From Halobellus sp. MBLA0158 (lineage in GTDB: Archaea; Halobacteriota; Halobacteria; Halobacteriales; Haloferacaceae), in assembly GCF_041477585.1 (NCBI RefSeq), contig NZ_JBGNYA010000001.1:1488001-1552000 (forward strand): DNA of 64,000 nucleotides, read 5' to 3'. Made by a program: the position numbers and the translations under genes. The notes beneath the pieces are model-generated. The model saw only the letters and a program-made list of their open reading frames with translations, searched no databases and was not told the origin of the DNA. Below, one piece after another: positions 1 to 64,000 of this stretch; within the stretch, counting starts at the first letter, position 1, and every line of letters begins with the position of its first letter.

Positions 1-654
1 AAGGACCGCGCGAACCGCCACCTCCGACCCGGTGAGATCCGCCACAAGGCCGAGATCGTAGAGCGGGTCACAGAGCGCGTAAAGGACCGCGCGGACGTCG
101 CCTTCGACTGTCACTGGACCTTCTCGGGCGGGTCGGCCAAGCGCCTCGCCGCCGAGATCGAGGAGTACGACGTCTGGTGGCTCGAAGACCCCGTGCCGCC
201 GGAGAACCTCGACGTCCAGGAGGAAGTCACGAAGTCGACGACGACGCCGATCGCCGTCGGCGAGAACCGCTACCGAGTCACAGAAGAGCGCCGCCTCATC
301 GAGAATCAGGCGGTCGACATCGTCGCGCCGGACCTCCCGAAGGTCGGCGGGATGCGCGAGACGCGGAAGATCGCCGACGTCGCCAATCAGTACTACGTCC
401 CCGTCGCGATGCACAACGTCGCCTCGCCCGTCGCGACGATGGCCGCCGTCCACGTCGGCGCCGCGATCCCGAACGCGCTGGCGGTCGAGTACCACTCCTA
501 CGAACTGGGGTGGTGGGAGGACCTCGTCGAGGAGGACGTCATCGAGGATGGCTCGATCGCCGTCCCCGAAGAGCCCGGCCTCGGCGTCACGCTCGATATG
601 GACGCCGTCGAGGCGCATATGGTCGACGGGGAAGAGCTGTTCGACGCAGCGTAG
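1..654 (+). CDS. Enolase-superfamily sugar-acid dehydratase, C-terminal part (5' end outside window)
   Basis: The reading frame is open from base 1, so the gene starts before the window; 217 C-terminal residues are visible. They form the metal-binding half of a mandelate racemase/muconate-lactonizing barrel: FDCHW supplies the first acidic ligand and a nearby His, WLEDPVPP the second, AVGENRY the third, and AMHNVASP the catalytic-type His near the end. The closest family I recall is the haloarchaeal gluconate/xylonate dehydratases, which make 2-keto-3-deoxy sugar acids in the semiphosphorylative Entner-Doudoroff or xylose pathways. The substrate cannot be fixed without the N-terminal lid domain. 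The stop TAG is at 652-654 and the next gene is convergent. Confidence 0.8.
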   Translation, partial: KDRANRHLRPGEIRHKAEIVERVTERVKDRADVAFDCHWTFSGGSAKRLAAEIEEYDVWWLEDPVPPENLDVQEEVTKSTTTPIAVGENRYRVTEERRLIENQAVDIVAPDLPKVGGMRETRKIADVANQYYVPVAMHNVASPVATMAAVHVGAAIPNALAVEYHSYELGWWEDLVEEDVIEDGSIAVPEEPGLGVTLDMDAVEAHMVDGEELFDAA

Positions 655-709
655 CTTCGTCGTGCTCGCCGGACCTTGTCCGGCGGCGTTCGACGCAGCC
701 TAAAGCCAG

Positions 710-1354
710 TCACTCCTCGACGTCGGGATCGATCTCCAGCGACCGCAGCGCGTCGGCGGTGTCGTCGCCGGCGACCCGGATCGTGTAGCCCGCGACCATC
801 CGCACGGTCTCCCAGTCTTCGTCGCCCGCGCACCGATCGTCCAAGAGCGCCAGCCCCTCGTCCAGCACCGCGGCTGTCTCCGCGCGGAGGTCCCGGAAGA
901 GGTCGGCACGGCGGGCCGCGACGTCGCCGTCGCGGCCTTCGAAGAAGGCGATCAGCCGCCCGTGCGTCCGGAGCGTGACGAGCGGGCGGCCGACCATCCC
1001 GCCCGCGATCCGCTGGACCGTGGCGTCGCGGCCGCGGAGGTACGCGTGCATCGGTCCGGCTCCGCCGTCGTCGGGCGCCCAGCCGTCGAGTTCGGCGGCG
1101 ACCCGCTCGCGGTGGTCGTGCTCCTGGTCGACGACGGACTCGAAGGCGGCGCGCGCTTCGGCGTCCGACTCGTCGGCGACCCACGCCCGAAAGGTCTCGC
1201 GGGCGGCGTGTTCGCTCTCGGCGGCGGCGTCCAAGAGCGGTTCCGGCGCGGGGTCGCCGCCGGCCGCGGCACGGAGAAACCGCGGCGATCCGAGGAGCGA
1301 CAGCGACGCCGACTCGTCGGTTTCGAGCCGGCCGCGGAGCGTCTCGCCGTCCAT
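710..1354 (-). CDS. Haloarchaeal ferritin-like (rubrerythrin-like) domain protein
   Basis: This is a 214-residue acidic, all-helical protein with no membrane segment. The motifs AESEHAARETF and VVDQEHDHRERV resemble the paired E/H-containing helices of ferritin-like folds. Similar haloarchaeal proteins are often labelled transcription antitermination protein in databases, for which nothing here gives support. Metal binding is possible (E..EH repeated twice) but the full diiron ligand set is not obvious. It is divergent from the HemAT gene, and about 120 bp of intergenic DNA carries both promoters. The function is unknown; the fold assignment is tentative. Confidence 0.6.
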   Translation of the reverse strand: MDGETLRGRLETDESASLSLLGSPRFLRAAAGGDPAPEPLLDAAAESEHAARETFRAWVADESDAEARAAFESVVDQEHDHRERVAAELDGWAPDDGGAGPMHAYLRGRDATVQRIAGGMVGRPLVTLRTHGRLIAFFEGRDGDVAARRADLFRDLRAETAAVLDEGLALLDDRCAGDEDWETVRMVAGYTIRVAGDDTADALRSLEIDPDVEE

Positions 1355-1443
1355 ACCCGAGCTTCCAGCCGAATTTACGTAACCGTTGCCGTCCGCGATT
1401 CGCGGGCCGTCCGGTATCAGCGCTGATAGCGGGGAGATAACAG

Positions 1444-1451
1444 TCTTATGG
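1444..1451 (+). promoter_or_regulatory. TATA box of the HemAT-type transducer gene
   Basis: TCTTATGG is centred 27 bp before the ATG at 1474, the normal archaeal spacing to a start site at or next to the start codon. This predicts a leaderless or nearly leaderless transcript. Confidence 0.45.
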
Positions 1452-1473
1452 CCGACACGCCCCCGTTCTGGTA

Positions 1474-3201
1474 ATGAGCGGAGACAGCGTCGCTGTGACC
1501 GACGAGGACCGATCTCTCGTCGACGGCCGCAGGCTACTCGAGGATCTGGACATCGACCGCGAGGAGATGGAGTGGCGGAAGTCGTTCGTCCGCCTGGACG
1601 AGGCGGACAGAGAGCGGATGCGGGACCTGGAGCCGACGTTCGACGCCGTCGCCGACGACATCGTCGAGGATTTCTACGACCACCTGACGGGCGATCCCGC
1701 CTCGAACGAGATCTTCGGTCGCTCCTCCAAGGGAATGCAGCGGCTGAAGGCGGACCAGGCGGCCTACCTGCGATCGCTCGCCGACGGCGAGTACGGCGAG
1801 GACTACTTCGCCCGCCGCGCGCGGGTCGGAAAGCTCCACGAGATGCTCGATCTCGGGCCGAAGTTCTACCTTGGCGCGTACAGCATCTACTACGACGGAC
1901 TGCTCGATGCGATCGGCGAGGAGGTGAAATCCGAGTTCGCCGGCGCGGCGCGCGACGCAGACGGGCGCGGGTCCGGTGGAGACGCGGCCGACGGCCGATC
2001 GGGCGGCGGCTTCCTCTCGCGCGTCGTCGGCGGCGAGTCGCCGTCCCGGCTCGAAGAGGGCGACACCTCGCCCACGCGGGGGCGGGCGGACGATCCGGTG
2101 GCCGCCGCCGTCGACGCCGTCGTCGAGCGAGCCTCGTCGCTGCTGAAGGTGCTCGCGCTGGACCAGCAGGTCGCGATGGACACCTACATCCACGCGTACA
2201 GCGAGGAGGCGCGCAAGCAGGCCGAAGACCGCGAGCAGCTGGCCCGCGAGGTCGAAGAGGATCTCAGGGAGCCGATCGAGGACGTCTCGGAGGCCTCCTC
2301 GGTCGTCGCCGAAGAATCCGCCGCGATCCGCGAGATCGCCGACGAGCAGGCGGATGATATGGAGGAGGTGAGCGCCGAGGTCTCACAGATGAGCGCGACC
2401 GTCGAGGAGATCGCGGCCACCGCCGAGGACGTCGAGGAGACGAGCACCGAGGCGGCCTCCCGCGCGCGGACCGGCGAGGAGGCCGCCGACGAGGCCATCG
2501 AGGTGATGGAGGAGGTCGCGGATGCGGCCGCGGCGGCCTCCGAGGACCTCGAACGGCTCCAGTCGCAGATCGACGAGGTGGACGAGGTGCTCGAAGCGAT
2601 CGACGACATCGCCGAGCAGACGAATCTGCTGGCGCTGAACGCCTCGATCGAGGCCGCCCGCGCGGGCGAGGCCGGCGAGGGCTTCGCCGTCGTCGCCAAC
2701 GAGGTGAAACAGCTCGCCGAGGAGTCGCGACAGCGCGCCAGCGAGGTCGAAGAGACCGTCGGCAAGGTCCAGTCCGACGCCGACGAGACGATCGAGAGCC
2801 TCGCGGAGACGACAGAGAAGCTCCACGAGGGGATCGACCGCGGCGAGGACGCGATGGACAGCCTCGGCGGGATCGTCGAGGCCGTCGAGCGGACCTCCGA
2901 GGGGATCGCGGAGGTCGCGGTCGCGACAGACGAACAGGCGGTCAGCGCAGAGCAGGTGACCGCGCTCGTCGAGGGCGCCCGCGAGCGGGCCGAGGACGTC
3001 GCCGGGCGCGTCGACGAGGTCGCCGAGGCGAGCCGAGAGCAGACGGAGCGAATGGAGGAGATCCAGTCGGCGGCGAACCGCCTCGTCGTGGACGAGGACG
3101 GACCGGCGGGCTCGGCCCCGGCCGGACCCCGAGGCGGGGATGTCGGCGGCGCCGACGACCTCGCTGTCGGGACCGACGGCGGAACCGATCGGCGGGAGTA
3201 A
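1474..3201 (+). CDS. hemAT: HemAT-type globin-coupled aerotaxis transducer
   Basis: This 575-residue soluble methyl-accepting chemotaxis protein has an N-terminal globin-coupled sensor (about residues 20-155) and no membrane helices. The probable proximal heme ligand is His122 in [12 protein letters not shown], followed by YLGAYSIYY, as in HemAT proteins. A disordered acidic/Gly linker (about 155-190) leads to a long coiled coil. The highly conserved signalling hairpin is [17 protein letters not shown], then [19 protein letters not shown]. By family it senses O2 and passes the signal to CheA/CheW. It is monocistronic, with a convergent ferredoxin gene 6 bp downstream. The ATG at 1474 fits the TATA spacing. 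Confidence 0.93.
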
Positions 3202-3207
3202 TCGCTG

Positions 3208-3546
3208 TCAGTCGTCGCCGGCGGCCGCCCCGGACTCGCCGCCGATCTCGGCCGCGTCCGCTTCGATGCTCGGCGGGTAGATGCCGCGTTCGAGCTTCAG
3301 GTCGCTCTGGGGGCGGGCCATACACGTCAGCGCGTAGCCTTCGCGCTCCTCGTCTGTGAGTCCGCGCGCCGCGGGCTGGGCGACCTCGCCCTCGATGATC
3401 TCCGCCGAACAGGCGAGACACATCCCGACGCGGCAGGAGTACTCCTGGGCGATGCCCGCTTCGATGCAGGCCTTCAGGATCGTCTGCTTGTCGGAGATCT
3501 CCAGCGTCTCGCCGGTGCCGACGAACTCGACGGTGTACTCGGTCAT
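3208..3546 (-). CDS. Plant-type 2Fe-2S ferredoxin
   Basis: This is a 112-residue ferredoxin starting MTEYTVEFVG. The cluster ligands follow the C-x4-C-x2-C ... C pattern: Cys38, Cys43 and Cys46 in YSCRVGMCLAC, and Cys75 in YALTCMARP. The frame stays open upstream to 3624, but the extra 26 residues are basic and unlike the acidic domain, so the ATG at 3546 is preferred. It is a soluble one-electron carrier and a possible partner of oxidoreductases such as the aldehyde:ferredoxin oxidoreductase at 36.7 kb (inference). It is divergent from the K+ channel gene. Confidence 0.93.
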   Translation of the reverse strand: MTEYTVEFVGTGETLEISDKQTILKACIEAGIAQEYSCRVGMCLACSAEIIEGEVAQPAARGLTDEEREGYALTCMARPQSDLKLERGIYPPSIEADAAEIGGESGAAAGDD

Positions 3547-3662
3547 ACCTCGCCGTTCGACGGACCGCTCCAAAACTCTTTGCGAAGCGACCGTGGGGTC
3601 ACTCCCGCTCGTCCGGCGATACACGTTTTAGGGGCCCGCCCGAGAGACCTACGCAGGTCACG

Positions 3663-5339
3663 ATGGCGTCGCTACCCAGCCTCCCCGGAGTCGAACTCTC
3701 CCGCCGCAACCGACTCATCGCGTACTACCTCCTCGGGCTCGTCGCGCTCGTGGTCGTGTTCACCGGCGTGTACAACCTCGCGCTGCTGCGGCTCGAAGGC
3801 GTCGAGCAGTCGGTCTTCGCCTCGTTCGAGTTCGTCGTCCAGACGATGACGACGACGGGCTACGGCCAGGACTCGGGGCTGTGGAGCCACCCGCTGATGT
3901 TCCTGCTCGTCGCCGGGATGCAGCTGTCGGGGATCGGTATCGGCTTTTTCACGCTCCGGCTCGTGATCATCCCGCTGTTCAACGACGCCGAGGTCGACCT
4001 CGACGACCGCCTCACGCGGAAGCGGGACCACGTGATCATCTGCGAGTACCGGCGCGACTCGGCGGTGCTGCTCGACGAACTGTCCGAACTCGGCGTCGAC
4101 TACGTCCTGATCTCCTCCGACGAGGAGCGCGCGCGGGACCTCTCTGATGCGGGCTACTCCGTCATCCACGGCTCGCCGCAGGACAACGCGGCCTTCGAGC
4201 GGGCCAGCATCGGCGCCGCGAGCGCGGTCATCACGGACGCCGGCGAGGCGAACGTCGGCACGATCCTGACCGTGACGTCGCTCCGCTCGGACGTCGACAT
4301 CATCGCGCTCACCGACGACAGCGATATGCGGGACGTCCTCGTCGACGCGGGGGCCGACACCGTGCTCTCGCCGCACGGCGTCCTCGGGCACCGGCTCGCG
4401 GAGAAGGCGGTCTCCTCGCTCGGGACGGACCTCTCGGACACGGTCGATCTCGGCGGCGACCTCGAGATCTCCGAGGTGCCGGTGGGCCACGGGAGCCGGC
4501 TGATCGGCACGCGGCTGCGGAACTCCGGGATCAGAGAGGAGACGGGCGCGACCGTCCTCGCCGCCTGGATCGACGGTGAGCTCCAGCTGCCGCCGGATCC
4601 GGACGCGGTCATCCGCCCGAACACGGTCCTGCTCGTCTCGGGCGGGCACGAGGAGCTGACGGCGCTGAGCGAGTTCACCCGGCCGGTGCGCTCGTTCGGC
4701 CGCCACGAGCGGATCCTCGTCGCCGGCTTCGGCGAGGTCGGCCAGGCGGCGCGGTCGCGCGTCCGCGAGGCGGGCATCGAGACGGTGACGATCGACCGCG
4801 AGGCGGGCGCGGGCGTCGACGTCGTCGGCGACGCCACCGCGAAGGCGACGCTCCGCGAGGCGGGCATCGAGTCGGCCGACGCGATCATCGTCGGCCTCCC
4901 GGACGACGCCGCGGCGCTGCTGACGACGGTGGTCGCGCGGTCGCTCAACCCCGACGTCGAGATCCTCGTGCGGATGACAGATACCGACGCGATCCGGAAG
5001 GCGCTGAACGGCGGCGCCGACTACGTGCTCTCGGTCCCGCGGGTGAGCGCCCGGATGGTCGCCCGGGAGCTGGGCGGCGAGGACGTGCTCGCGCCCGCCA
5101 GCCAGATCCGGCTCGTCCGCGTGTCCGCGGCGCCGTTCGCCGGGCAGACGCTCGCCGGGTCCGGGATCTACGAGCGGACGGGCTGTCGGGTCGTCGCCGT
5201 CGAAGACGAATCGGGCCTCTCGAGCACGGTCGATCCGAACCGGACCTTCTCGGGCGAGGAGCGGCTCGTCATCGTCGGCTCGGACGAGTCGATCCGGCAG
5301 TTCCACGGGCGGTTCGACGTGCCGACGACGGAGTCCTGA
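3663..5339 (+). CDS. Potassium channel with two RCK (TrkA-N/TrkA-C) modules
   Basis: This 558-residue protein has two transmembrane helices (about 19-40 and 77-103) flanking a pore loop with the selectivity filter TTTGYGQD (about 63-70). Two tandem cytoplasmic RCK modules follow. The first Rossmann part starts RDHVIICEYRRDSAV and lacks the glycine-rich nucleotide motif. The second starts HERILVAGFGEVGQAA and keeps GxGxxG. Each is followed by a TrkA-C-like segment. The family conducts K+ under nucleotide or ion control, which matters in salt-in haloarchaea. A TATA-like element ACGTTTTAGG lies about 35 bp before the ATG. Confidence 0.9.
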   Translation: MASLPSLPGVELSRRNRLIAYYLLGLVALVVVFTGVYNLALLRLEGVEQSVFASFEFVVQTMTTTGYGQDSGLWSHPLMFLLVAGMQLSGIGIGFFTLRLVIIPLFNDAEVDLDDRLTRKRDHVIICEYRRDSAVLLDELSELGVDYVLISSDEERARDLSDAGYSVIHGSPQDNAAFERASIGAASAVITDAGEANVGTILTVTSLRSDVDIIALTDDSDMRDVLVDAGADTVLSPHGVLGHRLAEKAVSSLGTDLSDTVDLGGDLEISEVPVGHGSRLIGTRLRNSGIREETGATVLAAWIDGELQLPPDPDAVIRPNTVLLVSGGHEELTALSEFTRPVRSFGRHERILVAGFGEVGQAARSRVREAGIETVTIDREAGAGVDVVGDATAKATLREAGIESADAIIVGLPDDAAALLTTVVARSLNPDVEILVRMTDTDAIRKALNGGADYVLSVPRVSARMVARELGGEDVLAPASQIRLVRVSAAPFAGQTLAGSGIYERTGCRVVAVEDESGLSSTVDPNRTFSGEERLVIVGSDESIRQFHGRFDVPTTES

Positions 5340-5358
5340 CGGGGAGGGAAGCCGGATT

Positions 5359-5865
5359 TCAGCGGGCGGTGCGGTCGGGCGCGGGCGTCCCGCCGTCGGT
5401 CTCCGCGTCCGGTTCGGCTTCCGTTTCGGTTTCGGCGTCCTCCGGAGCCCGCACGGTCATCACCGGCACGTCCGACGAGCGGACGACCTTCTCGGCGACG
5501 CTGCCGAGGAGGAACCGCCCGACGCCGGTCCGGCCGTGGGTCCCCATCACGATCAGGTCGACCCCGTGGTCCGACGCGTGGTCGATGATCTCGCGGTGGG
5601 CGATCCCGTTCGCGACCGCGGTCTCGGCGTCCACGCCGGCCTCGGCGGCCCTTTCGGCGACGGCGTCGACCGCCTCCTGACCCTCCTCGCCGAGCGCCTC
5701 CGCGACGATCTCCGATCCCATCTCGAGCGAGGCGTACGCGCCCGTATCGACGACGTACAGGGCGTACAGGGTCGCGTCGTACTGCGTCGCGAGTTCGATG
5801 GCGTGGTCGACGGCGCCCGCGGTGGCGACGCTCCCGTCGGTCGGCACGAGGATTCGGTCGTACAT
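5359..5865 (-). CDS. Universal stress protein (UspA family)
   Basis: This 168-residue single-domain Usp begins MYDRILVPTDGS, and its ATP-binding signature MGTHGRTGVGRFLLGS is followed by VAEKVVRSSDVPVMTV. The Walker-like GxxG...GS motif is intact, so nucleotide binding is expected. A low-complexity acidic tail of about 25 residues follows the domain. It is convergent with the K+ channel gene, 20 bp apart. Haloarchaeal Usp proteins often sit beside transporters and may modulate them; that link is inference here. Confidence 0.9.
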   Translation of the reverse strand: MYDRILVPTDGSVATAGAVDHAIELATQYDATLYALYVVDTGAYASLEMGSEIVAEALGEEGQEAVDAVAERAAEAGVDAETAVANGIAHREIIDHASDHGVDLIVMGTHGRTGVGRFLLGSVAEKVVRSSDVPVMTVRAPEDAETETEAEPDAETDGGTPAPDRTAR

Positions 5866-5967
5866 CGTTCTACGTGAACGTACGGCACCCGGGGTTTAGA
5901 AGGTACCCCGCCGGTCGGCCGCTCGGCCGTCACTCGCTCGCGGGCTCATTCGTCGTCGCTCGCGGAC

Positions 5968-6318
5968 TCACTCCTCGTCGGACTCCGGCACCGCGGGCTC
6001 GTAGGCGCCGGGCGCGTCCGCGGGCGTCACCGCCTCGGGGTCGTCGCCGCGGAACCGCAGGATCGCCGCCTCGCAGGCCTGGAGCCCGTCGACGCGCTCG
6101 GTGTCGGCGTCGAGGTCGACGGTCTCGACGACCGTCCAGCCGTCCGCCTCGCCGTCGAGCGCGAGCCCCTTCACCCACGACTCGGTGGCGACGAGGAGGC
6201 CCGTGACGCGGCCCTCGTCTTCGATCGGGACGGCCAGGTCCAGCGCGTCGGCCGAATTGAGCTGGAGCAGTTCCTCGGGATCGAGCGGGCGGGGCGGCAG
6301 CGACTCGACGACGGACAT
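5968..6318 (-). CDS. Conserved haloarchaeal protein of unknown function
   Basis: This is a 116-residue acidic soluble protein beginning MSVVESLPPRPLDPEELLQL. It has a compact alpha/beta-like core (about 15-95) and a disordered Pro/Glu-rich tail. No catalytic motif, signal peptide or membrane segment is visible, and the family was not recognised. It is divergent from the Agl23-type gene, and the shared intergenic DNA carries a 36-bp tandem duplication. Confidence 0.6.
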   Translation of the reverse strand: MSVVESLPPRPLDPEELLQLNSADALDLAVPIEDEGRVTGLLVATESWVKGLALDGEADGWTVVETVDLDADTERVDGLQACEAAILRFRGDDPEAVTPADAPGAYEPAVPESDEE

Positions 6319-6355
6319 ACCGTCGCTGGGGCGAGCGGGCGCTTGGGCGTTGCGG

Positions 6356-6437
6356 ATCGGCCCGGCCCCCGGCGTCGATCACAAAGCTTCTATCGGCCCG
6401 GCCCCCGGCGTCGATCACAAAGCTTCTATCGGCCCGG
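6356..6437. repeat. Tandem duplication of a 36-bp unit upstream of the Agl23-type gene
   Basis: Two exact 36-bp copies lie at 6356-6391 and 6392-6427, followed by the first 10 bases of a third. Each contains GATCACAAAGCTTCTATCGG, an AT-richer stretch in otherwise GC-rich DNA. The second copy ends about 25 bp before the ATG at 6453, so the unit may carry the core promoter, and the duplication would then double it. Confidence 0.85.
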
Positions 6438-6452
6438 GAGCGAGGGGTGCCT

Positions 6453-8273
6453 ATGTCGCCCGAGGCCGACGCCGGGAACGCGGCCGGAAGCGACGGGACG
6501 CCGGCGCCGTCGGGCGCTCGCCTCTCCGTCGCCGGCGTCGGATTCCGTCGGGACCGCGTGCTCGCGGCCGTGCTGGCGATCGCGGCCGTCGGGCTGTGTT
6601 TCAGACTCGTCGCGCTCGGGGCCCGGCCGTTCCACTGGGACGAGGCCCGCGTCGGCTACTGGACGCTCCGCTACCTCGATACGGGCGCGTTCCAGTACCG
6701 CCCCGTCGCCGGCGGGCCGCTGCTCTATCACCTCGGCCGAGCGTCGTTCGCCCTCCTCGGCGCCTCGGAGTTCACCGCGCGCCTCCCGGTCGCGGTCGTC
6801 GGCGCGGGCCTGCCGCTCGCTGCGCTGCTCTTCCGGGACCGCCTCAACGACGCCGAGACGGTCGCGCTCGCGCTCGTGCTGGCGTTCCAGCCGCTGGTGC
6901 TCTACTACGGTCGGTTCCTCCGCGGCGATGTCCTCCTCGCGGTCTTCGGCCTCGTCGCGGTCGGATTCGCGATCCGAGCGTGGGACCGCGGGAGCCGCCG
7001 GGACGCCTACGCCGCCGCCCTCGCGATCCCGCTCGCCGCGTCGGCGTCGGGGTTCGTCGCGGGCTATCTGCTCTGCGGACTGGGCGCGTGGCTCCTCGTC
7101 GTCGACCAGCGGAGCGTCGCCGCCGACGGCGGACGGAGCGCCCGCGCGACCCTGGCCGCGGTCCGAGGCCGACTCACCGGAACCGTGACGTCGGCCGCCC
7201 GCGCCGCCCTGCTCTCGGTCGGGACCGCCGTCTTCCTCTTCGCGCCCCGGGCGGGTCCCGGCGTCGAGCGGGGGCTCTACGCTCCCGCCGATTTCCCGTA
7301 CGCGATCTACGAGGGCACCGTCGGCGCGCTCTGGCGGTTCGTCGGCGTCCGCCTCGTGAACCGCGCGCCCGACGGCACCCACGCCTTCCTCCCGTTCGTC
7401 CGCGACGCCGCCGCGCTCCTCGTCGCGGTCGCGCTCCCCGTGCTCGTCGCCGGCGTCGCGGTCACCTTCCTCGCGCGCTACGCGTCGCCCTCGCGACGCC
7501 GCCCGCTGATCGAGGGCGCCGGCTACTGGGGGCTCCTGGCGCTCTTCGTCTTCCCGACGCTCGCGGAGGTGTCGGCGCCGTGGACGCTCGTCCACGTCGT
7601 CGTCCCGTTGTCGCTCCCCGCGAGCGTCGGCTTCGTCGCGCTCGCCCGGCGCGGGATCGACGCCGTCCCCCGATCGCTCGGCGGCGCCGCGGCCGTCGAC
7701 GTCGGCACCGCGGTCGCCGTCGCGCTCGCCTTCCTCGCGGTCGGCGCGCAGGTCGGCGCCGTCACCGCCGGCGGCGTGTACGGCCCCGCGGACCGCTCGA
7801 ACCGCCTCGCGCAGTTCGCCCAGCCCAGCGACGACCTCGAACCGATCGAGGCCGCCGCGCGGGCCGCCGCCGACGAAAACCGGTCGACGGCCGAGGTCGT
7901 CTACGTCGGCGAGTCGTTCCACCTGCTCGACGACGCGATGCTGCGCCCGCCGGTCGGCGACGCCTGGGGCGCGCGGCTGCCCTTGCCGTGGTACGTCGCG
8001 GTCGCGGGCGCGGACGCGACGAGCGCCCCGAGCGTCTCGGCCTTCGCCGAGCGGTACGGCAACGGGAGCGCGCCGCCGATCGTCGTCGCCGATCCGGCAG
8101 CGCGGGCGGCGCTCGCGGACCGCCTCGGCGACGGGTACGAGGCGACGGTCTATCGGCTCGGCCTCTGGAACCGCGAGGTCGTCGTCTTCACGCGGCGTGC
8201 GGCGGTTCGGGACCGTCGTCTTCGCGGCGCAGGAACGACCGAACCTATTTTGCCCCGACCGAGCGGAGGGTGA
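6453..8273 (+). CDS. agl23: Agl23-type flippase-activity-associated membrane protein (PMT-like glycosyltransferase fold)
   Basis: This is an approximately 606-residue polytopic protein with about a dozen hydrophobic helices. The motif FHWDEARVGYWTLRYL after the first helix matches the acidic D-E signature of GT-C/PMT-like enzymes in the Agl23-type family. That family is tied to haloarchaeal N-glycan assembly or flipping across the membrane. A soluble C-terminal domain (about residues 440-600) lies outside the helices. Translation could start at GTG 6447 or ATG 6453; the ATG is preferred. The histidine kinase gene starts 2 bp downstream, so the two are probably co-transcribed. Confidence 0.8.
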   Translation: MSPEADAGNAAGSDGTPAPSGARLSVAGVGFRRDRVLAAVLAIAAVGLCFRLVALGARPFHWDEARVGYWTLRYLDTGAFQYRPVAGGPLLYHLGRASFALLGASEFTARLPVAVVGAGLPLAALLFRDRLNDAETVALALVLAFQPLVLYYGRFLRGDVLLAVFGLVAVGFAIRAWDRGSRRDAYAAALAIPLAASASGFVAGYLLCGLGAWLLVVDQRSVAADGGRSARATLAAVRGRLTGTVTSAARAALLSVGTAVFLFAPRAGPGVERGLYAPADFPYAIYEGTVGALWRFVGVRLVNRAPDGTHAFLPFVRDAAALLVAVALPVLVAGVAVTFLARYASPSRRRPLIEGAGYWGLLALFVFPTLAEVSAPWTLVHVVVPLSLPASVGFVALARRGIDAVPRSLGGAAAVDVGTAVAVALAFLAVGAQVGAVTAGGVYGPADRSNRLAQFAQPSDDLEPIEAAARAAADENRSTAEVVYVGESFHLLDDAMLRPPVGDAWGARLPLPWYVAVAGADATSAPSVSAFAERYGNGSAPPIVVADPAARAALADRLGDGYEATVYRLGLWNREVVVFTRRAAVRDRRLRGAGTTEPILPRPSGG

Positions 8274-8275
8274 GT

Positions 8276-10399
8276 ATGGACCGTGAGATCCGGGTGTTGT
8301 TCGTCGGGGGCGACGGCCGCGGGTCGACTGCGGCATCGCTCGCGACGGCCGACGACCGATTCGCGGTCGTCACCGAGTCCCGCTCCGGGGACGCGCTCGA
8401 CCGACTCGCCGGCGACGGCCCGATCGACTGCGTCGTCTCGGCCCAGGTCCTCCCCGAGACCGACGGGCTGGCGTTCCTGGAGCGCGTCCGCGACGCCCAC
8501 CCGGACCTGCCCGTCGTCCTCCTCGCGGCCGACGGCAGCGAGTCGCTCGCCAGCGACGCGATCGCCGCCGGCGTCACCGACTACGTGCCGCGCGGGGACG
8601 GGGCGATCGACCGGCTCGCCGACCGCATCCCGGAGGCCGTCGCGCGGTACCGCGAGACGCGCCGGGCGTCGACCCGCGAACGGCTGATCGACGCGGCCGA
8701 CGCCGGCACGTTCCGAGCCGCCCCCGACGGGCGGATCCTCGACGCCGACGACGAGCTCGCCGGGCTCTCGGGCGCGGACTCCGCGGCCGATCTCGTCGGC
8801 CGCTCGATCGGCGACCTCTGCCCGGAGACGGTCATCTGCGACCGCCTGGACGACGACGAGACCGCGTTCTCCGAGGAGGCGGTCCCGTTCCGGACGCTCG
8901 ACGGCGACGAGCGGTGGGCGGCGCTCACCGTCTGCCGGACCGAGACCCCCGAGGGCGTCCGCATCGAGGGGCTCGTCCGCGACGTGACCGCCCGCAGGGA
9001 ACGCGACCGCGACCTCCGGCTCTTCCGGGAGGCGATCGAGGCCTCCGGTCACTCGGTGTACTTCACCGACCGCGACGGCACGATCACCTACGTGAACCCG
9101 GCGTTCGAGGCGACTACCGGCTACGCGGCGTCGGAGGCGATCGGCCAGACGCCGCGGATCCTCAAATCGGAGGTCCACGACCGGGACTTCTACGAGCGGC
9201 TGTGGGATACGATCCTCTCGGGCGACGTCTGGCGGAACGAGATCGTGAACAAGACCAAGTCCGGCCGGCAGTACGTCGTCGATCAGACGATCGCGCCCGT
9301 CGAGGGGGACTCGGGGAAGATCGAACGCTTCGTCGCCGTCAACGCCGACATCACCCAACAGAAGGCCCGCGAGGAACAGCTCGACCGGAGCCGGGAGCGC
9401 CTCCGGGCGCTCTTCGAGCACTCGCCGGACGCGGTCCTCGTCCACACCCTCGACGGGTCCATCGTCGACGTCAACCGACAGGCCGTCGAGAGCCTCGGCT
9501 ACGGCCGCCAGGAACTGCTCTCGATGAACGTCACCGAGATCGAGGCCCACCACGACCCCGAGACGCTCCGGAAGACCTGGGAGCGCGTCGCGGCCGGCGA
9601 GCGCGTGGAGGCGACCGCGCGGCACCGCCGGGCCGACGGGTCGACGTTCCCCACGGAGGTGTGGCTCACCAAGATCGAACTCGACGAGGAGCCCCGCATC
9701 GTCGCGTTCAGCCGCGACGTCACGGAGCGCCACGAGTACGAGGAGGAGCTCCAGCGGCAGATCGACCGCCTCGAACAGTTCGCCACGGTCGTCAGCCACG
9801 ACCTCCGAAACCCGCTCAACGTCGCCACCGGGCGCTTGGACCTCCTCCGCGAGGAGGTCGAAAGCGACCACCTCGACGTCGCGGTCGACGCGCTGGATCG
9901 GATGGAAGAGCTGATCGAGGACCTGCTGGTCCTGGCCCGCGAGGGCGGACAGGCGACAGATGCCGACGCGATCGACCTCGCCGGCCTGGCGGGCGACTGC
10001 TGGCGGACCGTCTCGACGGCCGAGGCGACGCTCGATATCCGGACCGACGAGCGGATACGGGCGGACCGCCCCCGGCTCCAGCAGCTGCTGGAGAACCTGA
10101 TCCGAAACGCCATCGAACACGGCGGCAGCGACATCACGCTGACGGTCGGCGACCTCCCCGGGGGCTTCTACGTCGAAGACGACGGTCCCGGGATCCCGCC
10201 CGACGAGCGCGAGCACGTCTTCGAGACGGGCTACTCGACCGCCGAGGAGGGCACCGGACTCGGCCTGAACATCGTCCGACAGGTCGCCGAGGCCCACGGC
10301 TGGGACGTCACGATCACAGAGAGCGGCGCGGGCGGCGCCCGCTTCGAGATCACGGGCGTCGAGACGTTCGAGAAGACGGCCGAATCGGACCCGGTGTAG
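8276..10399 (+). CDS. PAS-domain sensor histidine kinase with a degenerate receiver domain
   Basis: This is a 707-residue soluble kinase. Residues 1-125 fold like a response-regulator receiver, but the phospho-acceptor Asp is replaced: DCVVSAQVLP puts Ala56 where Asp is expected, and the usual acidic pair after the first strand reads GGDGRG. Three PAS domains follow (about 140-245, 250-370, 375-495), the second containing FTDRDGTITYVNPAFE. The HisKA H-box VVSHDLRNPL has His508. The ATPase has NLIRNAIEHG, DDGPGIP and GTGLGLNIV boxes, all intact. No response regulator gene is adjacent, so the partner is unknown. Confidence 0.92.
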   Translation: MDREIRVLFVGGDGRGSTAASLATADDRFAVVTESRSGDALDRLAGDGPIDCVVSAQVLPETDGLAFLERVRDAHPDLPVVLLAADGSESLASDAIAAGVTDYVPRGDGAIDRLADRIPEAVARYRETRRASTRERLIDAADAGTFRAAPDGRILDADDELAGLSGADSAADLVGRSIGDLCPETVICDRLDDDETAFSEEAVPFRTLDGDERWAALTVCRTETPEGVRIEGLVRDVTARRERDRDLRLFREAIEASGHSVYFTDRDGTITYVNPAFEATTGYAASEAIGQTPRILKSEVHDRDFYERLWDTILSGDVWRNEIVNKTKSGRQYVVDQTIAPVEGDSGKIERFVAVNADITQQKAREEQLDRSRERLRALFEHSPDAVLVHTLDGSIVDVNRQAVESLGYGRQELLSMNVTEIEAHHDPETLRKTWERVAAGERVEATARHRRADGSTFPTEVWLTKIELDEEPRIVAFSRDVTERHEYEEELQRQIDRLEQFATVVSHDLRNPLNVATGRLDLLREEVESDHLDVAVDALDRMEELIEDLLVLAREGGQATDADAIDLAGLAGDCWRTVSTAEATLDIRTDERIRADRPRLQQLLENLIRNAIEHGGSDITLTVGDLPGGFYVEDDGPGIPPDEREHVFETGYSTAEEGTGLGLNIVRQVAEAHGWDVTITESGAGGARFEITGVETFEKTAESDPV

Positions 10400-10402
10400 C
10401 CG

Positions 10403-11356
10403 TCAGCGGAAGCCCATCGCTTCGATCTGTTCTTGGTACCGATTCCGGATGGTGACCTCGGTGACCTGGGCGACGTCCGCCACTTCGCGCTGGGTCTTCT
10501 TCTCGTTGCACAACAGTGAGGCCGCGTAGATGGCCGCGGCGGCGAAGCCCGTCGGCGACTTCCCCGACAGCAGACCCTGGTCGGCGGAGACGTCGATGAT
10601 CTCCGTCGCCTTCGACTGGACCTCCTCGCTCAGGCCGAGCGCCGACGCGAAGCGCGGGACGAACTGCTTGGGGTCGACCGGCTTCAGTTCGAGGCCGAGC
10701 TCCTGGGAGATGTAGCGGTACGTCCGGCCGATCTCCTTTTGGGGGACCCGGGAGACCTCCGCGACCTCGTCGAGCGAGCGGGGGATGCCCTCCTGGCGGC
10801 AGGCCGCATACAGCGCGGAGGTGGCGACGCCCTCGATCGAGCGGCCGCGGATCAGGTCCTCGTTGAGCGCGCGTCGGTAGATCACCGAGGCAACCTCCCG
10901 TACCGATCGCGGGACGCCGAGCGCCGAGGCCATCCGGTCGATCTCGGAGAGCGCGAACTGGAGGTTTCGCTCGCCCGCGTCCTTCGTCCGAATGCGTTCC
11001 TGCCACTTCCGCAGGCGGTGCATCTGCGAGCGCTTTTCGGAGGAGAGCGAGCGGCCGTAGGCGTCCTTGTCCTTCCAGTCGATCGTCGTCGTCAGGCCGC
11101 GGTCGTGCATCGTCTCGGTGATCGGCGCGCCGACGCGGGACTTCGACTGCCGCTCGGAGTGGTTGAACGCCCGCCACTCGGGCCCGCGGTCGATCTGCTG
11201 CTCGTCCAAGACCAGCCCGCAGTCGTCACACACCAACTCCCCCTGGTCGGCGTCGGTGACGATGTTCGACGACTCGCACTCCGGACAGACGAGCTGTTCG
11301 TCGCTCGTCTGCTCGGATTCCTGCTCACGCTGGCGCTGGCGACGCGAACGTTCCAT
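10403..11356 (-). CDS. tfb: Transcription initiation factor IIB (TFB)
   Basis: This is a 317-residue full-length archaeal TFB. The N-terminal zinc ribbon uses Cys24, Cys27, Cys43 and Cys46 (LVCPECES and [10 protein letters not shown]). The B-reader/linker [19 protein letters not shown] follows, then two cyclin-like repeats (about 120-215 and 220-310) that contact TBP and BRE DNA. The protein recruits RNA polymerase to promoters. Haloarchaea usually carry several TFB paralogs, and which one this is cannot be told from here. Its own promoter shows a clear TATA box. It is convergent with the histidine kinase, 3 bp apart. Confidence 0.97.
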
Positions 11357-11380
11357 TATAAGGTTTGTGGTGAAGGGTCA

Positions 11381-11390
11381 ATTTAAACCT
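11381..11390 (-). promoter_or_regulatory. TATA box of tfb
   Basis: On the minus strand this reads AGGTTTAAAT, centred 29 bp before the ATG at 11356. It predicts a leaderless transcript. Confidence 0.6.
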
Positions 11391-11463
11391 TTGTGACGTA
11401 ATTTTTATACTATGCCGTTTCGGGCCCAAAGTAGTATACGGTTCCGTCGCCCAGTGGGAACCG

Positions 11464-12426
11464 ATGCGTTCCGCGACGGCGCTCGTTTTCGTAGTTGTCC
11501 TCGCCGCCGGCTGCCTCGGAACCGCGCCCGCGCCCGACTCCACGGCCACCGACGCCGGCGCCTCGTCGGTGTCGGGCGACGCCGTCCACGTCACCGTCGT
11601 GGAGGTCGTCGACGGCGACACCGTCGACGTGGCGTACCCGAACGGGACCCGCGACACCGTCCGGCTGTTGGGCGTCGACACGCCAGAGACCCACGGCGAG
11701 AACACGCCCGGCGAGTTCGAGGGCGTCCCGGAGACGGCCGACGGCCGCGAGTGCCTCGCCCGAGCGGGCGAACGCGCCTCCGCGTACGCGAGAGACCGGC
11801 TGGCGGGCGAGACCGTCGCGCTGCGCTTCGACGAGCGCGCCGACCGCCGGGGGTACTACGGGCGGCTCCTGGCGTACGTCGTCGTCGACGGCGAGTCGTT
11901 CAACCACGCGCTCCTCCGCGAGGGTCACGCCCGCGTGTACGACAGCACCTTTACCGAACGTGAACGCTACGAGGCGACCGAGGCCGACGCGCGAGCGGCC
12001 CATCGCGGCCTGTGGGCCTGCGCGGATCCCGACGCGCTCGCGACGACGACCGCCCCGGCGACCGCCACCGCGACCCCGCTGGCCGACGGCGGGAGCGGCC
12101 CGCTGGAGGTCGTCGAGGTCCACGCCGACGCCGCGGGCAACGACCACGAGAACCTCGACGACGAGTATGTCACGTTCCGCAACGCGGGCGAGGCCGCGCT
12201 GGACCTCTCTGGCTGGACCGTCGCCGACGCCGCGGGACACACCTACACCGTTCCCGACGGCACGGTTCTCGATCCCGGCGCGGAACTGACGCTGCGGACC
12301 GGAAGCGGCACCGACACGGAGACGACGCTCTACTGGGGCGCCGACGGCGCGGTCTGGAACAACGGCGGCGACGAGGTCGTCGTCCGCGACGACGACGGAT
12401 CGGTGGTGCTCCGATACGCGTACTGA
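11464..12426 (+). CDS. Secreted lipoprotein nuclease: SNase domain fused to lamin-tail domain
   Basis: This 320-residue protein has an N-terminal lipobox (LAAGC, Cys17 after a hydrophobic stretch), so it is probably lipid-anchored outside the cell. Residues about 40-185 are a staphylococcal-nuclease/thermonuclease fold: VVDGDTVDV, LLGVDTPET, GRLLAYVVVDG and HARVY give the usual Asp/Arg/Glu site. After a Thr/Ala-rich linker, residues about 215-320 form a lamin-tail Ig-like domain (DEYVTFRNAGEAALDLSGWT). By family it cleaves extracellular DNA or RNA, possibly for nutrient recovery; the LTD may anchor or bind a surface partner. Confidence 0.88.
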   Translation: MRSATALVFVVVLAAGCLGTAPAPDSTATDAGASSVSGDAVHVTVVEVVDGDTVDVAYPNGTRDTVRLLGVDTPETHGENTPGEFEGVPETADGRECLARAGERASAYARDRLAGETVALRFDERADRRGYYGRLLAYVVVDGESFNHALLREGHARVYDSTFTERERYEATEADARAAHRGLWACADPDALATTTAPATATATPLADGGSGPLEVVEVHADAAGNDHENLDDEYVTFRNAGEAALDLSGWTVADAAGHTYTVPDGTVLDPGAELTLRTGSGTDTETTLYWGADGAVWNNGGDEVVVRDDDGSVVLRYAY

Positions 12427-12469
12427 CGAGCGCCGGCGGAGCGGATTACCGCCCGTTTTCGAGAAGGCT

Positions 12470-12480
12470 TTTTGTATTAT
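12470..12480 (+). promoter_or_regulatory. TATA element upstream of the mini-ORF/METTL5 unit
   Basis: TTTTGTATTAT is centred about 26-27 bp before the ATG at 12500, which places the predicted transcript start at the mini-ORF start codon rather than near the methyltransferase start. Confidence 0.45.
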
Positions 12481-12499
12481 CGGAAGGAATCTCACGGTG

Positions 12500-12565
12500 A
12501 TGCGATCGACCGCCGAGCCGTCGGACCGCTGCCGCGAGACCGCGCCGCGAGGGGGGTGGCCCTGA
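12500..12565 (+). CDS. 21-residue leader ORF coupled to the METTL5-type gene
   Basis: ATG at 12500 opens a 21-codon frame (MRSTAEPSDRCRETAPRGGWP) whose TGA at 12563-12565 overlaps the ATG of the downstream methyltransferase in a TGATG arrangement. A GAGGGGGG purine tract lies inside its 3' end, 6-8 bases before the downstream ATG, and could act as the re-initiation ribosome site. The promoter predicts that the transcript begins at this ATG. The peptide has no recognised homolog; it could be a real leader or a chance frame. Confidence 0.35.
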   Translation: MRSTAEPSDRCRETAPRGGWP

Positions 12566-13200
12566 TGGCGACGAAGTCCGCCCTGGAGACCCAACTGGCC
12601 GTCGTCGCCGGCTTCGAGGACCCCCGCGCGGACTTAGAGCAGTACCCGACGCCGCCGGAGCTCGCCGCCCACGTGGTCCACATCGCGGACCTGAACGGCG
12701 ACGTCGAGGACCGGCCGGTGATCGACCTCGGCACCGGGACGGGGATGCTGGCGCTCGGGGCCGCCCTCCGCGGGCCGTCCCGCGTCGTCGGCGTCGACAT
12801 CGACCGCGCGGCCCTGGAGACGGCCGTCGAGAACCGTCTCCGGGTCGGGACGACCACCCCCATCGACTGGGTCCACGCCGACGCGACCCGCGCGCCGCTC
12901 CGTCCCGGGGGGCCGACCACGGTGCTGATGAACCCCCCGTTCGGCGCGCAGAACGGCAACGAGCACGCGGACCGGGCGTTCCTGGAGACCGCGGCGGACC
13001 TGGCCGAGGTGTCGTACTCGGTCCACAACGCCGGCTCGGAGTCGTTCGTCGAAGCCTTCGCCGCCGACCGGGGCGGGACGGTGACCCACGCGTTCCGGGC
13101 GACCCTCGACGTCGACCGGCAGTTCGACTTCCACGACTCGGAATCGAAGGCGATCGAGACCGAGGTCTACCGGATCGAGTGGGCGGACGAGGGCCGATAA
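12565..13200 (+). CDS. METTL5-family N6-adenine-type RNA methyltransferase
   Basis: This 211-residue Rossmann methyltransferase has the SAM-binding loop VIDLGTGTGMLALGAA (about 52-67), the acidic ribose-binding VGVDID, and the catalytic NPPF motif at 123-126. NPPF is typical of enzymes modifying exocyclic amines, and eukaryotic METTL5 methylates an adenine in small-subunit rRNA. An rRNA target is therefore likely here. The start MATKSALETQLAVV fits the family, with a strong purine-rich ribosome site upstream. Its start overlaps the stop of a 21-codon frame. Confidence 0.88.
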   Translation: MATKSALETQLAVVAGFEDPRADLEQYPTPPELAAHVVHIADLNGDVEDRPVIDLGTGTGMLALGAALRGPSRVVGVDIDRAALETAVENRLRVGTTTPIDWVHADATRAPLRPGGPTTVLMNPPFGAQNGNEHADRAFLETAADLAEVSYSVHNAGSESFVEAFAADRGGTVTHAFRATLDVDRQFDFHDSESKAIETEVYRIEWADEGR

Positions 13201-13203
13201 TGA

Positions 13204-14856
13204 TTACTCGTAGGTCTCCTTCGCGAGCAGTCGGAGACGCGTCTGCCCGTAGGAGACGTAGACGTCCGAGCGGTTCCGGCGGAACGTCAGTCCGTTGACC
13301 GTCACCGACTCGTTCTCGGCCGGCATCCCGGCGCTCAGCGTGTTGTTCCCGCCGCTGACCAGGATGTAGTACTGGTCCGTCTCGGGGACCACGGTGACGT
13401 TCCGCCCCGCGAGCGTGGGGCCCGCGCGGACGGGATCGGACGTGTAGACGATGCGGCCCGACTCCCGGTCGCCGAGCGCGACCCGGTAGGCGGTGCCGTT
13501 GCCGAGGACGTTCCAGCCGTCGCGCTGGGCGTACACCGTCTCGCGCCAGCCGACGCCGCCGACCCGGACCGCCGTCTGTCCGGTGAAGGCCAACCGCCCC
13601 TTCGGCACCGCCGTCGTCCAGATGCCGCGGCGCTCGCTGCGGACGATCACCCCCGAGGTGTTGACCGCGGTGGTCTCGCCGAACGCCTCGACGTCGACGG
13701 CCGAGACGAGGCCGTTCCGGACGTCTTCGGCGTAGGTCACCTCGTAGTCCTGGACCGAGATCTCCTCGCCCGGCAGCTCGCCCTCGCCGGCGGTGAAGAG
13801 GTTCGCCGGCACCGAGGGGCCCGCCAGCGCGGCCGTCACGAGCAGGAGCACGCCGAGGGCGACGTGCCAGCGCTCGACCGTCCCGCTGTCGACGCCGAGG
13901 TCCCACGCGAAGAGCGGGTCGTCGCGGGCGACGACGGCCGAGGCGACGACGAGCGCGAGCAGGGCGACGAGCGCGACGCCGACCGCGCGGTAGAGGACGT
14001 ACGTCTCGCCGCCGCGGTACCAGTAGACGGCCCACATCGACTGCTCGATCGCGAAGAGCACGGTCCCGAGCCAGAGCCGCCGGGCGCTCGGCCGCTCGCT
14101 TGCCGGGCGCGTCCGGACCACCGCGAGACCGACCAACACGCCGAGGAGCAGGCCGAGCGCGTGGCCCTGGATGGCGATGTCGGCCCACCACGGCGAGACG
14201 TACGCCGGCCGGCCGCTCGCCGTCAGCACGGGCGTCCGGAGCGCGTTGTACAGCAGTCGGAGCGCCCCGCCGGCCGCCAGCGCCACCACGGTCCCGATCG
14301 GATAGGCGACGAGCGCGGCGCCCGCGAACGCGAAGACGACGCCCGAGAAGCCGATGATCGGGCCGATCGCGAACACCGACGTCAGGAGGCCGACGACGAG
14401 CACCGCGAGCGGAAAGACGAGGAAGGCGCGGACGAAGGGGTTCGTCCGGAGAGACGAAAACGACTGCGAGCCGCGTTCCCGCGGGAAGTGCCCCCACGCG
14501 TACTCAGCCAGCGGTGCGAGCGTCAGCGTCCCGACGAGGTTGCCGATCAGGTGCGCCGGGCCGTTGTGGGAGAAGGCCGCGGTCAGGAGCCCCAGCGGGT
14601 AGAAATACGACCACGCGCGGAACGGGATCGTGACCGGCGAGTACCAGTACTGAAAGCCGCTCTGTGCGAAGAGATACACCCCGAGGACCGCCGTCGCCGA
14701 GACGAGCGTGCCCCACGGGAGGCCGAGGACGAACCGCTTACGGAGCGGCGCGCCCAGGTCGCTGCCGCGTTCCAGTCGGAGGAGGCCGAAGAGGGAGAGC
14801 GCGATCGCGACCACCACCGCGACGCGAAAGAGGAGATCGACGGGTGGGACGTCCAT
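13204..14856 (-). CDS. Rhomboid-family intramembrane serine protease with extracytoplasmic tail
   Basis: This 550-residue protein has about nine membrane helices. The rhomboid core is visible: HNGPAHLIGNLVG (His102, Asn106), the catalytic Ser171 in IIGFSGVV and His232 in IQGHALGLLLG. Extra helices extend to about residue 355. The last about 200 residues are a soluble, beta-rich domain with no known motif. Such proteases cleave transmembrane substrates; haloarchaeal rhomboids have been linked to surface glycoprotein handling. It is convergent with the METTL5 gene. A perfect 12-bp palindrome TCGTACGTACGA overlaps its start codon region. Confidence 0.88.
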   Translation of the reverse strand: MDVPPVDLLFRVAVVVAIALSLFGLLRLERGSDLGAPLRKRFVLGLPWGTLVSATAVLGVYLFAQSGFQYWYSPVTIPFRAWSYFYPLGLLTAAFSHNGPAHLIGNLVGTLTLAPLAEYAWGHFPRERGSQSFSSLRTNPFVRAFLVFPLAVLVVGLLTSVFAIGPIIGFSGVVFAFAGAALVAYPIGTVVALAAGGALRLLYNALRTPVLTASGRPAYVSPWWADIAIQGHALGLLLGVLVGLAVVRTRPASERPSARRLWLGTVLFAIEQSMWAVYWYRGGETYVLYRAVGVALVALLALVVASAVVARDDPLFAWDLGVDSGTVERWHVALGVLLLVTAALAGPSVPANLFTAGEGELPGEEISVQDYEVTYAEDVRNGLVSAVDVEAFGETTAVNTSGVIVRSERRGIWTTAVPKGRLAFTGQTAVRVGGVGWRETVYAQRDGWNVLGNGTAYRVALGDRESGRIVYTSDPVRAGPTLAGRNVTVVPETDQYYILVSGGNNTLSAGMPAENESVTVNGLTFRRNRSDVYVSYGQTRLRLLAKETYE

Positions 14857-15040
14857 CGTACGTACGACGTTGGCGCGGAGTCATAAGAACTGTTGTAACC
14901 GCCGCCCGACGGTCGTGTCACCGACCCGACCCTCGACACGACAGCGACAGCCGTTCCCGCCCAGTCGGCCCGGCGGTTCGGATGTCTCCGCCACCGACCC
15001 GCTTCGCTCATTCGGGGAGCCGTCCGATCGCGAGACCGAG

Positions 15041-15319
15041 TCAGATCTTGCTCTCGGCGTCCTTGGCGAGTTCCTTCATCCGCTTGCCGACGCGGCCCGC
15101 GTTCGAGAACTCGTCGTCGCTCATCGCCGTCGCCAGGGCGTTACCCAACACGAAGACGGCGTGTTTGTGCTCGCTCTTGGACTTGTGGACGTGCGAGGGG
15201 TCGACCTCGAGTTCCTCGTACTCGGCGAAGATCTCCTCGTCGACGTCCTCGCGACCGGCGAAGTTGTCCTTGATGATGACCATCTGTTCGTGTAGTTCCA
15301 AGAGCTCGTCTTTGTGCAT
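15041..15319 (-). CDS. UPF0058 family small protein
   Basis: This is a 92-residue helical, charged protein beginning MHKDELLELHEQMVIIKDNF, a clear match by recall to the archaeal UPF0058 family. His-rich KSKSEHKHAVFVLGNALA is its most conserved stretch. The family has no established function. It has no signal or membrane segment and appears monocistronic. Confidence 0.85.
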   Translation of the reverse strand: MHKDELLELHEQMVIIKDNFAGREDVDEEIFAEYEELEVDPSHVHKSKSEHKHAVFVLGNALATAMSDDEFSNAGRVGKRMKELAKDAESKI

Positions 15320-15448
15320 AGACGTGGATACGCGAGAGGCCGTGTTAAGGATTATTGGTGGCTTCTGACACGGGTATATATATGGATGCCGATCGACTCC
15401 GCGGCGGAGCCGGACTGGGAGGGCAAGAAAACAGCGTGCGTCGAGCGG

Positions 15449-15658
15449 TCAGAAGACGTACTCGTCTTCGTGGCCCATCATCCCGTCGTCTTCGAACCGG
15501 TCTTCCTCGTCCATCGGGCCGCTCGTCTTGAACGCCCGAATCCCCGTCGAGAGGAGCTCCTCGATGGCTTCCTCCCGATTGACGAACTCGCCTTGGTCGA
15601 CGAGTTGTGCGATCTGCATCTCGAGGTGTTCGGGGACGTTGATGTTCACCTTGGGCAT
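15449..15658 (-). CDS. Ribbon-helix-helix (CopG-like) DNA-binding protein
   Basis: This is a 69-residue protein. The N-terminal strand PKVNINVPEHLEMQIAQLV and the helix pair ending EEAIEELLSTGIRAF form a ribbon-helix-helix fold, which dimerises to bind DNA. An acidic C-terminal tail (MDEEDRFEDDGMMGHEDEYVF, about 20 residues) is unusual and may regulate binding. The targets are unknown; autoregulation is common in the family. A strong TATA box lies upstream. Confidence 0.8.
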   Translation of the reverse strand: MPKVNINVPEHLEMQIAQLVDQGEFVNREEAIEELLSTGIRAFKTSGPMDEEDRFEDDGMMGHEDEYVF

Positions 15659-15685
15659 CTGAACGTGAGGGGGTTTGGATCCGGG

Positions 15686-15693
15686 TTATTTAA
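15686..15693 (-). promoter_or_regulatory. TATA box of the ribbon-helix-helix gene
   Basis: TTAAATAA on the minus strand is centred 32 bp before the ATG at 15658. It is the most AT-rich patch in this intergenic stretch. Confidence 0.5.
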
Positions 15694-15908
15694 ACCCTGC
15701 GGCGAACTTTCAGCGTTCGAGAAACTAAATTTCTGCAATCGCGTAGATCTCTTGTTCCTTCCCGGATGATAGTTCACGCTGCCGGTAGCGACGGCGAATT
15801 CGGCCGACATTGTCGGTGATCGGGACCGACTGGGCGGACCGAAAGGGACCTGGGCTGTCGGTGGTGCGCAGTCGAACAGCGTATACCGCGCCGTCGCCTA
15901 CCGCGGGT

Positions 15909-16502
15909 ATGGTCGAAGACGTCACCGATCTCTACCGGGAGTTCGGGGATGAGCGGCTCCCGCCCGGCCAGCGCGAGTCCTCGGAGTTCCCGGTGCTCTC
16001 GAAGGGCGGCACGCCGTCGTGGGACCGCGAGACGTGGTCCTTCGACGTCTGGGGCGCCGTCGAGGAGGAACTGTCCCTCTCGTACGAGGAGTTCCGGGAC
16101 CTCCCGGCGACGACGCAGCGGCAGGACTTCCACTGCGTCACCGGCTGGAGCGGCCTGGGCTTCGAGTTCACCGGCGTCCCGTTCACCGAGATCGCCGACC
16201 TCGCGGGCGTCCGCTCGGACGCGGTCCACGTGATGTTCCACGCGCTGGACGGCTACACGACGGACCTCCCGCTCTCGGACTGTCTGCGCGAGGAGGTCCT
16301 CTTCGCGTACGGGTACGACGGCGAGGACCTGCCCGAACCCCACGGCGGCCCGCTCCGCGTCGTGACGCCGCACAAGTACGCCTACAAGGGCGCCAAATGG
16401 GTCGACGGCGTCGAGTTCCTGACCGAACCGGAGGCCGGCTACTGGGAACAGCGCGGCTACTCCCAGACGGCGAACCCCTGGAACGAAGAGCGCTACGGGT
16501 GA
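15909..16502 (+). CDS. Sulfite-oxidase-like molybdopterin-dependent oxidoreductase
   Basis: This 197-residue protein is a stand-alone Mo-pterin domain of the sulfite oxidase/YedY type. Cys76 in DFHCVTGWSG is the expected molybdenum ligand, followed by GVPFTEIADLA and the conserved C-terminal KYAYKGAKWVDGVEFL. There is no heme or dimerisation domain and no Tat signal, so a cytoplasmic location is predicted, unlike exported YedY. The frame extends upstream to 15810 but with basic residues; ATG 15909 is preferred. The substrate is unknown. Confidence 0.88.
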   Translation: MVEDVTDLYREFGDERLPPGQRESSEFPVLSKGGTPSWDRETWSFDVWGAVEEELSLSYEEFRDLPATTQRQDFHCVTGWSGLGFEFTGVPFTEIADLAGVRSDAVHVMFHALDGYTTDLPLSDCLREEVLFAYGYDGEDLPEPHGGPLRVVTPHKYAYKGAKWVDGVEFLTEPEAGYWEQRGYSQTANPWNEERYG

Positions 16503-16624
16503 CCGCGCGGGTGCGGGGGCGTCCCCGCCGTCGGAGCGCCGACGCCGTCGTGCGATCGGGGGGACGAAATCGGGAACGCGCGCCCATAGTCAAATAAAAG
16601 AGCGTGGCGTCCCGAACGCCGACA

Positions 16625-18016
16625 ATGGAATCGTTGCGGACCGACGCGGCGGACTACCACCTCGTCAGCCGGTCGGTCCCCATCCCGACGCCCTCGTTTC
16701 GCGCCGTGCTCCGCGCCGCCGACGCGCCCCGGACCGTCTGGAGCGCGCCCGGCGAGGCGGCCGTCGTCGGGAGCGGCGCGGCGGCGACGCTGACCGCCGA
16801 CGGCGCCGATCGCTTCGACGCGATCCGGGAGGCCGCGGAGGCGCTCTTCGCCTCCGGCGACGTCCACGCGGGGACCGAGGCCGCCCGCCCGCGGCTGTTC
16901 GGCGGTTTCGCCTTCCACGCCGACAGCGCCGACGGCCCGCCCTGGGAGGACTTCCCCGGGGCGCGCTTCGTCTTCCCGCGCGTGCAGGTGACCTGGACCG
17001 GCGGGACGCCCGACGCGGCCGACGCAGCGGCCGACTCTGACCGCGGCGCGTGGCTGACGGTCAACGCTGTCGGCCCCGACGTCGACGCCGCGGACGTCGA
17101 AGCGCGGCTCGACGCCGAACGCGAGCGGGTGGAGTCGCTCTCGGACGATTCGGAGAGGGGACCGCCCGGCGTCACCGACCGCCGACGCACGACCGCTCGC
17201 GAAGACTGGCGGGCGGGCGTCGAGACCGCGGTCGAGCGGATCCGCTCGGGCGACCTCCGGAAGGTGGTGCTCGCCCAGGCGCTCGAAGTCGACCTCGATG
17301 ATGACCTCTCTCTGCCGGACGTGCTCTCGCGGCTCGGCGAGGCGTACCCGGACTGTTACCGCTTCCTCGTCGAGCCCGAACCCAGCGCCGACCGCCCGCA
17401 GACGTCGTTCTTCGGTGCGACGCCCGAGCGGCTCGTCTCCGTCCGGGGCCGGACGGTCGAGACCGACGCCCTCGCCGGGACGACCGGCCGGGGCGAGACC
17501 CCCGCCGAGGACGAGTGGCTGGCCCAAGAGCTCGCGCGCGACGAGAAGAACGTCCACGAGCACGAGCTCGTCGCCGAGACCGTCGAAGACCAGCTCGCGC
17601 CCTTCGCGGCGTCGGTCTCGGCGGGCCCGCGCCGAATCAAGCGGCTCGCGACTGTCCAGCACCTCTGGACGCCGATCACGGCCACGCTCGCCAGCGACGA
17701 GCACGTCCTCTCGCTGGCGGAGGCGCTGCACCCGACGCCCGCGGTCGGCGGCCTCCCCCCCGAGGCGGCCCTGGAGACGATCCGCGAGACCGAGCCGTTC
17801 GACCGCGGGTGGTACGCGGCGCCGGTCGGCTGGATCGACGCCGCGGGCTACGGGACGTTCGCGGTCGCGCTCCGCTCGGCGGTCGCCCGCGAGGACACCG
17901 CGACGCTGTTCGCGGGCGTCGGCATCGTCGCCGACTCCGACCCCGACCGCGAGTGGGACGAGGTACAGCTGAAGTACCGGCCGATCCTCGACGAACTGGA
18001 GGCAGACGGGGCGTGA
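16625..18016 (+). CDS. menF: Isochorismate synthase MenF
   Basis: This 463-residue chorismate-binding enzyme converts chorismate to isochorismate, the first step of menaquinone synthesis. The C-terminal domain carries RKVVLAQALEV, FFGATPERLV, ALAGTTGRGET and LHPTPAVGGLP, the substrate and Mg2+ binding motifs of the family. The start ATG at 16625 gives MESLRTDAADYHL; seven further upstream codons are possible. Its stop overlaps the GTG start of menD (GTGA), so the two are translationally coupled. Confidence 0.95.
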   Translation: MESLRTDAADYHLVSRSVPIPTPSFRAVLRAADAPRTVWSAPGEAAVVGSGAAATLTADGADRFDAIREAAEALFASGDVHAGTEAARPRLFGGFAFHADSADGPPWEDFPGARFVFPRVQVTWTGGTPDAADAAADSDRGAWLTVNAVGPDVDAADVEARLDAERERVESLSDDSERGPPGVTDRRRTTAREDWRAGVETAVERIRSGDLRKVVLAQALEVDLDDDLSLPDVLSRLGEAYPDCYRFLVEPEPSADRPQTSFFGATPERLVSVRGRTVETDALAGTTGRGETPAEDEWLAQELARDEKNVHEHELVAETVEDQLAPFAASVSAGPRRIKRLATVQHLWTPITATLASDEHVLSLAEALHPTPAVGGLPPEAALETIRETEPFDRGWYAAPVGWIDAAGYGTFAVALRSAVAREDTATLFAGVGIVADSDPDREWDEVQLKYRPILDELEADGA

Positions 18017-19785
18017 CGCGGCGCGGAACGGATCCGAACCGCAACACCCTCTGGGCACGGGCGTTCGTCGACGAACTCGCGGAAGCGGGCGTCGACGCCG
18101 TCTGCATCTCGCCCGGCAGCCGGTCGACGCCGCTGACGGTCGCCTTCGACCGCCACGACGACGTCCACGTCTTCTCGCACCTGGACGAGCGCGCGTCGGC
18201 GTACTTCGCGCTCGGCCGCGCCCGACGAACCGGGAACGTCACGCCGCTTGTCTGCACCTCTGGGACGGCGGCGGCGAACTTCCACCCGGCCGTGATCGAG
18301 GCGTCGCAGTCGCGGGTGCCCTTGCTGCTCCTCACCGCAGACCGGCCGCCGGAGCTCCGCGACTCGGGCGCGAACCAGACGATCGACCAGGAGAAGCTCT
18401 ACGGCGACGCCGTCCGGTGGTATCGCGACGTCGCCGAGCCCGAGCCCGACGATCGAAAGCTCCGCTCGCTGCGGACGACCGCCGCGCGCGCCCTCGCGAA
18501 GGCGCGGGGGACGCCCGCCGGCCCGGTCCACCTGAACTTCCCGTTCCGGAAGCCGCTGGAGCCGACGCGTGTCGATGGCGACGTCCCCGCCGACCTCCCC
18601 AGACTGGCGACGGAGGGACGCGACGGCCCGTTCGTGGACGTCGAGGCCGGTCGGCCCGAACTCGACGACGACGCGCTTAGGAAATTGGCCTCCAAACTCT
18701 CGGAGCCCCGCGGGCTGCTCGTCGTCGGGCCGACCGACGCCCCGGGCGTCGACCCCGAGGCCGTCGCGGCGTTCGCCCACGCCAGCGGCTTCCCCGTGCT
18801 CGTGGACCCGCTCTCGGGCGTCCGATACGGCGGGCTGACCCGCACGACGCCCGTGATCGGCGGCTACGACGCCTACCTCGGCGAGCGCGTCCGCGACGCG
18901 TGGCCCGACCCCGACGTCGTCGTGCGGGTGGGAGCCTCGCCGACGTCGAAGCCCCTGCGGAAGTATCTCTCCAACAGCCGCGCGACCCAGTACGTCGTCG
19001 ACCCCGCCGCCGGCTGGCGCGAGGCTGAGTTCGCCGCCACGGACCTCGTCGTCGCGGACCCCTCGCGTCTCCTCGGCCGGCTCTCGCGGCTCCTTTCGGG
19101 AACGGGCAGCCGCGACTGGCGCGAGCGCTGGACCGCCGCCGACGCGGCCCACGAGGCGGTCCTCGACGAGGAGGGGGAGTTCTGCGAGGGTCGACTCCTC
19201 CGCGACGTCGTCGATCTGGCGCCCGATCCGTCGACGCTCTTCGTCTCGAACTCGATGCCCGTCCGCGACCTGGACCGCTTCGGGGCGCCGACGACGACGT
19301 CCCTGACCGCGCTGGGCAACCGCGGCGCCTCCGGCATCGACGGCATCGTCTCGACGGCGCTCGGCGCGGGGTCGGCGACGACCGACGACCTGACGCTCGT
19401 GACCGGCGATCTGGCGTACTACCACGATATGAACGGGCTCTTGGCCCTCGGCCGCTGTGACGTCGACGCCACGATCGTCCTCATCAACAACGACGGCGGC
19501 GGGATCTTCCATATGCTCCCGATCGAGCGGTTCGACCCGCCCTTCACCTCGCAGTTCGTGACGCCCCACGGCCTGGACTTCGCGCCGACGGAGGACCTCT
19601 ACGACCTCTCGTTCGCGCGCGTCGAGGGGGGCGACCGCCAGGCCTTCCGCGAGCGGTACACCGACGCGACCGAACGCGAGGGCTCGCACGTCATCGAGGT
19701 CCGAACCGACGCCGAGTCGAGCCACCGCGTCCGCGAGGAGCTCCGCGAGCGGACCGTCGAGCGAGTGCTCGACGAGACGGCGTAG
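18013..19785 (+). CDS. menD: SEPHCHC synthase MenD
   Basis: This 590-residue thiamine-diphosphate enzyme joins 2-oxoglutarate and isochorismate. Visible motifs are VCISPGSRSTPLTVAF near the N terminus, LDERASAYFALGRARR with the catalytic-type Glu, CTSGTAAANFHPAVIEA, and the cofactor-binding NRGASGIDGIVSTALG and VTGDLAYYHDMNGLL with NNDGGGIFHMLP. The start is GTG at 18013 inside the menF stop, in frame with VTRRGTDPNRNTLWARAFV. It is part of menF-menD-menB. Confidence 0.96.
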   Translation: MTRRGTDPNRNTLWARAFVDELAEAGVDAVCISPGSRSTPLTVAFDRHDDVHVFSHLDERASAYFALGRARRTGNVTPLVCTSGTAAANFHPAVIEASQSRVPLLLLTADRPPELRDSGANQTIDQEKLYGDAVRWYRDVAEPEPDDRKLRSLRTTAARALAKARGTPAGPVHLNFPFRKPLEPTRVDGDVPADLPRLATEGRDGPFVDVEAGRPELDDDALRKLASKLSEPRGLLVVGPTDAPGVDPEAVAAFAHASGFPVLVDPLSGVRYGGLTRTTPVIGGYDAYLGERVRDAWPDPDVVVRVGASPTSKPLRKYLSNSRATQYVVDPAAGWREAEFAATDLVVADPSRLLGRLSRLLSGTGSRDWRERWTAADAAHEAVLDEEGEFCEGRLLRDVVDLAPDPSTLFVSNSMPVRDLDRFGAPTTTSLTALGNRGASGIDGIVSTALGAGSATTDDLTLVTGDLAYYHDMNGLLALGRCDVDATIVLINNDGGGIFHMLPIERFDPPFTSQFVTPHGLDFAPTEDLYDLSFARVEGGDRQAFRERYTDATEREGSHVIEVRTDAESSHRVREELRERTVERVLDETA

Positions 19786-19839
19786 CTCCCGGCCGGCGCG
19801 CAAACGAATCTTTTTGCGGACTCCGGCCGGCCTCCCGGT

Positions 19840-20757
19840 ATGGTCTCAGAGATCTTCGACGCCGAGCGCTGGGAGCCGGTCGATGGGTCCGACGCCTTCG
19901 ATGACATCACCTACCACCGCGCGGTCGACGTGCCCGCGGTCCGGATCGCGTTCGACCGCCCGGAGAAGCGCAACGCCTTCCGGCCGGGCACCGTCGACGA
20001 ACTCTACGCCGCGCTCGACGACGCTCGGAAGAAAGCCGACGTCGGCTGCGTGCTCCTCACGGGCAACGGCCCCTCGCCGAAGGACGGCGGCTGGGCGTTC
20101 TGCGCCGGCGGCGATCAGTCGGTGCGCGGCGAGTCCGGCTATGAGTACCGCGACGACGACGCGGCCGACGAGTCCGACGACGAGCTGGTGAGGGAGGCGA
20201 AGGCGGGGCGGCTCCACATCCTCGAAGTCCAGCGGCTCATCCGGTTTATGCCGAAGCCCGTCGTCGCGGTCGTGCCCGGCTGGGCGGTGGGCGGCGGCCA
20301 CTCGCTCCACGTCGTCTGCGACCTCACCCTCGCGAGCGAGGAGCACGCGAAGTTCCTCCAGACGGACCCCGACGTCGCCTCCTTCGACGGCGGCTTCGGG
20401 TCGGCCTACCTCGCGAAGCAGATCGGCCAGAAGAAGGCCCGGGAGGTGTTCTTCCGCGGGAAGACCTACTCCGCCGCGGAGGCCGTCGAGATGGGGATGG
20501 CGAACGAAGCGATCCCCCACGAGGACCTCGAAGCCGTCGCCCTGGAGTGGGCCGCCGAGATGACGGATAAATCCCCGACTGCGATACGAATGCTCAAGTA
20601 CGCCTTCAACCTCGCCGACGACGGCCTGGTCGGCCAGCAGGTCTTCGCCGGCGAGGCGACCCGACTCGCGTATATGACCGACGAGGCCCGCGAGGGCAGA
20701 GACGCCTTCCTGGAAGGTCGGGATCCGGACTTCTCCCAGTTCCCCTGGCACTACTAG
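19840..20757 (+). CDS. menB: 1,4-dihydroxy-2-naphthoyl-CoA synthase MenB
   Basis: This 305-residue crotonase-fold enzyme closes the second ring of the naphthoquinone from o-succinylbenzoyl-CoA. It has CAGGDQSVRG (oxyanion-hole region), VVPGWAVGGGHSLHVVCD, and the MenB-type sequence DGGFGSAYLAKQIGQKKARE with the C-terminal FLEGRDPDFSQFPWHY. It lies 54 bp after menD with its own TATA-like sequence (ATCTTTTTGC), so it may have a second promoter. Confidence 0.96.
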   Translation: MVSEIFDAERWEPVDGSDAFDDITYHRAVDVPAVRIAFDRPEKRNAFRPGTVDELYAALDDARKKADVGCVLLTGNGPSPKDGGWAFCAGGDQSVRGESGYEYRDDDAADESDDELVREAKAGRLHILEVQRLIRFMPKPVVAVVPGWAVGGGHSLHVVCDLTLASEEHAKFLQTDPDVASFDGGFGSAYLAKQIGQKKAREVFFRGKTYSAAEAVEMGMANEAIPHEDLEAVALEWAAEMTDKSPTAIRMLKYAFNLADDGLVGQQVFAGEATRLAYMTDEAREGRDAFLEGRDPDFSQFPWHY

Positions 20758-20837
20758 CTCAGTTCTCAGATCAGCGCGTCCGCATTTCCTCTCTGCCCGA
20801 CTACCGCCGTTCAGTGTCTCGATCGATCGATCCACAC

Positions 20838-20883
20838 GTGTCGAGTGCGACACCAAATATTATCCAAACGTATGTCTATTTGG
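20838..20883. promoter_or_regulatory. Hairpin and inverted repeat in the AT-rich menB-menA spacer
   Basis: GTGTCG-AGTG-CGACAC (20838-20853) is a perfect 6-bp stem with a 4-base loop. It is followed by CCAAAT ... ATTTGG arms at 20853-20858 and 20878-20883. The first could be a terminator-like hairpin after menB or part of a control site for the mini zinc-protein gene at 20963. The stretch 20858-20960 is strikingly AT-rich compared with its surroundings. Confidence 0.4.
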
Positions 20884-20962
20884 GAATATAGTATCTATAC
20901 CAAACGAAATACGCCGCAAGATTAAATATACAATAGCAATATGATGTAATCACGAAGCAAAT

Positions 20963-21106
20963 ATGAGAAAACTCGAACAGTTGGTGTGTCGACACGAGTA
21001 CGAGCCCCGGTCGATGCACGTCGACGCCGGCGAACTGGTCAAGCAGTGCCGAAAGTGCGGGAAACGCGCCCGGGAACGACAGCCCGCGACGAGACGGTCG
21101 GTCTGA
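20963..21106 (+). CDS. 47-residue zinc-binding-type mini-protein
   Basis: ATG at 20963 to TGA at 21106 encodes a basic 47-residue protein with a candidate metal site: Cys9-x-His11 in LVCRHEYEP and Cys29-x2-Cys32 in KQCRKCGKRARE. Small zinc-ribbon proteins of this size are abundant in haloarchaea and often regulatory. It is unusually Arg/Lys-rich for this genome, which suggests nucleic-acid contact. It lies between menB and menA, behind an AT-rich promoter-like stretch. Confidence 0.6.
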   Translation: MRKLEQLVCRHEYEPRSMHVDAGELVKQCRKCGKRARERQPATRRSV

Positions 21107-21196
21107 GCGCTGCGCCGTCTGCACCTTTCGTTCCGGGTCGCGCGGCGCGGCCCTCAAACCGAACTTTGACGCCGCCGCCGTTCCCACTCCGACGTG

Positions 21197-22147
21197 ATGA
21201 GTACGCAGGACATCAGCCGGCGTCGGGCGTGGGTGATCGCCGCGCGCCCGCAGACGCTCCCCGCGGCGGCGGCGCCGGTGATCGTCGGCACGGGACTCGC
21301 GGTCCACGACGGGGTCTTCGCCGCCCTCCCGGCGCTGGCGGCGCTCGTCGGCGCCGGGCTGATCCAGATCGGGACCAACTTCGCGAACGACTACTACGAC
21401 GCGGTGCAGGGCGCAGACACCGACGACAGGGAGGGGTTCACCCGCGTCACCGCGGGCGGGCTCATCGCCCCCGAGACGGTCAAGCGCGCGATGTACCTCA
21501 CCTTCGCGCTCGCCATCCTCCTCGGTTCCTACCTCGTCTACGTCGGCGGCGTGCCGATCCTCGTGATCGGCCTGCTGTCTGTCGCGTCGGGCATCGCCTA
21601 CACCGGAGGCCCGTACCCGCTCGGCTACCACGGCCTCGGCGACCTCTTCGTGTTCGTGTTCTTCGGCCTCGTCGCGGTCGCTGGGACGTACTACGTTCAG
21701 GCGGCTGCGGTCCTCGCGGCGCCGTTCACGGTCGGGATCCCGTCGGGGACGCTCCCGGTCGTCGCGCTCGTCGCGGCCCTGCCGATCGCGGCGCTGTCGA
21801 CGGACATCCTCGTCGTCAACAACGTCCGTGACAGGGCGGAGGACGCGACCACCGGCAAGCGAACGCTCGTGGTCCGGTTCGGCTACGGCTTCGCCCGCGC
21901 GGAGTTCGTCGCGATGCTCGCCCTGGCGTACGCCGCGCCGCTGTGGTTCTTTTTCCGGGGGGATTTCACGGCCGCGGTCCTGCTGCCGTTCCTGACGGTG
22001 CCGACCGCGCTCGACATCACCCGGACGATGCTGACCGAGACGGCCGGCGAGGTGCTGAATCCGACGCTCGAACGGACCGGGCGCCTGCTTGCGGCCTACG
22101 CGGTCCTGTTCGCCGTGGGCCTCTCGGTCACGGAGCTGCCGTTCTGA
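21197..22147 (+). CDS. menA: 1,4-dihydroxy-2-naphthoate polyprenyltransferase MenA
   Basis: This is a 316-residue UbiA-superfamily membrane enzyme with about eight or nine helices. The first prenyl-diphosphate/Mg2+ motif is NFANDYYDAVQGADTDDR and the second is ILVVNNVRDRAEDATTGK. It attaches the isoprenoid tail to DHNA in the membrane, giving demethylmenaquinone. GTG 21194 directly precedes ATG 21197; the ATG is chosen. Its stop TGA (22145-22147) overlaps the menC ATG. Confidence 0.95.
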   Translation: MSTQDISRRRAWVIAARPQTLPAAAAPVIVGTGLAVHDGVFAALPALAALVGAGLIQIGTNFANDYYDAVQGADTDDREGFTRVTAGGLIAPETVKRAMYLTFALAILLGSYLVYVGGVPILVIGLLSVASGIAYTGGPYPLGYHGLGDLFVFVFFGLVAVAGTYYVQAAAVLAAPFTVGIPSGTLPVVALVAALPIAALSTDILVVNNVRDRAEDATTGKRTLVVRFGYGFARAEFVAMLALAYAAPLWFFFRGDFTAAVLLPFLTVPTALDITRTMLTETAGEVLNPTLERTGRLLAAYAVLFAVGLSVTELPF

Positions 22148-23172
22148 TGCGCGTCGATCCGTTCGCCCTCTGCCTCCGCTCGTCGCTTTCGACCGCCGCC
22201 GGGGAGATCGACCGCCGCGAGGGCTTCCTCGTGCGCGTCGAGCGCGGGGACGAAGTCGGACTCGGCGAGGCGACGCCGCTGCCCGGGTGGACGGAAGGCT
22301 ACGAGGAATGCGAGGGGGCGCTGGAATCGGTCGACGACCGCGACGGCGATATCGACCTCGACGCCCCCGCGGCGCGACACGGCGTCGAACTCGCTCGCGC
22401 CGACGCGGCCGCCCGCGCCGCCGGTGAGTCGCTGGCGCGGTACCTCGGCGACGACGCGGCCCAGGCCGTCGCCGTCAACGCCACGATCGGCGACGGCTCC
22501 GTCGAGGAGACCCGATCGGCCGCCCGCGAGGCCGTCCGAGACGGCTACGCCGCGCTCAAAGTGAAGGTCGGCGCTCGGTCGGTCTCCGCGGACGTCGCGC
22601 GACTGCGGGCGATCAGAGCGGCCGTCGGCGACGGCGTCGAACTCCGCGCGGACGCCAACGGCGCGTGGGGGCCCGCCGAAGCCGAATCGTTCTTCGCGGC
22701 CGCAGCCGACGCCGCGCTCGATCTCGCGTACGTCGAACAGCCGCTCTCACCCCCGTCTGTGGCCGAACACGGGGCGTTGGACTCCCGGGGAGTCGATATC
22801 GCGCTCGACGAGTCGCTCGCGGCCGTCGGCCCCGACGCGGTGCTCGACAGCGGCGTGGCCGACGTGGTCGTCTGCAAGCCGATGGCGCTCGGTGGTCCGG
22901 TCCGGACGCTCGCGTTCGCCGAGCGCGCCGCGGCTCGCGGCATCGACGTCGTCGTCACGACGACCATCGACGCCGTCGTCGCCCGCACCGCCGCGCTCCA
23001 CGTCGCGGCCGCGGCCCCGACGCAACGGGCCTGCGGCCTCGCCACCGGTTCGCTCCTCTCGGCCGACCTCGCGGCGGACCCCGCGCCCGTGGAGGACGGC
23101 GAGATGCGCGTTCCCGACGGGCCCGGCCTCGCCGGCGACGCGTTCGAGTCGCTGCGGCGGAACGGGCCGTAG
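22147..23172 (+). CDS. menC: o-Succinylbenzoate synthase MenC
   Basis: This 341-residue enolase-superfamily enzyme dehydrates SHCHC to o-succinylbenzoate. The capping domain covers about 1-95. The barrel carries ALKVKVGA (KxK), RADANGAW (Asp), LAYVEQPLS (Glu), IALDESLA (Asp) and VVVCKPMALG (opposite-face Lys). The start overlaps the menA stop in TGATG, which proves tight coupling. The genes for the CoA ligase MenE and the thioesterase/MenH steps are not next to it in this window. Confidence 0.94.
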   Translation: MRVDPFALCLRSSLSTAAGEIDRREGFLVRVERGDEVGLGEATPLPGWTEGYEECEGALESVDDRDGDIDLDAPAARHGVELARADAAARAAGESLARYLGDDAAQAVAVNATIGDGSVEETRSAAREAVRDGYAALKVKVGARSVSADVARLRAIRAAVGDGVELRADANGAWGPAEAESFFAAAADAALDLAYVEQPLSPPSVAEHGALDSRGVDIALDESLAAVGPDAVLDSGVADVVVCKPMALGGPVRTLAFAERAAARGIDVVVTTTIDAVVARTAALHVAAAAPTQRACGLATGSLLSADLAADPAPVEDGEMRVPDGPGLAGDAFESLRRNGP

Positions 23173-23242
23173 TGCCCATCCTGCCGCGGAGCAGTCTCGA
23201 ATCTGGCGGCGGGTATAAGCCGCTCCGCGCCCACACGCGAGT

Positions 23243-23356
23243 ATGGCCGAACCGACGCCGGGCCAGCGTCGACTTCTCGCCGGGCTGTTCGTCTTCGCCG
23301 CGGTCGTCTTCGTCGTCGGGATCGTCGCCGTCGCGTTCCTCGCGGGCGTGATCTGA
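23243..23356 (+). CDS. 37-residue single-pass membrane mini-protein
   Basis: ATG at 23243 to TGA at 23356 encodes MAEPTPGQRRLLAGLFVFAA and then a hydrophobic helix to the C terminus. The one membrane helix is preceded by a short positive segment, as in many haloarchaeal membrane mini-proteins. The function is unknown. It lies 70 bp after menC on the same strand and could be a cotranscribed tail gene. Confidence 0.55.
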   Translation: MAEPTPGQRRLLAGLFVFAAVVFVVGIVAVAFLAGVI

Positions 23357-23374
23357 CGCCGATCTCCCGTCTCG

Positions 23375-24217
23375 CTACTCCTCGCCGGGGCGGTGAGTCA
23401 CGCCCGATCGGCTGTCGGCGCCCTTCCGACGGATGGCGGCCGCGGCGGTCGAGGCGTCGTAGCCGAAGTAGACGTGCTCGGCGTACTCCTCGGCGACTTC
23501 GGCGGCGCGCACGAGGTCGTCGAGGTCCAGGTCGACGGCGTAGAGTTCGACCGAGAAGGGCGTATCGAGCCCGCTGAGCCGGCTCTCGAAGCCTTTCGCG
23601 ATCGTCTCCAGCCAGTAGGTCGTCCCGTAGTGGGTGTCGTAGAGGGGGACGACGAACTCGTCGACGTGGGGGGCGAGCGCGTCGAGGTCGAGGCCGGCGC
23701 GGCGGTAGAGGTGCCCGTCGTACGGATCGGGATAGAGCGTCAGGTAGGTGCGGCCCGGGATCCGGTCGGCGGCCGCCGTGACGAAGTCGGTGATCACGTC
23801 GGCGCGCCACGCCAGCCAGTCGTCGCGGTCGCTCTCGGCGAATCGGCGCTCGCACCGCTCGCAGTGACAGAAGCCCTCGCGGGGGAAGCCGACGTCGTCG
23901 AGGCGGACGGCGTCGTTTTCGGCGGCGCAGTCCTCGACGATCTCCAAGAGCCCGGCGCGGTACTCCTCGTGCGTCGGGCAGATGTAGGACCAGTCGAAGT
24001 ACCGGCGGTCGCGCGTCGCCTCCTCGCCCGCTTCGTCGACGGGGACGAGGTCGGGATCCGAGGATGCCGCGGCGTTGTCGCCGAAACACGAGATCATGTT
24101 CACCGCCTCCGCGAGCGGTTCGGCGGCCTGGCCGGTGACCTCTTTGACCTCGTAGAAGCCGACGTCGAACTCGCTCCACCCGACCTCCTCGGCGTTCCGC
24201 GTGACCACACCGTACAT
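23375..24217 (-). CDS. Conserved protein, probable TIM-barrel glycosidase-like fold
   Basis: This is a 280-residue soluble protein starting MYGVVTRNAEEVGWSEFDVG. A Cys cluster CHCERCERRF (C-x-C-x2-C) follows LDDVGFPREG. Alternating strand/helix stretches end in acidic residues (VRLDDVGF, EFVVPLYDTHYG, FSVELYAVDLDLDD), as in TIM-barrel hydrolases. No exact family is recognised. The frame stays open to 24694, but the upstream part is Arg-rich non-coding-like sequence, so ATG 24217 is used. Confidence 0.6.
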   Translation of the reverse strand: MYGVVTRNAEEVGWSEFDVGFYEVKEVTGQAAEPLAEAVNMISCFGDNAAASSDPDLVPVDEAGEEATRDRRYFDWSYICPTHEEYRAGLLEIVEDCAAENDAVRLDDVGFPREGFCHCERCERRFAESDRDDWLAWRADVITDFVTAAADRIPGRTYLTLYPDPYDGHLYRRAGLDLDALAPHVDEFVVPLYDTHYGTTYWLETIAKGFESRLSGLDTPFSVELYAVDLDLDDLVRAAEVAEEYAEHVYFGYDASTAAAAIRRKGADSRSGVTHRPGEE

Positions 24218-24408
24218 ATCCGCTCTTCCGGGGCAAGCGGTATCAGTCGTTCGTTCCCGCCCCCGACCGATCCCGGGGAAACGCCGTCGCGGGCGGCTAC
24301 CGCTCGCCGGCGTGTGAGATCGGCGGGAACACTCGGCGTCGTCGGGCTGTCGCGACGGCGACGCCGCTTTCCGATTCGGTATCGCAGCGAAGAACGGGGG
24401 TCGGAGGG

Positions 24409-24516
24409 CTATTCGTCGTCGACTTCGACTTCGACGGTCTCGTCGCCGCCGGAGACGACGAAGTAGACGAGTGCGATGAGGGCCAGTACCAGGATGAACT
24501 TGGATTTTCCGGACAT
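24409..24516 (-). CDS. 35-residue membrane mini-protein with acidic tail
   Basis: This frame reads MSGKSKFILVLALIALVYFV, then VSGGDETVEVEVDDE and stop. It is one membrane helix with a short Lys-containing head and a strongly acidic tail, predicted to face outward or stay near the membrane surface. It is a convincing coding frame despite its size because codon use and charge match haloarchaeal proteins. The function is unknown. Confidence 0.6.
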   Translation of the reverse strand: MSGKSKFILVLALIALVYFVVSGGDETVEVEVDDE

Positions 24517-24605
24517 ACGAGAGGGTAGGACATCTCGGTACAAAGTGGTTTCCCTCCGAAAGCCGGGCGCGTGGCTCCGAAAACTGACGGCGACCCGATC
24601 GTTCG

Positions 24606-25085
24606 TCAGGACACGTCGAGGTGGGTCGCGATCTCGTCCTCGCGGACGATCTCGCCGCAGTAGTCACACCGCAGGCCGTCCGAGAGGACGACAAAGCGCG
24701 TCTCGACGGGCTCGTCGGCGTTCGTGATGCAGTTCCGGTTCGGACACGAGAGCACGCCCGTGACGGCCTCGGGGCGCTCGATGCGCTTCTTCTCTATGAC
24801 GTCGTACTCGCGGATGATGTTGATCGTCGCCTCCGGCGAGATGACAGAGAGAACGTCGACCTCCGACTGGCTCAGCTCGCGGTCTTCGACCTTCACGATG
24901 TCCTTCTTCGCGAGCTTGTCCGAGGGGACGTTCATCCCGACCGAGACGCTCTCGCCGCCGGAGCCGTCGATTCCGAGGAGCGCGAGGACGTTCAGCGCCT
25001 GCCCGGCCGCGAGGTGGTCGATCACCGTCCCGTTGCGGATCTTCGAGACGCGGAGCTCGCGGTCGCTGTCGTCGGTGTCGTTCAT
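24606..25085 (-). CDS. pyrI: Aspartate carbamoyltransferase regulatory subunit PyrI
   Basis: This is a 159-residue regulatory chain of ATCase. The N-terminal allosteric nucleotide domain has [18 protein letters not shown]. The C-terminal zinc domain has [11 protein letters not shown] and [10 protein letters not shown], giving the four Cys ligands that contact the catalytic chain. It makes pyrimidine synthesis responsive to CTP/ATP. The start ATG at 25085 overlaps the pyrB stop (ATGA), so expression is coupled; the longer open frame upstream is the pyrB region read in another frame. Confidence 0.97.
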
Positions 25086-26008
25086 TGGCTCCCTCCCTCG
25101 GCGTTTTCGAGCAGCATATCCAGCAGCGCCATCCGGACGGGGACGCCGTTGTGGGCCTGCTCGAAGTACTTCGCGTGATCGGTCTCGTCGACCTCGGGCG
25201 CGATCTCGTCGACGCGCGGCAGCGGGTGCATCACCGTCAGCGAGTCCTTCGCGGCGTCGAGGTCGTCGGTGTCGATCTGGTACTCGCCGGCGACTTTTCG
25301 GTACTCGTTCTCGTCGGGGAAGCGCTCGCGCTGGATCCGCGTGACGTAGAGGACGTCCAGGTCCGAGAGCACCTCGTCGAGGTCGGTGTGTTCCCGCACC
25401 TGCGCGCCCGACTCGTGGAGGTCGTACCGGACGCTCCGGGGGAGCTGGAGGCTTTCGGGGCTGACGAAGTGCTGGCGCACGTCGAAGTTCGTCAGCGCGG
25501 CGGCCAGCGAGTGGACCGTCCGGCCGTACTTCAGGTCGCCCATGATTCCCACGGTGACGTCGTCGAGGCCGGCGTTCTCCCGCATCGTGTAGAGGTCGAG
25601 GAGGGTCTGGGTCGGGTGCTGGCCCGCGCCGTCGCCGGCGTTGACGAGCGGCACGTCGACGAACTCCGTGGCCATCTTGGCCGCGCCCTCGGAGGGGTGT
25701 CGGAGCACGAGCGCGTCGGCGTACCCCTCGATGACGCGGACGGTGTCCGCGAGCGTCTCGCCCTTCTTCACCGACGAGGACTCGACCGAGCCCATATCGA
25801 TCGTCCGCCCCCCGAGTCGCTTCATCGCCGTGTCGAAACTCATCCGCGTGCGGGTGCTGGGCTCGAAGAAGCAGAGCCCGAGGACCGTGCCGTCGCGCCG
25901 TCCCTGCCAGGCGCCGACGTCGGCGTCGATCTCCGCCGCGCGGTCGAGCACCGCCTCGATGTCGGCCCGCGACAGCTGGGTCGCGGAGATGAGGTGGTCC
26001 TGACGCAT
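25082..26008 (-). CDS. pyrB: Aspartate carbamoyltransferase catalytic subunit PyrB
   Basis: This 308-residue enzyme makes N-carbamoyl-aspartate from carbamoyl phosphate and aspartate. The carbamoyl-phosphate loop [12 protein letters not shown], the [12 protein letters not shown] lysine loop, [16 protein letters not shown] and the C-terminal [10 protein letters not shown] are all intact. It is the first gene of the pyrBI operon. Confidence 0.98.
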
Positions 26009-26087
26009 CGTATACGTGCCCGCGGGGCACGGACTTGAATCGCTCGGGTCGCTCCGGGTGTGGAACGCGGGGGCACGCCTGACGGGC

Positions 26088-27338
26088 TCAGGGCCAGTTG
26101 CCGCCCTCGCGGTACGACTCGACGATCCGCCGGATGGCGACCACGTAGGCCGCGGTCCGGAGGTTCGGGACGTCGTGGGACTCGAAGGCGTCGACGAGTT
26201 CGTCGAAGGCGCTCGTGATGACGGATTCGAGTTCGTCGTTCACCCGCGCTTCGGTCCAGGGGAAGCGCTGGCGGTTCTGCACCCACTCGAAGTACGAGAC
26301 CGTCACGCCGCCGGCGTTCGCGAGGATATCCGGCACGACGTGGACGTCGCGCTCGGTGAGGACGTCGTCGGCGTCGGGCGTCAGCGGCCCGTTCGCGGCC
26401 TCGACGATCACGTCCGCCCGGACGTCGCGGGCGAGGTCGCCGTCGATGGCGTTCTCCAGGGCGGCCGGCACCAGGAGGTCGACGTCGAGCGTGAGCAGTT
26501 CCTCGTTCGTCTTCGCCTCGGCGTCCCCGTAGTCGGAGACCGAGCCGGTCTCGGCCTTGTGGGACTTCACCGCGCGGGGGTCGAGCCCGTCCGGGTCGTA
26601 GATCGCGCCCGAGGAGTCCGAGACCGCGACGACGGACGCGCCGAGGTCGTCGATGAGTGTCGCGGCGACCGACCCGGCGTTCCCGAAGCCCTGGACGGCG
26701 ACGGTGGCGCCCTCGATGTCGGTGCCGAGGTAGTCGAACACCTCGCGCGCGGCGAGCATCACGGAGCGCCCGGTCGCCTCGATGCGGCCCGCGCTCCCGC
26801 CGGAGGACTTGGCCTTGCCGGTGATCACGCCCGGCGCCGTGGTCCGTTCGAGCGTCTCGTAGGTGTCCTTGAACCAGTTCATCTCGCGCTGGCCGGTGTT
26901 GACGTCCGGCGCGGGGATGTCGCGCTCGGGACCGACGAACGGGCGGAGTTCGGTCGCATACGAGCGCGTGAGCCGTTCGAGCTCGTTGGTCGAGTACTCC
27001 CTGGGGTCGACGACGATACCGCCCTTCCCGCCGCCGTAGGGGATGTCGACCACGGCGCACTTGTAGGCCATCCACCCCGAGAGCGCCTTGACCTCGTCGC
27101 GGGTGACGTTCGGGTGGTAGCGAATGCCGCCCTTGTACGGGCCGCGGTCCCCGTTGAACTGCGAGCGGAAGGCCCTGAACTGCTCTAAGGTGCCGTCGTC
27201 CAACTCGACGGAGAGAGTCAACTCCAGGACGCGCTCGGGGTGCTTCAGCCGGCCGATGACGTCCTCGTCGACGTCGAGATACGCCGCCGCGTCGTCGACC
27301 TGCTCCTGGAGGCTCTCGAACGGGTTGGCTTCGCTCAT
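26088..27338 (-). CDS. gdhA: Glutamate dehydrogenase (Glu/Leu/Phe/Val dehydrogenase family)
   Basis: This 416-residue enzyme has the conserved substrate region [20 protein letters not shown] and the catalytic Lys in [12 protein letters not shown]. The Rossmann motif is [14 protein letters not shown], followed by [11 protein letters not shown]. It interconverts glutamate and 2-oxoglutarate/ammonia. The cofactor (NAD or NADP) is not decided by the motif. It is monocistronic, next to the catabolic island but not obviously part of it. Confidence 0.95.
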
Positions 27339-27579
27339 ACTAAACCGCAGAACCGCGGCGTGGTTATAGTTGCTGGAGGGCTCACCGATTCGGCGTGTTT
27401 CGCGCGCGATCAGCGGTGGCCGATAATTAAGTCAGAAAAAATTCAAATAGCTATATAGTTTTAAAATAAACAATATATCCGCTACAAAATCGGTTTAAAT
27501 TCGTATAGAGCCAATTTTTGAGAAATACAGAAAATAAAACACAAATATGTTTTAATAACACGCGATATTCGGCCAATAG

Positions 27580-27603
27580 TTTTCATACCGAAAATGTATG
27601 TAC
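27580..27603 (+). promoter_or_regulatory. Candidate IclR operator upstream of the first IclR gene
   Basis: TTTTC-ATACC-GAAAA (27580-27594) is a perfect 5-bp inverted repeat with a 5-base spacer, overlapped by AATGTATGTAC (27593-27603). It ends about 22 bp before the ATG at 27625, a position that would block transcription. The rest of 27339-27624 is AT-rich and holds no supported gene. Autoregulation by the neighbouring IclR protein is inference. Confidence 0.45.
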
Positions 27604-27624
27604 CTCCCCGTTCTTCGGGTACGT

Positions 27625-28392
27625 ATGACGAAGAAGGCGAACCATCCCGTCAGGACGACCGAGAAGACCCTCGAACTGATCGAGGTCCTCGACACCGACG
27701 ACGGGTTCCGCCTGAGCGAACTCGAAGAGCGGCTCGATATGAGCAAAAGCGGGATCCACAACCACCTCAGCACGCTTCGGGAGCACGGCTACGTCGAAAA
27801 GCACGGCGACGAGTACGCGCTCAGCCTCAAATTCCTCTCGCTCGGCGGCCACGTCCGCAGCCGCTCGCCGCTGTACCGACACGGCCGGGCGAAGATCGAC
27901 CAGCTCGCCGACGACACCGGAATGCTGGCGAACCTCGCGACCGAGGAGAACGGCCGGGCGGTCTACCTCTATCAGTCCCGCGGTCGCTACGCCGTCAACC
28001 TCGACACCCACGTCGGCTTCCGCCTCCGCCTCCACAACGTCGGGATCGGGAAGGCCATCCTCGCGTCGCTCCCGCGCGAGCGCGTCGAGGAGATCATCGA
28101 CCAGTGGGGCCTCCCGGAGGCCACGGAGAACACGATCACCGACCGCGAGGAGCTGTTCGCCGAGCTCGACGAGATCCGGGAGCGCGGCTACGCGACCGAC
28201 GACGAGGAGCGCACCGAGGGCCTCACCTGCATCGGCGCGCCGGTGAAGCTCGGCGGGGAGGTGCTGGGCGCGATCAGCATCTCCGCGCCGACGAAGCGTC
28301 TGGGGAACGCCGGCTTCGACGACGACATCACCGCCGAGGTCGAGAGCACCGCCCACGAGCTCGCGCTCGACATCAAGTACGCCCGACAGTAG
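27625..28392 (+). CDS. IclR-family transcription regulator (island left edge)
   Basis: This is a 255-residue regulator. The N-terminal winged helix (about 8-75) has RLSELEERLDMSKSGIHNHL as the recognition helix region. The C-terminal effector domain contains DTHVGFRLRLHNVGIGKAILA and GAPVKLGGEVLGAISISAP. IclR proteins often control aromatic degradation and bind small carboxylates. It is followed 75 bp later by the first amidohydrolase gene, which has its own TATA box. ATG 27625 (MTKKANHPV) is chosen over an in-frame start at 27598 because the latter adds non-acidic residues and overlaps the candidate operator. Confidence 0.93.
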   Translation: MTKKANHPVRTTEKTLELIEVLDTDDGFRLSELEERLDMSKSGIHNHLSTLREHGYVEKHGDEYALSLKFLSLGGHVRSRSPLYRHGRAKIDQLADDTGMLANLATEENGRAVYLYQSRGRYAVNLDTHVGFRLRLHNVGIGKAILASLPRERVEEIIDQWGLPEATENTITDREELFAELDEIRERGYATDDEERTEGLTCIGAPVKLGGEVLGAISISAPTKRLGNAGFDDDITAEVESTAHELALDIKYARQ

Positions 28393-28434
28393 CGGCCGAT
28401 CGTCGGGACTGGTTCGCCCGCCGTCAGTGAGAAC

Positions 28435-28442
28435 AATTATCA
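28435..28442 (+). promoter_or_regulatory. TATA box of the first amidohydrolase gene
   Basis: AATTATCA is centred about 29 bp before the ATG at 28468. It is the only AT-rich octamer in the gap. Confidence 0.4.
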
Positions 28443-28467
28443 CCTCGGTCCGGCGTAGTACCCACGT

Positions 28468-29445
28468 ATGCCGGAAATCGTCGACGGGTACACCCACATC
28501 CTGACGGAGCACTTCTTCGAGGAGCTGACCGACCGATTCGGCTTCCAGGGGCTCTCGGGCCGCCCCGAGTTCCTCTGGGACGTCGAGCAGCGGAAGCAAG
28601 ATATGGACGACTACGGCGTCGACAAGCAGGTCATCACGCTCGCTCTTCCCACATTGTTCCAGGGGATGGACCACGACCTCGCCTTGGAGATCACGAAGCT
28701 CGCCAACGACGAGGTCCGCCGGCTCGCCGACGAGCACCCCGACGACTTCATCCCGGTCGCGACGCTGCCGAAGGTGAGCGAGGAATTCATGGCCGAGTTC
28801 GAGCGCTGCGTCGACGACCTCGATATGCAGGGGGTCCAGATCTTCTCGAACATCGACGGCAAGCCGCTCGACCACGAGACGTTCTGGCCGCTCTTCGAGG
28901 AGGCTGAGGCCACCGACACGCCGCTGTGGATCCACCCCCAGCTGTGGGAGTGGTACGACTGGGCCTCCGAGTATATGGAGCACCGCCTCTTCGGGTGGCC
29001 GTTCGACACGACCCTGGCGCTCTCCAGACTGGTGTTCGGCGGCGTGATGGAAGAGTATCCCGACCTGGAGATCGTCTCCCACCACGGCGGCGGGATGGTC
29101 CCCTTCTACGGCAGCCGCATCGAGATGTTCTACCAGCAGCGGCAGGCCTACCCCGAGAACTACCCCGAGTTCCACGAGAACAGCGCGCCGCTCTCCCGGC
29201 CCGCCGAGGAGTACTTCAAGAAGTTCAACGCCGACGCGGCCGTCTCGGGTTCGACGCCCGCCCTGGAGTGCGCGGCGTCGTTCTTCAACGACGGCAACGT
29301 CGTCTTCGGGACCGACTACCCCTTCAGCCCCGAGCGCGGCCGGCGGACGATCGACGTCACCATCGACGCGGTCGACGAGATGGACGTCGACGACGGCATG
29401 CGAGAGGACATCTTCGCCGGGAATCTCTACGACCTGATCGACTGA
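28468..29445 (+). CDS. ACMSD/LigW-type amidohydrolase, candidate aromatic acid decarboxylase (copy 1)
   Basis: This 325-residue TIM-barrel protein belongs to the amidohydrolase-2 (ACMSD) family, whose members decarboxylate aromatic or muconate acids with a metal. The ligands His156 (LWIHPQ), His205/206 (VSHHGGGMV) and Asp283 (FGTDYPF) are present. The first motif, normally HxH or ExH, reads Tyr8-Thr-His10 (VDGYTHIL), so one ligand is missing. Most of the sequence is clearly similar to the second copy at 56.4 kb. Among meta-cleavage genes, a role in making catechol from a hydroxybenzoate, or acting on a cleavage product, is plausible but not shown. Confidence 0.82.
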   Translation: MPEIVDGYTHILTEHFFEELTDRFGFQGLSGRPEFLWDVEQRKQDMDDYGVDKQVITLALPTLFQGMDHDLALEITKLANDEVRRLADEHPDDFIPVATLPKVSEEFMAEFERCVDDLDMQGVQIFSNIDGKPLDHETFWPLFEEAEATDTPLWIHPQLWEWYDWASEYMEHRLFGWPFDTTLALSRLVFGGVMEEYPDLEIVSHHGGGMVPFYGSRIEMFYQQRQAYPENYPEFHENSAPLSRPAEEYFKKFNADAAVSGSTPALECAASFFNDGNVVFGTDYPFSPERGRRTIDVTIDAVDEMDVDDGMREDIFAGNLYDLID

Positions 29446-29623
29446 CTCCAGTTAGTTTTCAAATATAGAACGGATCCGAGAAATTTTCCTCAATTAGAAC
29501 AGGCGTACGGCTGTTACGAACCCGATCCCAGCCCGCTTTTCGCCCGAAGGGTCGGGAGGATATCGGCCCCTGCGAGCGCGGATTTTCTATGTGGAAACGC
29601 TCTCCTCCGAAAGCGCGCCGCGA

Positions 29624-30409
29624 TTACTCCGCGCGGACTTCCATCGTGCCGAGGTTGGTGAACTCGATGCTGTAGAGGTCGCCGGGCTCCATATCGATCG
29701 CGGCCGTGATCCCGCCGCTCATCACGAGCTCGCCCTCGCGGAGGTGGTCGTCGACGTCGTCGAGGCGGTCGGCCAGCCACGCGACCGGACGGGCGGGGTT
29801 GCCCATAATGTCCGCGCCGAGGCCCGTCGCTTCGACCTCGCCGTTGACCGAGACCGCGACGCCCTCCATTTTCAGGTCGAGATCGGTGACGTCGCGGTGC
29901 TGTTCGCCGACGATGACCTTGCCCGCGGAGGTGAGGTCTGCGATCACGTCCTGCGCGGAGGGGATCGACCAGCCCTGGAAGCGGCTCTCCAGGATCTCCA
30001 CGACGGGGACGACAGCGCGCGTCGCGGCCAGGATGTCCATCGTCGAGACCGGCGGTTCGAGGTCCTCGTCGAGGACGAAGCCGATCTCGGCCTCGATCCG
30101 CGGCGAGATCATCTCGTCGACGACGACGGGCTCGTTCTCCAGTACGGTCTCGTGGGCGACGTAGCCGAAGATCGGCTCCGGGATGCCGAGCTGTTCCTGC
30201 TTGGCCTCGCTGACGAGGCCGAGCTTGTGACCGACGACCTCCTCGCGGCCGCCCGCGCTGAGTCGGTCGAACACCTCGAACTGGATCTGATACGCCTCCT
30301 CGGTGGTGATCTCGGTGTCGTCGCTCAGCGGCGGGATGGGCTCCTTCTCGTCGTAGGCGTCGTAGAGCCGCGTCGCGAGGCTGTCGATTTCGTCCTGACT
30401 GAGTGGCAT
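29624..30409 (-). CDS. 2-oxopent-4-enoate hydratase / 4-oxalocrotonate decarboxylase family protein (copy 1)
   Basis: This 261-residue protein is of the MhpD/XylI/XylJ fold. Conserved parts are VVGHKLGLVSEAKQEQLGI, PRIEAEIGFVLDEDLEPPV (metal-binding Glu-x-Glu) and PVAWLADRLDD. The family members for hydration and for decarboxylation of 4-oxalocrotonate are homologous and act as a complex in Pseudomonas. With a second copy at 34.8 kb, one of each activity is likely. Which one this is cannot be decided by eye. It is divergent from the aldehyde dehydrogenase gene. Start MPLSQDEIDSL at 30409. Confidence 0.88.
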   Translation of the reverse strand: MPLSQDEIDSLATRLYDAYDEKEPIPPLSDDTEITTEEAYQIQFEVFDRLSAGGREEVVGHKLGLVSEAKQEQLGIPEPIFGYVAHETVLENEPVVVDEMISPRIEAEIGFVLDEDLEPPVSTMDILAATRAVVPVVEILESRFQGWSIPSAQDVIADLTSAGKVIVGEQHRDVTDLDLKMEGVAVSVNGEVEATGLGADIMGNPARPVAWLADRLDDVDDHLREGELVMSGGITAAIDMEPGDLYSIEFTNLGTMEVRAE

Positions 30410-30435
30410 ACACTCGCTACGTTCGGTGGTGTACT

Positions 30436-30443
30436 CATTATAC
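30436..30443 (-). promoter_or_regulatory. TATA box of hydratase copy 1
   Basis: GTATAATG on the minus strand is centred 30 bp before the ATG at 30409, within AGTATAATGAG. Confidence 0.5.
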
Positions 30444-30605
30444 TTTCGACAACGGGTGCGCGCGAGCTTCCGCCGGGTCGAAATCCCCTCACGAGGCGAT
30501 GGGGTAATGAAACCACTCCCGATTACGTTCGTCCTGATTATTATAATACGTCCCGGATTCCGACAGCGACACCATTTTACTCCCGGGAGCCGTTGATCCG
30601 GACGT

Positions 30606-32090
30606 ATGTCAGAAGCCGAGCTGTCCCAGGACATCTCCATCGACGCGTTCTGGAACGCCCTCTACATCGACGGCGAGTGGGAGTCGCCCGGAGACAGAGA
30701 CCGACTGGACGTGACGAACCCCGCGACCGGCAAGAAAGTCACCGAAGTGCCCGCGGCGACCGCCGAGGACGTCGACCGCGCCTACGAGGCCGCGGTCTCG
30801 GCCCAGGAGGAGTGGGAGCAGGTAACCCCCGACGAGCGCGCGGCGGTCGTCCGGCGCGTCGCCGACCTCATCGACGAGTACGAGGCGGAGATCCGAGAGA
30901 TCCTGGCGGTCGAAAGCGGCGCCGCCAAGCCCCGACAGGACATCGAACACGGCGGGACGGTCACCTTCGTCCACGACGCGGCGTCCTTCGCGTTCCGCGC
31001 CTCCGGCGGCCACAACCAATCGAAGATCCCCGGCAAGGAGAACATCATCCAGAAGGAGCCTGTCGGCGTCGTCGGCGTGATCTCGCCGTGGAACGTCCCG
31101 CTGAAGCTCTCGATCCGCGCGGTCGCGCCCGCGATCGCGCTCGGCAACAGCGTCGTGCTCAAGCCCGCCCGCGAGACGTCGATCTCCGGCGGCCTGCTCC
31201 TGGCGCGGCTCTTCGAAGAGGCCGGCCTCCCCGACGGCGTCCTCAACGTCGTCACCGGCAAGGGCTCGGAGGCCGGCGACCGGGTCGCCGCCCACCCCGA
31301 CAGCGACGTCATCGCCTTCACGGGCTCGACGCCTGTCGGCCAGCTCGTCGGCCGGAACGCCGTCGACCACTTCGCGTTTCCCGCGCTCGAACTCGGCGGC
31401 AACAACCCCCACGTCGTGCTGGAGGACGCCGACCTCGACCAGGCGGTCGCCGCCGGGACCTTCGGCTCCTTCTGGAACCAGGGGCAGGTCTGCATCTCGA
31501 TCAATCGCCACCTCGTCCACGAGTCGATCTACGACGAGTACGTCGAGCGCCTCGCCGAGCGCGCCGCGGAGTTGGAGATCGGCGACCCGACCGACGACGA
31601 CGTCGTCATCGGGCCGATCATCAACGAGGCCCAGCGCGACGAGATGATCGAGTACGTCGAGGAGACCCTCGACCAGGGCGCGACCCTCGAAGCCGGCGGC
31701 GACTACGAGGACCTCTTCGTCGAGCCGACGGTCCTCTCGGACGCGACGAACGATATGGCCGCCGCCTGCAACGAGCACTTCGGCCCGATCGCGCCCGTCA
31801 TCCCCTTCTCCGATGATGAGGAGGCGGTCGAGCTCGCCAACGCCACTGAGTACGGCCTCGCGGCCTCCGTCCACTCCGAGGACCGCGGCCGCGCCCGCGA
31901 CGTCGCCGACCAGATCGACGCCGGGATGGTCCACGTCAACGACCAGACGGTCAACGTCGAGCCGCACGTCCCCTTCGGCGGGATGAAGGACTCGGGGATG
32001 GGCCGCTACAACGGCGAGTGGATCATCGACGAGTTCACCGAAGTCAAGTGGACCTCGGTCCAGCGCGAGCCCCGCGAGTACCTGTTCTGA
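30606..32090 (+). CDS. NAD(P)-dependent aldehyde dehydrogenase, aromatic-aldehyde type
   Basis: This is a 494-residue ALDH. Catalytic residues are visible: Asn163 in SPWNVPLK, Glu262 in LELGGNNPH and Cys296 in NQGQVCISINR. The GNNPHVVLEDADLD and GQVC-ISINR context resembles benzaldehyde/vanillin/salicylaldehyde dehydrogenases. It could oxidise an aromatic aldehyde upstream of ring cleavage, or 2-hydroxymuconate semialdehyde after it. A TATA-like CATTTTAC is centred at 30577, 29 bp before the ATG. Confidence 0.92.
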   Translation: MSEAELSQDISIDAFWNALYIDGEWESPGDRDRLDVTNPATGKKVTEVPAATAEDVDRAYEAAVSAQEEWEQVTPDERAAVVRRVADLIDEYEAEIREILAVESGAAKPRQDIEHGGTVTFVHDAASFAFRASGGHNQSKIPGKENIIQKEPVGVVGVISPWNVPLKLSIRAVAPAIALGNSVVLKPARETSISGGLLLARLFEEAGLPDGVLNVVTGKGSEAGDRVAAHPDSDVIAFTGSTPVGQLVGRNAVDHFAFPALELGGNNPHVVLEDADLDQAVAAGTFGSFWNQGQVCISINRHLVHESIYDEYVERLAERAAELEIGDPTDDDVVIGPIINEAQRDEMIEYVEETLDQGATLEAGGDYEDLFVEPTVLSDATNDMAAACNEHFGPIAPVIPFSDDEEAVELANATEYGLAASVHSEDRGRARDVADQIDAGMVHVNDQTVNVEPHVPFGGMKDSGMGRYNGEWIIDEFTEVKWTSVQREPREYLF

Positions 32091-32285
32091 GCGGCGCCAT
32101 CGGCCGCCGTCCCCGTTCTCCGTTCCTGTTCCCGTCCCCGTCTCCCTTTCCCCGTTCGGGCCCGCCGCCCCACGACTCGCCCGGAGTAAATCGTCGTCTC
32201 CCGTACTCGTCTATTCGGCGTCACAGCCGCTGAGATCCTCAGGAATCCCACTCCCGTCCGACCGGGACGCCGTCCCGTAGGCGAA

Positions 32286-32293
32286 GTTATTTG
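32286..32293 (+). promoter_or_regulatory. TATA box of the acetaldehyde dehydrogenase-aldolase operon
   Basis: GTTATTTG is centred 29 bp before the ATG at 32318. Between it and the ATG lies TTTCGTACCGACC, which resembles the repeat at the dioxygenase promoter (CCGTACCGCTTA). Confidence 0.45.
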
Positions 32294-32317
32294 TACGTCA
32301 CTTTCGTACCGACCTGT

Positions 32318-33262
32318 ATGTCGTTAGATGCAGCGATCGTCGGTCCGGGTAACATCGGCACCGACCTGATGTACAAGATCCTCGATCGGGGGGAGAACAT
32401 CGACCTCCAGCGGATGGTCGGGATCTTCCCGGTCGAGGAGAGCGAGGGGTTGCAGGCCGCCGTCGACGAGGGCGTCGACGTCGGGACCGAGGGCATCGAC
32501 AGCATCAAAGAGCACGCCGACGAGATCGACCTCGTCTTCGAGGCCACGAGCGCGAGCATCCACGAGCAGCACGCGCCGGTCTACGACGAACTCGATCTCT
32601 TCGCGGTCGACCTCACGCCGGCGGCCGTCGGTCCCTACACCGTCCCGGTCGTCAACGTCGACGAGGTCGTCGCCGGCGGCCACGAGAACGTGAATATGGT
32701 CACCTGCGGCGGCCAGGCAACGATCCCGATCGTCCACGCGGTCGACCGCGTCGCGAGCGTCGAGTACGCGGAGATGACCTCCCACATCGCCTCGAAGAGC
32801 GCCGGCCCGGGGACCCGAAAGAACATCGACAAATTCACCCAGACGACCTCGGCCGGGCTGGAGGAGGTTGGCGGCGCCGACGAGGGCAAGGCGATCATCA
32901 CGCTCAATCCGGCTGAGCCGCCGATTATGATGCGGAACACCGTCTACACGATGGTGGACGGCAGCACCGACGTCGACGAGGTACACGACTCGGTCGACGA
33001 CGTCGCCGAGGAGGTCCGCTCGGACGTCCCCGGCTACGAGATCACACTCGAACCGACAGTCAAAGACCAAGACGACGTCGCCTTCGACCTCGGCGACTCG
33101 GTCATCCTCACCACGATGATCGAAGTCGAGGGCGAGGGCCAGCACCTCCCGCCCTACGCGGGCAACCTCGACATTATGACCAGCGCAGCACTCGGCACGG
33201 CGGAGCGCGTCGCAGCAAAATCGGTCGAAGCGGACGTCGCCGGAGGTGTCGGCGATGACTGA
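32318..33262 (+). CDS. mhpF: Acylating acetaldehyde dehydrogenase of the meta-cleavage pathway
   Basis: This 314-residue enzyme converts acetaldehyde, NAD+ and CoA to acetyl-CoA. The Rossmann motif is AAIVGPGNIGTDLMYK, the catalytic Cys130 sits in VNMVTCGGQATIPIVHAV, and the C-terminal dimer region has NPAEPPIMMRNTVYT. The DmpF/BphJ/MhpF type always works bound to the aldolase, channelling acetaldehyde. The aldolase gene overlaps its 3' end by 8 bp. ATG 32318 gives MSLDAAIVGPGN; the upstream frame to 32291 includes the predicted promoter. Confidence 0.96.
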   Translation: MSLDAAIVGPGNIGTDLMYKILDRGENIDLQRMVGIFPVEESEGLQAAVDEGVDVGTEGIDSIKEHADEIDLVFEATSASIHEQHAPVYDELDLFAVDLTPAAVGPYTVPVVNVDEVVAGGHENVNMVTCGGQATIPIVHAVDRVASVEYAEMTSHIASKSAGPGTRKNIDKFTQTTSAGLEEVGGADEGKAIITLNPAEPPIMMRNTVYTMVDGSTDVDEVHDSVDDVAEEVRSDVPGYEITLEPTVKDQDDVAFDLGDSVILTTMIEVEGEGQHLPPYAGNLDIMTSAALGTAERVAAKSVEADVAGGVGDD

Positions 33263-34298
33263 CGCCGACGTCCGGCTGGTCGACATGACCCTCCGCGACG
33301 GGATGCACGCCGTCGACCACCAGTTCACGCCCGAGGAGATGGCCGACGTCGCCGCGGCCCTGGAGGCCGCCGAGATGGACGTCGTGGAGGTCTCCCACGG
33401 CGACGGAATGGGCGGCTCCTCGATCAACTACGGCTTCTCTGCGGCCACTACCGAGGAGTACCTCGACGCCGTCGCGCCCGAACTCGACGACACGCGACTG
33501 TCGGTGCTGATGCTGCCCGGAATCGGCACGGTCGAAGAGATCGACATGGCGATCGACCGCGGCGCCGATATGTGCCGGATCGCGACCCACGTCACCGAGG
33601 CCGACATCTCCGAGGACCACTTCACCAAGGTCAAAGACCGCGGGCTGGAGGCGAACGGCCTGCTGATGCTCTCGCATATGGCCGAGCCAGAGCGCGTCCT
33701 CGAAGAGGCCCAGCTGATGGAGGAGTACGGCGCCGACGCCGTCTACGTGATGGACTCCGCGGGCGCGCTCCTGCCGCAGGACGTCCGCGACCGCGTCGGC
33801 CTCCTCACCGAGGAACTCGACATCGAGGTCGGCTTCCACGCCCACAACAACCTCGGCCTCGGGATCGGCAACACCCTGGCGGCGCTCGACGAGGGCGCGA
33901 CGACGGTCGACGGCTGTCTCCGCGGCCTCGGCGCTGGCTCCGGCAACGCCCAGATCGAGGTGCTCGTCGGCGTGTTGGAGAAGGCCGGCTACGACATCAA
34001 CCCCGACTTCTTCGGCGTGATGGACGCCGCCGAGGACGTCCTCGTGCCGATGATCAACGACGACGAGATGCCCGAACTCGACAACGACTCGCTCATCCTC
34101 GGGTACGCGGGCGTGTACTCCTCGTTCCTGCGGCACACGCGCCGCGCGGCCGAGAAGTACGACCTCGACCCCCGCGAGATCCTGATCGAACTCGGCGATA
34201 TGGAGGTCGTCGGCGGGCAGGAAGACCTCATCACCGACGTCGCCTCGCGGCTGGCAGACGAAAGCGGCGCCGCCGCGGAAGCGGCCGGCGACGACTGA
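33255..34298 (+). CDS. mhpE: 4-hydroxy-2-oxovalerate aldolase
   Basis: This 347-residue class II aldolase (HMGL-like barrel) splits 4-hydroxy-2-oxovalerate into pyruvate and acetaldehyde. It has LVDMTLRDGMHAVDHQF (catalytic Arg and metal-binding Asp), VSHGDGMGGSSINYGFS and the metal-binding GFHAHNNLGLGIGNT. A C-terminal communication domain (about 275-345) follows, as in DmpG/BphI. A GTG at 33246 could add three residues; ATG 33255 is chosen. It overlaps the dehydrogenase gene with which it forms a complex. Confidence 0.96.
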   Translation: MTDADVRLVDMTLRDGMHAVDHQFTPEEMADVAAALEAAEMDVVEVSHGDGMGGSSINYGFSAATTEEYLDAVAPELDDTRLSVLMLPGIGTVEEIDMAIDRGADMCRIATHVTEADISEDHFTKVKDRGLEANGLLMLSHMAEPERVLEEAQLMEEYGADAVYVMDSAGALLPQDVRDRVGLLTEELDIEVGFHAHNNLGLGIGNTLAALDEGATTVDGCLRGLGAGSGNAQIEVLVGVLEKAGYDINPDFFGVMDAAEDVLVPMINDDEMPELDNDSLILGYAGVYSSFLRHTRRAAEKYDLDPREILIELGDMEVVGGQEDLITDVASRLADESGAAAEAAGDD

Positions 34299-34336
34299 TT
34301 CGGAGGAAACGGTTCGGTTTTTCTGCTCTCGATCGG

Positions 34337-34723
34337 CTACAGGTCGTCCCGCGGCTCGACCAGTTCGATCACGTGACCGTCGGGGTCGGTGATGAAGGCG
34401 ACGCGAGCGCTCGCGCCCGTGGAGTCGAGCGGGCCGCGGAGCAGTTCCGTGTCGGTCTCCTCCTGGAGGCGCTCGACCTCGGCGTCGGTGTCGGAGACCT
34501 CGATCGCGAGGTGGTCGAACCGCGCGGTCTGCGGCTCGCCGAGGTCGTGGCCCTCCTTGTGCTTGAACTGGATCTCCGTGTCGCTCTCGCCGCGGACGTA
34601 GACGTTCGTGGCGTCGTCGCCGCCGACGAACTCGTTCGTCTTCTCCAGTCCCAGAGCCCCGACGTAGAAGTCGAGCGTCTCCTCGATGTCCGATACCCAG
34701 ATCGCGCTGTGGATGACGTCCAT
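34337..34723 (-). CDS. Small VOC-superfamily (glyoxalase-like) protein
   Basis: This 128-residue single VOC unit pair starts MDVIHSAIWVSDIEETLDFY. It has a candidate metal ligand His5, His in FDHLAIEV, and Glu in DGHVIELVEP. It could be a glyoxalase-type lyase, an isomerase, or a protective protein for the dioxygenase. It is convergent with the aldolase operon, inside the island; no specific reaction can be named. Confidence 0.8.
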   Translation of the reverse strand: MDVIHSAIWVSDIEETLDFYVGALGLEKTNEFVGGDDATNVYVRGESDTEIQFKHKEGHDLGEPQTARFDHLAIEVSDTDAEVERLQEETDTELLRGPLDSTGASARVAFITDPDGHVIELVEPRDDL

Positions 34724-34816
34724 ACCGGAAGGGACGCGGGCGGCGACATAAATTCAGGGGAATCGTCGGCGATGGGACGTACGCTCTCGCCCGCCCGCAC
34801 CGAGGCCGGACACCAA

Positions 34817-34824
34817 CCTATTTG
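34817..34824 (+). promoter_or_regulatory. TATA box of hydratase copy 2
   Basis: CCTATTTG is centred 28 bp before the ATG at 34848, predicting a leaderless transcript. Confidence 0.45.
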
Positions 34825-34847
34825 ACGCCCGACGGGGAAGCGAAGGT

Positions 34848-35624
34848 ATGGTCTCGGAAGACACACGCGAGGAGTTGGCAGAAGCGCTCTACCAGGCGCT
34901 GCGCGAGCAGTCGCCGATCGACCGGCTCACCGCCGACCACGACCTCTCGATGGCGGACGCCTACGACGTCCAGACGCGCCTGATCGACCGCCGTCTCGAC
35001 GACGGCGCGGAGATCGTCGGCCACAAGATCGGCCTGACGAGCGACGGCATCCAAGAGCAGCTCGGCGTCGACGAGCCCGACTTCGGCCGCCTGCTCGATA
35101 CGATGTTCGTCGAGGGGCGGGAGATCCCCGGTGAGGACCTGATCCAGCCGCGGGTCGAGCCCGAGATCGGATTCGTGTTGGAGAAGCCGCTCGAACCGCC
35201 GGTGACGTATCTGGACGTGCTCGACGCTACCGGCTCGGTCCTGCCCGTCGTCGAGGTCATCGACAGCCGCGTCCGCGACTGGGACATCCGGATCGAAGAC
35301 ACCATCGCCGACAACGCCTCCTCGGCGCTGTACGTCGCGGGCGAGCGGACTTCGATCCCCGAGAACGACCTCTCCTTGGAGGGCGTGAAGCTCTACAAGA
35401 ACGGCACGCTCGAATCCTCGGGCGTCGGCGCGGCGGTCCTCGATCACCCCGCGCGCTCCGTCGCGTGGCTCGCGAACACGCTCGACGACCTCGACGAGAC
35501 GATCGAGGCCGGCCACCTCGTCCTCAGCGGGTCGCTGACGCCCGCGGTCGACCTCGCCCCCGGCGACGTCATCTCCGTCGAGTTCACCTCGATCGGGACG
35601 GTCAACGCCCGCCTGAGCGAGTAG
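34848..35624 (+). CDS. 2-oxopent-4-enoate hydratase / 4-oxalocrotonate decarboxylase family protein (copy 2)
   Basis: This 258-residue paralog of the protein at 29.6 kb has the same layout: IVGHKIGLTSDGIQEQLGV, PRVEPEIGFVLEKPLEPPV and SVAWLANTLDDLDE, ending with PGDVISVEFTSIGTVNARL. Two homologous copies are what the oxalocrotonate branch needs, one decarboxylase and one hydratase acting as a complex. Unlike copy 1 it lies on the plus strand, convergent with the dioxygenase gene. Specific assignment needs phylogeny. Confidence 0.9.
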   Translation: MVSEDTREELAEALYQALREQSPIDRLTADHDLSMADAYDVQTRLIDRRLDDGAEIVGHKIGLTSDGIQEQLGVDEPDFGRLLDTMFVEGREIPGEDLIQPRVEPEIGFVLEKPLEPPVTYLDVLDATGSVLPVVEVIDSRVRDWDIRIEDTIADNASSALYVAGERTSIPENDLSLEGVKLYKNGTLESSGVGAAVLDHPARSVAWLANTLDDLDETIEAGHLVLSGSLTPAVDLAPGDVISVEFTSIGTVNARLSE

Positions 35625-35648
35625 CGCGAAAAGCGACTCCTTCTTTTC

Positions 35649-36590
35649 TTATTCCGTGTACGGGATGCCGTCCATCTCGTACTGCGTGCCGAACCACTGG
35701 TGGTCCGACTCGGAGCCGATGCTCTCCTCCCAGACGACGGTCTCCCAGTCGGGCTCGAAGTTCAGGTAGCCGGGGCCGGCGAACAGCTCCAGGCGGATGC
35801 CGCTGGCGGGGTCCTTGACGTAGAGGTAGTTCGCGTTCGTGATCGCGTGCTTGCCCGGGCCGCCGTCGATCTCGACGTTGTTCTCCGAGAGGATGTCGGC
35901 GGCGTCCCACAGGTCCTGGAGGTGATCGAGGTGGTAGGCGATGTGGTGGAACTCGCGTGTGTCCTCTTCGAGGCGGTGGACCGCGAGGTCGTGCGGCAGC
36001 GGCGTCGTGGCGTGCCACCAGCCCCACGTCGTCCCGTCGGCGGACTTGAAGACCTCGTTGAGGCCCATCCCGAACTCCTCTTCGAAGAGTTCGGAGGTCG
36101 ACTCCGGCGAGCCGTCCTGGACGTGGGCGTGGTCGATCCGCTGGGGGTACACCCGGTTGGCGTACTCGGGGCTGTACCGCCGCATCGGGATGTTCGAGCG
36201 CTGCTTCCCGTCGATGTCGGGCTTGTCCATCTCGTAGTAGATCTCGAAGCGGTGGCCCGCGGGGAACTCGAACTGGATCGACTCGCCGATGCCGGCCTCG
36301 TGGCTGCCGTCGGTCCAGGTGACGTCCATTCCCAGTTCCTCGAAGCGCTCGGCGAACTCCTCGACGGACTCGGGGTTCTTCGCCCGGAGCCCGATGTGGT
36401 CGACGGCGCCCCGCTCGCCTTCAGTCAGGCTCATCGTGTGGTGCTCGTAGTCCCGGAGCCCGCAGAGATACGCCGTGTCGTCGTCGCGCTCGACGACTTT
36501 CATCCCCATCAGGTCACGGAAGAACCAAAGCGACTCCTCGAGGTCCGGCGTCTCGAACGCGATATGTCCGAGCTTGGCAAGTTCTGCCAT
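35649..36590 (-). CDS. Catechol 2,3-dioxygenase (extradiol, type I)
   Basis: This 313-residue two-domain VOC enzyme opens catechol next to the hydroxyls, giving 2-hydroxymuconate semialdehyde. The Fe(II) ligands of the C-terminal domain are all in place: His154 (RIDHAHVQ), His215 or 216 (REFHHIAYHLD) and Glu268 (IRLELFAG). The acid-base His248 (GKHAITNANYLY) and a Tyr just after it match the XylE layout. It is the key ring-cleavage step of the island. It is transcribed alone from a promoter with paired repeats. Confidence 0.95.
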   Translation of the reverse strand: MAELAKLGHIAFETPDLEESLWFFRDLMGMKVVERDDDTAYLCGLRDYEHHTMSLTEGERGAVDHIGLRAKNPESVEEFAERFEELGMDVTWTDGSHEAGIGESIQFEFPAGHRFEIYYEMDKPDIDGKQRSNIPMRRYSPEYANRVYPQRIDHAHVQDGSPESTSELFEEEFGMGLNEVFKSADGTTWGWWHATTPLPHDLAVHRLEEDTREFHHIAYHLDHLQDLWDAADILSENNVEIDGGPGKHAITNANYLYVKDPASGIRLELFAGPGYLNFEPDWETVVWEESIGSESDHQWFGTQYEMDGIPYTE

Positions 36591-36602
36591 ACTGTTACCC
36601 GC

Positions 36603-36641
36603 TTAGCGGTACGGTTATATACTTCTTTCTAAGCGGTACGG
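36603..36641 (-). promoter_or_regulatory. Dioxygenase promoter: TATA box flanked by two 12-bp direct repeats
   Basis: The minus-strand TATA GTATATAA (36615-36622) is centred 28 bp before the ATG at 36590. On each side lies a 12-bp repeat, TTAGCGGTACGG (36603-36614) and TAAGCGGTACGG (36630-36641) on the plus strand, identical at 11 of 12 positions. One copy covers the start-site side, the other the BRE/activator side. Confidence 0.7.
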
Positions 36642-36719
36642 GACGATCGCCCGGGGGGGATCGGTCGACGGCGCGTGCTCCGTTCCGAATCAGGCGCGAA
36701 AAAGATCTCGTGGCGCCGC

Positions 36720-38396
36720 TCAGTCGTCGGCGGCCTGTGCGAAGTCCGCGACGAGGGTCTCGGGGACGACGCCGTCGTCGCTCCAGCCGCGGGCCTCGTA
36801 GTACTCCTGGATCGAGGATTCGAGGTCCGGGAGGTCGTACGGGAGGCGGTCGTCCTCGATGTCGCGGCCGCGCTGATTGGCGAAGTGTCGTTCGAGGTTC
36901 ACGATGCGGTCGCCGACCGAAAGCAGGTCCTCGTAGTCCTCGTCGAACAGCGCCTCGAAGATCTCCTCTTCGATAATCCGGCCGATGCCGAACTGACAGA
37001 CCACGGCGCTGTCGCGGATCGCGTTGCGGTTCTCGTTGTCGATGATGTGCTCGGACTTGCCGGCGGTGCCCTCCGCGGGGATGACGTCGTTGTACTCGTC
37101 GATCATCGTCGTCGAGTACATATGGTCGGCGCCGCGGTTGGAGACGGCGTAGGAGAGCCCCTGGCCGTGGACGACGCGGCCCTCGTGGGCGGCGAAGTCC
37201 ATCCCCTTGACGGTCCAGTTCTCGACCCCGAGGTCCTCGTGGACTCGCTCGATCCCCTCGGCGAGCGTATCGCCGACGCCCTCGCGGTGGGCGATCTTCT
37301 CGACGAGTTCGTGGATCAACTCTACGTTTCCGAACTCGTCCTCGCTGGCGAGGTACGCGGCGATGGTGTTACCGCAGGAGATGGTGTCCATCCCGAGGTC
37401 GTCGCACATATCGTTCGACTTCATGATGTCGACGATGTCGTCGACGCCGGAGTTGCTCCCGAAGGCCATAATGGTCTCGAACTCCGGCCCCTCGGTTTCG
37501 AGGCCGCTCGCGTCGTCGCGGGTGGGGAGCTTGCAGGCGAACGCACAGACCGAACAGGCCGCCTTCTTGTACTTCTTCTCCTCGACGCGGTCGCCGTTGA
37601 TCTTCTCGGCGTTCTCGAAAGAGAGTTCGGAGTAGTACCGCGTCGGGAGCCCGAAGTTGTCGTTGAGGACCTGCACGAGGTGGGTCGTCCCCTGCCGCCG
37701 GAAGATGTCGTCGCTGGTGGCGGCCTGCCGGTGGACGTCCATCTGGATGTCCTCGTTCGGCATCTCGATCTCCGGGGCGGAGTCGCCCTCGAAGGAGATG
37801 CACTTGACGTTCTTCGCGCCCATCACGGCGCCGAGGCCGCCGCGCCCGAACGCGCGCTCGTCGTAGGTCATCGCCGACGCGAACCGGACGAGGTTCTCGC
37901 CGGCCGGGCCGATCGTCACGAGGTTCTCGCTTTCGAGCCCGTGGCGGTCGTTCATCTCCTCTGTGACCTCGGGGACGGTCGCGCCGGCCAGTTCGGGCAC
38001 TTCCTCGAACTCGACGCCCTCGTCGGTGACGTGGATCGCCAGCAGCTCGTCGCTCTCGCCCGCGACCTCCACCACCGAGTGGCCCGTGCCGATGAAGTTC
38101 CGCGAGAGGTAGCCGCCGGCGTTCGAAGAGAGGAGGCCGTCGGTCAGCGGCGAGAGCCCGGTGAGGTTCATCCGGCCGGTGAAGCTCATATCCGACTGCT
38201 GGAGCGGCCCCGACGCGAGGTAGAGCCGGTTCTCCGGGCCGAACGGGTCGGCGTCGAACGGGATCCGGTCGTGCGCCAGCTTCGTCGACACCCCTCGGCC
38301 CCCGATGAACGATTCGAGTTCGTCGTCGATGTCCGCGGTCTCGGTCTCCCGAGCGCCCACATCGATCGTCAGCAGCGAACCGCGCGCGTGTAGCAT
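36720..38396 (-). CDS. Tungsten-type aldehyde:ferredoxin oxidoreductase
   Basis: This is a 558-residue AOR-family enzyme. The 4Fe-4S ligands are Cys281, Cys284 and Cys288 (AACSVCAFACK) and Cys467 (SAVVCQFG). The pterin-binding region includes DDLGMDTISCGNTIAAYLA, and the N-terminal domain has FIGGRGVSTKLAHD. It oxidises aldehydes to acids, or reverses this, with ferredoxin and a bis-tungstopterin cofactor. Among aromatic genes it could handle aromatic aldehydes. It has its own leaderless promoter. ATG 38396 (MLHARGSLLTIDVG) is preferred over a codon nine residues upstream. Confidence 0.93.
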   Translation of the reverse strand: MLHARGSLLTIDVGARETETADIDDELESFIGGRGVSTKLAHDRIPFDADPFGPENRLYLASGPLQQSDMSFTGRMNLTGLSPLTDGLLSSNAGGYLSRNFIGTGHSVVEVAGESDELLAIHVTDEGVEFEEVPELAGATVPEVTEEMNDRHGLESENLVTIGPAGENLVRFASAMTYDERAFGRGGLGAVMGAKNVKCISFEGDSAPEIEMPNEDIQMDVHRQAATSDDIFRRQGTTHLVQVLNDNFGLPTRYYSELSFENAEKINGDRVEEKKYKKAACSVCAFACKLPTRDDASGLETEGPEFETIMAFGSNSGVDDIVDIMKSNDMCDDLGMDTISCGNTIAAYLASEDEFGNVELIHELVEKIAHREGVGDTLAEGIERVHEDLGVENWTVKGMDFAAHEGRVVHGQGLSYAVSNRGADHMYSTTMIDEYNDVIPAEGTAGKSEHIIDNENRNAIRDSAVVCQFGIGRIIEEEIFEALFDEDYEDLLSVGDRIVNLERHFANQRGRDIEDDRLPYDLPDLESSIQEYYEARGWSDDGVVPETLVADFAQAADD

Positions 38397-38418
38397 ACTA
38401 CAACGATGCGCGACCCGA

Positions 38419-38428
38419 TACAAAAACT
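38419..38428 (-). promoter_or_regulatory. TATA box of the aldehyde:ferredoxin oxidoreductase gene
   Basis: GTTTTTGTAT on the minus strand is centred 28 bp before the ATG at 38396. It lies between that gene and the 3' end of the SLC13-type gene, so the oxidoreductase has its own promoter. Confidence 0.5.
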
Positions 38429-38456
38429 ATTCGCAGGGCGGCGAACCGCCGGCGCA

Positions 38457-39851
38457 TCACCCGAAGGCCGCCAGGACGCCGAGCTGGATCGGGACCAGTA
38501 CGACGATCGTCGCGACCGTGACCGCAGCGACGACGCGGATCAGCTCTCGCGTCTCGACGATGTCGTACGCGAGGATGACGACGAGCACGGCCGACTGATA
38601 CGGGAAGAACGGCATCTGGAGCGCGACGGCCTCGGTCAGCGTCACCGGTACGACGGGAAGCCCCGCGTTGCCGGCGAAGGCGACGACGACCGGCGTGACG
38701 ACGCTCGCCGCCGCCAGGCCGCTGATCACGAACAAGAGGAGCACCGTGAACGCGAAGACGATGCCGAGGACGACGACCAACGGCGCGCCGGTCGGCACGA
38801 CCGCCAGGAGGCGCTCGGCCATCGCCGCGGCGACGCTCGTGCGGGTCATCCCCTCGCCGATCGCGAGCACGGCGGCAATGAAAAAGAGGATCGAGAAGTC
38901 GACCTCGCCGACGGCCGCCTCGAAGTCGACGATCCCGACGCCCGGCAGGCACGCCAACAGCGCGACAAGCATCGCGCCGTAGACGGGGTGCAGGCCGTGG
39001 AACACGTCTGTCACCCACACGGCCACCCCCGCGAGCAGGAAGACGAGCATCCGGCGTTCCCGACGGCCCATCGCCCGCGCGTCCCGCTCCGGCGGCTCGA
39101 ACGCCGTCTCGCTCGTCGGCCGATAGAGCGCGTACGCGACGCCGACGATGACGAGCAGGCGCCCGACGCCCATCACCGGAAACAGGAGCGCGAACCACTC
39201 GGTCCACGCGATCGACACGCCGGTGATCGACTCGAAGATGCCGAGGACGACGATGTTCGGCGCGCCGCCGGTGAGCACCGCGACGGTCCCGAGGTAGGTG
39301 ACGAGCACCGGGCCGAAGAAGAGCCCCAGGGAGGCCGCCCGGGAGTCGAACCGCTCGCCGACTTCGAGCGCCACGGGCGCCAGCACCAGCACGCGGACGA
39401 TCCCGGCAGGGATCACGAGCACCAAGAACAGCCCGGCCGTCGAGAGGCCGAAGAGCAGCCGCCGGTACGTCCGCACCGGCGCCTCGGCGGCCGCGGGGGG
39501 CGTGAGTCGGTGGACGATCCGGCCGCTCGCCCACTCCGCCAGCCCGCTCCGCCGCGTCGCCTCGCCCATCACGAGCCCGAAGGCGATCAGCCAGATAGCC
39601 GGCGAGCGGAAGCCGACGAGCGCCAGCTCCAGGGAGAACGCCAGTCCGAGCAGCCCCAGGCAGACGACGCCGGTGTAGGCGGGCGAGACGACGTTGCCGA
39701 TCCACAGCGCGATACAGAGCGTCGTGATCGCGAGCATCGTCGCGCCTGCCGGATCGAACGGCGCCATCGCCCGCACTCCGACCGCGGCCGCGATCCCGAT
39801 CGGGACCGAGAGGGCGGACGGCGAAAGGGACGGTCGGCCGACTGCTGCCAT
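38457..39851 (-). CDS. SLC13/DASS-type anion transporter
   Basis: This 464-residue membrane protein has about eleven to twelve helices. It resembles sodium-dependent di/tricarboxylate or sulfate carriers: LTGGAPNIVVLG and FFPYQSAVLV match the two substrate/Na+ hairpins of the family (SNT/SNV-like motifs, here diverged). It could import an organic acid for the island. The frame is open to 39956, but the upstream part is Arg-rich, so ATG 39851 is used. The IS6 element is inserted about 110 bp upstream of its start without interrupting it. Confidence 0.8.
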   Translation of the reverse strand: MAAVGRPSLSPSALSVPIGIAAAVGVRAMAPFDPAGATMLAITTLCIALWIGNVVSPAYTGVVCLGLLGLAFSLELALVGFRSPAIWLIAFGLVMGEATRRSGLAEWASGRIVHRLTPPAAAEAPVRTYRRLLFGLSTAGLFLVLVIPAGIVRVLVLAPVALEVGERFDSRAASLGLFFGPVLVTYLGTVAVLTGGAPNIVVLGIFESITGVSIAWTEWFALLFPVMGVGRLLVIVGVAYALYRPTSETAFEPPERDARAMGRRERRMLVFLLAGVAVWVTDVFHGLHPVYGAMLVALLACLPGVGIVDFEAAVGEVDFSILFFIAAVLAIGEGMTRTSVAAAMAERLLAVVPTGAPLVVVLGIVFAFTVLLLFVISGLAAASVVTPVVVAFAGNAGLPVVPVTLTEAVALQMPFFPYQSAVLVVILAYDIVETRELIRVVAAVTVATIVVLVPIQLGVLAAFG

Positions 39852-39962
39852 CAGCCGCCGCCTCCCGTGTCGCCGCCGTCCCGTGCTTGCACGGGCCACC
39901 CAACGGCGATCAGGGGTATAGGTGTTGGGTCCGGCGGGACCGATTCGCCTCCGCATCCGCCC

Positions 39963-40660
39963 GGCACTGTTCAGATAAGATCGAAAAGTGAGGCGGTCGT
40001 AGTTCGTTGGTGCCTATGCAAGAACCGGACCGCCTCACCGGAGGTAGCGACTTTCCAGAGTTAGGTTTTGTGGAGCGAGAGGCGACACCCGAGTCGGCAA
40101 TGAAGCTGGGTATCCAACTGCATTTGGCGGGATTATCGCTGTCGGATACCGTCTCTGTTCTTGCAAGCCTGGGTGTCGATCGGTGTCGTTCGACCGTTCA
40201 CAACTGGGTTCAGAAGGCAGACCTACAGCCTGCCGAGGGACAGAATCCGAATTACGTCGCGGTTGATGAGACTGTAATTCGAGTGAATGACCAGCGCTAC
40301 TGGCTGTTTGCGGCGGTCGATCCCGACACGACTCGCCTGCTGCACGTGCGACTATTCCCGACCAGGACCCAAGCGCTGACCGAGATGTTCCTTGCGGAAC
40401 TCCGCGAGAAACATCTCGTTTCCGACGCGATCTTCCTGGTCGATGGCGCACCCTGGCTCCAGGCGGCCTGTCACCGCCACTCGCTCCGATTCCAACACGT
40501 CACCCACGGGAATCGGAATGCCATCGAACGCGTGTTTAAAGAGCTGAAACGCCGAACTGAGGCGTTTGCAAACCACTTCAGACACGCCGATCCGAACACT
40601 GCAGAAGCGTGGCTCCAAGCATTCGCCGTCTGCTTCAATCAGCTAATCTGAACAATGCCC
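39963..40660 (+). mobile_element. IS6-family insertion sequence with target-site duplication
   Basis: An element of about 0.7 kb is bounded by imperfect terminal inverted repeats: left GGCACTGTTCAGATAAG (39963-39979) and right, read inward, GGCATTGTTCAGATTAG (ending 40659), differing at 2 of 17 positions. The flanks carry the same CATCCGCCC at 39954-39962 and 40660-40668, an 8-9 bp duplication typical of this family. It carries one intact transposase gene. Removing it restores a continuous intergenic spacer between the transporter and the TPP enzyme genes. Confidence 0.93.
40016..40651 (+). CDS. IS6-family transposase
   Basis: This is a 211-residue DDE transposase, intact. An N-terminal helix-turn-helix (SLSDTVSVLASLGV ... 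STVHNWVQKA) precedes the catalytic core: Asp84 in YVAVDETVI, Asp143 in IFLVDGAPW and Glu171 in NAIERVFKELKRR. IS6 elements transpose by copy-paste cointegrates. The base composition is lower in GC than its neighbours, as expected for a mobile gene. ATG 40016 follows possible GTG/TTG codons; the exact start is uncertain by 3 residues. Confidence 0.95.
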   Translation: MQEPDRLTGGSDFPELGFVEREATPESAMKLGIQLHLAGLSLSDTVSVLASLGVDRCRSTVHNWVQKADLQPAEGQNPNYVAVDETVIRVNDQRYWLFAAVDPDTTRLLHVRLFPTRTQALTEMFLAELREKHLVSDAIFLVDGAPWLQAACHRHSLRFQHVTHGNRNAIERVFKELKRRTEAFANHFRHADPNTAEAWLQAFAVCFNQLI

Positions 40661-40703
40661 ATCCGCCCGACACGAACGTTTATGATGGTAGTCGCTGTCG
40701 ACC

Positions 40704-40711
40704 GTTATATC
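40704..40711 (+). promoter_or_regulatory. Candidate TATA box of TPP-enzyme gene 1
   Basis: GTTATATC is centred about 42 bp before the ATG at 40749, so a short leader of about 14 nt is expected. It lies to the right of the IS element and would be undisturbed by it. Confidence 0.4.
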
Positions 40712-40748
40712 CGGACACACACGTCCCACGCAGGAACGTCTCACGCCT

Positions 40749-42491
40749 ATGCTTCCCCCACATTCGCCCGACCGATCCGCGGACCGCACCGTCGCCGAAT
40801 CGATGCTCCTGTCGCTCGCCGAGTGCGGCGTGGAGTACGTCTTCGCCAACTTCGGCACCGACCACACGCCCTTCATCGAGGCCCACGCCCGACTGCGCGA
40901 GGAGGGCGAGCAACTCCCCGAGATCGTCGTCTGCCCCCACGAGTTCGTCGCGCTCTCGGCGGCGCACGGGTACGCCGTCGCGACCGGCGAGCCGCAGGCG
41001 GTCCTGGTCCACGTCGACGTCGGCACGCAGAACCTCGGAGCGGCGATGCACAACGCCCACCGCGCGAACGCGCCGGTGCTCGTCGTCGCCGGGCTCTCGC
41101 CGGTCTCGGACGCGGGCTATCCCGGCTCGCGGGACAACCCTATCCACTACGCCCAGGACGTGTTCGATCAGGCCTCGATCGTCGAGGAGTACTGCCGCTG
41201 GACGGGCGAGTACCGCGTCCCCGCGGACCCCCGTGAGATGATCCGTCGCGCGCTCTCCCGGACCGTCGGCACGCCGTCGGGGCCGGCGTACCTCACCGCC
41301 GCCCGCGAGGCGCTCGAAGCCCCCGATCCCACCGGCCCCGGTGGTTCGGACGACAGCGACGCCGACGTCCGACCGGTCCGAAAGACGCGGCCGGCCGCGC
41401 CCGATGACGCGGCGCTGGCACCGATCGAAGAGCGACTCCGGGCGGCAGAGCGGCCGCTCGTCGTCACGAGCAACGGCGTGGGACCGACCGGCGACCCCGA
41501 CCTCGACGCGCTCGTGGACTTCGCGGAGGCGGTCGGCGCGGGGGTCGTCGAGCACGTCCCCCACGTCCTCTGCTTCCCGCGGGATCACGAACTCCACGTC
41601 GGCTACGACCCGAGCGGGCCCGTCCGGGAGTGCGACCTGCTCGTCGTCGCCGAGTCCGACGTCCCCTGGGTGCCCTCCCAGGTCGAGATCCCCGCGGATC
41701 TCGACGTCGTCCAGATCGACACCGATCCCGGGAAAGGGACCTACCCGCACTGGCCCTTCGAGGTCGACGAGGCGGTGCTGGCCGACCCGGCCGCCGCGCT
41801 CCGCCGGCTCGCAGAGCGCCTCGCCGACACCGACGCGGGGGGCGACGGCGAAGCGTGGCGGGAGCGGCACCGCGAACGCCGCGAAGAGGCCACCGCGCGC
41901 GTCGAGCGGGCCCGAGCGGACGACCGACTAGACGCGAGAGTGCTCTCGGCGGCCATCGCCGACTACGTCGACGGCGACACCGTCGTCCTCCAGGGCACCA
42001 CGACGAACCGCGTCCCCGCGCTCGAACACATCCCGCAGTCCGAGCCGGGGACGTTCTTCTGGCGCGGCGGGGCCGGCCTCGGCTGGGCGGTCCCGGGCGG
42101 GATCGGCGCGAAGCTCGCCGATCCCGAAACGCGGGTCATCTCCCTCGTCGGCGACGGCGGCTACCTGTTCAGCAATCCCGCCGCGAGCGTCCTCGCGGCG
42201 AACAACGCCGACGCGCCGACCCTGAGCGTGATCTACCACAACGACGGCTGGGAGGCCGTCCGGCGGGCCACCCGGAAGCAACACGAAACGGGCGCGGCCG
42301 CGGCCCAGGGCGTCCCCGAGGGCGACTACGGCGAGACGATCGACCTCTCGCGCATCGCGACGATCAGCGACGCACACGCCCGCCGGGTCGACGATCTCGA
42401 CTCCCTCGACGACGCGCTGGACACGGCGGTCGCGGCCGTCGACGGAGGGCAGGACGCGGTTCTGGACGTTCGACTCGATCCGAAAGATTGA
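40749..42491 (+). CDS. Thiamine-diphosphate-dependent enzyme 1 (acetolactate synthase/benzoylformate decarboxylase-like)
   Basis: This 580-residue three-domain TPP enzyme has the activating Glu in VVCPHEFVALSAAHGYA, VDVGTQNLGAAMHNAHRANA in place of the usual P-G-x-x-N region, and the cofactor motif SLVGDGGYLFSNPAAS followed by IYHNDGW. The middle domain has CFPRDHELHVGYDPSGPV. The full-length architecture fits decarboxylases or carboligases of 2-oxo acids; an aromatic 2-oxo acid is an attractive substrate in this setting. A clearly related gene is at 53.1 kb, and each lies beside an ABC importer. Confidence 0.9.
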   Translation: MLPPHSPDRSADRTVAESMLLSLAECGVEYVFANFGTDHTPFIEAHARLREEGEQLPEIVVCPHEFVALSAAHGYAVATGEPQAVLVHVDVGTQNLGAAMHNAHRANAPVLVVAGLSPVSDAGYPGSRDNPIHYAQDVFDQASIVEEYCRWTGEYRVPADPREMIRRALSRTVGTPSGPAYLTAAREALEAPDPTGPGGSDDSDADVRPVRKTRPAAPDDAALAPIEERLRAAERPLVVTSNGVGPTGDPDLDALVDFAEAVGAGVVEHVPHVLCFPRDHELHVGYDPSGPVRECDLLVVAESDVPWVPSQVEIPADLDVVQIDTDPGKGTYPHWPFEVDEAVLADPAAALRRLAERLADTDAGGDGEAWRERHRERREEATARVERARADDRLDARVLSAAIADYVDGDTVVLQGTTTNRVPALEHIPQSEPGTFFWRGGAGLGWAVPGGIGAKLADPETRVISLVGDGGYLFSNPAASVLAANNADAPTLSVIYHNDGWEAVRRATRKQHETGAAAAQGVPEGDYGETIDLSRIATISDAHARRVDDLDSLDDALDTAVAAVDGGQDAVLDVRLDPKD

Positions 42492-42799
42492 TTTTCTATG
42501 TGAAAACGATATCAAGTGAACAAATATCTAATAACATAATTTTAACCCAGTAGTATTAATCGTATATTGTCTTTAGACGGAGAAAAGATGACAATTCTCC
42601 TCATAAATTTGGTCATATGGTTTATTGTATTATTCGATATGTCACAATATTCGAAACCGGGGCGAATTCATAATGGACGATTGCGACGATAACAGATGTA
42701 CCGGTGTTCGGAATCTGCAAACGAATCCCTGAATCTCCGGAAGATCTTGTGTGGGCGATTTTCCACGGAAAAACGGAAGTTTCACCCGAGCCTACTCGA
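42492..42799. other. AT-rich 308-bp spacer between convergent genes
   Basis: No credible gene. The base composition is far below the genome average. Directly after the TPP-enzyme stop lies TTTTC-TATGT-GAAAA (42492-42506), a 5-bp inverted repeat of the same shape as the candidate operator at 27580. The related GATTTTCTATGTGGAAACG occurs at 29581-29599. Since both flanking genes end here, the hairpin may instead act in transcription termination. Confidence 0.5.
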
Positions 42800-43588
42800 T
42801 CACTCGGTCACTCGGACTCCTTCGGCGTCGGGACGCCACTCCATCACGCGTTCGTGGAGGGGCGCGAGGACGCCGTACTCGACGACGATCAGGAAGACGA
42901 CGAAGATGATGAGCCAACTCATCATCGTGGGGAGGTCGTACTGGTCGAAGTACCGGCGGAACATGAAGCCGACGCCCCGGGTCAGCAGGAACGCCTCGAC
43001 GAGCAGGGTGATCTTCCAGCCGATCGACAGCGCCGAGCGGAAGCTCGCGAACAGGAACGGCGCGAGCTGCGGGACGATGATGTCGGTGAACATCTGCACG
43101 CGATCGGCGCCGAAGAACTCGGCCATCTCCGCGAGGTCCGAATCGAGGTTCCGAGCGCCCTCCCACATATTCAGCGCCACGAACGGGGTGATGACGACCG
43201 GCACCGCGAAGAATCCGCTGCTCGCGTCGAAGCCGATCCAGATCGCCGACAGAAAGACGATCACGAGCGAGGGAACCGCGAGCCACGCGTAGATCCACGT
43301 CGAGATCGTGCTCTCCAGGGTCTCGCTTCGACCGAGTGCGATCCCCAGGAGCGTCCCGACGATCATCGAGACGATGAGCGAGGCGAAGAGCATCTCGATG
43401 GTCTTCCAGACGTGGTAGTAGAACATATGGTCGTACGGGCCGGGCGTCGTCAGTACGGTGACCAGCGAGTCTATGGTCTCGGGGAGTCCCGGCAGTACCT
43501 CCGGATACGCGACGCCGCCGGCGTACCAGATGACGAGCAGGACGACGATCGACGCGATGCTGTAGCCGAGCCGTTTTACCCGGTCCAT
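42800..43588 (-). CDS. ABC transporter permease, NitT/TauT type (module A, minus side)
   Basis: This is a 262-residue permease with about six helices. The cytoplasmic EAA-type loop EMAEFFGADRVQMFTDIIVP contacts the ATPase. The first helix region is SIASIVVLLVIWYAGGVAYP. Its start codon lies 1 bp after the stop of the ATPase gene, so the two are one operon. Family members take up sulfonates, nitrate, taurine or aromatic acids; the context favours an aromatic or organic acid. Confidence 0.92.
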   Translation of the reverse strand: MDRVKRLGYSIASIVVLLVIWYAGGVAYPEVLPGLPETIDSLVTVLTTPGPYDHMFYYHVWKTIEMLFASLIVSMIVGTLLGIALGRSETLESTISTWIYAWLAVPSLVIVFLSAIWIGFDASSGFFAVPVVITPFVALNMWEGARNLDSDLAEMAEFFGADRVQMFTDIIVPQLAPFLFASFRSALSIGWKITLLVEAFLLTRGVGFMFRRYFDQYDLPTMMSWLIIFVVFLIVVEYGVLAPLHERVMEWRPDAEGVRVTE

Positions 43589-43589
43589 C

Positions 43590-44396
43590 TCACTCCACCA
43601 CGTGCTCGTGGAACTCTCTGTACAGCTCCGCCTCGCGCTGGGCGATCTCGGGGTCGTCGTACTGTCGCGGACGGTCGATGCTGACGTCCCGTCGCGCGAA
43701 CATCTTGCCGTTCGAGTTCATCATATAGATGTAGTCCGAGAGGAACACCGCCTCGTTGATGTCGTGGGTGACGAAGAGGACGGTCTTCTGTTCCTGCTTC
43801 CAGATGTCGAGCAACTCCTCGCGGAGATCGCGGGCGGTGATCTCGTCGAGGCTGCTGAAGGGCTCGTCCATCAGGATGATCTCGGGTTCGATCGCGAGCG
43901 CGCGGGCGATGGCGACGCGCTGTTTCATCCCGCCGGAGAGCCGCGTCGGGTAGTTGTCCCCCTCCTCGTCGAGATTAACCATCTCCAGGTAGCGGGCGAC
44001 TCGGTCGTCCCACTCCGACTCGGGGACGCCCCGGGCTTCGAGCGCGAACTCGATGTTGCCTGCGACGGTTTTCCAGTCCAGCAGACGGGGTTCCTGGAAG
44101 ATGTACCCGAGCGAGAGATCGTCCGGTGAGACGTCGCGGCCGCCGCGTCGCATCGTCCCCTCGTTCGGTTCGACGAGCCCCGAGACCACGTTCATCAACG
44201 TGGTCTTTCCACAACCGGAGGGGCCGAGCAGTGAGACGAACGCGCCGGCCTCGACGTCGAGGTCGACCTCGTCGAGGACCTGAATACGACCCTGTCCGGG
44301 CTTGGGATAGTATTTGACGATGTCGCGTAGTTCCAGCGTGTCGCCCCCCGTATCGGATGGCGCTGCCGATACAGATTCCTCTTCGGCGGCCGTCAT
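43590..44396 (-). CDS. ABC transporter ATP-binding protein (module A)
   Basis: This 268-residue ATPase has Walker A LGPSGCGKTTLMNVVSG, Q-loop IFQEPRLLDW, signature RLSGGMKQRVAIARAL, Walker B IILMDEPFSSLDE and switch His in FVTHDINEA. Residues 1-25 are an acidic Ser-rich lead. ATG 44396 (MTAAEEES) is chosen; the longer frame is Pro-rich and unlike the family. It energises the two permeases of module A and is divergent from the binding-protein gene. Confidence 0.96.
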   Translation of the reverse strand: MTAAEEESVSAAPSDTGGDTLELRDIVKYYPKPGQGRIQVLDEVDLDVEAGAFVSLLGPSGCGKTTLMNVVSGLVEPNEGTMRRGGRDVSPDDLSLGYIFQEPRLLDWKTVAGNIEFALEARGVPESEWDDRVARYLEMVNLDEEGDNYPTRLSGGMKQRVAIARALAIEPEIILMDEPFSSLDEITARDLREELLDIWKQEQKTVLFVTHDINEAVFLSDYIYMMNSNGKMFARRDVSIDRPRQYDDPEIAQREAELYREFHEHVVE

Positions 44397-44587
44397 CGTC
44401 GTTCCCCCTCGTCCCACAGGAGAAGAACTGCGCGGGGATGATGTCGGAACATAGATCGTGTGAACGATTAGCGAAAGACGTGAGTAATATAATAATCTTT
44501 CCATAGCGGCGGGACGGATCGCCTCCGTCCCGCCCGCGAGAAATCTCCGGACCCGACGAAATCTATCCATCATAAACGTTCCCGGTA

Positions 44588-44596
44588 TTTTTATAT
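44588..44596 (+). promoter_or_regulatory. TATA box of the module A binding-protein operon
   Basis: TTTTTATAT is centred 28 bp before the ATG at 44620. It is a strong, leaderless-type promoter facing away from the ATPase-permease operon. Confidence 0.6.
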
Positions 44597-44619
44597 GTGT
44601 AGACTGACGTGGTCGTTGT

Positions 44620-45696
44620 ATGCAACGTGTTACCAGAAGGCGGTTTATCGCCGGTACAGGTGCAGCAGGCGTCGCTGGACTCGCCGGCTGTAGCGGGGGC
44701 AACGGAAACGGCGGCAGCACGGACACCGAGTCCGGCGGCGACAGCGACGGCGGCTCGTCTGGCACGACTGCGGGGTCGTCCGACGGGGGGCTCACGTCGG
44801 TCCGGATCCTCCTCCCCGAGGGGACGATTCACTATCCGATGTACGAGGCCGCCACCGACGCGGGGGTCTTCGAGGACGAGGGCATCGACCTGACGGTCGA
44901 TTACGCACCGTTCGGCGCACAGGTCCAGTCGCTCACAGGCGGCGAGGTCGACGTCAATATGGTGTCGATGATGCCGTACGTGAGCAACTACCTCAAAGGC
45001 GAAGACCTGGTCACGTTCGGCTGGAACGGCTGCCTCCAGTGCATTAACGGCTTGTACACGCGCGCGAGCAGCGATTACCAGTCGACCGCCGACCTCGAAG
45101 GCCAGCGGATCGGTGTCTGGTCGTGGGGCTCTTCGACCGTCCAGTCGTATCAGGCGGTCGTAGCCGAGGAGTCGGGTCTCCGCCTCCGTCAGGACTTCGA
45201 GACGACGACGGCGGCGCCGCCGGCCCTGCTCGGTCTGCTCACGGACGAGCAGGTCGACGGAGTGATCAACGTCAGCGGCCTCACGATCACGATGGAGGCC
45301 CAGCCCGACACCTACCGCCGCCTCTCACAGCTGAACGCGATGTGGCGCGAACGGGCCGGATACACGCTCCCCCTCACCGCGTGGTTCACGTACTCCGACT
45401 GGTACGAGAACAACACCGAGACCGCCGCGGGGCTGCTCCGCGGGGCGGAGGCGGCGACGACTCACTGGCGTGAGAACACCGCCTCGATCCTCGAAGAGTA
45501 CGGCGAGACCGCCTCGGTCGACACCCAAGCGAAGATCGACGTTGTCGACGAGTGGGCCAACGACGGGCAGGTGTTCCGCGGCGGCTGGGAGTCGGGCTAC
45601 ACCGACGCCAACTGGGACTTCATCAATCTGATGAACGAGTACGAGTTCGTCAGCGAAGTGCCCTCGCAGGACGAACTGCTCCGGAATCCGCTGTAA
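44620..45696 (+). CDS. ABC substrate-binding lipoprotein, NMT1/THI5-like (module A)
   Basis: This is a 358-residue exported protein. The Tat motif VTRRRFIAGTGAAG is followed by the lipobox LAGC, so it is translocated folded and lipid-anchored. A Gly/Ser/Asp-rich linker precedes the two-lobe binding domain (VRILLPEGTIHYPMYEAATD, GGEVDVNMVSMM). Such proteins bind small organic solutes for SsuABC-type importers. It forms an operon with the permease 21 bp downstream and is a paralog of the binding protein at 51 kb, though diverged. Confidence 0.92.
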   Translation: MQRVTRRRFIAGTGAAGVAGLAGCSGGNGNGGSTDTESGGDSDGGSSGTTAGSSDGGLTSVRILLPEGTIHYPMYEAATDAGVFEDEGIDLTVDYAPFGAQVQSLTGGEVDVNMVSMMPYVSNYLKGEDLVTFGWNGCLQCINGLYTRASSDYQSTADLEGQRIGVWSWGSSTVQSYQAVVAEESGLRLRQDFETTTAAPPALLGLLTDEQVDGVINVSGLTITMEAQPDTYRRLSQLNAMWRERAGYTLPLTAWFTYSDWYENNTETAAGLLRGAEAATTHWRENTASILEEYGETASVDTQAKIDVVDEWANDGQVFRGGWESGYTDANWDFINLMNEYEFVSEVPSQDELLRNPL

Positions 45697-45717
45697 CAGC
45701 CGCCTCGACGTCTCTCT

Positions 45718-46479
45718 ATGAACTCTTACATCACCGATCGAAACCTCGGCAAGAAGGCCCTCGTCGCGGTCGCCCTGCTGGCGGCCTGGCAGCTTGCCGC
45801 GCAGTTCTTCGCGTACTACGTCTTCCCGAGCGTCCCGGAGCTTCTCACCGCCACGCGGACGGTCATCACGGACCCGCAGTTCGGGACGTACCGAAGCAAC
45901 ATCTTCGACACGTTCCGCCGGCTGCTGGCCGGCTTTGCCATCTCGGTGGTCGTCGGCGCGATCGTCGGGACTGCGATGGGACTCCGCGACGACGTCGAGG
46001 CGTTCCTCCGGTCGTGGATCGTCCTCGGCCTGTCGGTGCCGGCTATCGCGGTCGCGTTCGCGCTCATCATCGCCATCGGAATCTCCGAGTGGGTGCCGGT
46101 GTTGACGGTCGTGATCGTGGGCGTGCCCTTCGTCATCCTCAATATGTGGGAGGGGACTCAGGAGCTCGATCCGGAGATCACCGAGATGGCGGAGTTCTTC
46201 GGCGCGAGCACGCTCCAGAAGTACCGCGACATCCTCCTGCCGCAGGTGCTCGAATACCTCTTTCCCTCGATGTACTGGGGCCTCGTGGTCTCCTGGAAGG
46301 TCCTCTTCATCGCGGAGGTCTTCGGCGCGGGCTCGGGCGTCGGCTACATGGTCAACTACTGGTTCCAACAGCAGCGCGTCGACCTGCTCTTGGGCTGGGT
46401 GCTCATCCCCGTCTTACTCATCATCCTCGCTCAGGAGGGCCTCCGGGCCGCCGAGCACCGACTGATGAAGTGGCGGTGA
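45718..46479 (+). CDS. ABC transporter permease, NitT/TauT type (module A, plus side)
   Basis: This 253-residue permease has about six helices and the EAA-type loop EMAEFFGASTLQKYRDILLP, nearly the same as the minus-side permease. The two would form a heterodimeric channel. It follows the binding-protein gene with no visible ribosome site. Confidence 0.92.
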   Translation: MNSYITDRNLGKKALVAVALLAAWQLAAQFFAYYVFPSVPELLTATRTVITDPQFGTYRSNIFDTFRRLLAGFAISVVVGAIVGTAMGLRDDVEAFLRSWIVLGLSVPAIAVAFALIIAIGISEWVPVLTVVIVGVPFVILNMWEGTQELDPEITEMAEFFGASTLQKYRDILLPQVLEYLFPSMYWGLVVSWKVLFIAEVFGAGSGVGYMVNYWFQQQRVDLLLGWVLIPVLLIILAQEGLRAAEHRLMKWR

Positions 46480-46610
46480 GGCTCGCATTCGATGTCAACT
46501 CCGAGATTCTTTTCGACGCTCGCGATGCGTGATCCGATAGCCGACGGTTCCGGTGTCCGAACGATCGAGTCGGCTCGTTCGTCCGAGCCGAAACGCGGGG
46601 AGGATCGACG

Positions 46611-47525
46611 ATGACGCCAGCGCTCGGCGGCGACGTGCTCAGTACGGGCATCCTACTCGCGGTGCTCGGCGCGGTCGCGCTCGCGGTCCAGTCGCTGTCG
46701 ATCCGCTACGGCACGATCACGAGCGACTCCTCGGACGCGCTGGTGATCGTGCTCGCGGTCAACGTCCTCGCGCTGGTCCCGGCGGCGTTCCTCCTCGGCT
46801 CGCCGCTCGAAGAGCTCACGCTTCGGTCGCTCGCCGCCTTCACCGCGGCGGGGTTGCTCGGGACGATGGTGGGCCGAGCGATGCACTTCGAGGGAATCAA
46901 GCGGATCGGCTCCAGCCGGGCCGAGCCGATCAAGGCCTCCCAGCCGCTCCACGCCTCGCTCGTCGCCGTCCTCGTCCTCGGCGAGATCGTCTCTGCCGGC
47001 CACCTGCTCTCGATGGTCGCCATCGTCGCCGGCATCGCGATCATCACCTACGAACACGGCAGCGGCGGCCAGGCGTCCGACGACGCGGGGTACGTCGGCC
47101 TGGCGTTCCCCTTCGCCGCGGCGTTCTGTTACGGGATCGAACCGACGTTCGCGAAGCTCGGCTTCGCCGAGGGCGCGGCCGTGCTGACGGGGCTGACGGT
47201 GAAGACCGTCAGCGCGGGGCTCGGCTTCCTGATCTACCTGTGGTGGACGCAGGGGATCCCGGACCCGCGGGGGATCGAGCGCCGAGAGTTCCCCTGGCTC
47301 GTGGGCGCGGGCGTCGCGAACACGGTGTTCCTGCTCGGCTACTACGGCGCCCTAGAGCTGGAGCCGGTCTCGCTCGTCGTGCCGCTGGTGCAGTCGAGCC
47401 CGCTCGTCGTTATTCTGCTCTCGATCCTCTTCGTGAGCGACGACCTCGAACGGATCACCCCCCGACTGGTGATGGGCGCCCTCGTCGCAGTCGGCGGTGC
47501 GATCGGCGTGACGCTCCTGAGCTGA
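46611..47525 (+). CDS. EamA/DMT-family membrane transporter
   Basis: This 304-residue protein has about ten helices in two EamA repeats (about 10-140 and 160-300). HFEGIKRIGSSRAEPIKASQPL and the equivalent LVVPLVQSSPLVVILLSIL are the repeat hallmarks. The family exports or exchanges metabolites; no substrate can be read. A GGGGAGG ribosome site precedes the ATG by about 7 bases. It lies between the two ABC modules, convergent with an SDR gene 1 bp away. Confidence 0.88.
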   Translation: MTPALGGDVLSTGILLAVLGAVALAVQSLSIRYGTITSDSSDALVIVLAVNVLALVPAAFLLGSPLEELTLRSLAAFTAAGLLGTMVGRAMHFEGIKRIGSSRAEPIKASQPLHASLVAVLVLGEIVSAGHLLSMVAIVAGIAIITYEHGSGGQASDDAGYVGLAFPFAAAFCYGIEPTFAKLGFAEGAAVLTGLTVKTVSAGLGFLIYLWWTQGIPDPRGIERREFPWLVGAGVANTVFLLGYYGALELEPVSLVVPLVQSSPLVVILLSILFVSDDLERITPRLVMGALVAVGGAIGVTLLS

Positions 47526-47526
47526 G

Positions 47527-48255
47527 TCAGTAGTAGGACAGTCCGGGGTCGGCGTTGATCGCCTGCCCCGTCATCGCGCCGCTGTCGGGACCAGCGAGAA
47601 AGGCGACGACACCGGCGATGTCCTCGGGCTCGACTACGCGATCCAGCGCCTGCTTTTCGACGTAGTCTTCGAGATACGCCTCGCCGGCCTGCTGGGACGC
47701 CTCCGACCAGGTGTAGCCCGGCATCACGGCGTTGACCCGCACGTCGACGTCGCCGACCTCGGCCGCCATCGCGCGCGTCATCGACAGCACGGCGCCCTTC
47801 GAGGCCACGTAGTGGAGGAAGCCGGGCACGCCCATCGTGACGACCGATGAAGAGATGTTGACGATGCGCCCGCCGCCCGCGAGGTCGGGGAGCGCGTGCT
47901 TCGCGGCCAGGAACGGTCCCTTCGCGTTCACCGCCATCACGGTGTCCCACTCTTCCTCGTCGATCTCGTCGAACCGCTTCTTGTCGGTCACCAGCGGCGC
48001 GTAGTAGGCCGCGTTGTTGACGAGGATGTCCGTATCGATATCTTGGAAGACGTCGCGCATCGCCGCCTCGTCGGTGACGTCGCCCTCTCGGTACTCGGCG
48101 CTGCCGCCCGCCGCCTCGATCCGTTCGACGGTCTCGCTCCCGTCGGCGACGTCGACCACGACGACGTGGGCGCCCTCGTTCGCGAGTCGCTCGGCGATGG
48201 CTTGTCCGATCCCCGTCGCCGCTCCCGTCACGACCGCGGTTTCGTCTGTGAGCAT
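47527..48255 (-). CDS. Short-chain dehydrogenase/reductase (SDR)
   Basis: This 242-residue classical SDR has the cofactor motif VVTGAATGIGQAIAERLA, NNAAYYAP, the catalytic Ser in VNISSSVVTMG and YVASKGAVLS with Tyr-x3-Lys. It reduces or oxidises a carbonyl/alcohol with NAD(P). An Asp near the end of the second strand (VVVVDVAD) favours NAD. Its role in the island is unknown. GTG 48258 directly precedes ATG 48255; the ATG is chosen. Confidence 0.93.
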   Translation of the reverse strand: MLTDETAVVTGAATGIGQAIAERLANEGAHVVVVDVADGSETVERIEAAGGSAEYREGDVTDEAAMRDVFQDIDTDILVNNAAYYAPLVTDKKRFDEIDEEEWDTVMAVNAKGPFLAAKHALPDLAGGGRIVNISSSVVTMGVPGFLHYVASKGAVLSMTRAMAAEVGDVDVRVNAVMPGYTWSEASQQAGEAYLEDYVEKQALDRVVEPEDIAGVVAFLAGPDSGAMTGQAINADPGLSYY

Positions 48256-48310
48256 CACGCGAAGTAACGCAGGCCCGCAGTATAACGATTTGCGTCGGTC
48301 GCGGACGGTC

Positions 48311-48829
48311 TCACTCCTCGGACATCACGGCCACGACCGGACGCGACGCGTCCAGCAGGACCGACTGCGTGACGCTCCCGAAGAGGGCCTTCCCGACGGG
48401 CGAGCGTTTCCGCCCACCGACGACGATGTAGCGCGGGTCGACGTCGTCGGCCTCGTAGAGGATCTGCTGGGTGACGTCGCCGACGCGGCCGCGGTAGGCG
48501 GCGTCTTCGACCGCGCCGACGGTCTCCTCGGTGACGTCTTCGGCGACGCCGGCGGCGTCGCGCTTGGCGTGTTCGAGCGAGTACCCCCCGTCGCCGCTGT
48601 CGGGTCGTTTGGTCTGGTCGCCGAGTTCCCGGTAGGTGATCTCCGGGGCGAACGTCAGTGCCAGGTCCGAGGTGCTCTCGACCGACGACGACTGCTGTTC
48701 GTCGAAGACGTCACCGGGGATCACGTGGAGCACGACGAGCTGTTCGCCGTGTGCCGCCGCGAGTTCGGCCGCGACTTCGACGACTCGATCCGGGACCTGG
48801 GTCCCGTCGGTGGCTGCCAGAACGGACAT
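48311..48829 (-). CDS. Universal stress protein-like domain protein
   Basis: This is a 172-residue protein beginning MSVLAATDGTQVPDRVVEVA. The nucleotide-binding type motif VVGGRKRSPVGKALFGSVTQ is near the end. Compared with the Usp at 5.4 kb the middle is longer and charged. It may be co-expressed with the SDR and modulate the neighbouring transport systems; this is inference. ATG 48829 is chosen over a start 12 codons upstream. Confidence 0.88.
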   Translation of the reverse strand: MSVLAATDGTQVPDRVVEVAAELAAAHGEQLVVLHVIPGDVFDEQQSSSVESTSDLALTFAPEITYRELGDQTKRPDSGDGGYSLEHAKRDAAGVAEDVTEETVGAVEDAAYRGRVGDVTQQILYEADDVDPRYIVVGGRKRSPVGKALFGSVTQSVLLDASRPVVAVMSEE

Positions 48830-48923
48830 ATCACCGGCTTCGCGTGCCTGTGTAATAATACTCACTCAGGCCCGAGCCCGGCGGGCGCGCCTCTGCGATG
48901 GAACGGAAAACGCCGTTTCGGGG

Positions 48924-49733
48924 TCAGAGGACGCTGAAGTCCGCTTCCTTGCGGTACGCGAACACCTTGCGTTCGAGGGGCCGGAGGACGAGCATCTCCA
49001 GTGCGAAGACGATCACGACGAACACGACCGCCCAGGCCATCGCGGTGTCGTACTGGTAGCGCGAGAACGCCTCGATCGCGCGGTAACCGACGCCGGAGTT
49101 CGACGCGAAGATCTCCGCCTGGGTTTCGATTTTCCAGGAGATCGCCAGGCCGAACCGGACGGCGGTGAAGAGCGCGGGCGCGATGCTCGGGAGGATCATC
49201 CGGCGGAGCAACCGCCCCCGGGAGATGTCGAACGACCGGCTCATCCGGATGAGAGTGGGATCGATGTCCTCGACGCCCTTCCAGATCCGCAGCGAGATGT
49301 AGGGGAAGACGGTGACGGCGGTCGCGACGACGGGCGCCGCGATGCCGAACCCGAAGATGATCGTCGTGATCGCCGCCCACGCGATGCCCGGAATCGAGAG
49401 GGCGATGATGATGATCGGCGTCGAGAACTGCTCGCCGAAGTTGTTGATGCCCATCGCGATTCCGATGGCGGCGCCGACGAAGAACGCGCCGATGAAACCG
49501 AGGAACGTCCGGAAGAAGGTCGCCTCCATATGCGTCCAGACGACGCCGGAGGCGAGCAGTTCGACCGACGCGGTGACCGTCTCCATCGGCCCTGGGAAGA
49601 GCCCGCGGGGGAAGACGATCGTCACCAGGTACCACGCCGCGAGCCCGCCCACGAGGCCGATTATGCGGGCGGCCCAGGCGTCGCCGATGGTCGACCGGAA
49701 CGGGATCCGAGACGAACGGCTGCTCGTCGCCAT
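48924..49733 (-). CDS. ABC transporter permease, NitT/TauT type (module B, minus side)
   Basis: This 269-residue permease has about six helices. The cytoplasmic coupling loop near IRMSRSFDISRGRLLRRMILP takes the place of the EAA motif. It is the equivalent of the minus-side permease of module A. A gap of 157 bp separates it from the ATPase gene, more than in module A, so a separate promoter is possible. Confidence 0.92.
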   Translation of the reverse strand: MATSSRSSRIPFRSTIGDAWAARIIGLVGGLAAWYLVTIVFPRGLFPGPMETVTASVELLASGVVWTHMEATFFRTFLGFIGAFFVGAAIGIAMGINNFGEQFSTPIIIIALSIPGIAWAAITTIIFGFGIAAPVVATAVTVFPYISLRIWKGVEDIDPTLIRMSRSFDISRGRLLRRMILPSIAPALFTAVRFGLAISWKIETQAEIFASNSGVGYRAIEAFSRYQYDTAMAWAVVFVVIVFALEMLVLRPLERKVFAYRKEADFSVL

Positions 49734-49890
49734 CGGGAGTTACACCGCGGTCCCGCGGTGGTTCGGTTCGACGACGGCGATGCCTGCCGCTCCGGTCCGT
49801 GTGGTATGTAATCGTCGTTCACGCATAGTCGGAGGCTTGCGGTATATCGACTTAATACTTTGCCTGCGGCATCGATCGGGCGATCGGGGA

Positions 49891-50700
49891 TCACGCGATC
49901 GCGTGGAACCGGTCGATCGCCTCCTGACGGACCTTCAGGAACTCCTCGGAATCCACGTCGCGCGGGCGTTCGAGATCGATCGACATATCGTCGAAGATCC
50001 GGCCGTCGCCGAGCATCAGGATGCGATCGGAGAGTTCGATCGCTTCCGTGATGTCGTGGGTAACGAAGAAGACGGTCTTGCCGAGCTGCTGCCAGATTCG
50101 GATGAGTTCCTCGCGAAGCTCCTCGGCGGTGATCTCGTCGAGATTGCTGAACGGCTCGTCCATAATGAGGATCTCCGGGTCGATGCTGAGCGCTCGGGTG
50201 ATGCCGACGCGCTGGCGCTGGCCGCCCGAGAGCTGTGAGGGGTACTTGTCGTAGTGCTCGGAGAGGCCGACCAGGTCCATGTACTCCTCGGCCAGCTCCC
50301 GGGTGTAGTCCGGGTTGTCCTCGTGAACGTATTCGATGTTCTCGACGCAGGTGTTCCACGGCAGGAGGCGCGGCGATTGGAAGACGTGCCCCAGCGTCAC
50401 CTCCTCGCCCTCGCTGTTGGCCTCGAACTCGACGCGGCCCGCCGTGGGTTCGAGGACGCCGCTTATGATGTTCAGCATCGTCGACTTCCCGCTTCCTGAC
50501 CGCCCGATCAGCGTGACGAACGACCCCGGTTCGATGTCGAAAGAGACGTCCGAGAAGACCGTTTCTCGACCCTCTTCGGTGTCGAACTCCTTTGTGAGGT
50601 CTCGGACGTGGATCGCGCCCGCCGCCGAGGACCCGTGGGCGATCCCTTCCACGTCGTCGCCGTCCTCGGCACCCTTGGCCCGCTTCGCCTCAGAGGCCAT
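49891..50700 (-). CDS. ABC transporter ATP-binding protein (module B)
   Basis: This 269-residue ATPase has Walker A LIGRSGSGKSTMLNIISG, Q-loop VFQSPRLLPW, signature QLSGGQRQRVGITRAL, Walker B ILIMDEPFSNLDE and the switch His in FVTHDITEA. The N-terminal lead is acidic and disordered. It pairs with the two permeases of module B and is divergent from the binding-protein operon. Confidence 0.96.
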   Translation of the reverse strand: MASEAKRAKGAEDGDDVEGIAHGSSAAGAIHVRDLTKEFDTEEGRETVFSDVSFDIEPGSFVTLIGRSGSGKSTMLNIISGVLEPTAGRVEFEANSEGEEVTLGHVFQSPRLLPWNTCVENIEYVHEDNPDYTRELAEEYMDLVGLSEHYDKYPSQLSGGQRQRVGITRALSIDPEILIMDEPFSNLDEITAEELREELIRIWQQLGKTVFFVTHDITEAIELSDRILMLGDGRIFDDMSIDLERPRDVDSEEFLKVRQEAIDRFHAIA

Positions 50701-50933
50701 TCCGACCACCTCTGGAGGACGCCGGCCGGACAGACGGTGGAAGCGATGTGCAGACGGTGTGAGAACTGATTTGGCTCATAACTCTGCGCTACCATTCCTC
50801 GTGGGTGTACTTTAGGTTTGCTACGCTACCACTACCCACGCCGATCGGCCACCTTCGTGTTTCCTTCCACACGCGCGGCGGATCGGCCGAGGACCGGCCT
50901 GAGATCTGCGGGTTCGTCACCCTCACCGGAGGA

Positions 50934-50941
50934 TTTATAAT
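50934..50941 (+). promoter_or_regulatory. TATA box of the module B binding-protein operon
   Basis: TTTATAAT is centred 27 bp before the ATG at 50965, a leaderless promoter in the same place as in module A. Confidence 0.6.
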
Positions 50942-50964
50942 GATTGATACTGAGATGATAGCGT

Positions 50965-52197
50965 ATGCCACGGAAGAAAGAGGCATTTCGATCAGCTAGT
51001 GGTGTAAACAGACGACGCTTCATCAAGGCGGCCGGCGCCGGGGCCGTCGCGACCACGCTCGCCGGCTGTACGAGCGGAGGGAACGGCGGCGGTTCCGGCG
51101 GCGACAGTGGAAGCGGCGGCGACTCCGACTCGGACTCCGGCGACGGAAGTACAGACAGCGGGGGCGGCGGGAGCGGAGACCTGACCTCCGTCTCCTTCGC
51201 GACGCCGCCGGTCGGGATGCCGGTCAACATCGTGATCGAGTACTACCTCGCGGCGAACGATCTCATCCAGCCGCGCTTCGAGGAGGACGGCTACCGGCTC
51301 GACTACGAACTCACCTTCGAGGACGCGACGCTCTTCGCGTCGGGACAGATCGATATGGGGACCGTGAGCTGGGTCGAAGACGCCCGACTCGGCGTCGAAC
51401 AGGACCAACAGCTCGTCGCCTTCGGGAACATCGAGGGCGTGGTCTCCACGCCGTGGGTCGAGGCCGGCGGCCCCTACGATCCGGCCGAGACCGGGAGCGT
51501 CCAGGCGTCGCTCGACAAGATCGTCGAGGAGGACGCCCGGTTCGGGATTCCGGGCTGGGCCGCCGGCGCGGTCCCGCACCTCCAGAACATCCTTCAGGAG
51601 AAGTACGGCTACACGCTCGCCCAGGACGGCGGCGACTTCAACGTCCAGACGACCGAACGGGGAACGATGCCGCAACTCACCCTTCGCGGTGACCTCGCGA
51701 CCGCCGTCCACTCGGCTTCCTCGGCGGGGCTCACCGAAATCGTCAACGGCGAACTCAAGCCGCTGTTGTGGATCTGGAACGAGTACCTCGATCAGGGCTG
51801 GGGTCGGCCGCCGCTCGTCAGTCTCTCCACCCGACTCGATTTCGCCGAGGAGAACCCCGAGGTCCTGCTCAATATGATCAATATGTGGAGCGAGGGCCTC
51901 AATTACGTCCAGGACAACATCCCGGACATCGCCGAGGACCCGCAGGGCCAGGAGACCCTCGAAGCGGAGAGCCAGGAGGAAGCGCGCTTCCTGATGGACC
52001 TCTTCGCGGGCAACGAGGTCAGCCAGATCGAGAGCCTCCAGCGTTCGGCGCTGTACTCCGAGGTCGGCCTCGACGAGCAGTCCGTCGAGGACGCTCGCAA
52101 CGTCCTGAACGTGATGGAGGAACTGGGTCAGATCCCCTCCGGATGGCAGGACCACATCACGTTCATGACGGTCTCGGACCTGGAGGATATGGTCTGA
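50965..52197 (+). CDS. ABC substrate-binding lipoprotein (module B)
   Basis: This is a 410-residue protein. It has the Tat motif VNRRRFIKAAGAGAV and lipobox LAGC, then a long Gly/Ser/Asp linker. The binding domain starts VSFATPPVGMPVNIVIEYYL. It is longer than the module A protein and only distantly similar, so the ligand may differ. It is the first gene of an apparent operon with a permease (6 bp) and TPP enzyme 2 (about 110 bp). Confidence 0.9.
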   Translation: MPRKKEAFRSASGVNRRRFIKAAGAGAVATTLAGCTSGGNGGGSGGDSGSGGDSDSDSGDGSTDSGGGGSGDLTSVSFATPPVGMPVNIVIEYYLAANDLIQPRFEEDGYRLDYELTFEDATLFASGQIDMGTVSWVEDARLGVEQDQQLVAFGNIEGVVSTPWVEAGGPYDPAETGSVQASLDKIVEEDARFGIPGWAAGAVPHLQNILQEKYGYTLAQDGGDFNVQTTERGTMPQLTLRGDLATAVHSASSAGLTEIVNGELKPLLWIWNEYLDQGWGRPPLVSLSTRLDFAEENPEVLLNMINMWSEGLNYVQDNIPDIAEDPQGQETLEAESQEEARFLMDLFAGNEVSQIESLQRSALYSEVGLDEQSVEDARNVLNVMEELGQIPSGWQDHITFMTVSDLEDMV

Positions 52198-52203
52198 CGC
52201 GAT

Positions 52204-53025
52204 ATGAGCACGTCACAGCTAGGCGGAAGCGTCGGGCGGGCGCTGGTCGGCGACCGGCGGGTCGTCTTCGTGGAGTCGATCCTCGCGCTGCTGCTCGTCT
52301 GGGAGCTGAGCGCCCGCCTCTTCGGGATCACGGACCTCATCGCCTCGCCGATCCTCGTCGGCGTGGCGATGTACGAACTGCTCCTCAGCGGGGAGTGGGT
52401 GACGCACTTCGTCGCGTCGATGCAGCGGATCCTGTACGGTTTCGTCGCCGCGCTCGTCGTGGGTGTGATCGGCGGCATCGTCCTCGGAGTGAGTAGCTTC
52501 TGGGGGAAGGTGCTCCGGTACTACGTCCTCGTCGGGATGGCGGTTCCGGGGCTGTTCGTAGTCATCTTCACCGCGATGGCCTTCGGGATCAGCGACACGA
52601 CGCCGACGCTCGCGACGGCGATCATCACCGCGCCGTTCGTCGTCGATATGATCCAGAGCGGCGTCGAGAACGTCGACTCCGACCTCCTGGATATGTCGAG
52701 CGCGTTCGGCGTCTCGCGAACCCGTGTCTACCGACGGGTGCTGTTCTCGTCGATCCTCCCCGAGGTGTTCTCCAGCATCCGGTTCACCTTCTCCGTCGCC
52801 TGGAAGGTCACCATCCTCGCGGAGGTCGTGATCTCGAACGTCGGCATCGGCTTCCTGATCCGCGACAGCCTCGGCCGGTTCTCGATGATCGGCGTGCTCC
52901 AGTACGTCGTGCTGTTCGTCGTCGTGATGATGGTCATCGAGTACGGCGTCTTCCGCAAGACCGAGGAGTACCTCTTCGCCTGGCGGGAGGACGTCAAGTC
53001 CTCGATGGGCACCGGTCCGCGGTAG
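52204..53025 (+). CDS. ABC transporter permease, NitT/TauT type (module B, plus side)
   Basis: This 273-residue permease has about six helices and the coupling loop DLLDMSSAFGVSRTRVYRRV. It forms the second half of the module B channel. It is followed by TPP enzyme 2, so transport and first metabolism could be co-expressed. Confidence 0.92.
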   Translation: MSTSQLGGSVGRALVGDRRVVFVESILALLLVWELSARLFGITDLIASPILVGVAMYELLLSGEWVTHFVASMQRILYGFVAALVVGVIGGIVLGVSSFWGKVLRYYVLVGMAVPGLFVVIFTAMAFGISDTTPTLATAIITAPFVVDMIQSGVENVDSDLLDMSSAFGVSRTRVYRRVLFSSILPEVFSSIRFTFSVAWKVTILAEVVISNVGIGFLIRDSLGRFSMIGVLQYVVLFVVVMMVIEYGVFRKTEEYLFAWREDVKSSMGTGPR

Positions 53026-53138
53026 CGCCTTTTCCATCTGCTGTCGCGGCGGCGCTCTTCTTCCGTGCGATCTCCCGCGCGCGTCGGTATCATTATGGTC
53101 GACTCCGCTGTGGGGTTCTCACGTTGGAGGGACATTCC

Positions 53139-54851
53139 GTGTCAGACCCCGATCAGACCGTAGCCGACCGCACCGCCGCCGCGAGGTTCCTGCGCGCGTT
53201 TCGCCGCCAGGGCGTCACGCGCGTCTTCGCGAACCTGGGCACCGACCACACGCCGCTGCTCGAAGCCGCCGCCGCGATCAGGCGTGAGGGACGGGACGAC
53301 GAGATCCCCGAGATCGTCTCCTGTCCGCACGAGTTCGCCGCGATGAGCGCGGCCCACGGCCACGCGGTCGTCTCCGGCGAACCGCAGGTCGTCCTGGTCC
53401 ACGTCGACGTCGGAACCCAGAACCTCGGCGCGGCGATGCACAACGCCCACCGCGCGAACGCGCCGGTCTTCGTGCTCGCCGGCCTCGCGCCCGTGACGGA
53501 CGCCGGGCACTCCGGATCGCGCGATCACCCGGTCCACTACTTTCAGGACGTGTTCGACCAGCCCGGCATCGTCCGGGAGTACACCCGCTGGAGCGACCAG
53601 TACCGCCCGCCGGCCGATCCGGCCGAGACCGTCCGACGCGGACTGGAGCGGGCCGGCTCGGAGCCGGCCGGACCGGTCTACGTGACCGCGACCCGCGAGG
53701 CGCTCAGCGAGCCGGTGGAGGCGACGGCAACGGGCGAACCGCGGCGGGTCAGAAGCGGCGGAGCGGACGCCGCGGGAGTAGCGCGTCTCCGCGAGTTAGT
53801 CCGCGGGGCCGAACGCCCGGCCGTGATCACGAGCGACATCGGTCGCCACCCGGCCGACGAGCGCGTGTCGGCGCTCGTCGACTTCGCCGAATCTGCCGGT
53901 GCTGGCGTCGTCGAGCAGACGCCGACGACGCTCTGTTTCCCTCGCGACCACGAGCAGCACCTCGGCTTCGACCCGGAAACGGCGCTCGATCGTGCGGATC
54001 TCGTCGTCGTCGCGGACGCCGACGTCCCGTGGATCCCGAGCGGGGACGTCCCCGACACGGACGCACGGGTCGTCCAGATCGACGGCCAGCCGACGAAGCC
54101 CGCCTACCCCCGCTGGCCGTTTCCGATCGACGAGACGATCCGAGCGGACCCGGCGGCGACGCTCGAAGCGGTCTCCGGAGAGCTAGATCCCGCCGACGGC
54201 TCCACTGGGCGAGAGTTCTGGCAGGATGTCGCCGCCGAGCGTTACGCCGACGCCCGGGAGCGCCTGGAGGCCGACCGGAGTACCGAGCGGCTCACGCCGA
54301 CGGTCCTCTCGGCCGCAATTGCCGACGTCGTTGACGAGGACACCGTGATCGTCGAGGACGCCGTGACGAGCCGGCCGGCGATTATGTCACAGATCCCGCT
54401 CACGGAGCCCGGATCGTACTTCTGGAAAGGCGGCGCCGGACTCGGCTGGGCCGGCGGCGCGGGGATCGGAGCAAAGCTCGCAGACCCCGACAAGCGGGTG
54501 ATCTCGCTCGTCGGCGACGGCTCGTATCTCTTCGCCAACCCCTCCGCGTGCGCGCTGTTCGCCGCCGAGACCGCCGCTCCGACGCTAACCGTCGTCTACG
54601 ACAATCAGGGATGGAACGCGGTTGAGGGCGCGACCACCGCACAGTACCCGGAGGGCGCGGCCGCCGAGGCCGCCGTACCGGAAAGCCACGTCGAGACCGA
54701 GATGGACCTCTCCGCGCCCGCACAGGTCGTAGACGCACACACGCGGGTCGTGCGCGACCCCGGCGACCTCGGTGAGGCGCTCGACGCAGCGGTCGCCGCG
54801 GTCGACGACGGGACGCCCGCGGTGCTGGACGTGAAGGTCGAACGGCCCTAG
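53139..54851 (+). CDS. Thiamine-diphosphate-dependent enzyme 2 (paralog of the gene at 40.7 kb)
   Basis: This 570-residue TPP enzyme is collinear with enzyme 1: VSCPHEFAAMSAAHGHAVV with the activating Glu, VDVGTQNLGAAMHNAHRANA identical over 20 residues, CFPRDHEQHLGFDPE, and the cofactor motif SLVGDGSYLFANPSAC followed by VYDNQGWNA. The start is GTG 53139 behind a GGAGGG ribosome site; a TTG at 53124 is less likely. As for copy 1, decarboxylation or carboligation of a 2-oxo acid is expected. Confidence 0.9.
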   Translation: MSDPDQTVADRTAAARFLRAFRRQGVTRVFANLGTDHTPLLEAAAAIRREGRDDEIPEIVSCPHEFAAMSAAHGHAVVSGEPQVVLVHVDVGTQNLGAAMHNAHRANAPVFVLAGLAPVTDAGHSGSRDHPVHYFQDVFDQPGIVREYTRWSDQYRPPADPAETVRRGLERAGSEPAGPVYVTATREALSEPVEATATGEPRRVRSGGADAAGVARLRELVRGAERPAVITSDIGRHPADERVSALVDFAESAGAGVVEQTPTTLCFPRDHEQHLGFDPETALDRADLVVVADADVPWIPSGDVPDTDARVVQIDGQPTKPAYPRWPFPIDETIRADPAATLEAVSGELDPADGSTGREFWQDVAAERYADARERLEADRSTERLTPTVLSAAIADVVDEDTVIVEDAVTSRPAIMSQIPLTEPGSYFWKGGAGLGWAGGAGIGAKLADPDKRVISLVGDGSYLFANPSACALFAAETAAPTLTVVYDNQGWNAVEGATTAQYPEGAAAEAAVPESHVETEMDLSAPAQVVDAHTRVVRDPGDLGEALDAAVAAVDDGTPAVLDVKVERP

Positions 54852-54872
54852 GGCGGAAAAAGCGACTCGGCG

Positions 54873-56315
54873 CTATTCCTCGACGGATCCGATCTCGACG
54901 TTGACCGTCTTCAACTGCGTGTAGTGTTCGACCGCCTGCATCCCCTTCTCGCGGCCGAGACCGCTCTTCTTGTAGCCGCCGAACGGCGTCTGCGGACGGG
55001 AGCCGGCGTACTGATTCACCATCACGCTCCCCGCCTCGATGCCGTTGGCGACGCGGTGGGCCCGGTCCAGCGTGTTCGTCCAGACGGTGGCGTAGAGCCC
55101 GTACTCGGTGTCGTTGGCCCGGCGGATCACCTCGTCCTCGTCGGAGAATTCGTAGATGTTGATGACGGGTCCGAAGACCTCCTCGCAGGAGATCTCGGCG
55201 TCGTCGTCGGCCCCCTCGATGATCGTCGGCTCGTAGAAGTTACCCGCACGGTCGGCGGGCTGGCCTCCGGTGAGCGCCGTCGCGCCGTCGTCGACGGCCG
55301 CCCGGACGTACCCGTCGATCTCTTCGAGAGCGTCCTGGGAGATCACCGGACCGAGATCGGGATTGTCCTTCCCGGCGCCGAGTTCGATCGACTCGACGGC
55401 GTCGACGTACCGCCGCTTGAACTCGTCGTAGACGTCCTTATGGACGAAGATGCGGGTCGTCGCGAAGCAGACCTGACCGTTGACGAGCGTCATCGCCTTC
55501 ATCGCGCCGTCGACAGCGGCATCCAGATCCGCGTCCTCGAAGACCACGGCGGGGCTCTTGCCGCCGAGTTCCAGCACCGTGGGGACGACCTGGTCGATCG
55601 CGGTCTTGCCGACGATCTGGCCCGTCGAGACCGATCCGGTGAACGTGATCTGATCGACGCGGTCGTCGGTCGTCAGTGCCTGGCTGGTCTCGACGAGGCC
55701 GGGAACGACGTTGAACAGGCCGTCGGGCAGCCCGGCCTCGCTGGCGATCTCGGCCAGTTTGAGGATGATCCCCGGCGCGAACGGCGAAGGCTTGACCACG
55801 ACGGCGTTGCCGGCGGCCAGGGCGGGCGCGACGCCGCGGAACGTGAGGAGTACGGGCGCGTTCCACGGGACGATCTGGGCGCTGATTCCGATCGGCTCCT
55901 TCCGGGTGAACGCCTGCTTCGTCTCTCCCACGGGGATGCTCTCGCCCTCGATCTTGTCTGTCATCCCCGCGTAGTAGTCGACATAATCGACGGCGCTCCC
56001 GACGAGCCCCTTCGACTGGCCGAGCGGTCGGCCGATCTCCTGCGTCGCGAGTTCGGCCAGCTCGTCGACGTTGGCTTCGAGTTCGCGGGCGACATCGCGG
56101 AGGATCCGGCCGCGCTCGATGGGGTCCATCGCCGCCCACTCCGCCTGCGCATCCCCGGCAGAGTCGAGCGCGGCGTCGACACCGTCCGGACCGGCGTCGG
56201 CGACCGACGCGATCTGTTCGCCGGTCGAAGGGTCCTCGACGTCGAAGGTGTCGTCGGACTGGTGGTAGCTCCCGTTGACGAACATCCCGCGGTGCGCTAC
56301 TCGCTCTTGAGACAT
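54873..56315 (-). CDS. NAD(P)-dependent aldehyde dehydrogenase 2
   Basis: This is a 480-residue ALDH with catalytic Asn152 (IVPWNAPV), Glu249 (LELGGKSPA) and Cys283 (NGQVCFATTR). The N terminus HRGMFVNGSYHQSDDTFD fits semialdehyde or betaine-type dehydrogenases. With the ALDH at 30.6 kb, one could act on 2-hydroxymuconate semialdehyde and the other on an aromatic aldehyde. It is divergent from the amidohydrolase copy 2 gene; an inverted repeat covers its start region. Confidence 0.92.
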   Translation of the reverse strand: MSQERVAHRGMFVNGSYHQSDDTFDVEDPSTGEQIASVADAGPDGVDAALDSAGDAQAEWAAMDPIERGRILRDVARELEANVDELAELATQEIGRPLGQSKGLVGSAVDYVDYYAGMTDKIEGESIPVGETKQAFTRKEPIGISAQIVPWNAPVLLTFRGVAPALAAGNAVVVKPSPFAPGIILKLAEIASEAGLPDGLFNVVPGLVETSQALTTDDRVDQITFTGSVSTGQIVGKTAIDQVVPTVLELGGKSPAVVFEDADLDAAVDGAMKAMTLVNGQVCFATTRIFVHKDVYDEFKRRYVDAVESIELGAGKDNPDLGPVISQDALEEIDGYVRAAVDDGATALTGGQPADRAGNFYEPTIIEGADDDAEISCEEVFGPVINIYEFSDEDEVIRRANDTEYGLYATVWTNTLDRAHRVANGIEAGSVMVNQYAGSRPQTPFGGYKKSGLGREKGMQAVEHYTQLKTVNVEIGSVEE

Positions 56316-56326
56316 AGCAGAACGTT

Positions 56327-56340
56327 ACCGAACAGTCGGT
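56327..56340 (-). promoter_or_regulatory. Inverted repeat between TATA and start of aldehyde dehydrogenase 2
   Basis: ACCGA-ACAG-TCGGT is a perfect 5-bp inverted repeat with a 4-base spacer. It lies 12-25 bp before the ATG at 56315, just downstream of a minus-strand TATA-like CCTAATAC at about 56340-56347, the place expected for a repressor site. Confidence 0.45.
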
Positions 56341-56400
56341 ATTAGGCTTTGCCCCGCGAGGCACCTCACACCTATCGGCACTCACCAAACCTACAGAATG

Positions 56401-56408
56401 TTTTAAGT
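56401..56408 (+). promoter_or_regulatory. TATA box of the second amidohydrolase gene
   Basis: TTTTAAGT is centred 28 bp before the ATG at 56432. It is followed by GTGGTACGCCA, which resembles the GCGGTACGG repeats at the dioxygenase promoter. Confidence 0.5.
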
Positions 56409-56431
56409 AGTGGTACGCCAAACGGCGAACG

Positions 56432-57421
56432 ATGCCCGAGATCATAGACGCGACTTCGCACATTATGTCCCACGAGGCGCTCGACGAACTGGAATCGGTC
56501 CATCCCAGTTCCGAGATCGAGAGCCTCCGTAACGCTCCGCGGATGTTCGACATTGAGGGACGGGTCGACTACCTCGACGCGAACGGCATCGACCGGCAGG
56601 TGATCAACCTCGCGGCGCCGATGATCTGGCAGGGCGTCGACCCCGACGACGGCATCGAGGCCACGCGCGTCGCCAACGACGAGATCGCCCGGATCGGCGA
56701 GGAACACGACCGGTTCATCCCGACCGGCACGGTGCCGTTCCTCACCGACGAGTACGTCGACGAGGCACGCCGTTGCGTCGAGGAGTTGGGGATGAACGGC
56801 ATCCAGATCTTCTCGAACATCAACGGGCGGATGCTCGACGACGATGAGTTCGAGGAGTTCTACGCCACGATCGACGACCTCGACGTCCCCCTGTGGATCC
56901 ATCCCCAGCTGGCGGAGTGGCACGACTACGACAACTCCCACACGTGGATCTACAAGATGCTGGCGTGGCCGTTCGACACCAACATCGCGCTGGCGCGGCT
57001 TATCTTCTCGGGCGTCCTCGACCGCTACGAGAACATCGAAATCATCTCTCATCACCTCGGCGGCTCGTTCCCATACCAGATCGGCCGCATCCGCTCGTGG
57101 TACCAGACGCGCAAGGAAGAGCCCGAGCTGTATCAGAATCCCGCGATGGCCGACCTCTCGGAGCCGCTCGACGCGTACTTCGACCGCATCTACGGCGACA
57201 CCGCGGTCAGCAGCCAGGGCGAGTCGTATCCCCTCGAATGCGGGCTGGAGTTCTTCGGCACCGACAACGTCGTCTACAGCGCCGACTACCCGTTCGGTCC
57301 CGACAAGGGTCAGTACTGGGCGACCGAGATCATCCCGCTCATCGAGGACCTCGACATCCCCGAAGCGGACAAGGAGAAGATCCTCTCGGGCAACATCAAG
57401 CGGCTCCTCGATCTGGAGTAA
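56432..57421 (+). CDS. ACMSD/LigW-type amidohydrolase, candidate aromatic acid decarboxylase (copy 2)
   Basis: This is a 329-residue paralog of the gene at 28.5 kb. The first motif reads Thr8-Ser-His10 (IDATSHIM), again lacking the first His/Glu of HxH/ExH. His157 (LWIHPQ), His207/208 (ISHHLGG) and Asp285 (YSADYPF) are kept. It is followed 113 bp later by the LigM-like gene on the same strand, so the pair may act in sequence: O-demethylation, then decarboxylation. That order is inference. Confidence 0.82.
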   Translation: MPEIIDATSHIMSHEALDELESVHPSSEIESLRNAPRMFDIEGRVDYLDANGIDRQVINLAAPMIWQGVDPDDGIEATRVANDEIARIGEEHDRFIPTGTVPFLTDEYVDEARRCVEELGMNGIQIFSNINGRMLDDDEFEEFYATIDDLDVPLWIHPQLAEWHDYDNSHTWIYKMLAWPFDTNIALARLIFSGVLDRYENIEIISHHLGGSFPYQIGRIRSWYQTRKEEPELYQNPAMADLSEPLDAYFDRIYGDTAVSSQGESYPLECGLEFFGTDNVVYSADYPFGPDKGQYWATEIIPLIEDLDIPEADKEKILSGNIKRLLDLE

Positions 57422-57500
57422 CGCCAACCGACAGCCATCCGCCGCGGGCGAGCCATACCACCGCGGTTCCTTTTCGTGTCGGACGCGTTGCCGAGTAGGA

Positions 57501-57510
57501 TATATTTAAG
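57501..57510 (+). promoter_or_regulatory. TATA box of the LigM-like O-demethylase gene
   Basis: TATATTTAAG is one of the strongest TATA sequences in the window. It is centred 29-30 bp before the ATG at 57535, so the transcript should be leaderless or nearly so. Confidence 0.65.
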
Positions 57511-57534
57511 TATGTGGGTCGAACCCTTCGCTGT

Positions 57535-58878
57535 ATGGACCCTGCAGAGATTCAAGCGTCCGGTAATCCAGTCGAAGTGCTCCGCCGCAAGGGCGGCGAT
57601 TACACGGACAACTTCCCCGTCGTTCCGAACGAGATCACGAACTGGCGTGACGAGCAGCGCGCCGTGACCGAGACCGTCTCGCTGGCGAACCTCTCGCATC
57701 ATATGACCTCGCTCCGCGTCACCGGCCCCGACGCGGAAGACCTACTGCGTGATCTGAGCGTCAACAGCTTCGAGAACTACGAGGTCGGCAAGGCGAAGCA
57801 GCTGGTGATGTGCAATCCGAACGGTCACATCATCGGCGACGGGCCGATGCTCAAACTCGCCGAGGACGAGTACTACAGCGCCGGGATGCTGGCGGCGAAC
57901 TGGGTGCGGTACAACGTCGAGACCGGGGACTACGACGTCGAGGTCGAGACCGAGCCGCGGACCTCCGCGCAGGAGGGCGATCCCGAGAAGTTCGTCTTCC
58001 AGGTCCAGGGTCCCAACGCCAGGCCCGTGCTCGAACAGGTGACAGACGACGATCTCGATTCGATCCCGTTCTACAACTTCGATACGATCGACCTCGCGGG
58101 CGTCGAGACCATCGCGCTCGGCCACGGGATGTCCACGGAGTTCGGCTTCGAGTTCATCGGCCCCTTCGAGAAGGCAGACCAAGTGCGGGAGGCCATCGTC
58201 GAGGCTGGCGAAGACTACGGGCTCAGACAGTTGGGATCGCGGGCCTACCACACGCTCTCGGTGAAGCTCGGATGGGTCCCTCCGGGCGTGCCGCCGCTGT
58301 ATAACGTCGATGAGATGGCTGACTACCGCGAGTGGCTCGACGCCGATAGCCGAGAGGCGACCTACTCCATCGACGGAAGCTTCGTCTCCGAGGACATCTC
58401 GGATTACTATATGGACCCGCTCGAACTCGGGTACGAGAAACTCATCAGTTTCGACCACGACTTCGTCGGCCGCGAGGCGCTCGAAGCGAAGGTCGAAGAT
58501 CCCGACCGGACCCTCGTCTCGCTGGCTTGGGAGGAAGACGACGTAATCGACGTCTACGCGTCGCTGTTCCGCGAGGGACCGAGTAACAAGTATATGGAAC
58601 TGCCGCGAATCGGCTGGGGCCGCGCGAACTACGACGAAGTACTGAAAGACGGCGAACTGATCGGTCTCTCGCACTCGCGCTCGTACGAGTACGACGTTGG
58701 TACCATCATCTCGCTGTGTAGTATCGACGTCGATCACGCCGAGCCGGGCACGGAGGTCACGCTCGTGTGGGGCGAAGAGGACTCGCCGAACCCGAAGGTC
58801 GAGCGCCACGAACAGACCGAGATCACGGCCACGGTCGGCGAAGTGCCGTACTCGCCCGATCGACGGAAGGGCGAGTAG
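57535..58878 (+). CDS. LigM-like tetrahydrofolate-dependent aromatic O-demethylase (GcvT fold)
   Basis: This is a 447-residue aminomethyltransferase-fold protein. It resembles Sphingobium LigM/DesA along its whole length by recall: ITNWRDEQRAV then SHHMTSL (His55/56), KAKQLVM with GHIIGDG, GSRAYHT with Tyr238 in the place of LigM Tyr247, DYREWL, GSFVSEDISDYYMDP and SFDHDFVGREALEAKVED. LigM moves the methyl group of vanillate to tetrahydrofolate, giving protocatechuate. Haloarchaea use folate, so the acceptor is plausible. The glycine-cleavage T protein is shorter and lacks these stretches. Start MDPAEIQASG fits the TATA box. Confidence 0.88.
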   Translation: MDPAEIQASGNPVEVLRRKGGDYTDNFPVVPNEITNWRDEQRAVTETVSLANLSHHMTSLRVTGPDAEDLLRDLSVNSFENYEVGKAKQLVMCNPNGHIIGDGPMLKLAEDEYYSAGMLAANWVRYNVETGDYDVEVETEPRTSAQEGDPEKFVFQVQGPNARPVLEQVTDDDLDSIPFYNFDTIDLAGVETIALGHGMSTEFGFEFIGPFEKADQVREAIVEAGEDYGLRQLGSRAYHTLSVKLGWVPPGVPPLYNVDEMADYREWLDADSREATYSIDGSFVSEDISDYYMDPLELGYEKLISFDHDFVGREALEAKVEDPDRTLVSLAWEEDDVIDVYASLFREGPSNKYMELPRIGWGRANYDEVLKDGELIGLSHSRSYEYDVGTIISLCSIDVDHAEPGTEVTLVWGEEDSPNPKVERHEQTEITATVGEVPYSPDRRKGE

Positions 58879-59392
58879 ACCAGTCGGATCGCCGTTTTTC
58901 CGGTCGTTCTCGCATTTCTCTCTCGTCGCTTCGGTTCCTGGTCGGATTCCTCCTGCGGATCTTCTGGCGATCTCGGTACCGGCGAAGCATCCATCCCGCG
59001 GCTCCGTGGGACGGAACGCGTGATCCGCCTGGAAGGTATCCCGTCCCAGGCTCAAATTCCGACAGTCTCGGAAAATAAAACACGAAAGATTGTGAACTAT
59101 TACCTCGCACCCGGTAAAAATAACGTATGTACATATGTTACTTTTACCCATCACCGCTCGATTCAGGTCGAGATCACGCGACGATGCCCGTCTGCGGTGA
59201 TTCGACAGTTTCGGAACGAAGAAGACGTCTGTGTGTATAGGTAACATATAACTATATTTGGATCAGACCACCGAGAACGCCGCCGTCACACGCTTCGTAA
59301 GCTGAAACCGAATTCCGAGTCTGTCGGAGGAAAATTGGGCGTTACGGGATCGCAAAGCTAACGTTTCGTGGTCCTAAATGGGATGTAAGACA
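58879..59392. other. 514-bp spacer with a near-palindrome and T-run
   Basis: There is no credible gene; short frames here are not acidic. A CGCCGTTTTTCC run soon after the LigM-like stop could end its transcript. An 18-bp near-palindrome, AACGTATGTACATATGTT (59122-59139), stands in an AT-rich patch. The region separates the catabolic island from the IclR gene at 59.4 kb. Confidence 0.6.
59122..59139. promoter_or_regulatory. 18-bp near-palindrome, candidate regulator site
   Basis: AACGTATGTACATATGTT is symmetrical about its centre except for one pair. Its first 11 bases match AATGTATGTAC at 27593-27603, before the first IclR gene, at 10 of 11 positions. Confidence 0.4.
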
Positions 59393-60151
59393 ATGACAAA
59401 CGACGCTGTGAAATTGCGTTCGGTCCAGCGCGTCTCCGAGATTGTCGAACTGCTCCAGGAGCGCGGACCGATGGGGACCACCGAAATCACGGAGGCGTTA
59501 GACGTGCCGACGAGCACGGCCCACGACTACCTCTCGACGCTCTATAACCTCGAATATCTGGTCAAAATCGACGGGAAGTACGACCTCGGTCTCCGACTGT
59601 TAGATCACGGCATCGCGGCGCGGGATCGTCATCCGATCGCCCGCGAAGGGAAATCGACGATCGAGCAGTTGGCGAATGCGACAGGCGAGGCCGCGTGGCT
59701 CGTCACCGAGGAGCACGGAATGGGCGTCTACCTCGATTACGCGCTCGGCGAACACGCGGTTCAGACCCACGCTCGGATCGGAACCCGATCGCACCTCCAC
59801 TATCTGGCTTCCGGCAAGGCGATCCTCGCGCACCTCTCCGAGGAGCGCGTCGACGAAATCGTCGACCGCCACGGATTCGCACAGCAGACAGAGCGCACGA
59901 TCGACTCCCGTGAGGCACTCTCCGCCGAACTCGAGGCGACGCGGGAACGCGGCTACGCGCTCAACGACCAGGAGAACGTCGAGGGGGCGCGTGCGGTCGG
60001 CAAAGCCATCATCGTCGACGGCGAGGTCGTCGGCGCGATCAGCATCGTCGGACCGGCGAACCGCCTGACCGATCACCAGCTGAAAGACGGCATCGTCGAT
60101 CAAATCCTCGGTGCCGCGAACGAACTGGAATTGAAACTCAGTCAGGCGTGA
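59393..60151 (+). CDS. IclR-family transcription regulator (island right edge)
   Basis: This is a 252-residue regulator. The winged helix (about 6-70) includes MGTTEITEALDVPTSTAHDY; the effector domain has THARIGTRSHLHYLASGKAI and KAIIVDGEVVGAISIVGPAN. It is related to but distinct from the regulator at 27.6 kb. Placed directly after the LigM-like gene, it probably controls part of the island. ATG 59393 (MTNDAVKLRSVQRV) is preferred over 59378. Confidence 0.93.
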   Translation: MTNDAVKLRSVQRVSEIVELLQERGPMGTTEITEALDVPTSTAHDYLSTLYNLEYLVKIDGKYDLGLRLLDHGIAARDRHPIAREGKSTIEQLANATGEAAWLVTEEHGMGVYLDYALGEHAVQTHARIGTRSHLHYLASGKAILAHLSEERVDEIVDRHGFAQQTERTIDSREALSAELEATRERGYALNDQENVEGARAVGKAIIVDGEVVGAISIVGPANRLTDHQLKDGIVDQILGAANELELKLSQA

Positions 60152-60166
60152 GGCCCGCCGACGGTC

Positions 60167-60784
60167 TCACGCGCTCTGGCACTGACAGCCGCGGCCTTCG
60201 AGGAACTCCGCGATGGAGTACTGCTCGCCGCACTGCTGACACAGCACCTGCAGATCGAGGAGCACCTCGAAGTCGGCGGCCTCGATGCGACCGGTCTCGC
60301 GGAGCTTCTCGATCCGCTCTTCGGTCACAGAAAGCGTCCGCGTCATCAGCCGCTGGATGCTCTGGAGGTCCTTCTCGACTTTCTCCTCGTCGGTGAGGTG
60401 GTGATACTCCGCGCCGCGGTACTCCGTCAGGTACGAGCGGATCGCCTGATAGCTGACGAAATCCGATTCCAGTTTGTTGACGTCGATGCCGTTCTGTTCG
60501 AGGCGGTTGCGGGTGTCGGTCCGGACCCCGGTGCTGATGTCGTCGTCGGTGAGGTTCCGGTACGTCGAGTCGACGTCGCTTTCGAGGGCGCTCAGTCCGG
60601 CGTCGATGAGCGCCTGTTCCAGGATCCGCTTGTTGAAGTAGTCCGCGAGATCGCGGAGGCTCGTCCGCTCGACGCCGTCGCCGGTCCAGCGCACTTCCAG
60701 TTCGTCCCCGAGTCCTTCGAGGTCGTACTCGTCGATCAGCCGTGCGACCTTGCTCGATGGTCGGTCGTCGGTCGTGTCTGCCAT
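60167..60784 (-). CDS. rdfA: Rod-determining factor RdfA
   Basis: This 205-residue protein matches by recall the haloarchaeal RdfA family, needed for rod shape in Haloferax volcanii. It starts with SSKVARLIDEYDLEGLGDEL and TSLRDLADYFNKRILEQAL. A candidate zinc site near the C terminus is Cys182-x2-Cys185 (LCQQCGEQY) with Cys200 and Cys202 (GCQCQSA). It is soluble and mostly helical. It lies 48 bp downstream of the SMC-related gene on the same strand, the usual pair arrangement. Confidence 0.88.
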   Translation of the reverse strand: MADTTDDRPSSKVARLIDEYDLEGLGDELEVRWTGDGVERTSLRDLADYFNKRILEQALIDAGLSALESDVDSTYRNLTDDDISTGVRTDTRNRLEQNGIDVNKLESDFVSYQAIRSYLTEYRGAEYHHLTDEEKVEKDLQSIQRLMTRTLSVTEERIEKLRETGRIEAADFEVLLDLQVLCQQCGEQYSIAEFLEGRGCQCQSA

Positions 60785-60832
60785 TGGATGCTGTGTTCGG
60801 CCGGGAAAGATAGTCGGTTCGGTTCGTCTCGA

Positions 60833-62773
60833 TCAGATCGAGGTGACGCGGGTGAAGTCGTCGTCGAGCGCCTGGGCGTCTTCGGGCAGGAGCGCGACCA
60901 CGAGGTAGTCCGCGTAGTCCGCGAAGTACTCCACCAGAGCGGCGATCCGATCGGAGTCGATCGCCTCCAGGGAGTCCAAGAGCATGAACGGCACCGTCTC
61001 GTGGAGGTCGTGGACGAGATAGCCCGCGAGCGCGAAGATCAGGCCCGTGACCTCGCGTTCGCTTTCCGAGAGGTGGTCGATCGTGTCCTCGTAGGCCGCG
61101 CCGTTTTCGGTCGTCCGGACGATGTGGAGCTCGAAGCGGGTCTGGGCGCCGCTCGCGTCGCCCTCCTCGATGCGTTCGATCCAGATCCGCTCGATGTTCT
61201 CGTACCCCAGCAGATCGAGGATCGACTCCATGTGTTCGTTGAAGGACTCGACCGCTTCGGCCTCGATCTGGTCGATCTTCGTCCGCTGGTCTGTGAGTTC
61301 GTCGACCAGTTCCGAGCGCTGCTCGCGGAGGTCGTCCGCGCGCTCGACGTCGGCCTCGATCGACTCGATCTCGTCTGTGACCTCGTCGAGGTCCGATTCG
61401 AGGCTGTCGATCTCGAACTCCAGCTGATTGGCCTCCTTGTGGAGCGAGAGGATCTCGTCGAAGTCGGCGGATTCGAGGTTCTCGACCTCGGATTCGAGAG
61501 CCTCGACTTCGTCGGTCAGCGACTCGCGCTGGTCTTTCAGCGCGTCGATCTGGTCGCTCCGGCGATCCAGTTCGTCGTCGATGTCGTCGATCTTGCGCTC
61601 GATCTCGGTGCGGCGACGCTGCTTTTTGGTCGCCTCCCGCTGTTCTTCTTTCCGGGCTTCGAGGTCGCTTTTGACCTCGTTGAGCTGTTCGACCTTTTCG
61701 CTCCGAAGGTCCTTCAGCCGGTCGATCGTGGACTCGATCTGGCCGCGCTCGACCGACGAGCCGCAGGTCCAACAGACGACGGTCTCCGCGTCCTCGCCGA
61801 CGAGCTGGTCGGTGACGGAGCCGCTCTCGGCGGCGGCGCCGCCGTCCTGGAGGAGTTCGTAGTCCTCGGCTTCGAGCCGCTCCTCGTTGTACTGGATCAG
61901 ACTGCGGAGCTCGTTGATCTCGGCGTTGAGGTCCTGGCGCTTCGAGCGGAGCCGGTCGATCTCGGCTTCGAGGTCGCGGTGGTCGCCCATCGGCGTCTCC
62001 GGGAGCTCGTCGAGGTCGTCTTCGAGCTCGCTCCGTTCGCGCTTCAGCGAGGAGATGCTCTCCTCTTGGCGCTCGATCTTCCGGCGGACGGATTCGAGCT
62101 CCGAGCGGGTCTCGCGGAGCTCCTGGAGCTTGTCTTCGAGTTCGGCCTGTTCCTTGCGGCCCTGTTCGACGTCGCGGCTGCTGTCGTCGATGTCCTCTTC
62201 GAGGTCGGCCAGTTCCTCGCGCTTGTCTTCGATCTTCTCCCGGAGGGTGTTGCGTCGGCGTTCCAGCTCTGGAAGCTCGCGCTTTTCCGATTCGATGCGG
62301 GCGAGTTCGTCGTTGATATCGCCCTTTTCGTCTTCGAGGCGGCGGATCTCCGAGCGGATGGCCTCGACGTCGACGGGGCGCATGATGACGTCCCGGAGTT
62401 GCTCGTCGCGAGCGGCGGCCTGGCGGGCGTCGTTCGTTTCGAGGAGGAACGCGAAGAGATCGGCGACCTCGGGGTCGTCGAGGTAGGCTTCCCCCTCGAA
62501 CTGGACGCCGTCGCCGACGCGCTTGAGGGTTCGCTCGTAGGTCGTATCGCCGAGCGTGAGTTCGATGCGGCCCCGGTCGGCGTCGCCTTTCAGGGCGACG
62601 CGCTCGCTGCCCATCGCACCCATAATCGAGCGGAGGAAGGAGGTCCGATTCGTCGCGTTCTTGCCGGTCAGAACCGTCACGCCGGGCGGAATGTCGACTT
62701 CAGTTCGATCGATCCCCCCGACGTTCTCGACGGAGAAGTGAGCGGAGTCAGCCAATTGTTCCGAAGTAGCCAT
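60833..62773 (-). CDS. Archaea-specific SMC-related protein (Sph-like coiled coil)
   Basis: This is a 646-residue SMC/Rad50-like ATPase. The N-terminal nucleotide loop is TGKNATNRTSFL, with Arg where Walker A normally has Lys. Two long coiled coils (about 135-300 and 340-510) flank a zinc-hook-like CWTC at 334-337. The C-terminal half has the signature HLSESEREVTGLIFALAG and Walker B PFMLLDSLEAID. The family includes Sph3, reported with RdfA in haloarchaeal cell-shape control. It is the first gene of the SMC-related/rdfA pair. ATG 62773 is preferred over an upstream start. Confidence 0.9.
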   Translation of the reverse strand: MATSEQLADSAHFSVENVGGIDRTEVDIPPGVTVLTGKNATNRTSFLRSIMGAMGSERVALKGDADRGRIELTLGDTTYERTLKRVGDGVQFEGEAYLDDPEVADLFAFLLETNDARQAAARDEQLRDVIMRPVDVEAIRSEIRRLEDEKGDINDELARIESEKRELPELERRRNTLREKIEDKREELADLEEDIDDSSRDVEQGRKEQAELEDKLQELRETRSELESVRRKIERQEESISSLKRERSELEDDLDELPETPMGDHRDLEAEIDRLRSKRQDLNAEINELRSLIQYNEERLEAEDYELLQDGGAAAESGSVTDQLVGEDAETVVCWTCGSSVERGQIESTIDRLKDLRSEKVEQLNEVKSDLEARKEEQREATKKQRRRTEIERKIDDIDDELDRRSDQIDALKDQRESLTDEVEALESEVENLESADFDEILSLHKEANQLEFEIDSLESDLDEVTDEIESIEADVERADDLREQRSELVDELTDQRTKIDQIEAEAVESFNEHMESILDLLGYENIERIWIERIEEGDASGAQTRFELHIVRTTENGAAYEDTIDHLSESEREVTGLIFALAGYLVHDLHETVPFMLLDSLEAIDSDRIAALVEYFADYADYLVVALLPEDAQALDDDFTRVTSI

Positions 62774-63403
62774 ATTTCGTGTAACTACGCTCGTGTATAA
62801 ATGCTTTGTGCAACAACTCGACACTGAGTACCCGTTCACGGCGACGCCCGTTCGAGATCATCGAACCGTCGGGCGGTTTCGACCCATCTCTCGTCGGCGA
62901 CGCGGCGGGAATCCCTGTCGCGCGCGCCGACCGGGTCCGCGCCGCGGAACGGGGGCCACTACCTCGGGTCGAAGGCCGATTCGTCGGGAGCGAGAGGAAC
63001 CGGGGACAGAATCGGGAGTTCCCGGCCCAGAGACAGAAGATAACAGTCGTACTTCCGTTACGCGTGTAGGACGCGCACGTGGCTCAAGAGTACCGCGCGC
63101 AGTTCCCGTCTCGCAGCGAACTGATCCCGTCGAGGGGGGTCCCACCGAATCCGACGACCTCTCCGAGGAAACCAACGTATCATTCGAATAAACCGAACGA
63201 CATTCAGTAGATACAGAATCGGAGAGAGGGTCCGGAATGCGCCGATTTTGGCCGTTCGAAACGGTTACTACACATATGATAAACGTTCGAAATGACGGAT
63301 CTACGGCGTTTGCGACCGCCTCCCGTCCGTTCGCTACGAGATCGAAATCTGTTCGAGATAACCGCAGTACTTAGGTCGATGGAGTGCAAGCGTCCGCACA
63401 GGA
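62774..63403. other. 630-bp region without a supported gene
   Basis: A plus-strand frame at 62793-63191 would encode a very Arg-rich protein, the reverse of the acidic bias here, and is judged spurious. The 3' part (63240-63300) is AT-richer and carries repeated CGTTCGAAA. It should hold the promoters of the SMC-related gene and of the IclR gene at 63.4 kb. Confidence 0.6.
63253..63293. promoter_or_regulatory. Paired CGTTCGAAA sites, candidate regulator binding
   Basis: CGTTCGAAA occurs at 63254-63262 and 63285-63293, 31 bp apart (about three helical turns). The first copy is part of the perfect inverted repeat CCGTT-CGA-AACGG (63253-63265). They lie 110-150 bp before the IclR gene. Confidence 0.35.
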
Positions 63404-64000
63404 ATGACCGACGACGCTCCCCCGCTGAAGACCATCCGTCGGGCCTTCGAGATAATGGACGTGCTCAAACAGCAGAAGCAGGTCGGCGTCGCGGAGCTGG
63501 CGCGCCAACTGGACCTCCCGAAGAGCACGGTCCACGACTACCTCCGGACGCTGCGGACGATGGGCTACGTCGTCAACGACGACGGGACCTATCGGCTCGG
63601 GTTTCAGGTGCTCGAACTCGGCGGCCAGGTGAAGTACCGCAATCGGCTGTTTCACGTCGCGAAGCCGGAACTCGAACGCCTGGTCGAAGAGACCGGCGAG
63701 CAGGCCAGCGTCAACGTCGAAGAGCGCGGCGAGTTCGTGATCCTCCACACGGAGTTCGGCGCCGACTCGCTCCGGCTCGGGATCTATCCGGGGCTTCGGA
63801 CGCCGATTCACACCCACGCGGGCGGCAAGGTGATCCTCGCGCACCTCGACGACGAGCGGATCCAGGAGATCATCGACACGCAGGGGCTCGAAGCGCGCAC
63901 CGAGTACACGATCACCGACCCCGACGAACTCGCCGCGGAACTCGAAGCGATCCGACAGGAGGGCTACTGCGCCGACCGGAACGAACAGGTGGTCGGGATG
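63404..64000 (+). CDS. IclR-family transcription regulator, 3' end outside window
   Basis: ATG at 63404 opens a frame that runs off the window after 199 codons. MTDDAPPLKTIRRAFEIMDV begins a winged helix with GVAELARQLDLPKSTVHDYL. The effector domain shows LRLGIYPGLRTPIHTHAGGK and VILAHLDDERIQEIIDTQG. It is a third IclR family member within 37 kb, distinct from the other two. A TATA-like ACTTAGG is about 33 bp upstream. Its targets are likely to the right of the window. Confidence 0.9.
   Translation, partial: MTDDAPPLKTIRRAFEIMDVLKQQKQVGVAELARQLDLPKSTVHDYLRTLRTMGYVVNDDGTYRLGFQVLELGGQVKYRNRLFHVAKPELERLVEETGEQASVNVEERGEFVILHTEFGADSLRLGIYPGLRTPIHTHAGGKVILAHLDDERIQEIIDTQGLEARTEYTITDPDELAAELEAIRQEGYCADRNEQVVGM

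Follow-up and report, generated by a model that had tools for sequence, protein, structure and literature searches.

A 447-residue protein encoded at positions 57535..58878 of a 64,000-nucleotide stretch of the Halobellus sp. MBLA0158 genome (hereafter the window) is, as judged by profile scores and phylogeny, a haloarchaeal LigM/DesA-family member that branches deeply. We consider it likely that this protein is a tetrahydrofolate (THF)-dependent O-demethylase of an aryl methyl ether whose substrate would be bound without the Arg122 anchor of the vanillate enzymes. The family is already known, and the point of interest is the folate route in an archaeon.

The gene and its family

The window lies on a 3.1-Mb contig of a 3.29-Mb genome. 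The gene and its candidate promoter element are as follows.

57535..58878, + strand: LigM/DesA-family protein gene (447 aa; ATG at 57535; stop codon ending at 58878)
about 57498..57511, + strand: TATA-like promoter element GGATATATTTAAGT that precedes the ATG and is shared with the H. rarus and H. captivus orthologs

The open reading frame has a GC3 of 0.84 and differs from its H. clavatus ortholog by 23, 15 and 141 changes at the first, second and third codon positions, respectively, a substitution pattern typical of a conserved protein, which supports that the frame is truly coding. The closest named relatives are those of H. clavatus (91%), H. rarus (86%) and H. captivus (85%), followed by that of Halarchaeum rubridurum (71%). 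Because the TATA-like box is only about 25 bases from the ATG, a leaderless transcript is suggested for this gene.

Residues 6-444 of the 447 align with LigM, the vanillate/3-O-methylgallate O-demethylase of Sphingobium SYK-6 (PDB 5x1i/5tl4; E=4.9e-103, 349 bits, 41% identity), a match that by its E-value is far above chance level, whereas the best GcvT match (E=3e-22) covers residues 34-223, mainly the folate domain. DesA (syringate O-demethylase; 446.8 bits, full length) and LigM (418.2 bits) are the top NCBIfam models, and the GcvT models both failed (91.3 bits against a cut-off of 300 and 69.5 against 235.85). The sequence-only reading had proposed a full-length likeness to LigM/DesA rather than to glycine-cleavage T protein, and this is borne out, as are the motifs that it had pointed to: SHHM (residues 54-57), GSRAY (234-238) and GSFVSEDISDYY (281-292) are all found in the protein.

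A 57-row maximum-likelihood tree, which was midpoint-rooted and in which the bacterial rows were sampled from plasmids only, separates the LigM-type rows from the GcvT-like rows with support of 100/100. Within it, the protein is found in a deep haloarchaeal clade of five species (four Halobellus and Halarchaeum; 100/100) that is outside a 98/97 clade containing 16 bacterial LigM/DesA-type rows and many other haloarchaeal paralogs. Both leading NCBIfam scores are also far below their curated equivalog cut-offs, which are 800 bits for DesA (NF047633) and 580 bits for LigM (NF047885). Given these scores and the tree placement, the protein belongs to the LigM family and yet is neither a LigM nor a DesA ortholog; the earlier identification as LigM-type thus holds for family membership and fails for orthology.

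A glycine-cleavage T protein or the folate domain of a sarcosine/dimethylglycine dehydrogenase-type enzyme would have the PF01571 folate-binding domain in common with our protein. This identity is nevertheless ruled out by the tree split and the GcvT scores, the full-length residue match goes to LigM, and the genome possesses distinct GcvT-like and longer dehydrogenase-type copies; we regard it as refuted, with next to no probability left to it.

Catalytic residues and the aryl pocket

With LigM residue numbers assigned via the chain offset, LigM His60, Tyr247, Trp256 and Glu215 correspond to His56, Tyr238, Trp247 and Glu206 of the Halobellus protein, and all four are kept. Tyr238, the tyrosine of GSRAY, had been put forward as the counterpart of LigM Tyr247, and the alignment agrees: together with His56 it is invariant across 26 rows, and an equivalent of Tyr247 is missing from all four GcvT-like rows. 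Harada et al. reportedly found in 2017 that His60 and Tyr247 are essential in LigM. In that enzyme Tyr247 acts on the methoxy oxygen of the substrate, and Glu215 is a folate-site residue.

The aryl pocket has changed. Relative to LigM, Gln57 is replaced by Leu53, Arg122 by Met118 and Tyr31 by Phe27. Most bacterial family members retain Gln57 and Arg122, including the Sphingobium and Novosphingobium relatives that are found beside MetF, PurU and FolD; 12 of 17 bacterial rows have Arg at position 122, and none of the 36 archaeal rows does. LigM Arg122 presumably binds the aryl acid. Because the pocket differs at Gln57 and Arg122, vanillate is unlikely to be the main substrate, and the true substrate is probably not plain vanillate; vanillate and syringate, the substrates first suggested for this protein, are both doubtful. 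A loss of LigM active-site residues, which the sequence-only reading had named as grounds for rejection, is not found outright: the catalytic pair is kept and the two pocket residues are replaced. An AlphaFold model of the protein with four orthologs reached a pLDDT of only 38.6 and was discarded.

These pocket replacements also bear on the possibility that the protein still works as a genuine LigM or DesA, demethylating vanillate/3-O-methylgallate or syringate, and that only its sequence has drifted. The two top-scoring NCBIfam models, the retained catalytic residues and an aromatic-catabolism context with catechol meta-cleavage genes in the window are all in line with this explanation. The shortfalls in score, the position outside the clade with all 16 bacterial LigM/DesA-type rows and the loss of Gln57 and Arg122 argue against it, and we consider it unlikely. 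Specialization within this kind of chemistry has been described in bacteria: Dmt, Dmt50 and Dmt06 are THF-dependent aryl O-demethylases that act on dicamba, and Dmt06 uses neither vanillate nor syringate (PMC9404685), so such enzymes can specialize away from both compounds. The Dmt enzymes are compared with the Halobellus protein here by the description of their reaction.

Gene neighbourhood and proposed pathway

The genes around the LigM-like gene were compared across five loci, which are the window and those of four other species, as far as the available flanks allowed. The features of the window that are considered here are listed below.

27598..36590, no strand assigned: catechol meta-cleavage cluster, about 21 kb from the LigM-like gene
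40749..42491, + strand: paralog of the ThDP-dependent enzyme (54% identity)
42800..46479, no strand assigned: second nitrate/taurine-type ABC transporter (permeases, ATPase and substrate-binding protein), with counterparts retained in H. clavatus and Halarchaeum
47527..48258, - strand: short-chain dehydrogenase, kept in the H. clavatus and Halarchaeum loci
48924..49733, - strand: ABC transporter permease
49891..50709, - strand: ABC transporter ATP-binding protein, nitrate/taurine type
50965..52197, + strand: ABC transporter substrate-binding lipoprotein
52204..53025, + strand: ABC transporter permease, nitrate/taurine type
53139..54851, + strand: ThDP-dependent enzyme (PRK08327 equivalog, above cut-off), in 3/5 loci within the contig flanks
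54873..56315, - strand: aldehyde dehydrogenase, in 5/5 loci
56432..57421, + strand: PF04909 amidohydrolase, adjoining the LigM-like gene in 5/5 loci
59121..59140, no strand assigned: 20-bp palindrome TAACGTATGTACATATGTTA (TAACA-N3-GTAC-N3-TGTTA), between the LigM-like gene and iclR
59378..60151, + strand: IclR-family regulator, conserved downstream of the LigM-like gene in Halobellus

The constant companions in the five loci are the PF04909 amidohydrolase, the aldehyde dehydrogenase, the nitrate/taurine-type ABC genes and the IclR regulator, while the short-chain dehydrogenase and the ThDP enzyme are each found in three of the five within the flanks. The amidohydrolase is related to the group of ACMSD, 5-carboxyvanillate and gamma-resorcylate decarboxylases and has T-x-H instead of the first H-x-H, the first His being Thr. 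The nearest solved relatives of the ThDP enzyme are benzoylformate decarboxylases; the equivalents of Glu47, His70 and His281 are kept in the alignment, and Ser26 is replaced by Thr. The meta-cleavage cluster contains genes for an IclR regulator, a further PF04909 amidohydrolase, a semialdehyde dehydrogenase, an acetaldehyde dehydrogenase, a 4-hydroxy-2-oxovalerate aldolase, a 2-oxopent-4-enoate hydratase and a catechol 2,3-dioxygenase-like protein, of which the acetaldehyde dehydrogenase and the aldolase score above their cut-offs.

We propose that the protein most likely moves a methyl group from an aryl methyl ether to THF, so that the products would be a phenol and 5-methyl-THF. Tyr238 and His56 would engage the ether oxygen in the way that Tyr247 and His60 do in LigM, and an MTHFR from another part of the genome would drain the 5-methyl-THF. 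The substrate is probably a methoxylated aromatic compound that makes no use of the Arg122 anchor. The neighbouring genes fit a pathway that starts with a methoxylated aryl-glyoxylate or aldehyde, passes through the acid and ends in meta-cleavage. As read from these neighbours, import would come first; the ThDP enzyme would then decarboxylate the aryl-glyoxylate, and the aldehyde would be oxidized. O-demethylation would follow, after which the PF04909 enzyme would form a catechol by decarboxylation, ready for meta-cleavage. Points against this proposal are the changed pocket, the scores far below the cut-offs, the lack of an adjoining folate gene and the presence of MTHFR in 60 sampled haloarchaea without the family. 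The earlier suggestion of an aromatic O-demethylase stands with regard to family, catalytic Tyr and His and aromatic-catabolism setting, and falls with regard to LigM/DesA orthology.

The wider fold family covers enzymes for other methylated and methylenedioxy compounds, which is counted against the aryl-ether reading. If the protein instead removed, with THF, a methyl or methylene group from an N-methyl, S-methyl or methylenedioxy compound, this would accord with the GcvT fold family, whose members include DMSP demethylase, the dimethylglycine enzymes and two demethylenases, BrdA and SesA (PMC5547118), as well as with the altered pocket and the adjoining nitrate/taurine-type transporters. However, Tyr247, which the four GcvT-like rows lack, is kept here along with His60, the neighbouring enzymes are of aromatic type, and BrdA, which has about 27% identity to LigM, is on another branch (PMC5547118). 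We assign this explanation a rather low probability and prefer an aryl methyl ether as the substrate.

The palindrome downstream of the LigM-like gene recurs at 20 sites in the genome at <=1 mismatch, while a control with the reversed pattern gave 0. Four sites are in the window (59121-59140, 63041-63060, 42690-42709 and 29497-29516) and 16 elsewhere in the genome; of 16 sites inspected, 13 have an IclR-family gene no more than about 2 kb away, and five of the seven LigM-family loci have a site within 3 kb. Judging from this distribution, the palindrome is probably an IclR-family operator. Another motif, TTCCGA-N5-TCGGAA, shows no enrichment in the window over shuffled sequence.

In the same region, a transposase-like open reading frame recognized by eye (40007-40651) lies shortly before the start of the first ThDP gene and is consistent with a mobile catabolic island, and a protein of the aldehyde:ferredoxin oxidoreductase family (PF02730/PF01314; 36720-38396) is encoded beside the catechol dioxygenase-like gene. 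A pairing of ThDP and LigM-like genes across phyla was also considered; because the Thermomicrobium and Bosea neighbours are merely 23-26% identical, no such conservation is claimed.

Folate route and paralogs

The genome contains two MTHFR genes (PF02219) and two FolD genes. No MTHFR or other folate gene adjoins the LigM-like gene of the window. One MTHFR gene (contig C1, 2252989-2253843) directly follows a LigM-family paralog (C1, 2251471-2252808) and is itself followed by genes for a branched-chain-type ABC transporter, an HpaI-type aldolase and a C23O-type extradiol dioxygenase; LigM-like, MTHFR and ABC-transporter genes are arranged likewise on a plasmid of Halobellus limi. MTHFR is also found within about 12 kb of a LigM-family gene in genomes G129, G170, G165, G093 and G117. 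Among 293 sampled haloarchaeal genomes of the order, MTHFR is present in 11/11 with the LigM family and in 60/282 without it (Fisher p=9e-8); counted by genus, the figures are 7/7 and 21/80 (p=2e-4). Bacterial members often adjoin MTHFR, and many also adjoin PurU, FolD or aromatic ring-cleavage genes. The characterized Agrobacterium Atu1420 locus is an example of such a bacterial neighbourhood (PMC7797058), and it has been argued that LigM works with MTHFR (PMC12585457), a link that the haloarchaeal family shares along with the THF-binding fold.

As haloarchaeal LigM-family genes adjoin or co-occur with MTHFR, FolD and folate-synthesis genes, a folate route for the family in haloarchaea, as the sequence-only reading had envisaged, is well supported by genomic context, with the reservation that none of these genes is beside the gene at 57535..58878. 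The Halobellus genome shows no sign of the other two main systems for O-demethylation, as neither the VanA_C domain of Rieske VanA (PF19112) nor the corrinoid-protein domain B12-binding_2 (PF02607) has a match there; 4/14 and 9/14 control genomes, respectively, match.

The methoxyaromatic metabolism of archaea, which the sequence-only reading described as known mainly in methanogens, extends beyond them: aryl O-demethylation is reported for Methermicoccus (PMC8630106) and also for Archaeoglobus (PMC8359953) and, through MtgB, for Bathyarchaeia (PMC10989822). All these systems are corrinoid-dependent and come from anaerobes, and they were the only archaeal ones in the literature searched. Their Mto/Mtg proteins achieve the same outcome, removal of the methyl from an aryl methoxy group, and are unrelated to the LigM family (PMC8630106, PMC8359953, PMC10989822). 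Papers on LigM/DesA-type enzymes concern bacteria (PMC9296663, PMC8027834, PMC8091115, PMC9404685), and a search of full-text literature, with subscription papers mostly outside it, found no report of folate-dependent aryl O-demethylation in archaea.

On balance, we lean towards a joint interpretation in which some haloarchaea, patchily, would have a complete, corrinoid-free and folate-based aryl O-demethylation system, the first in Archaea, with many LigM-family enzymes that differ in substrate, an MTHFR devoted to the system and, in some cases, additional genes for folate synthesis, and in which the gene at 57535..58878 would found a new specificity that is linked with a decarboxylase and with the meta-cleavage of catechol. 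If true, the use of lignin-derived methoxyaromatics would extend to salt environments and be tied to haloarchaeal one-carbon metabolism, and salt-tolerant enzymes with new aryl pockets would be at hand. The expansion to seven full-length LigM-family genes, plus one fragment, in a single genome makes substrate specificity directly testable.

One of these paralogs (C1, 374483-375706; about 8484-9707 of locus L063) is without both catalytic residues. It belongs to a subclade, with relatives in two haloarchaea (G073 and G165) and one Agrobacterium (L077:11961-13301), in which His60 is replaced by Phe or Thr and Tyr247 by Ser or Phe; because both residues are lost, the chemistry of this subclade must differ. 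In the vicinity of the paralog are genes for two PF04909-like amidohydrolases and ABC genes of the nitrate/taurine type. The example of this subclade raises the question of whether the protein of the window has likewise lost or switched its activity and serves another role. We regard this as highly improbable, as the protein retains both residues and its orthologs are apparently under purifying selection, given the excess of third-position changes.

On a Halostagnicola larsenii plasmid (L076, 13497-19302), a LigM-family cluster is followed by FolD, anthranilate/aminodeoxychorismate synthase (pabAB)-type genes and folP, which may constitute a dedicated folate supply. The LigM-like fragment of the Halobellus genome is C-terminal, is on a 184-kb replicon (C2, 55733-56404; about 9734-10405 of locus L064) and is about 50% identical to the protein of the window; it looks like a decayed copy.
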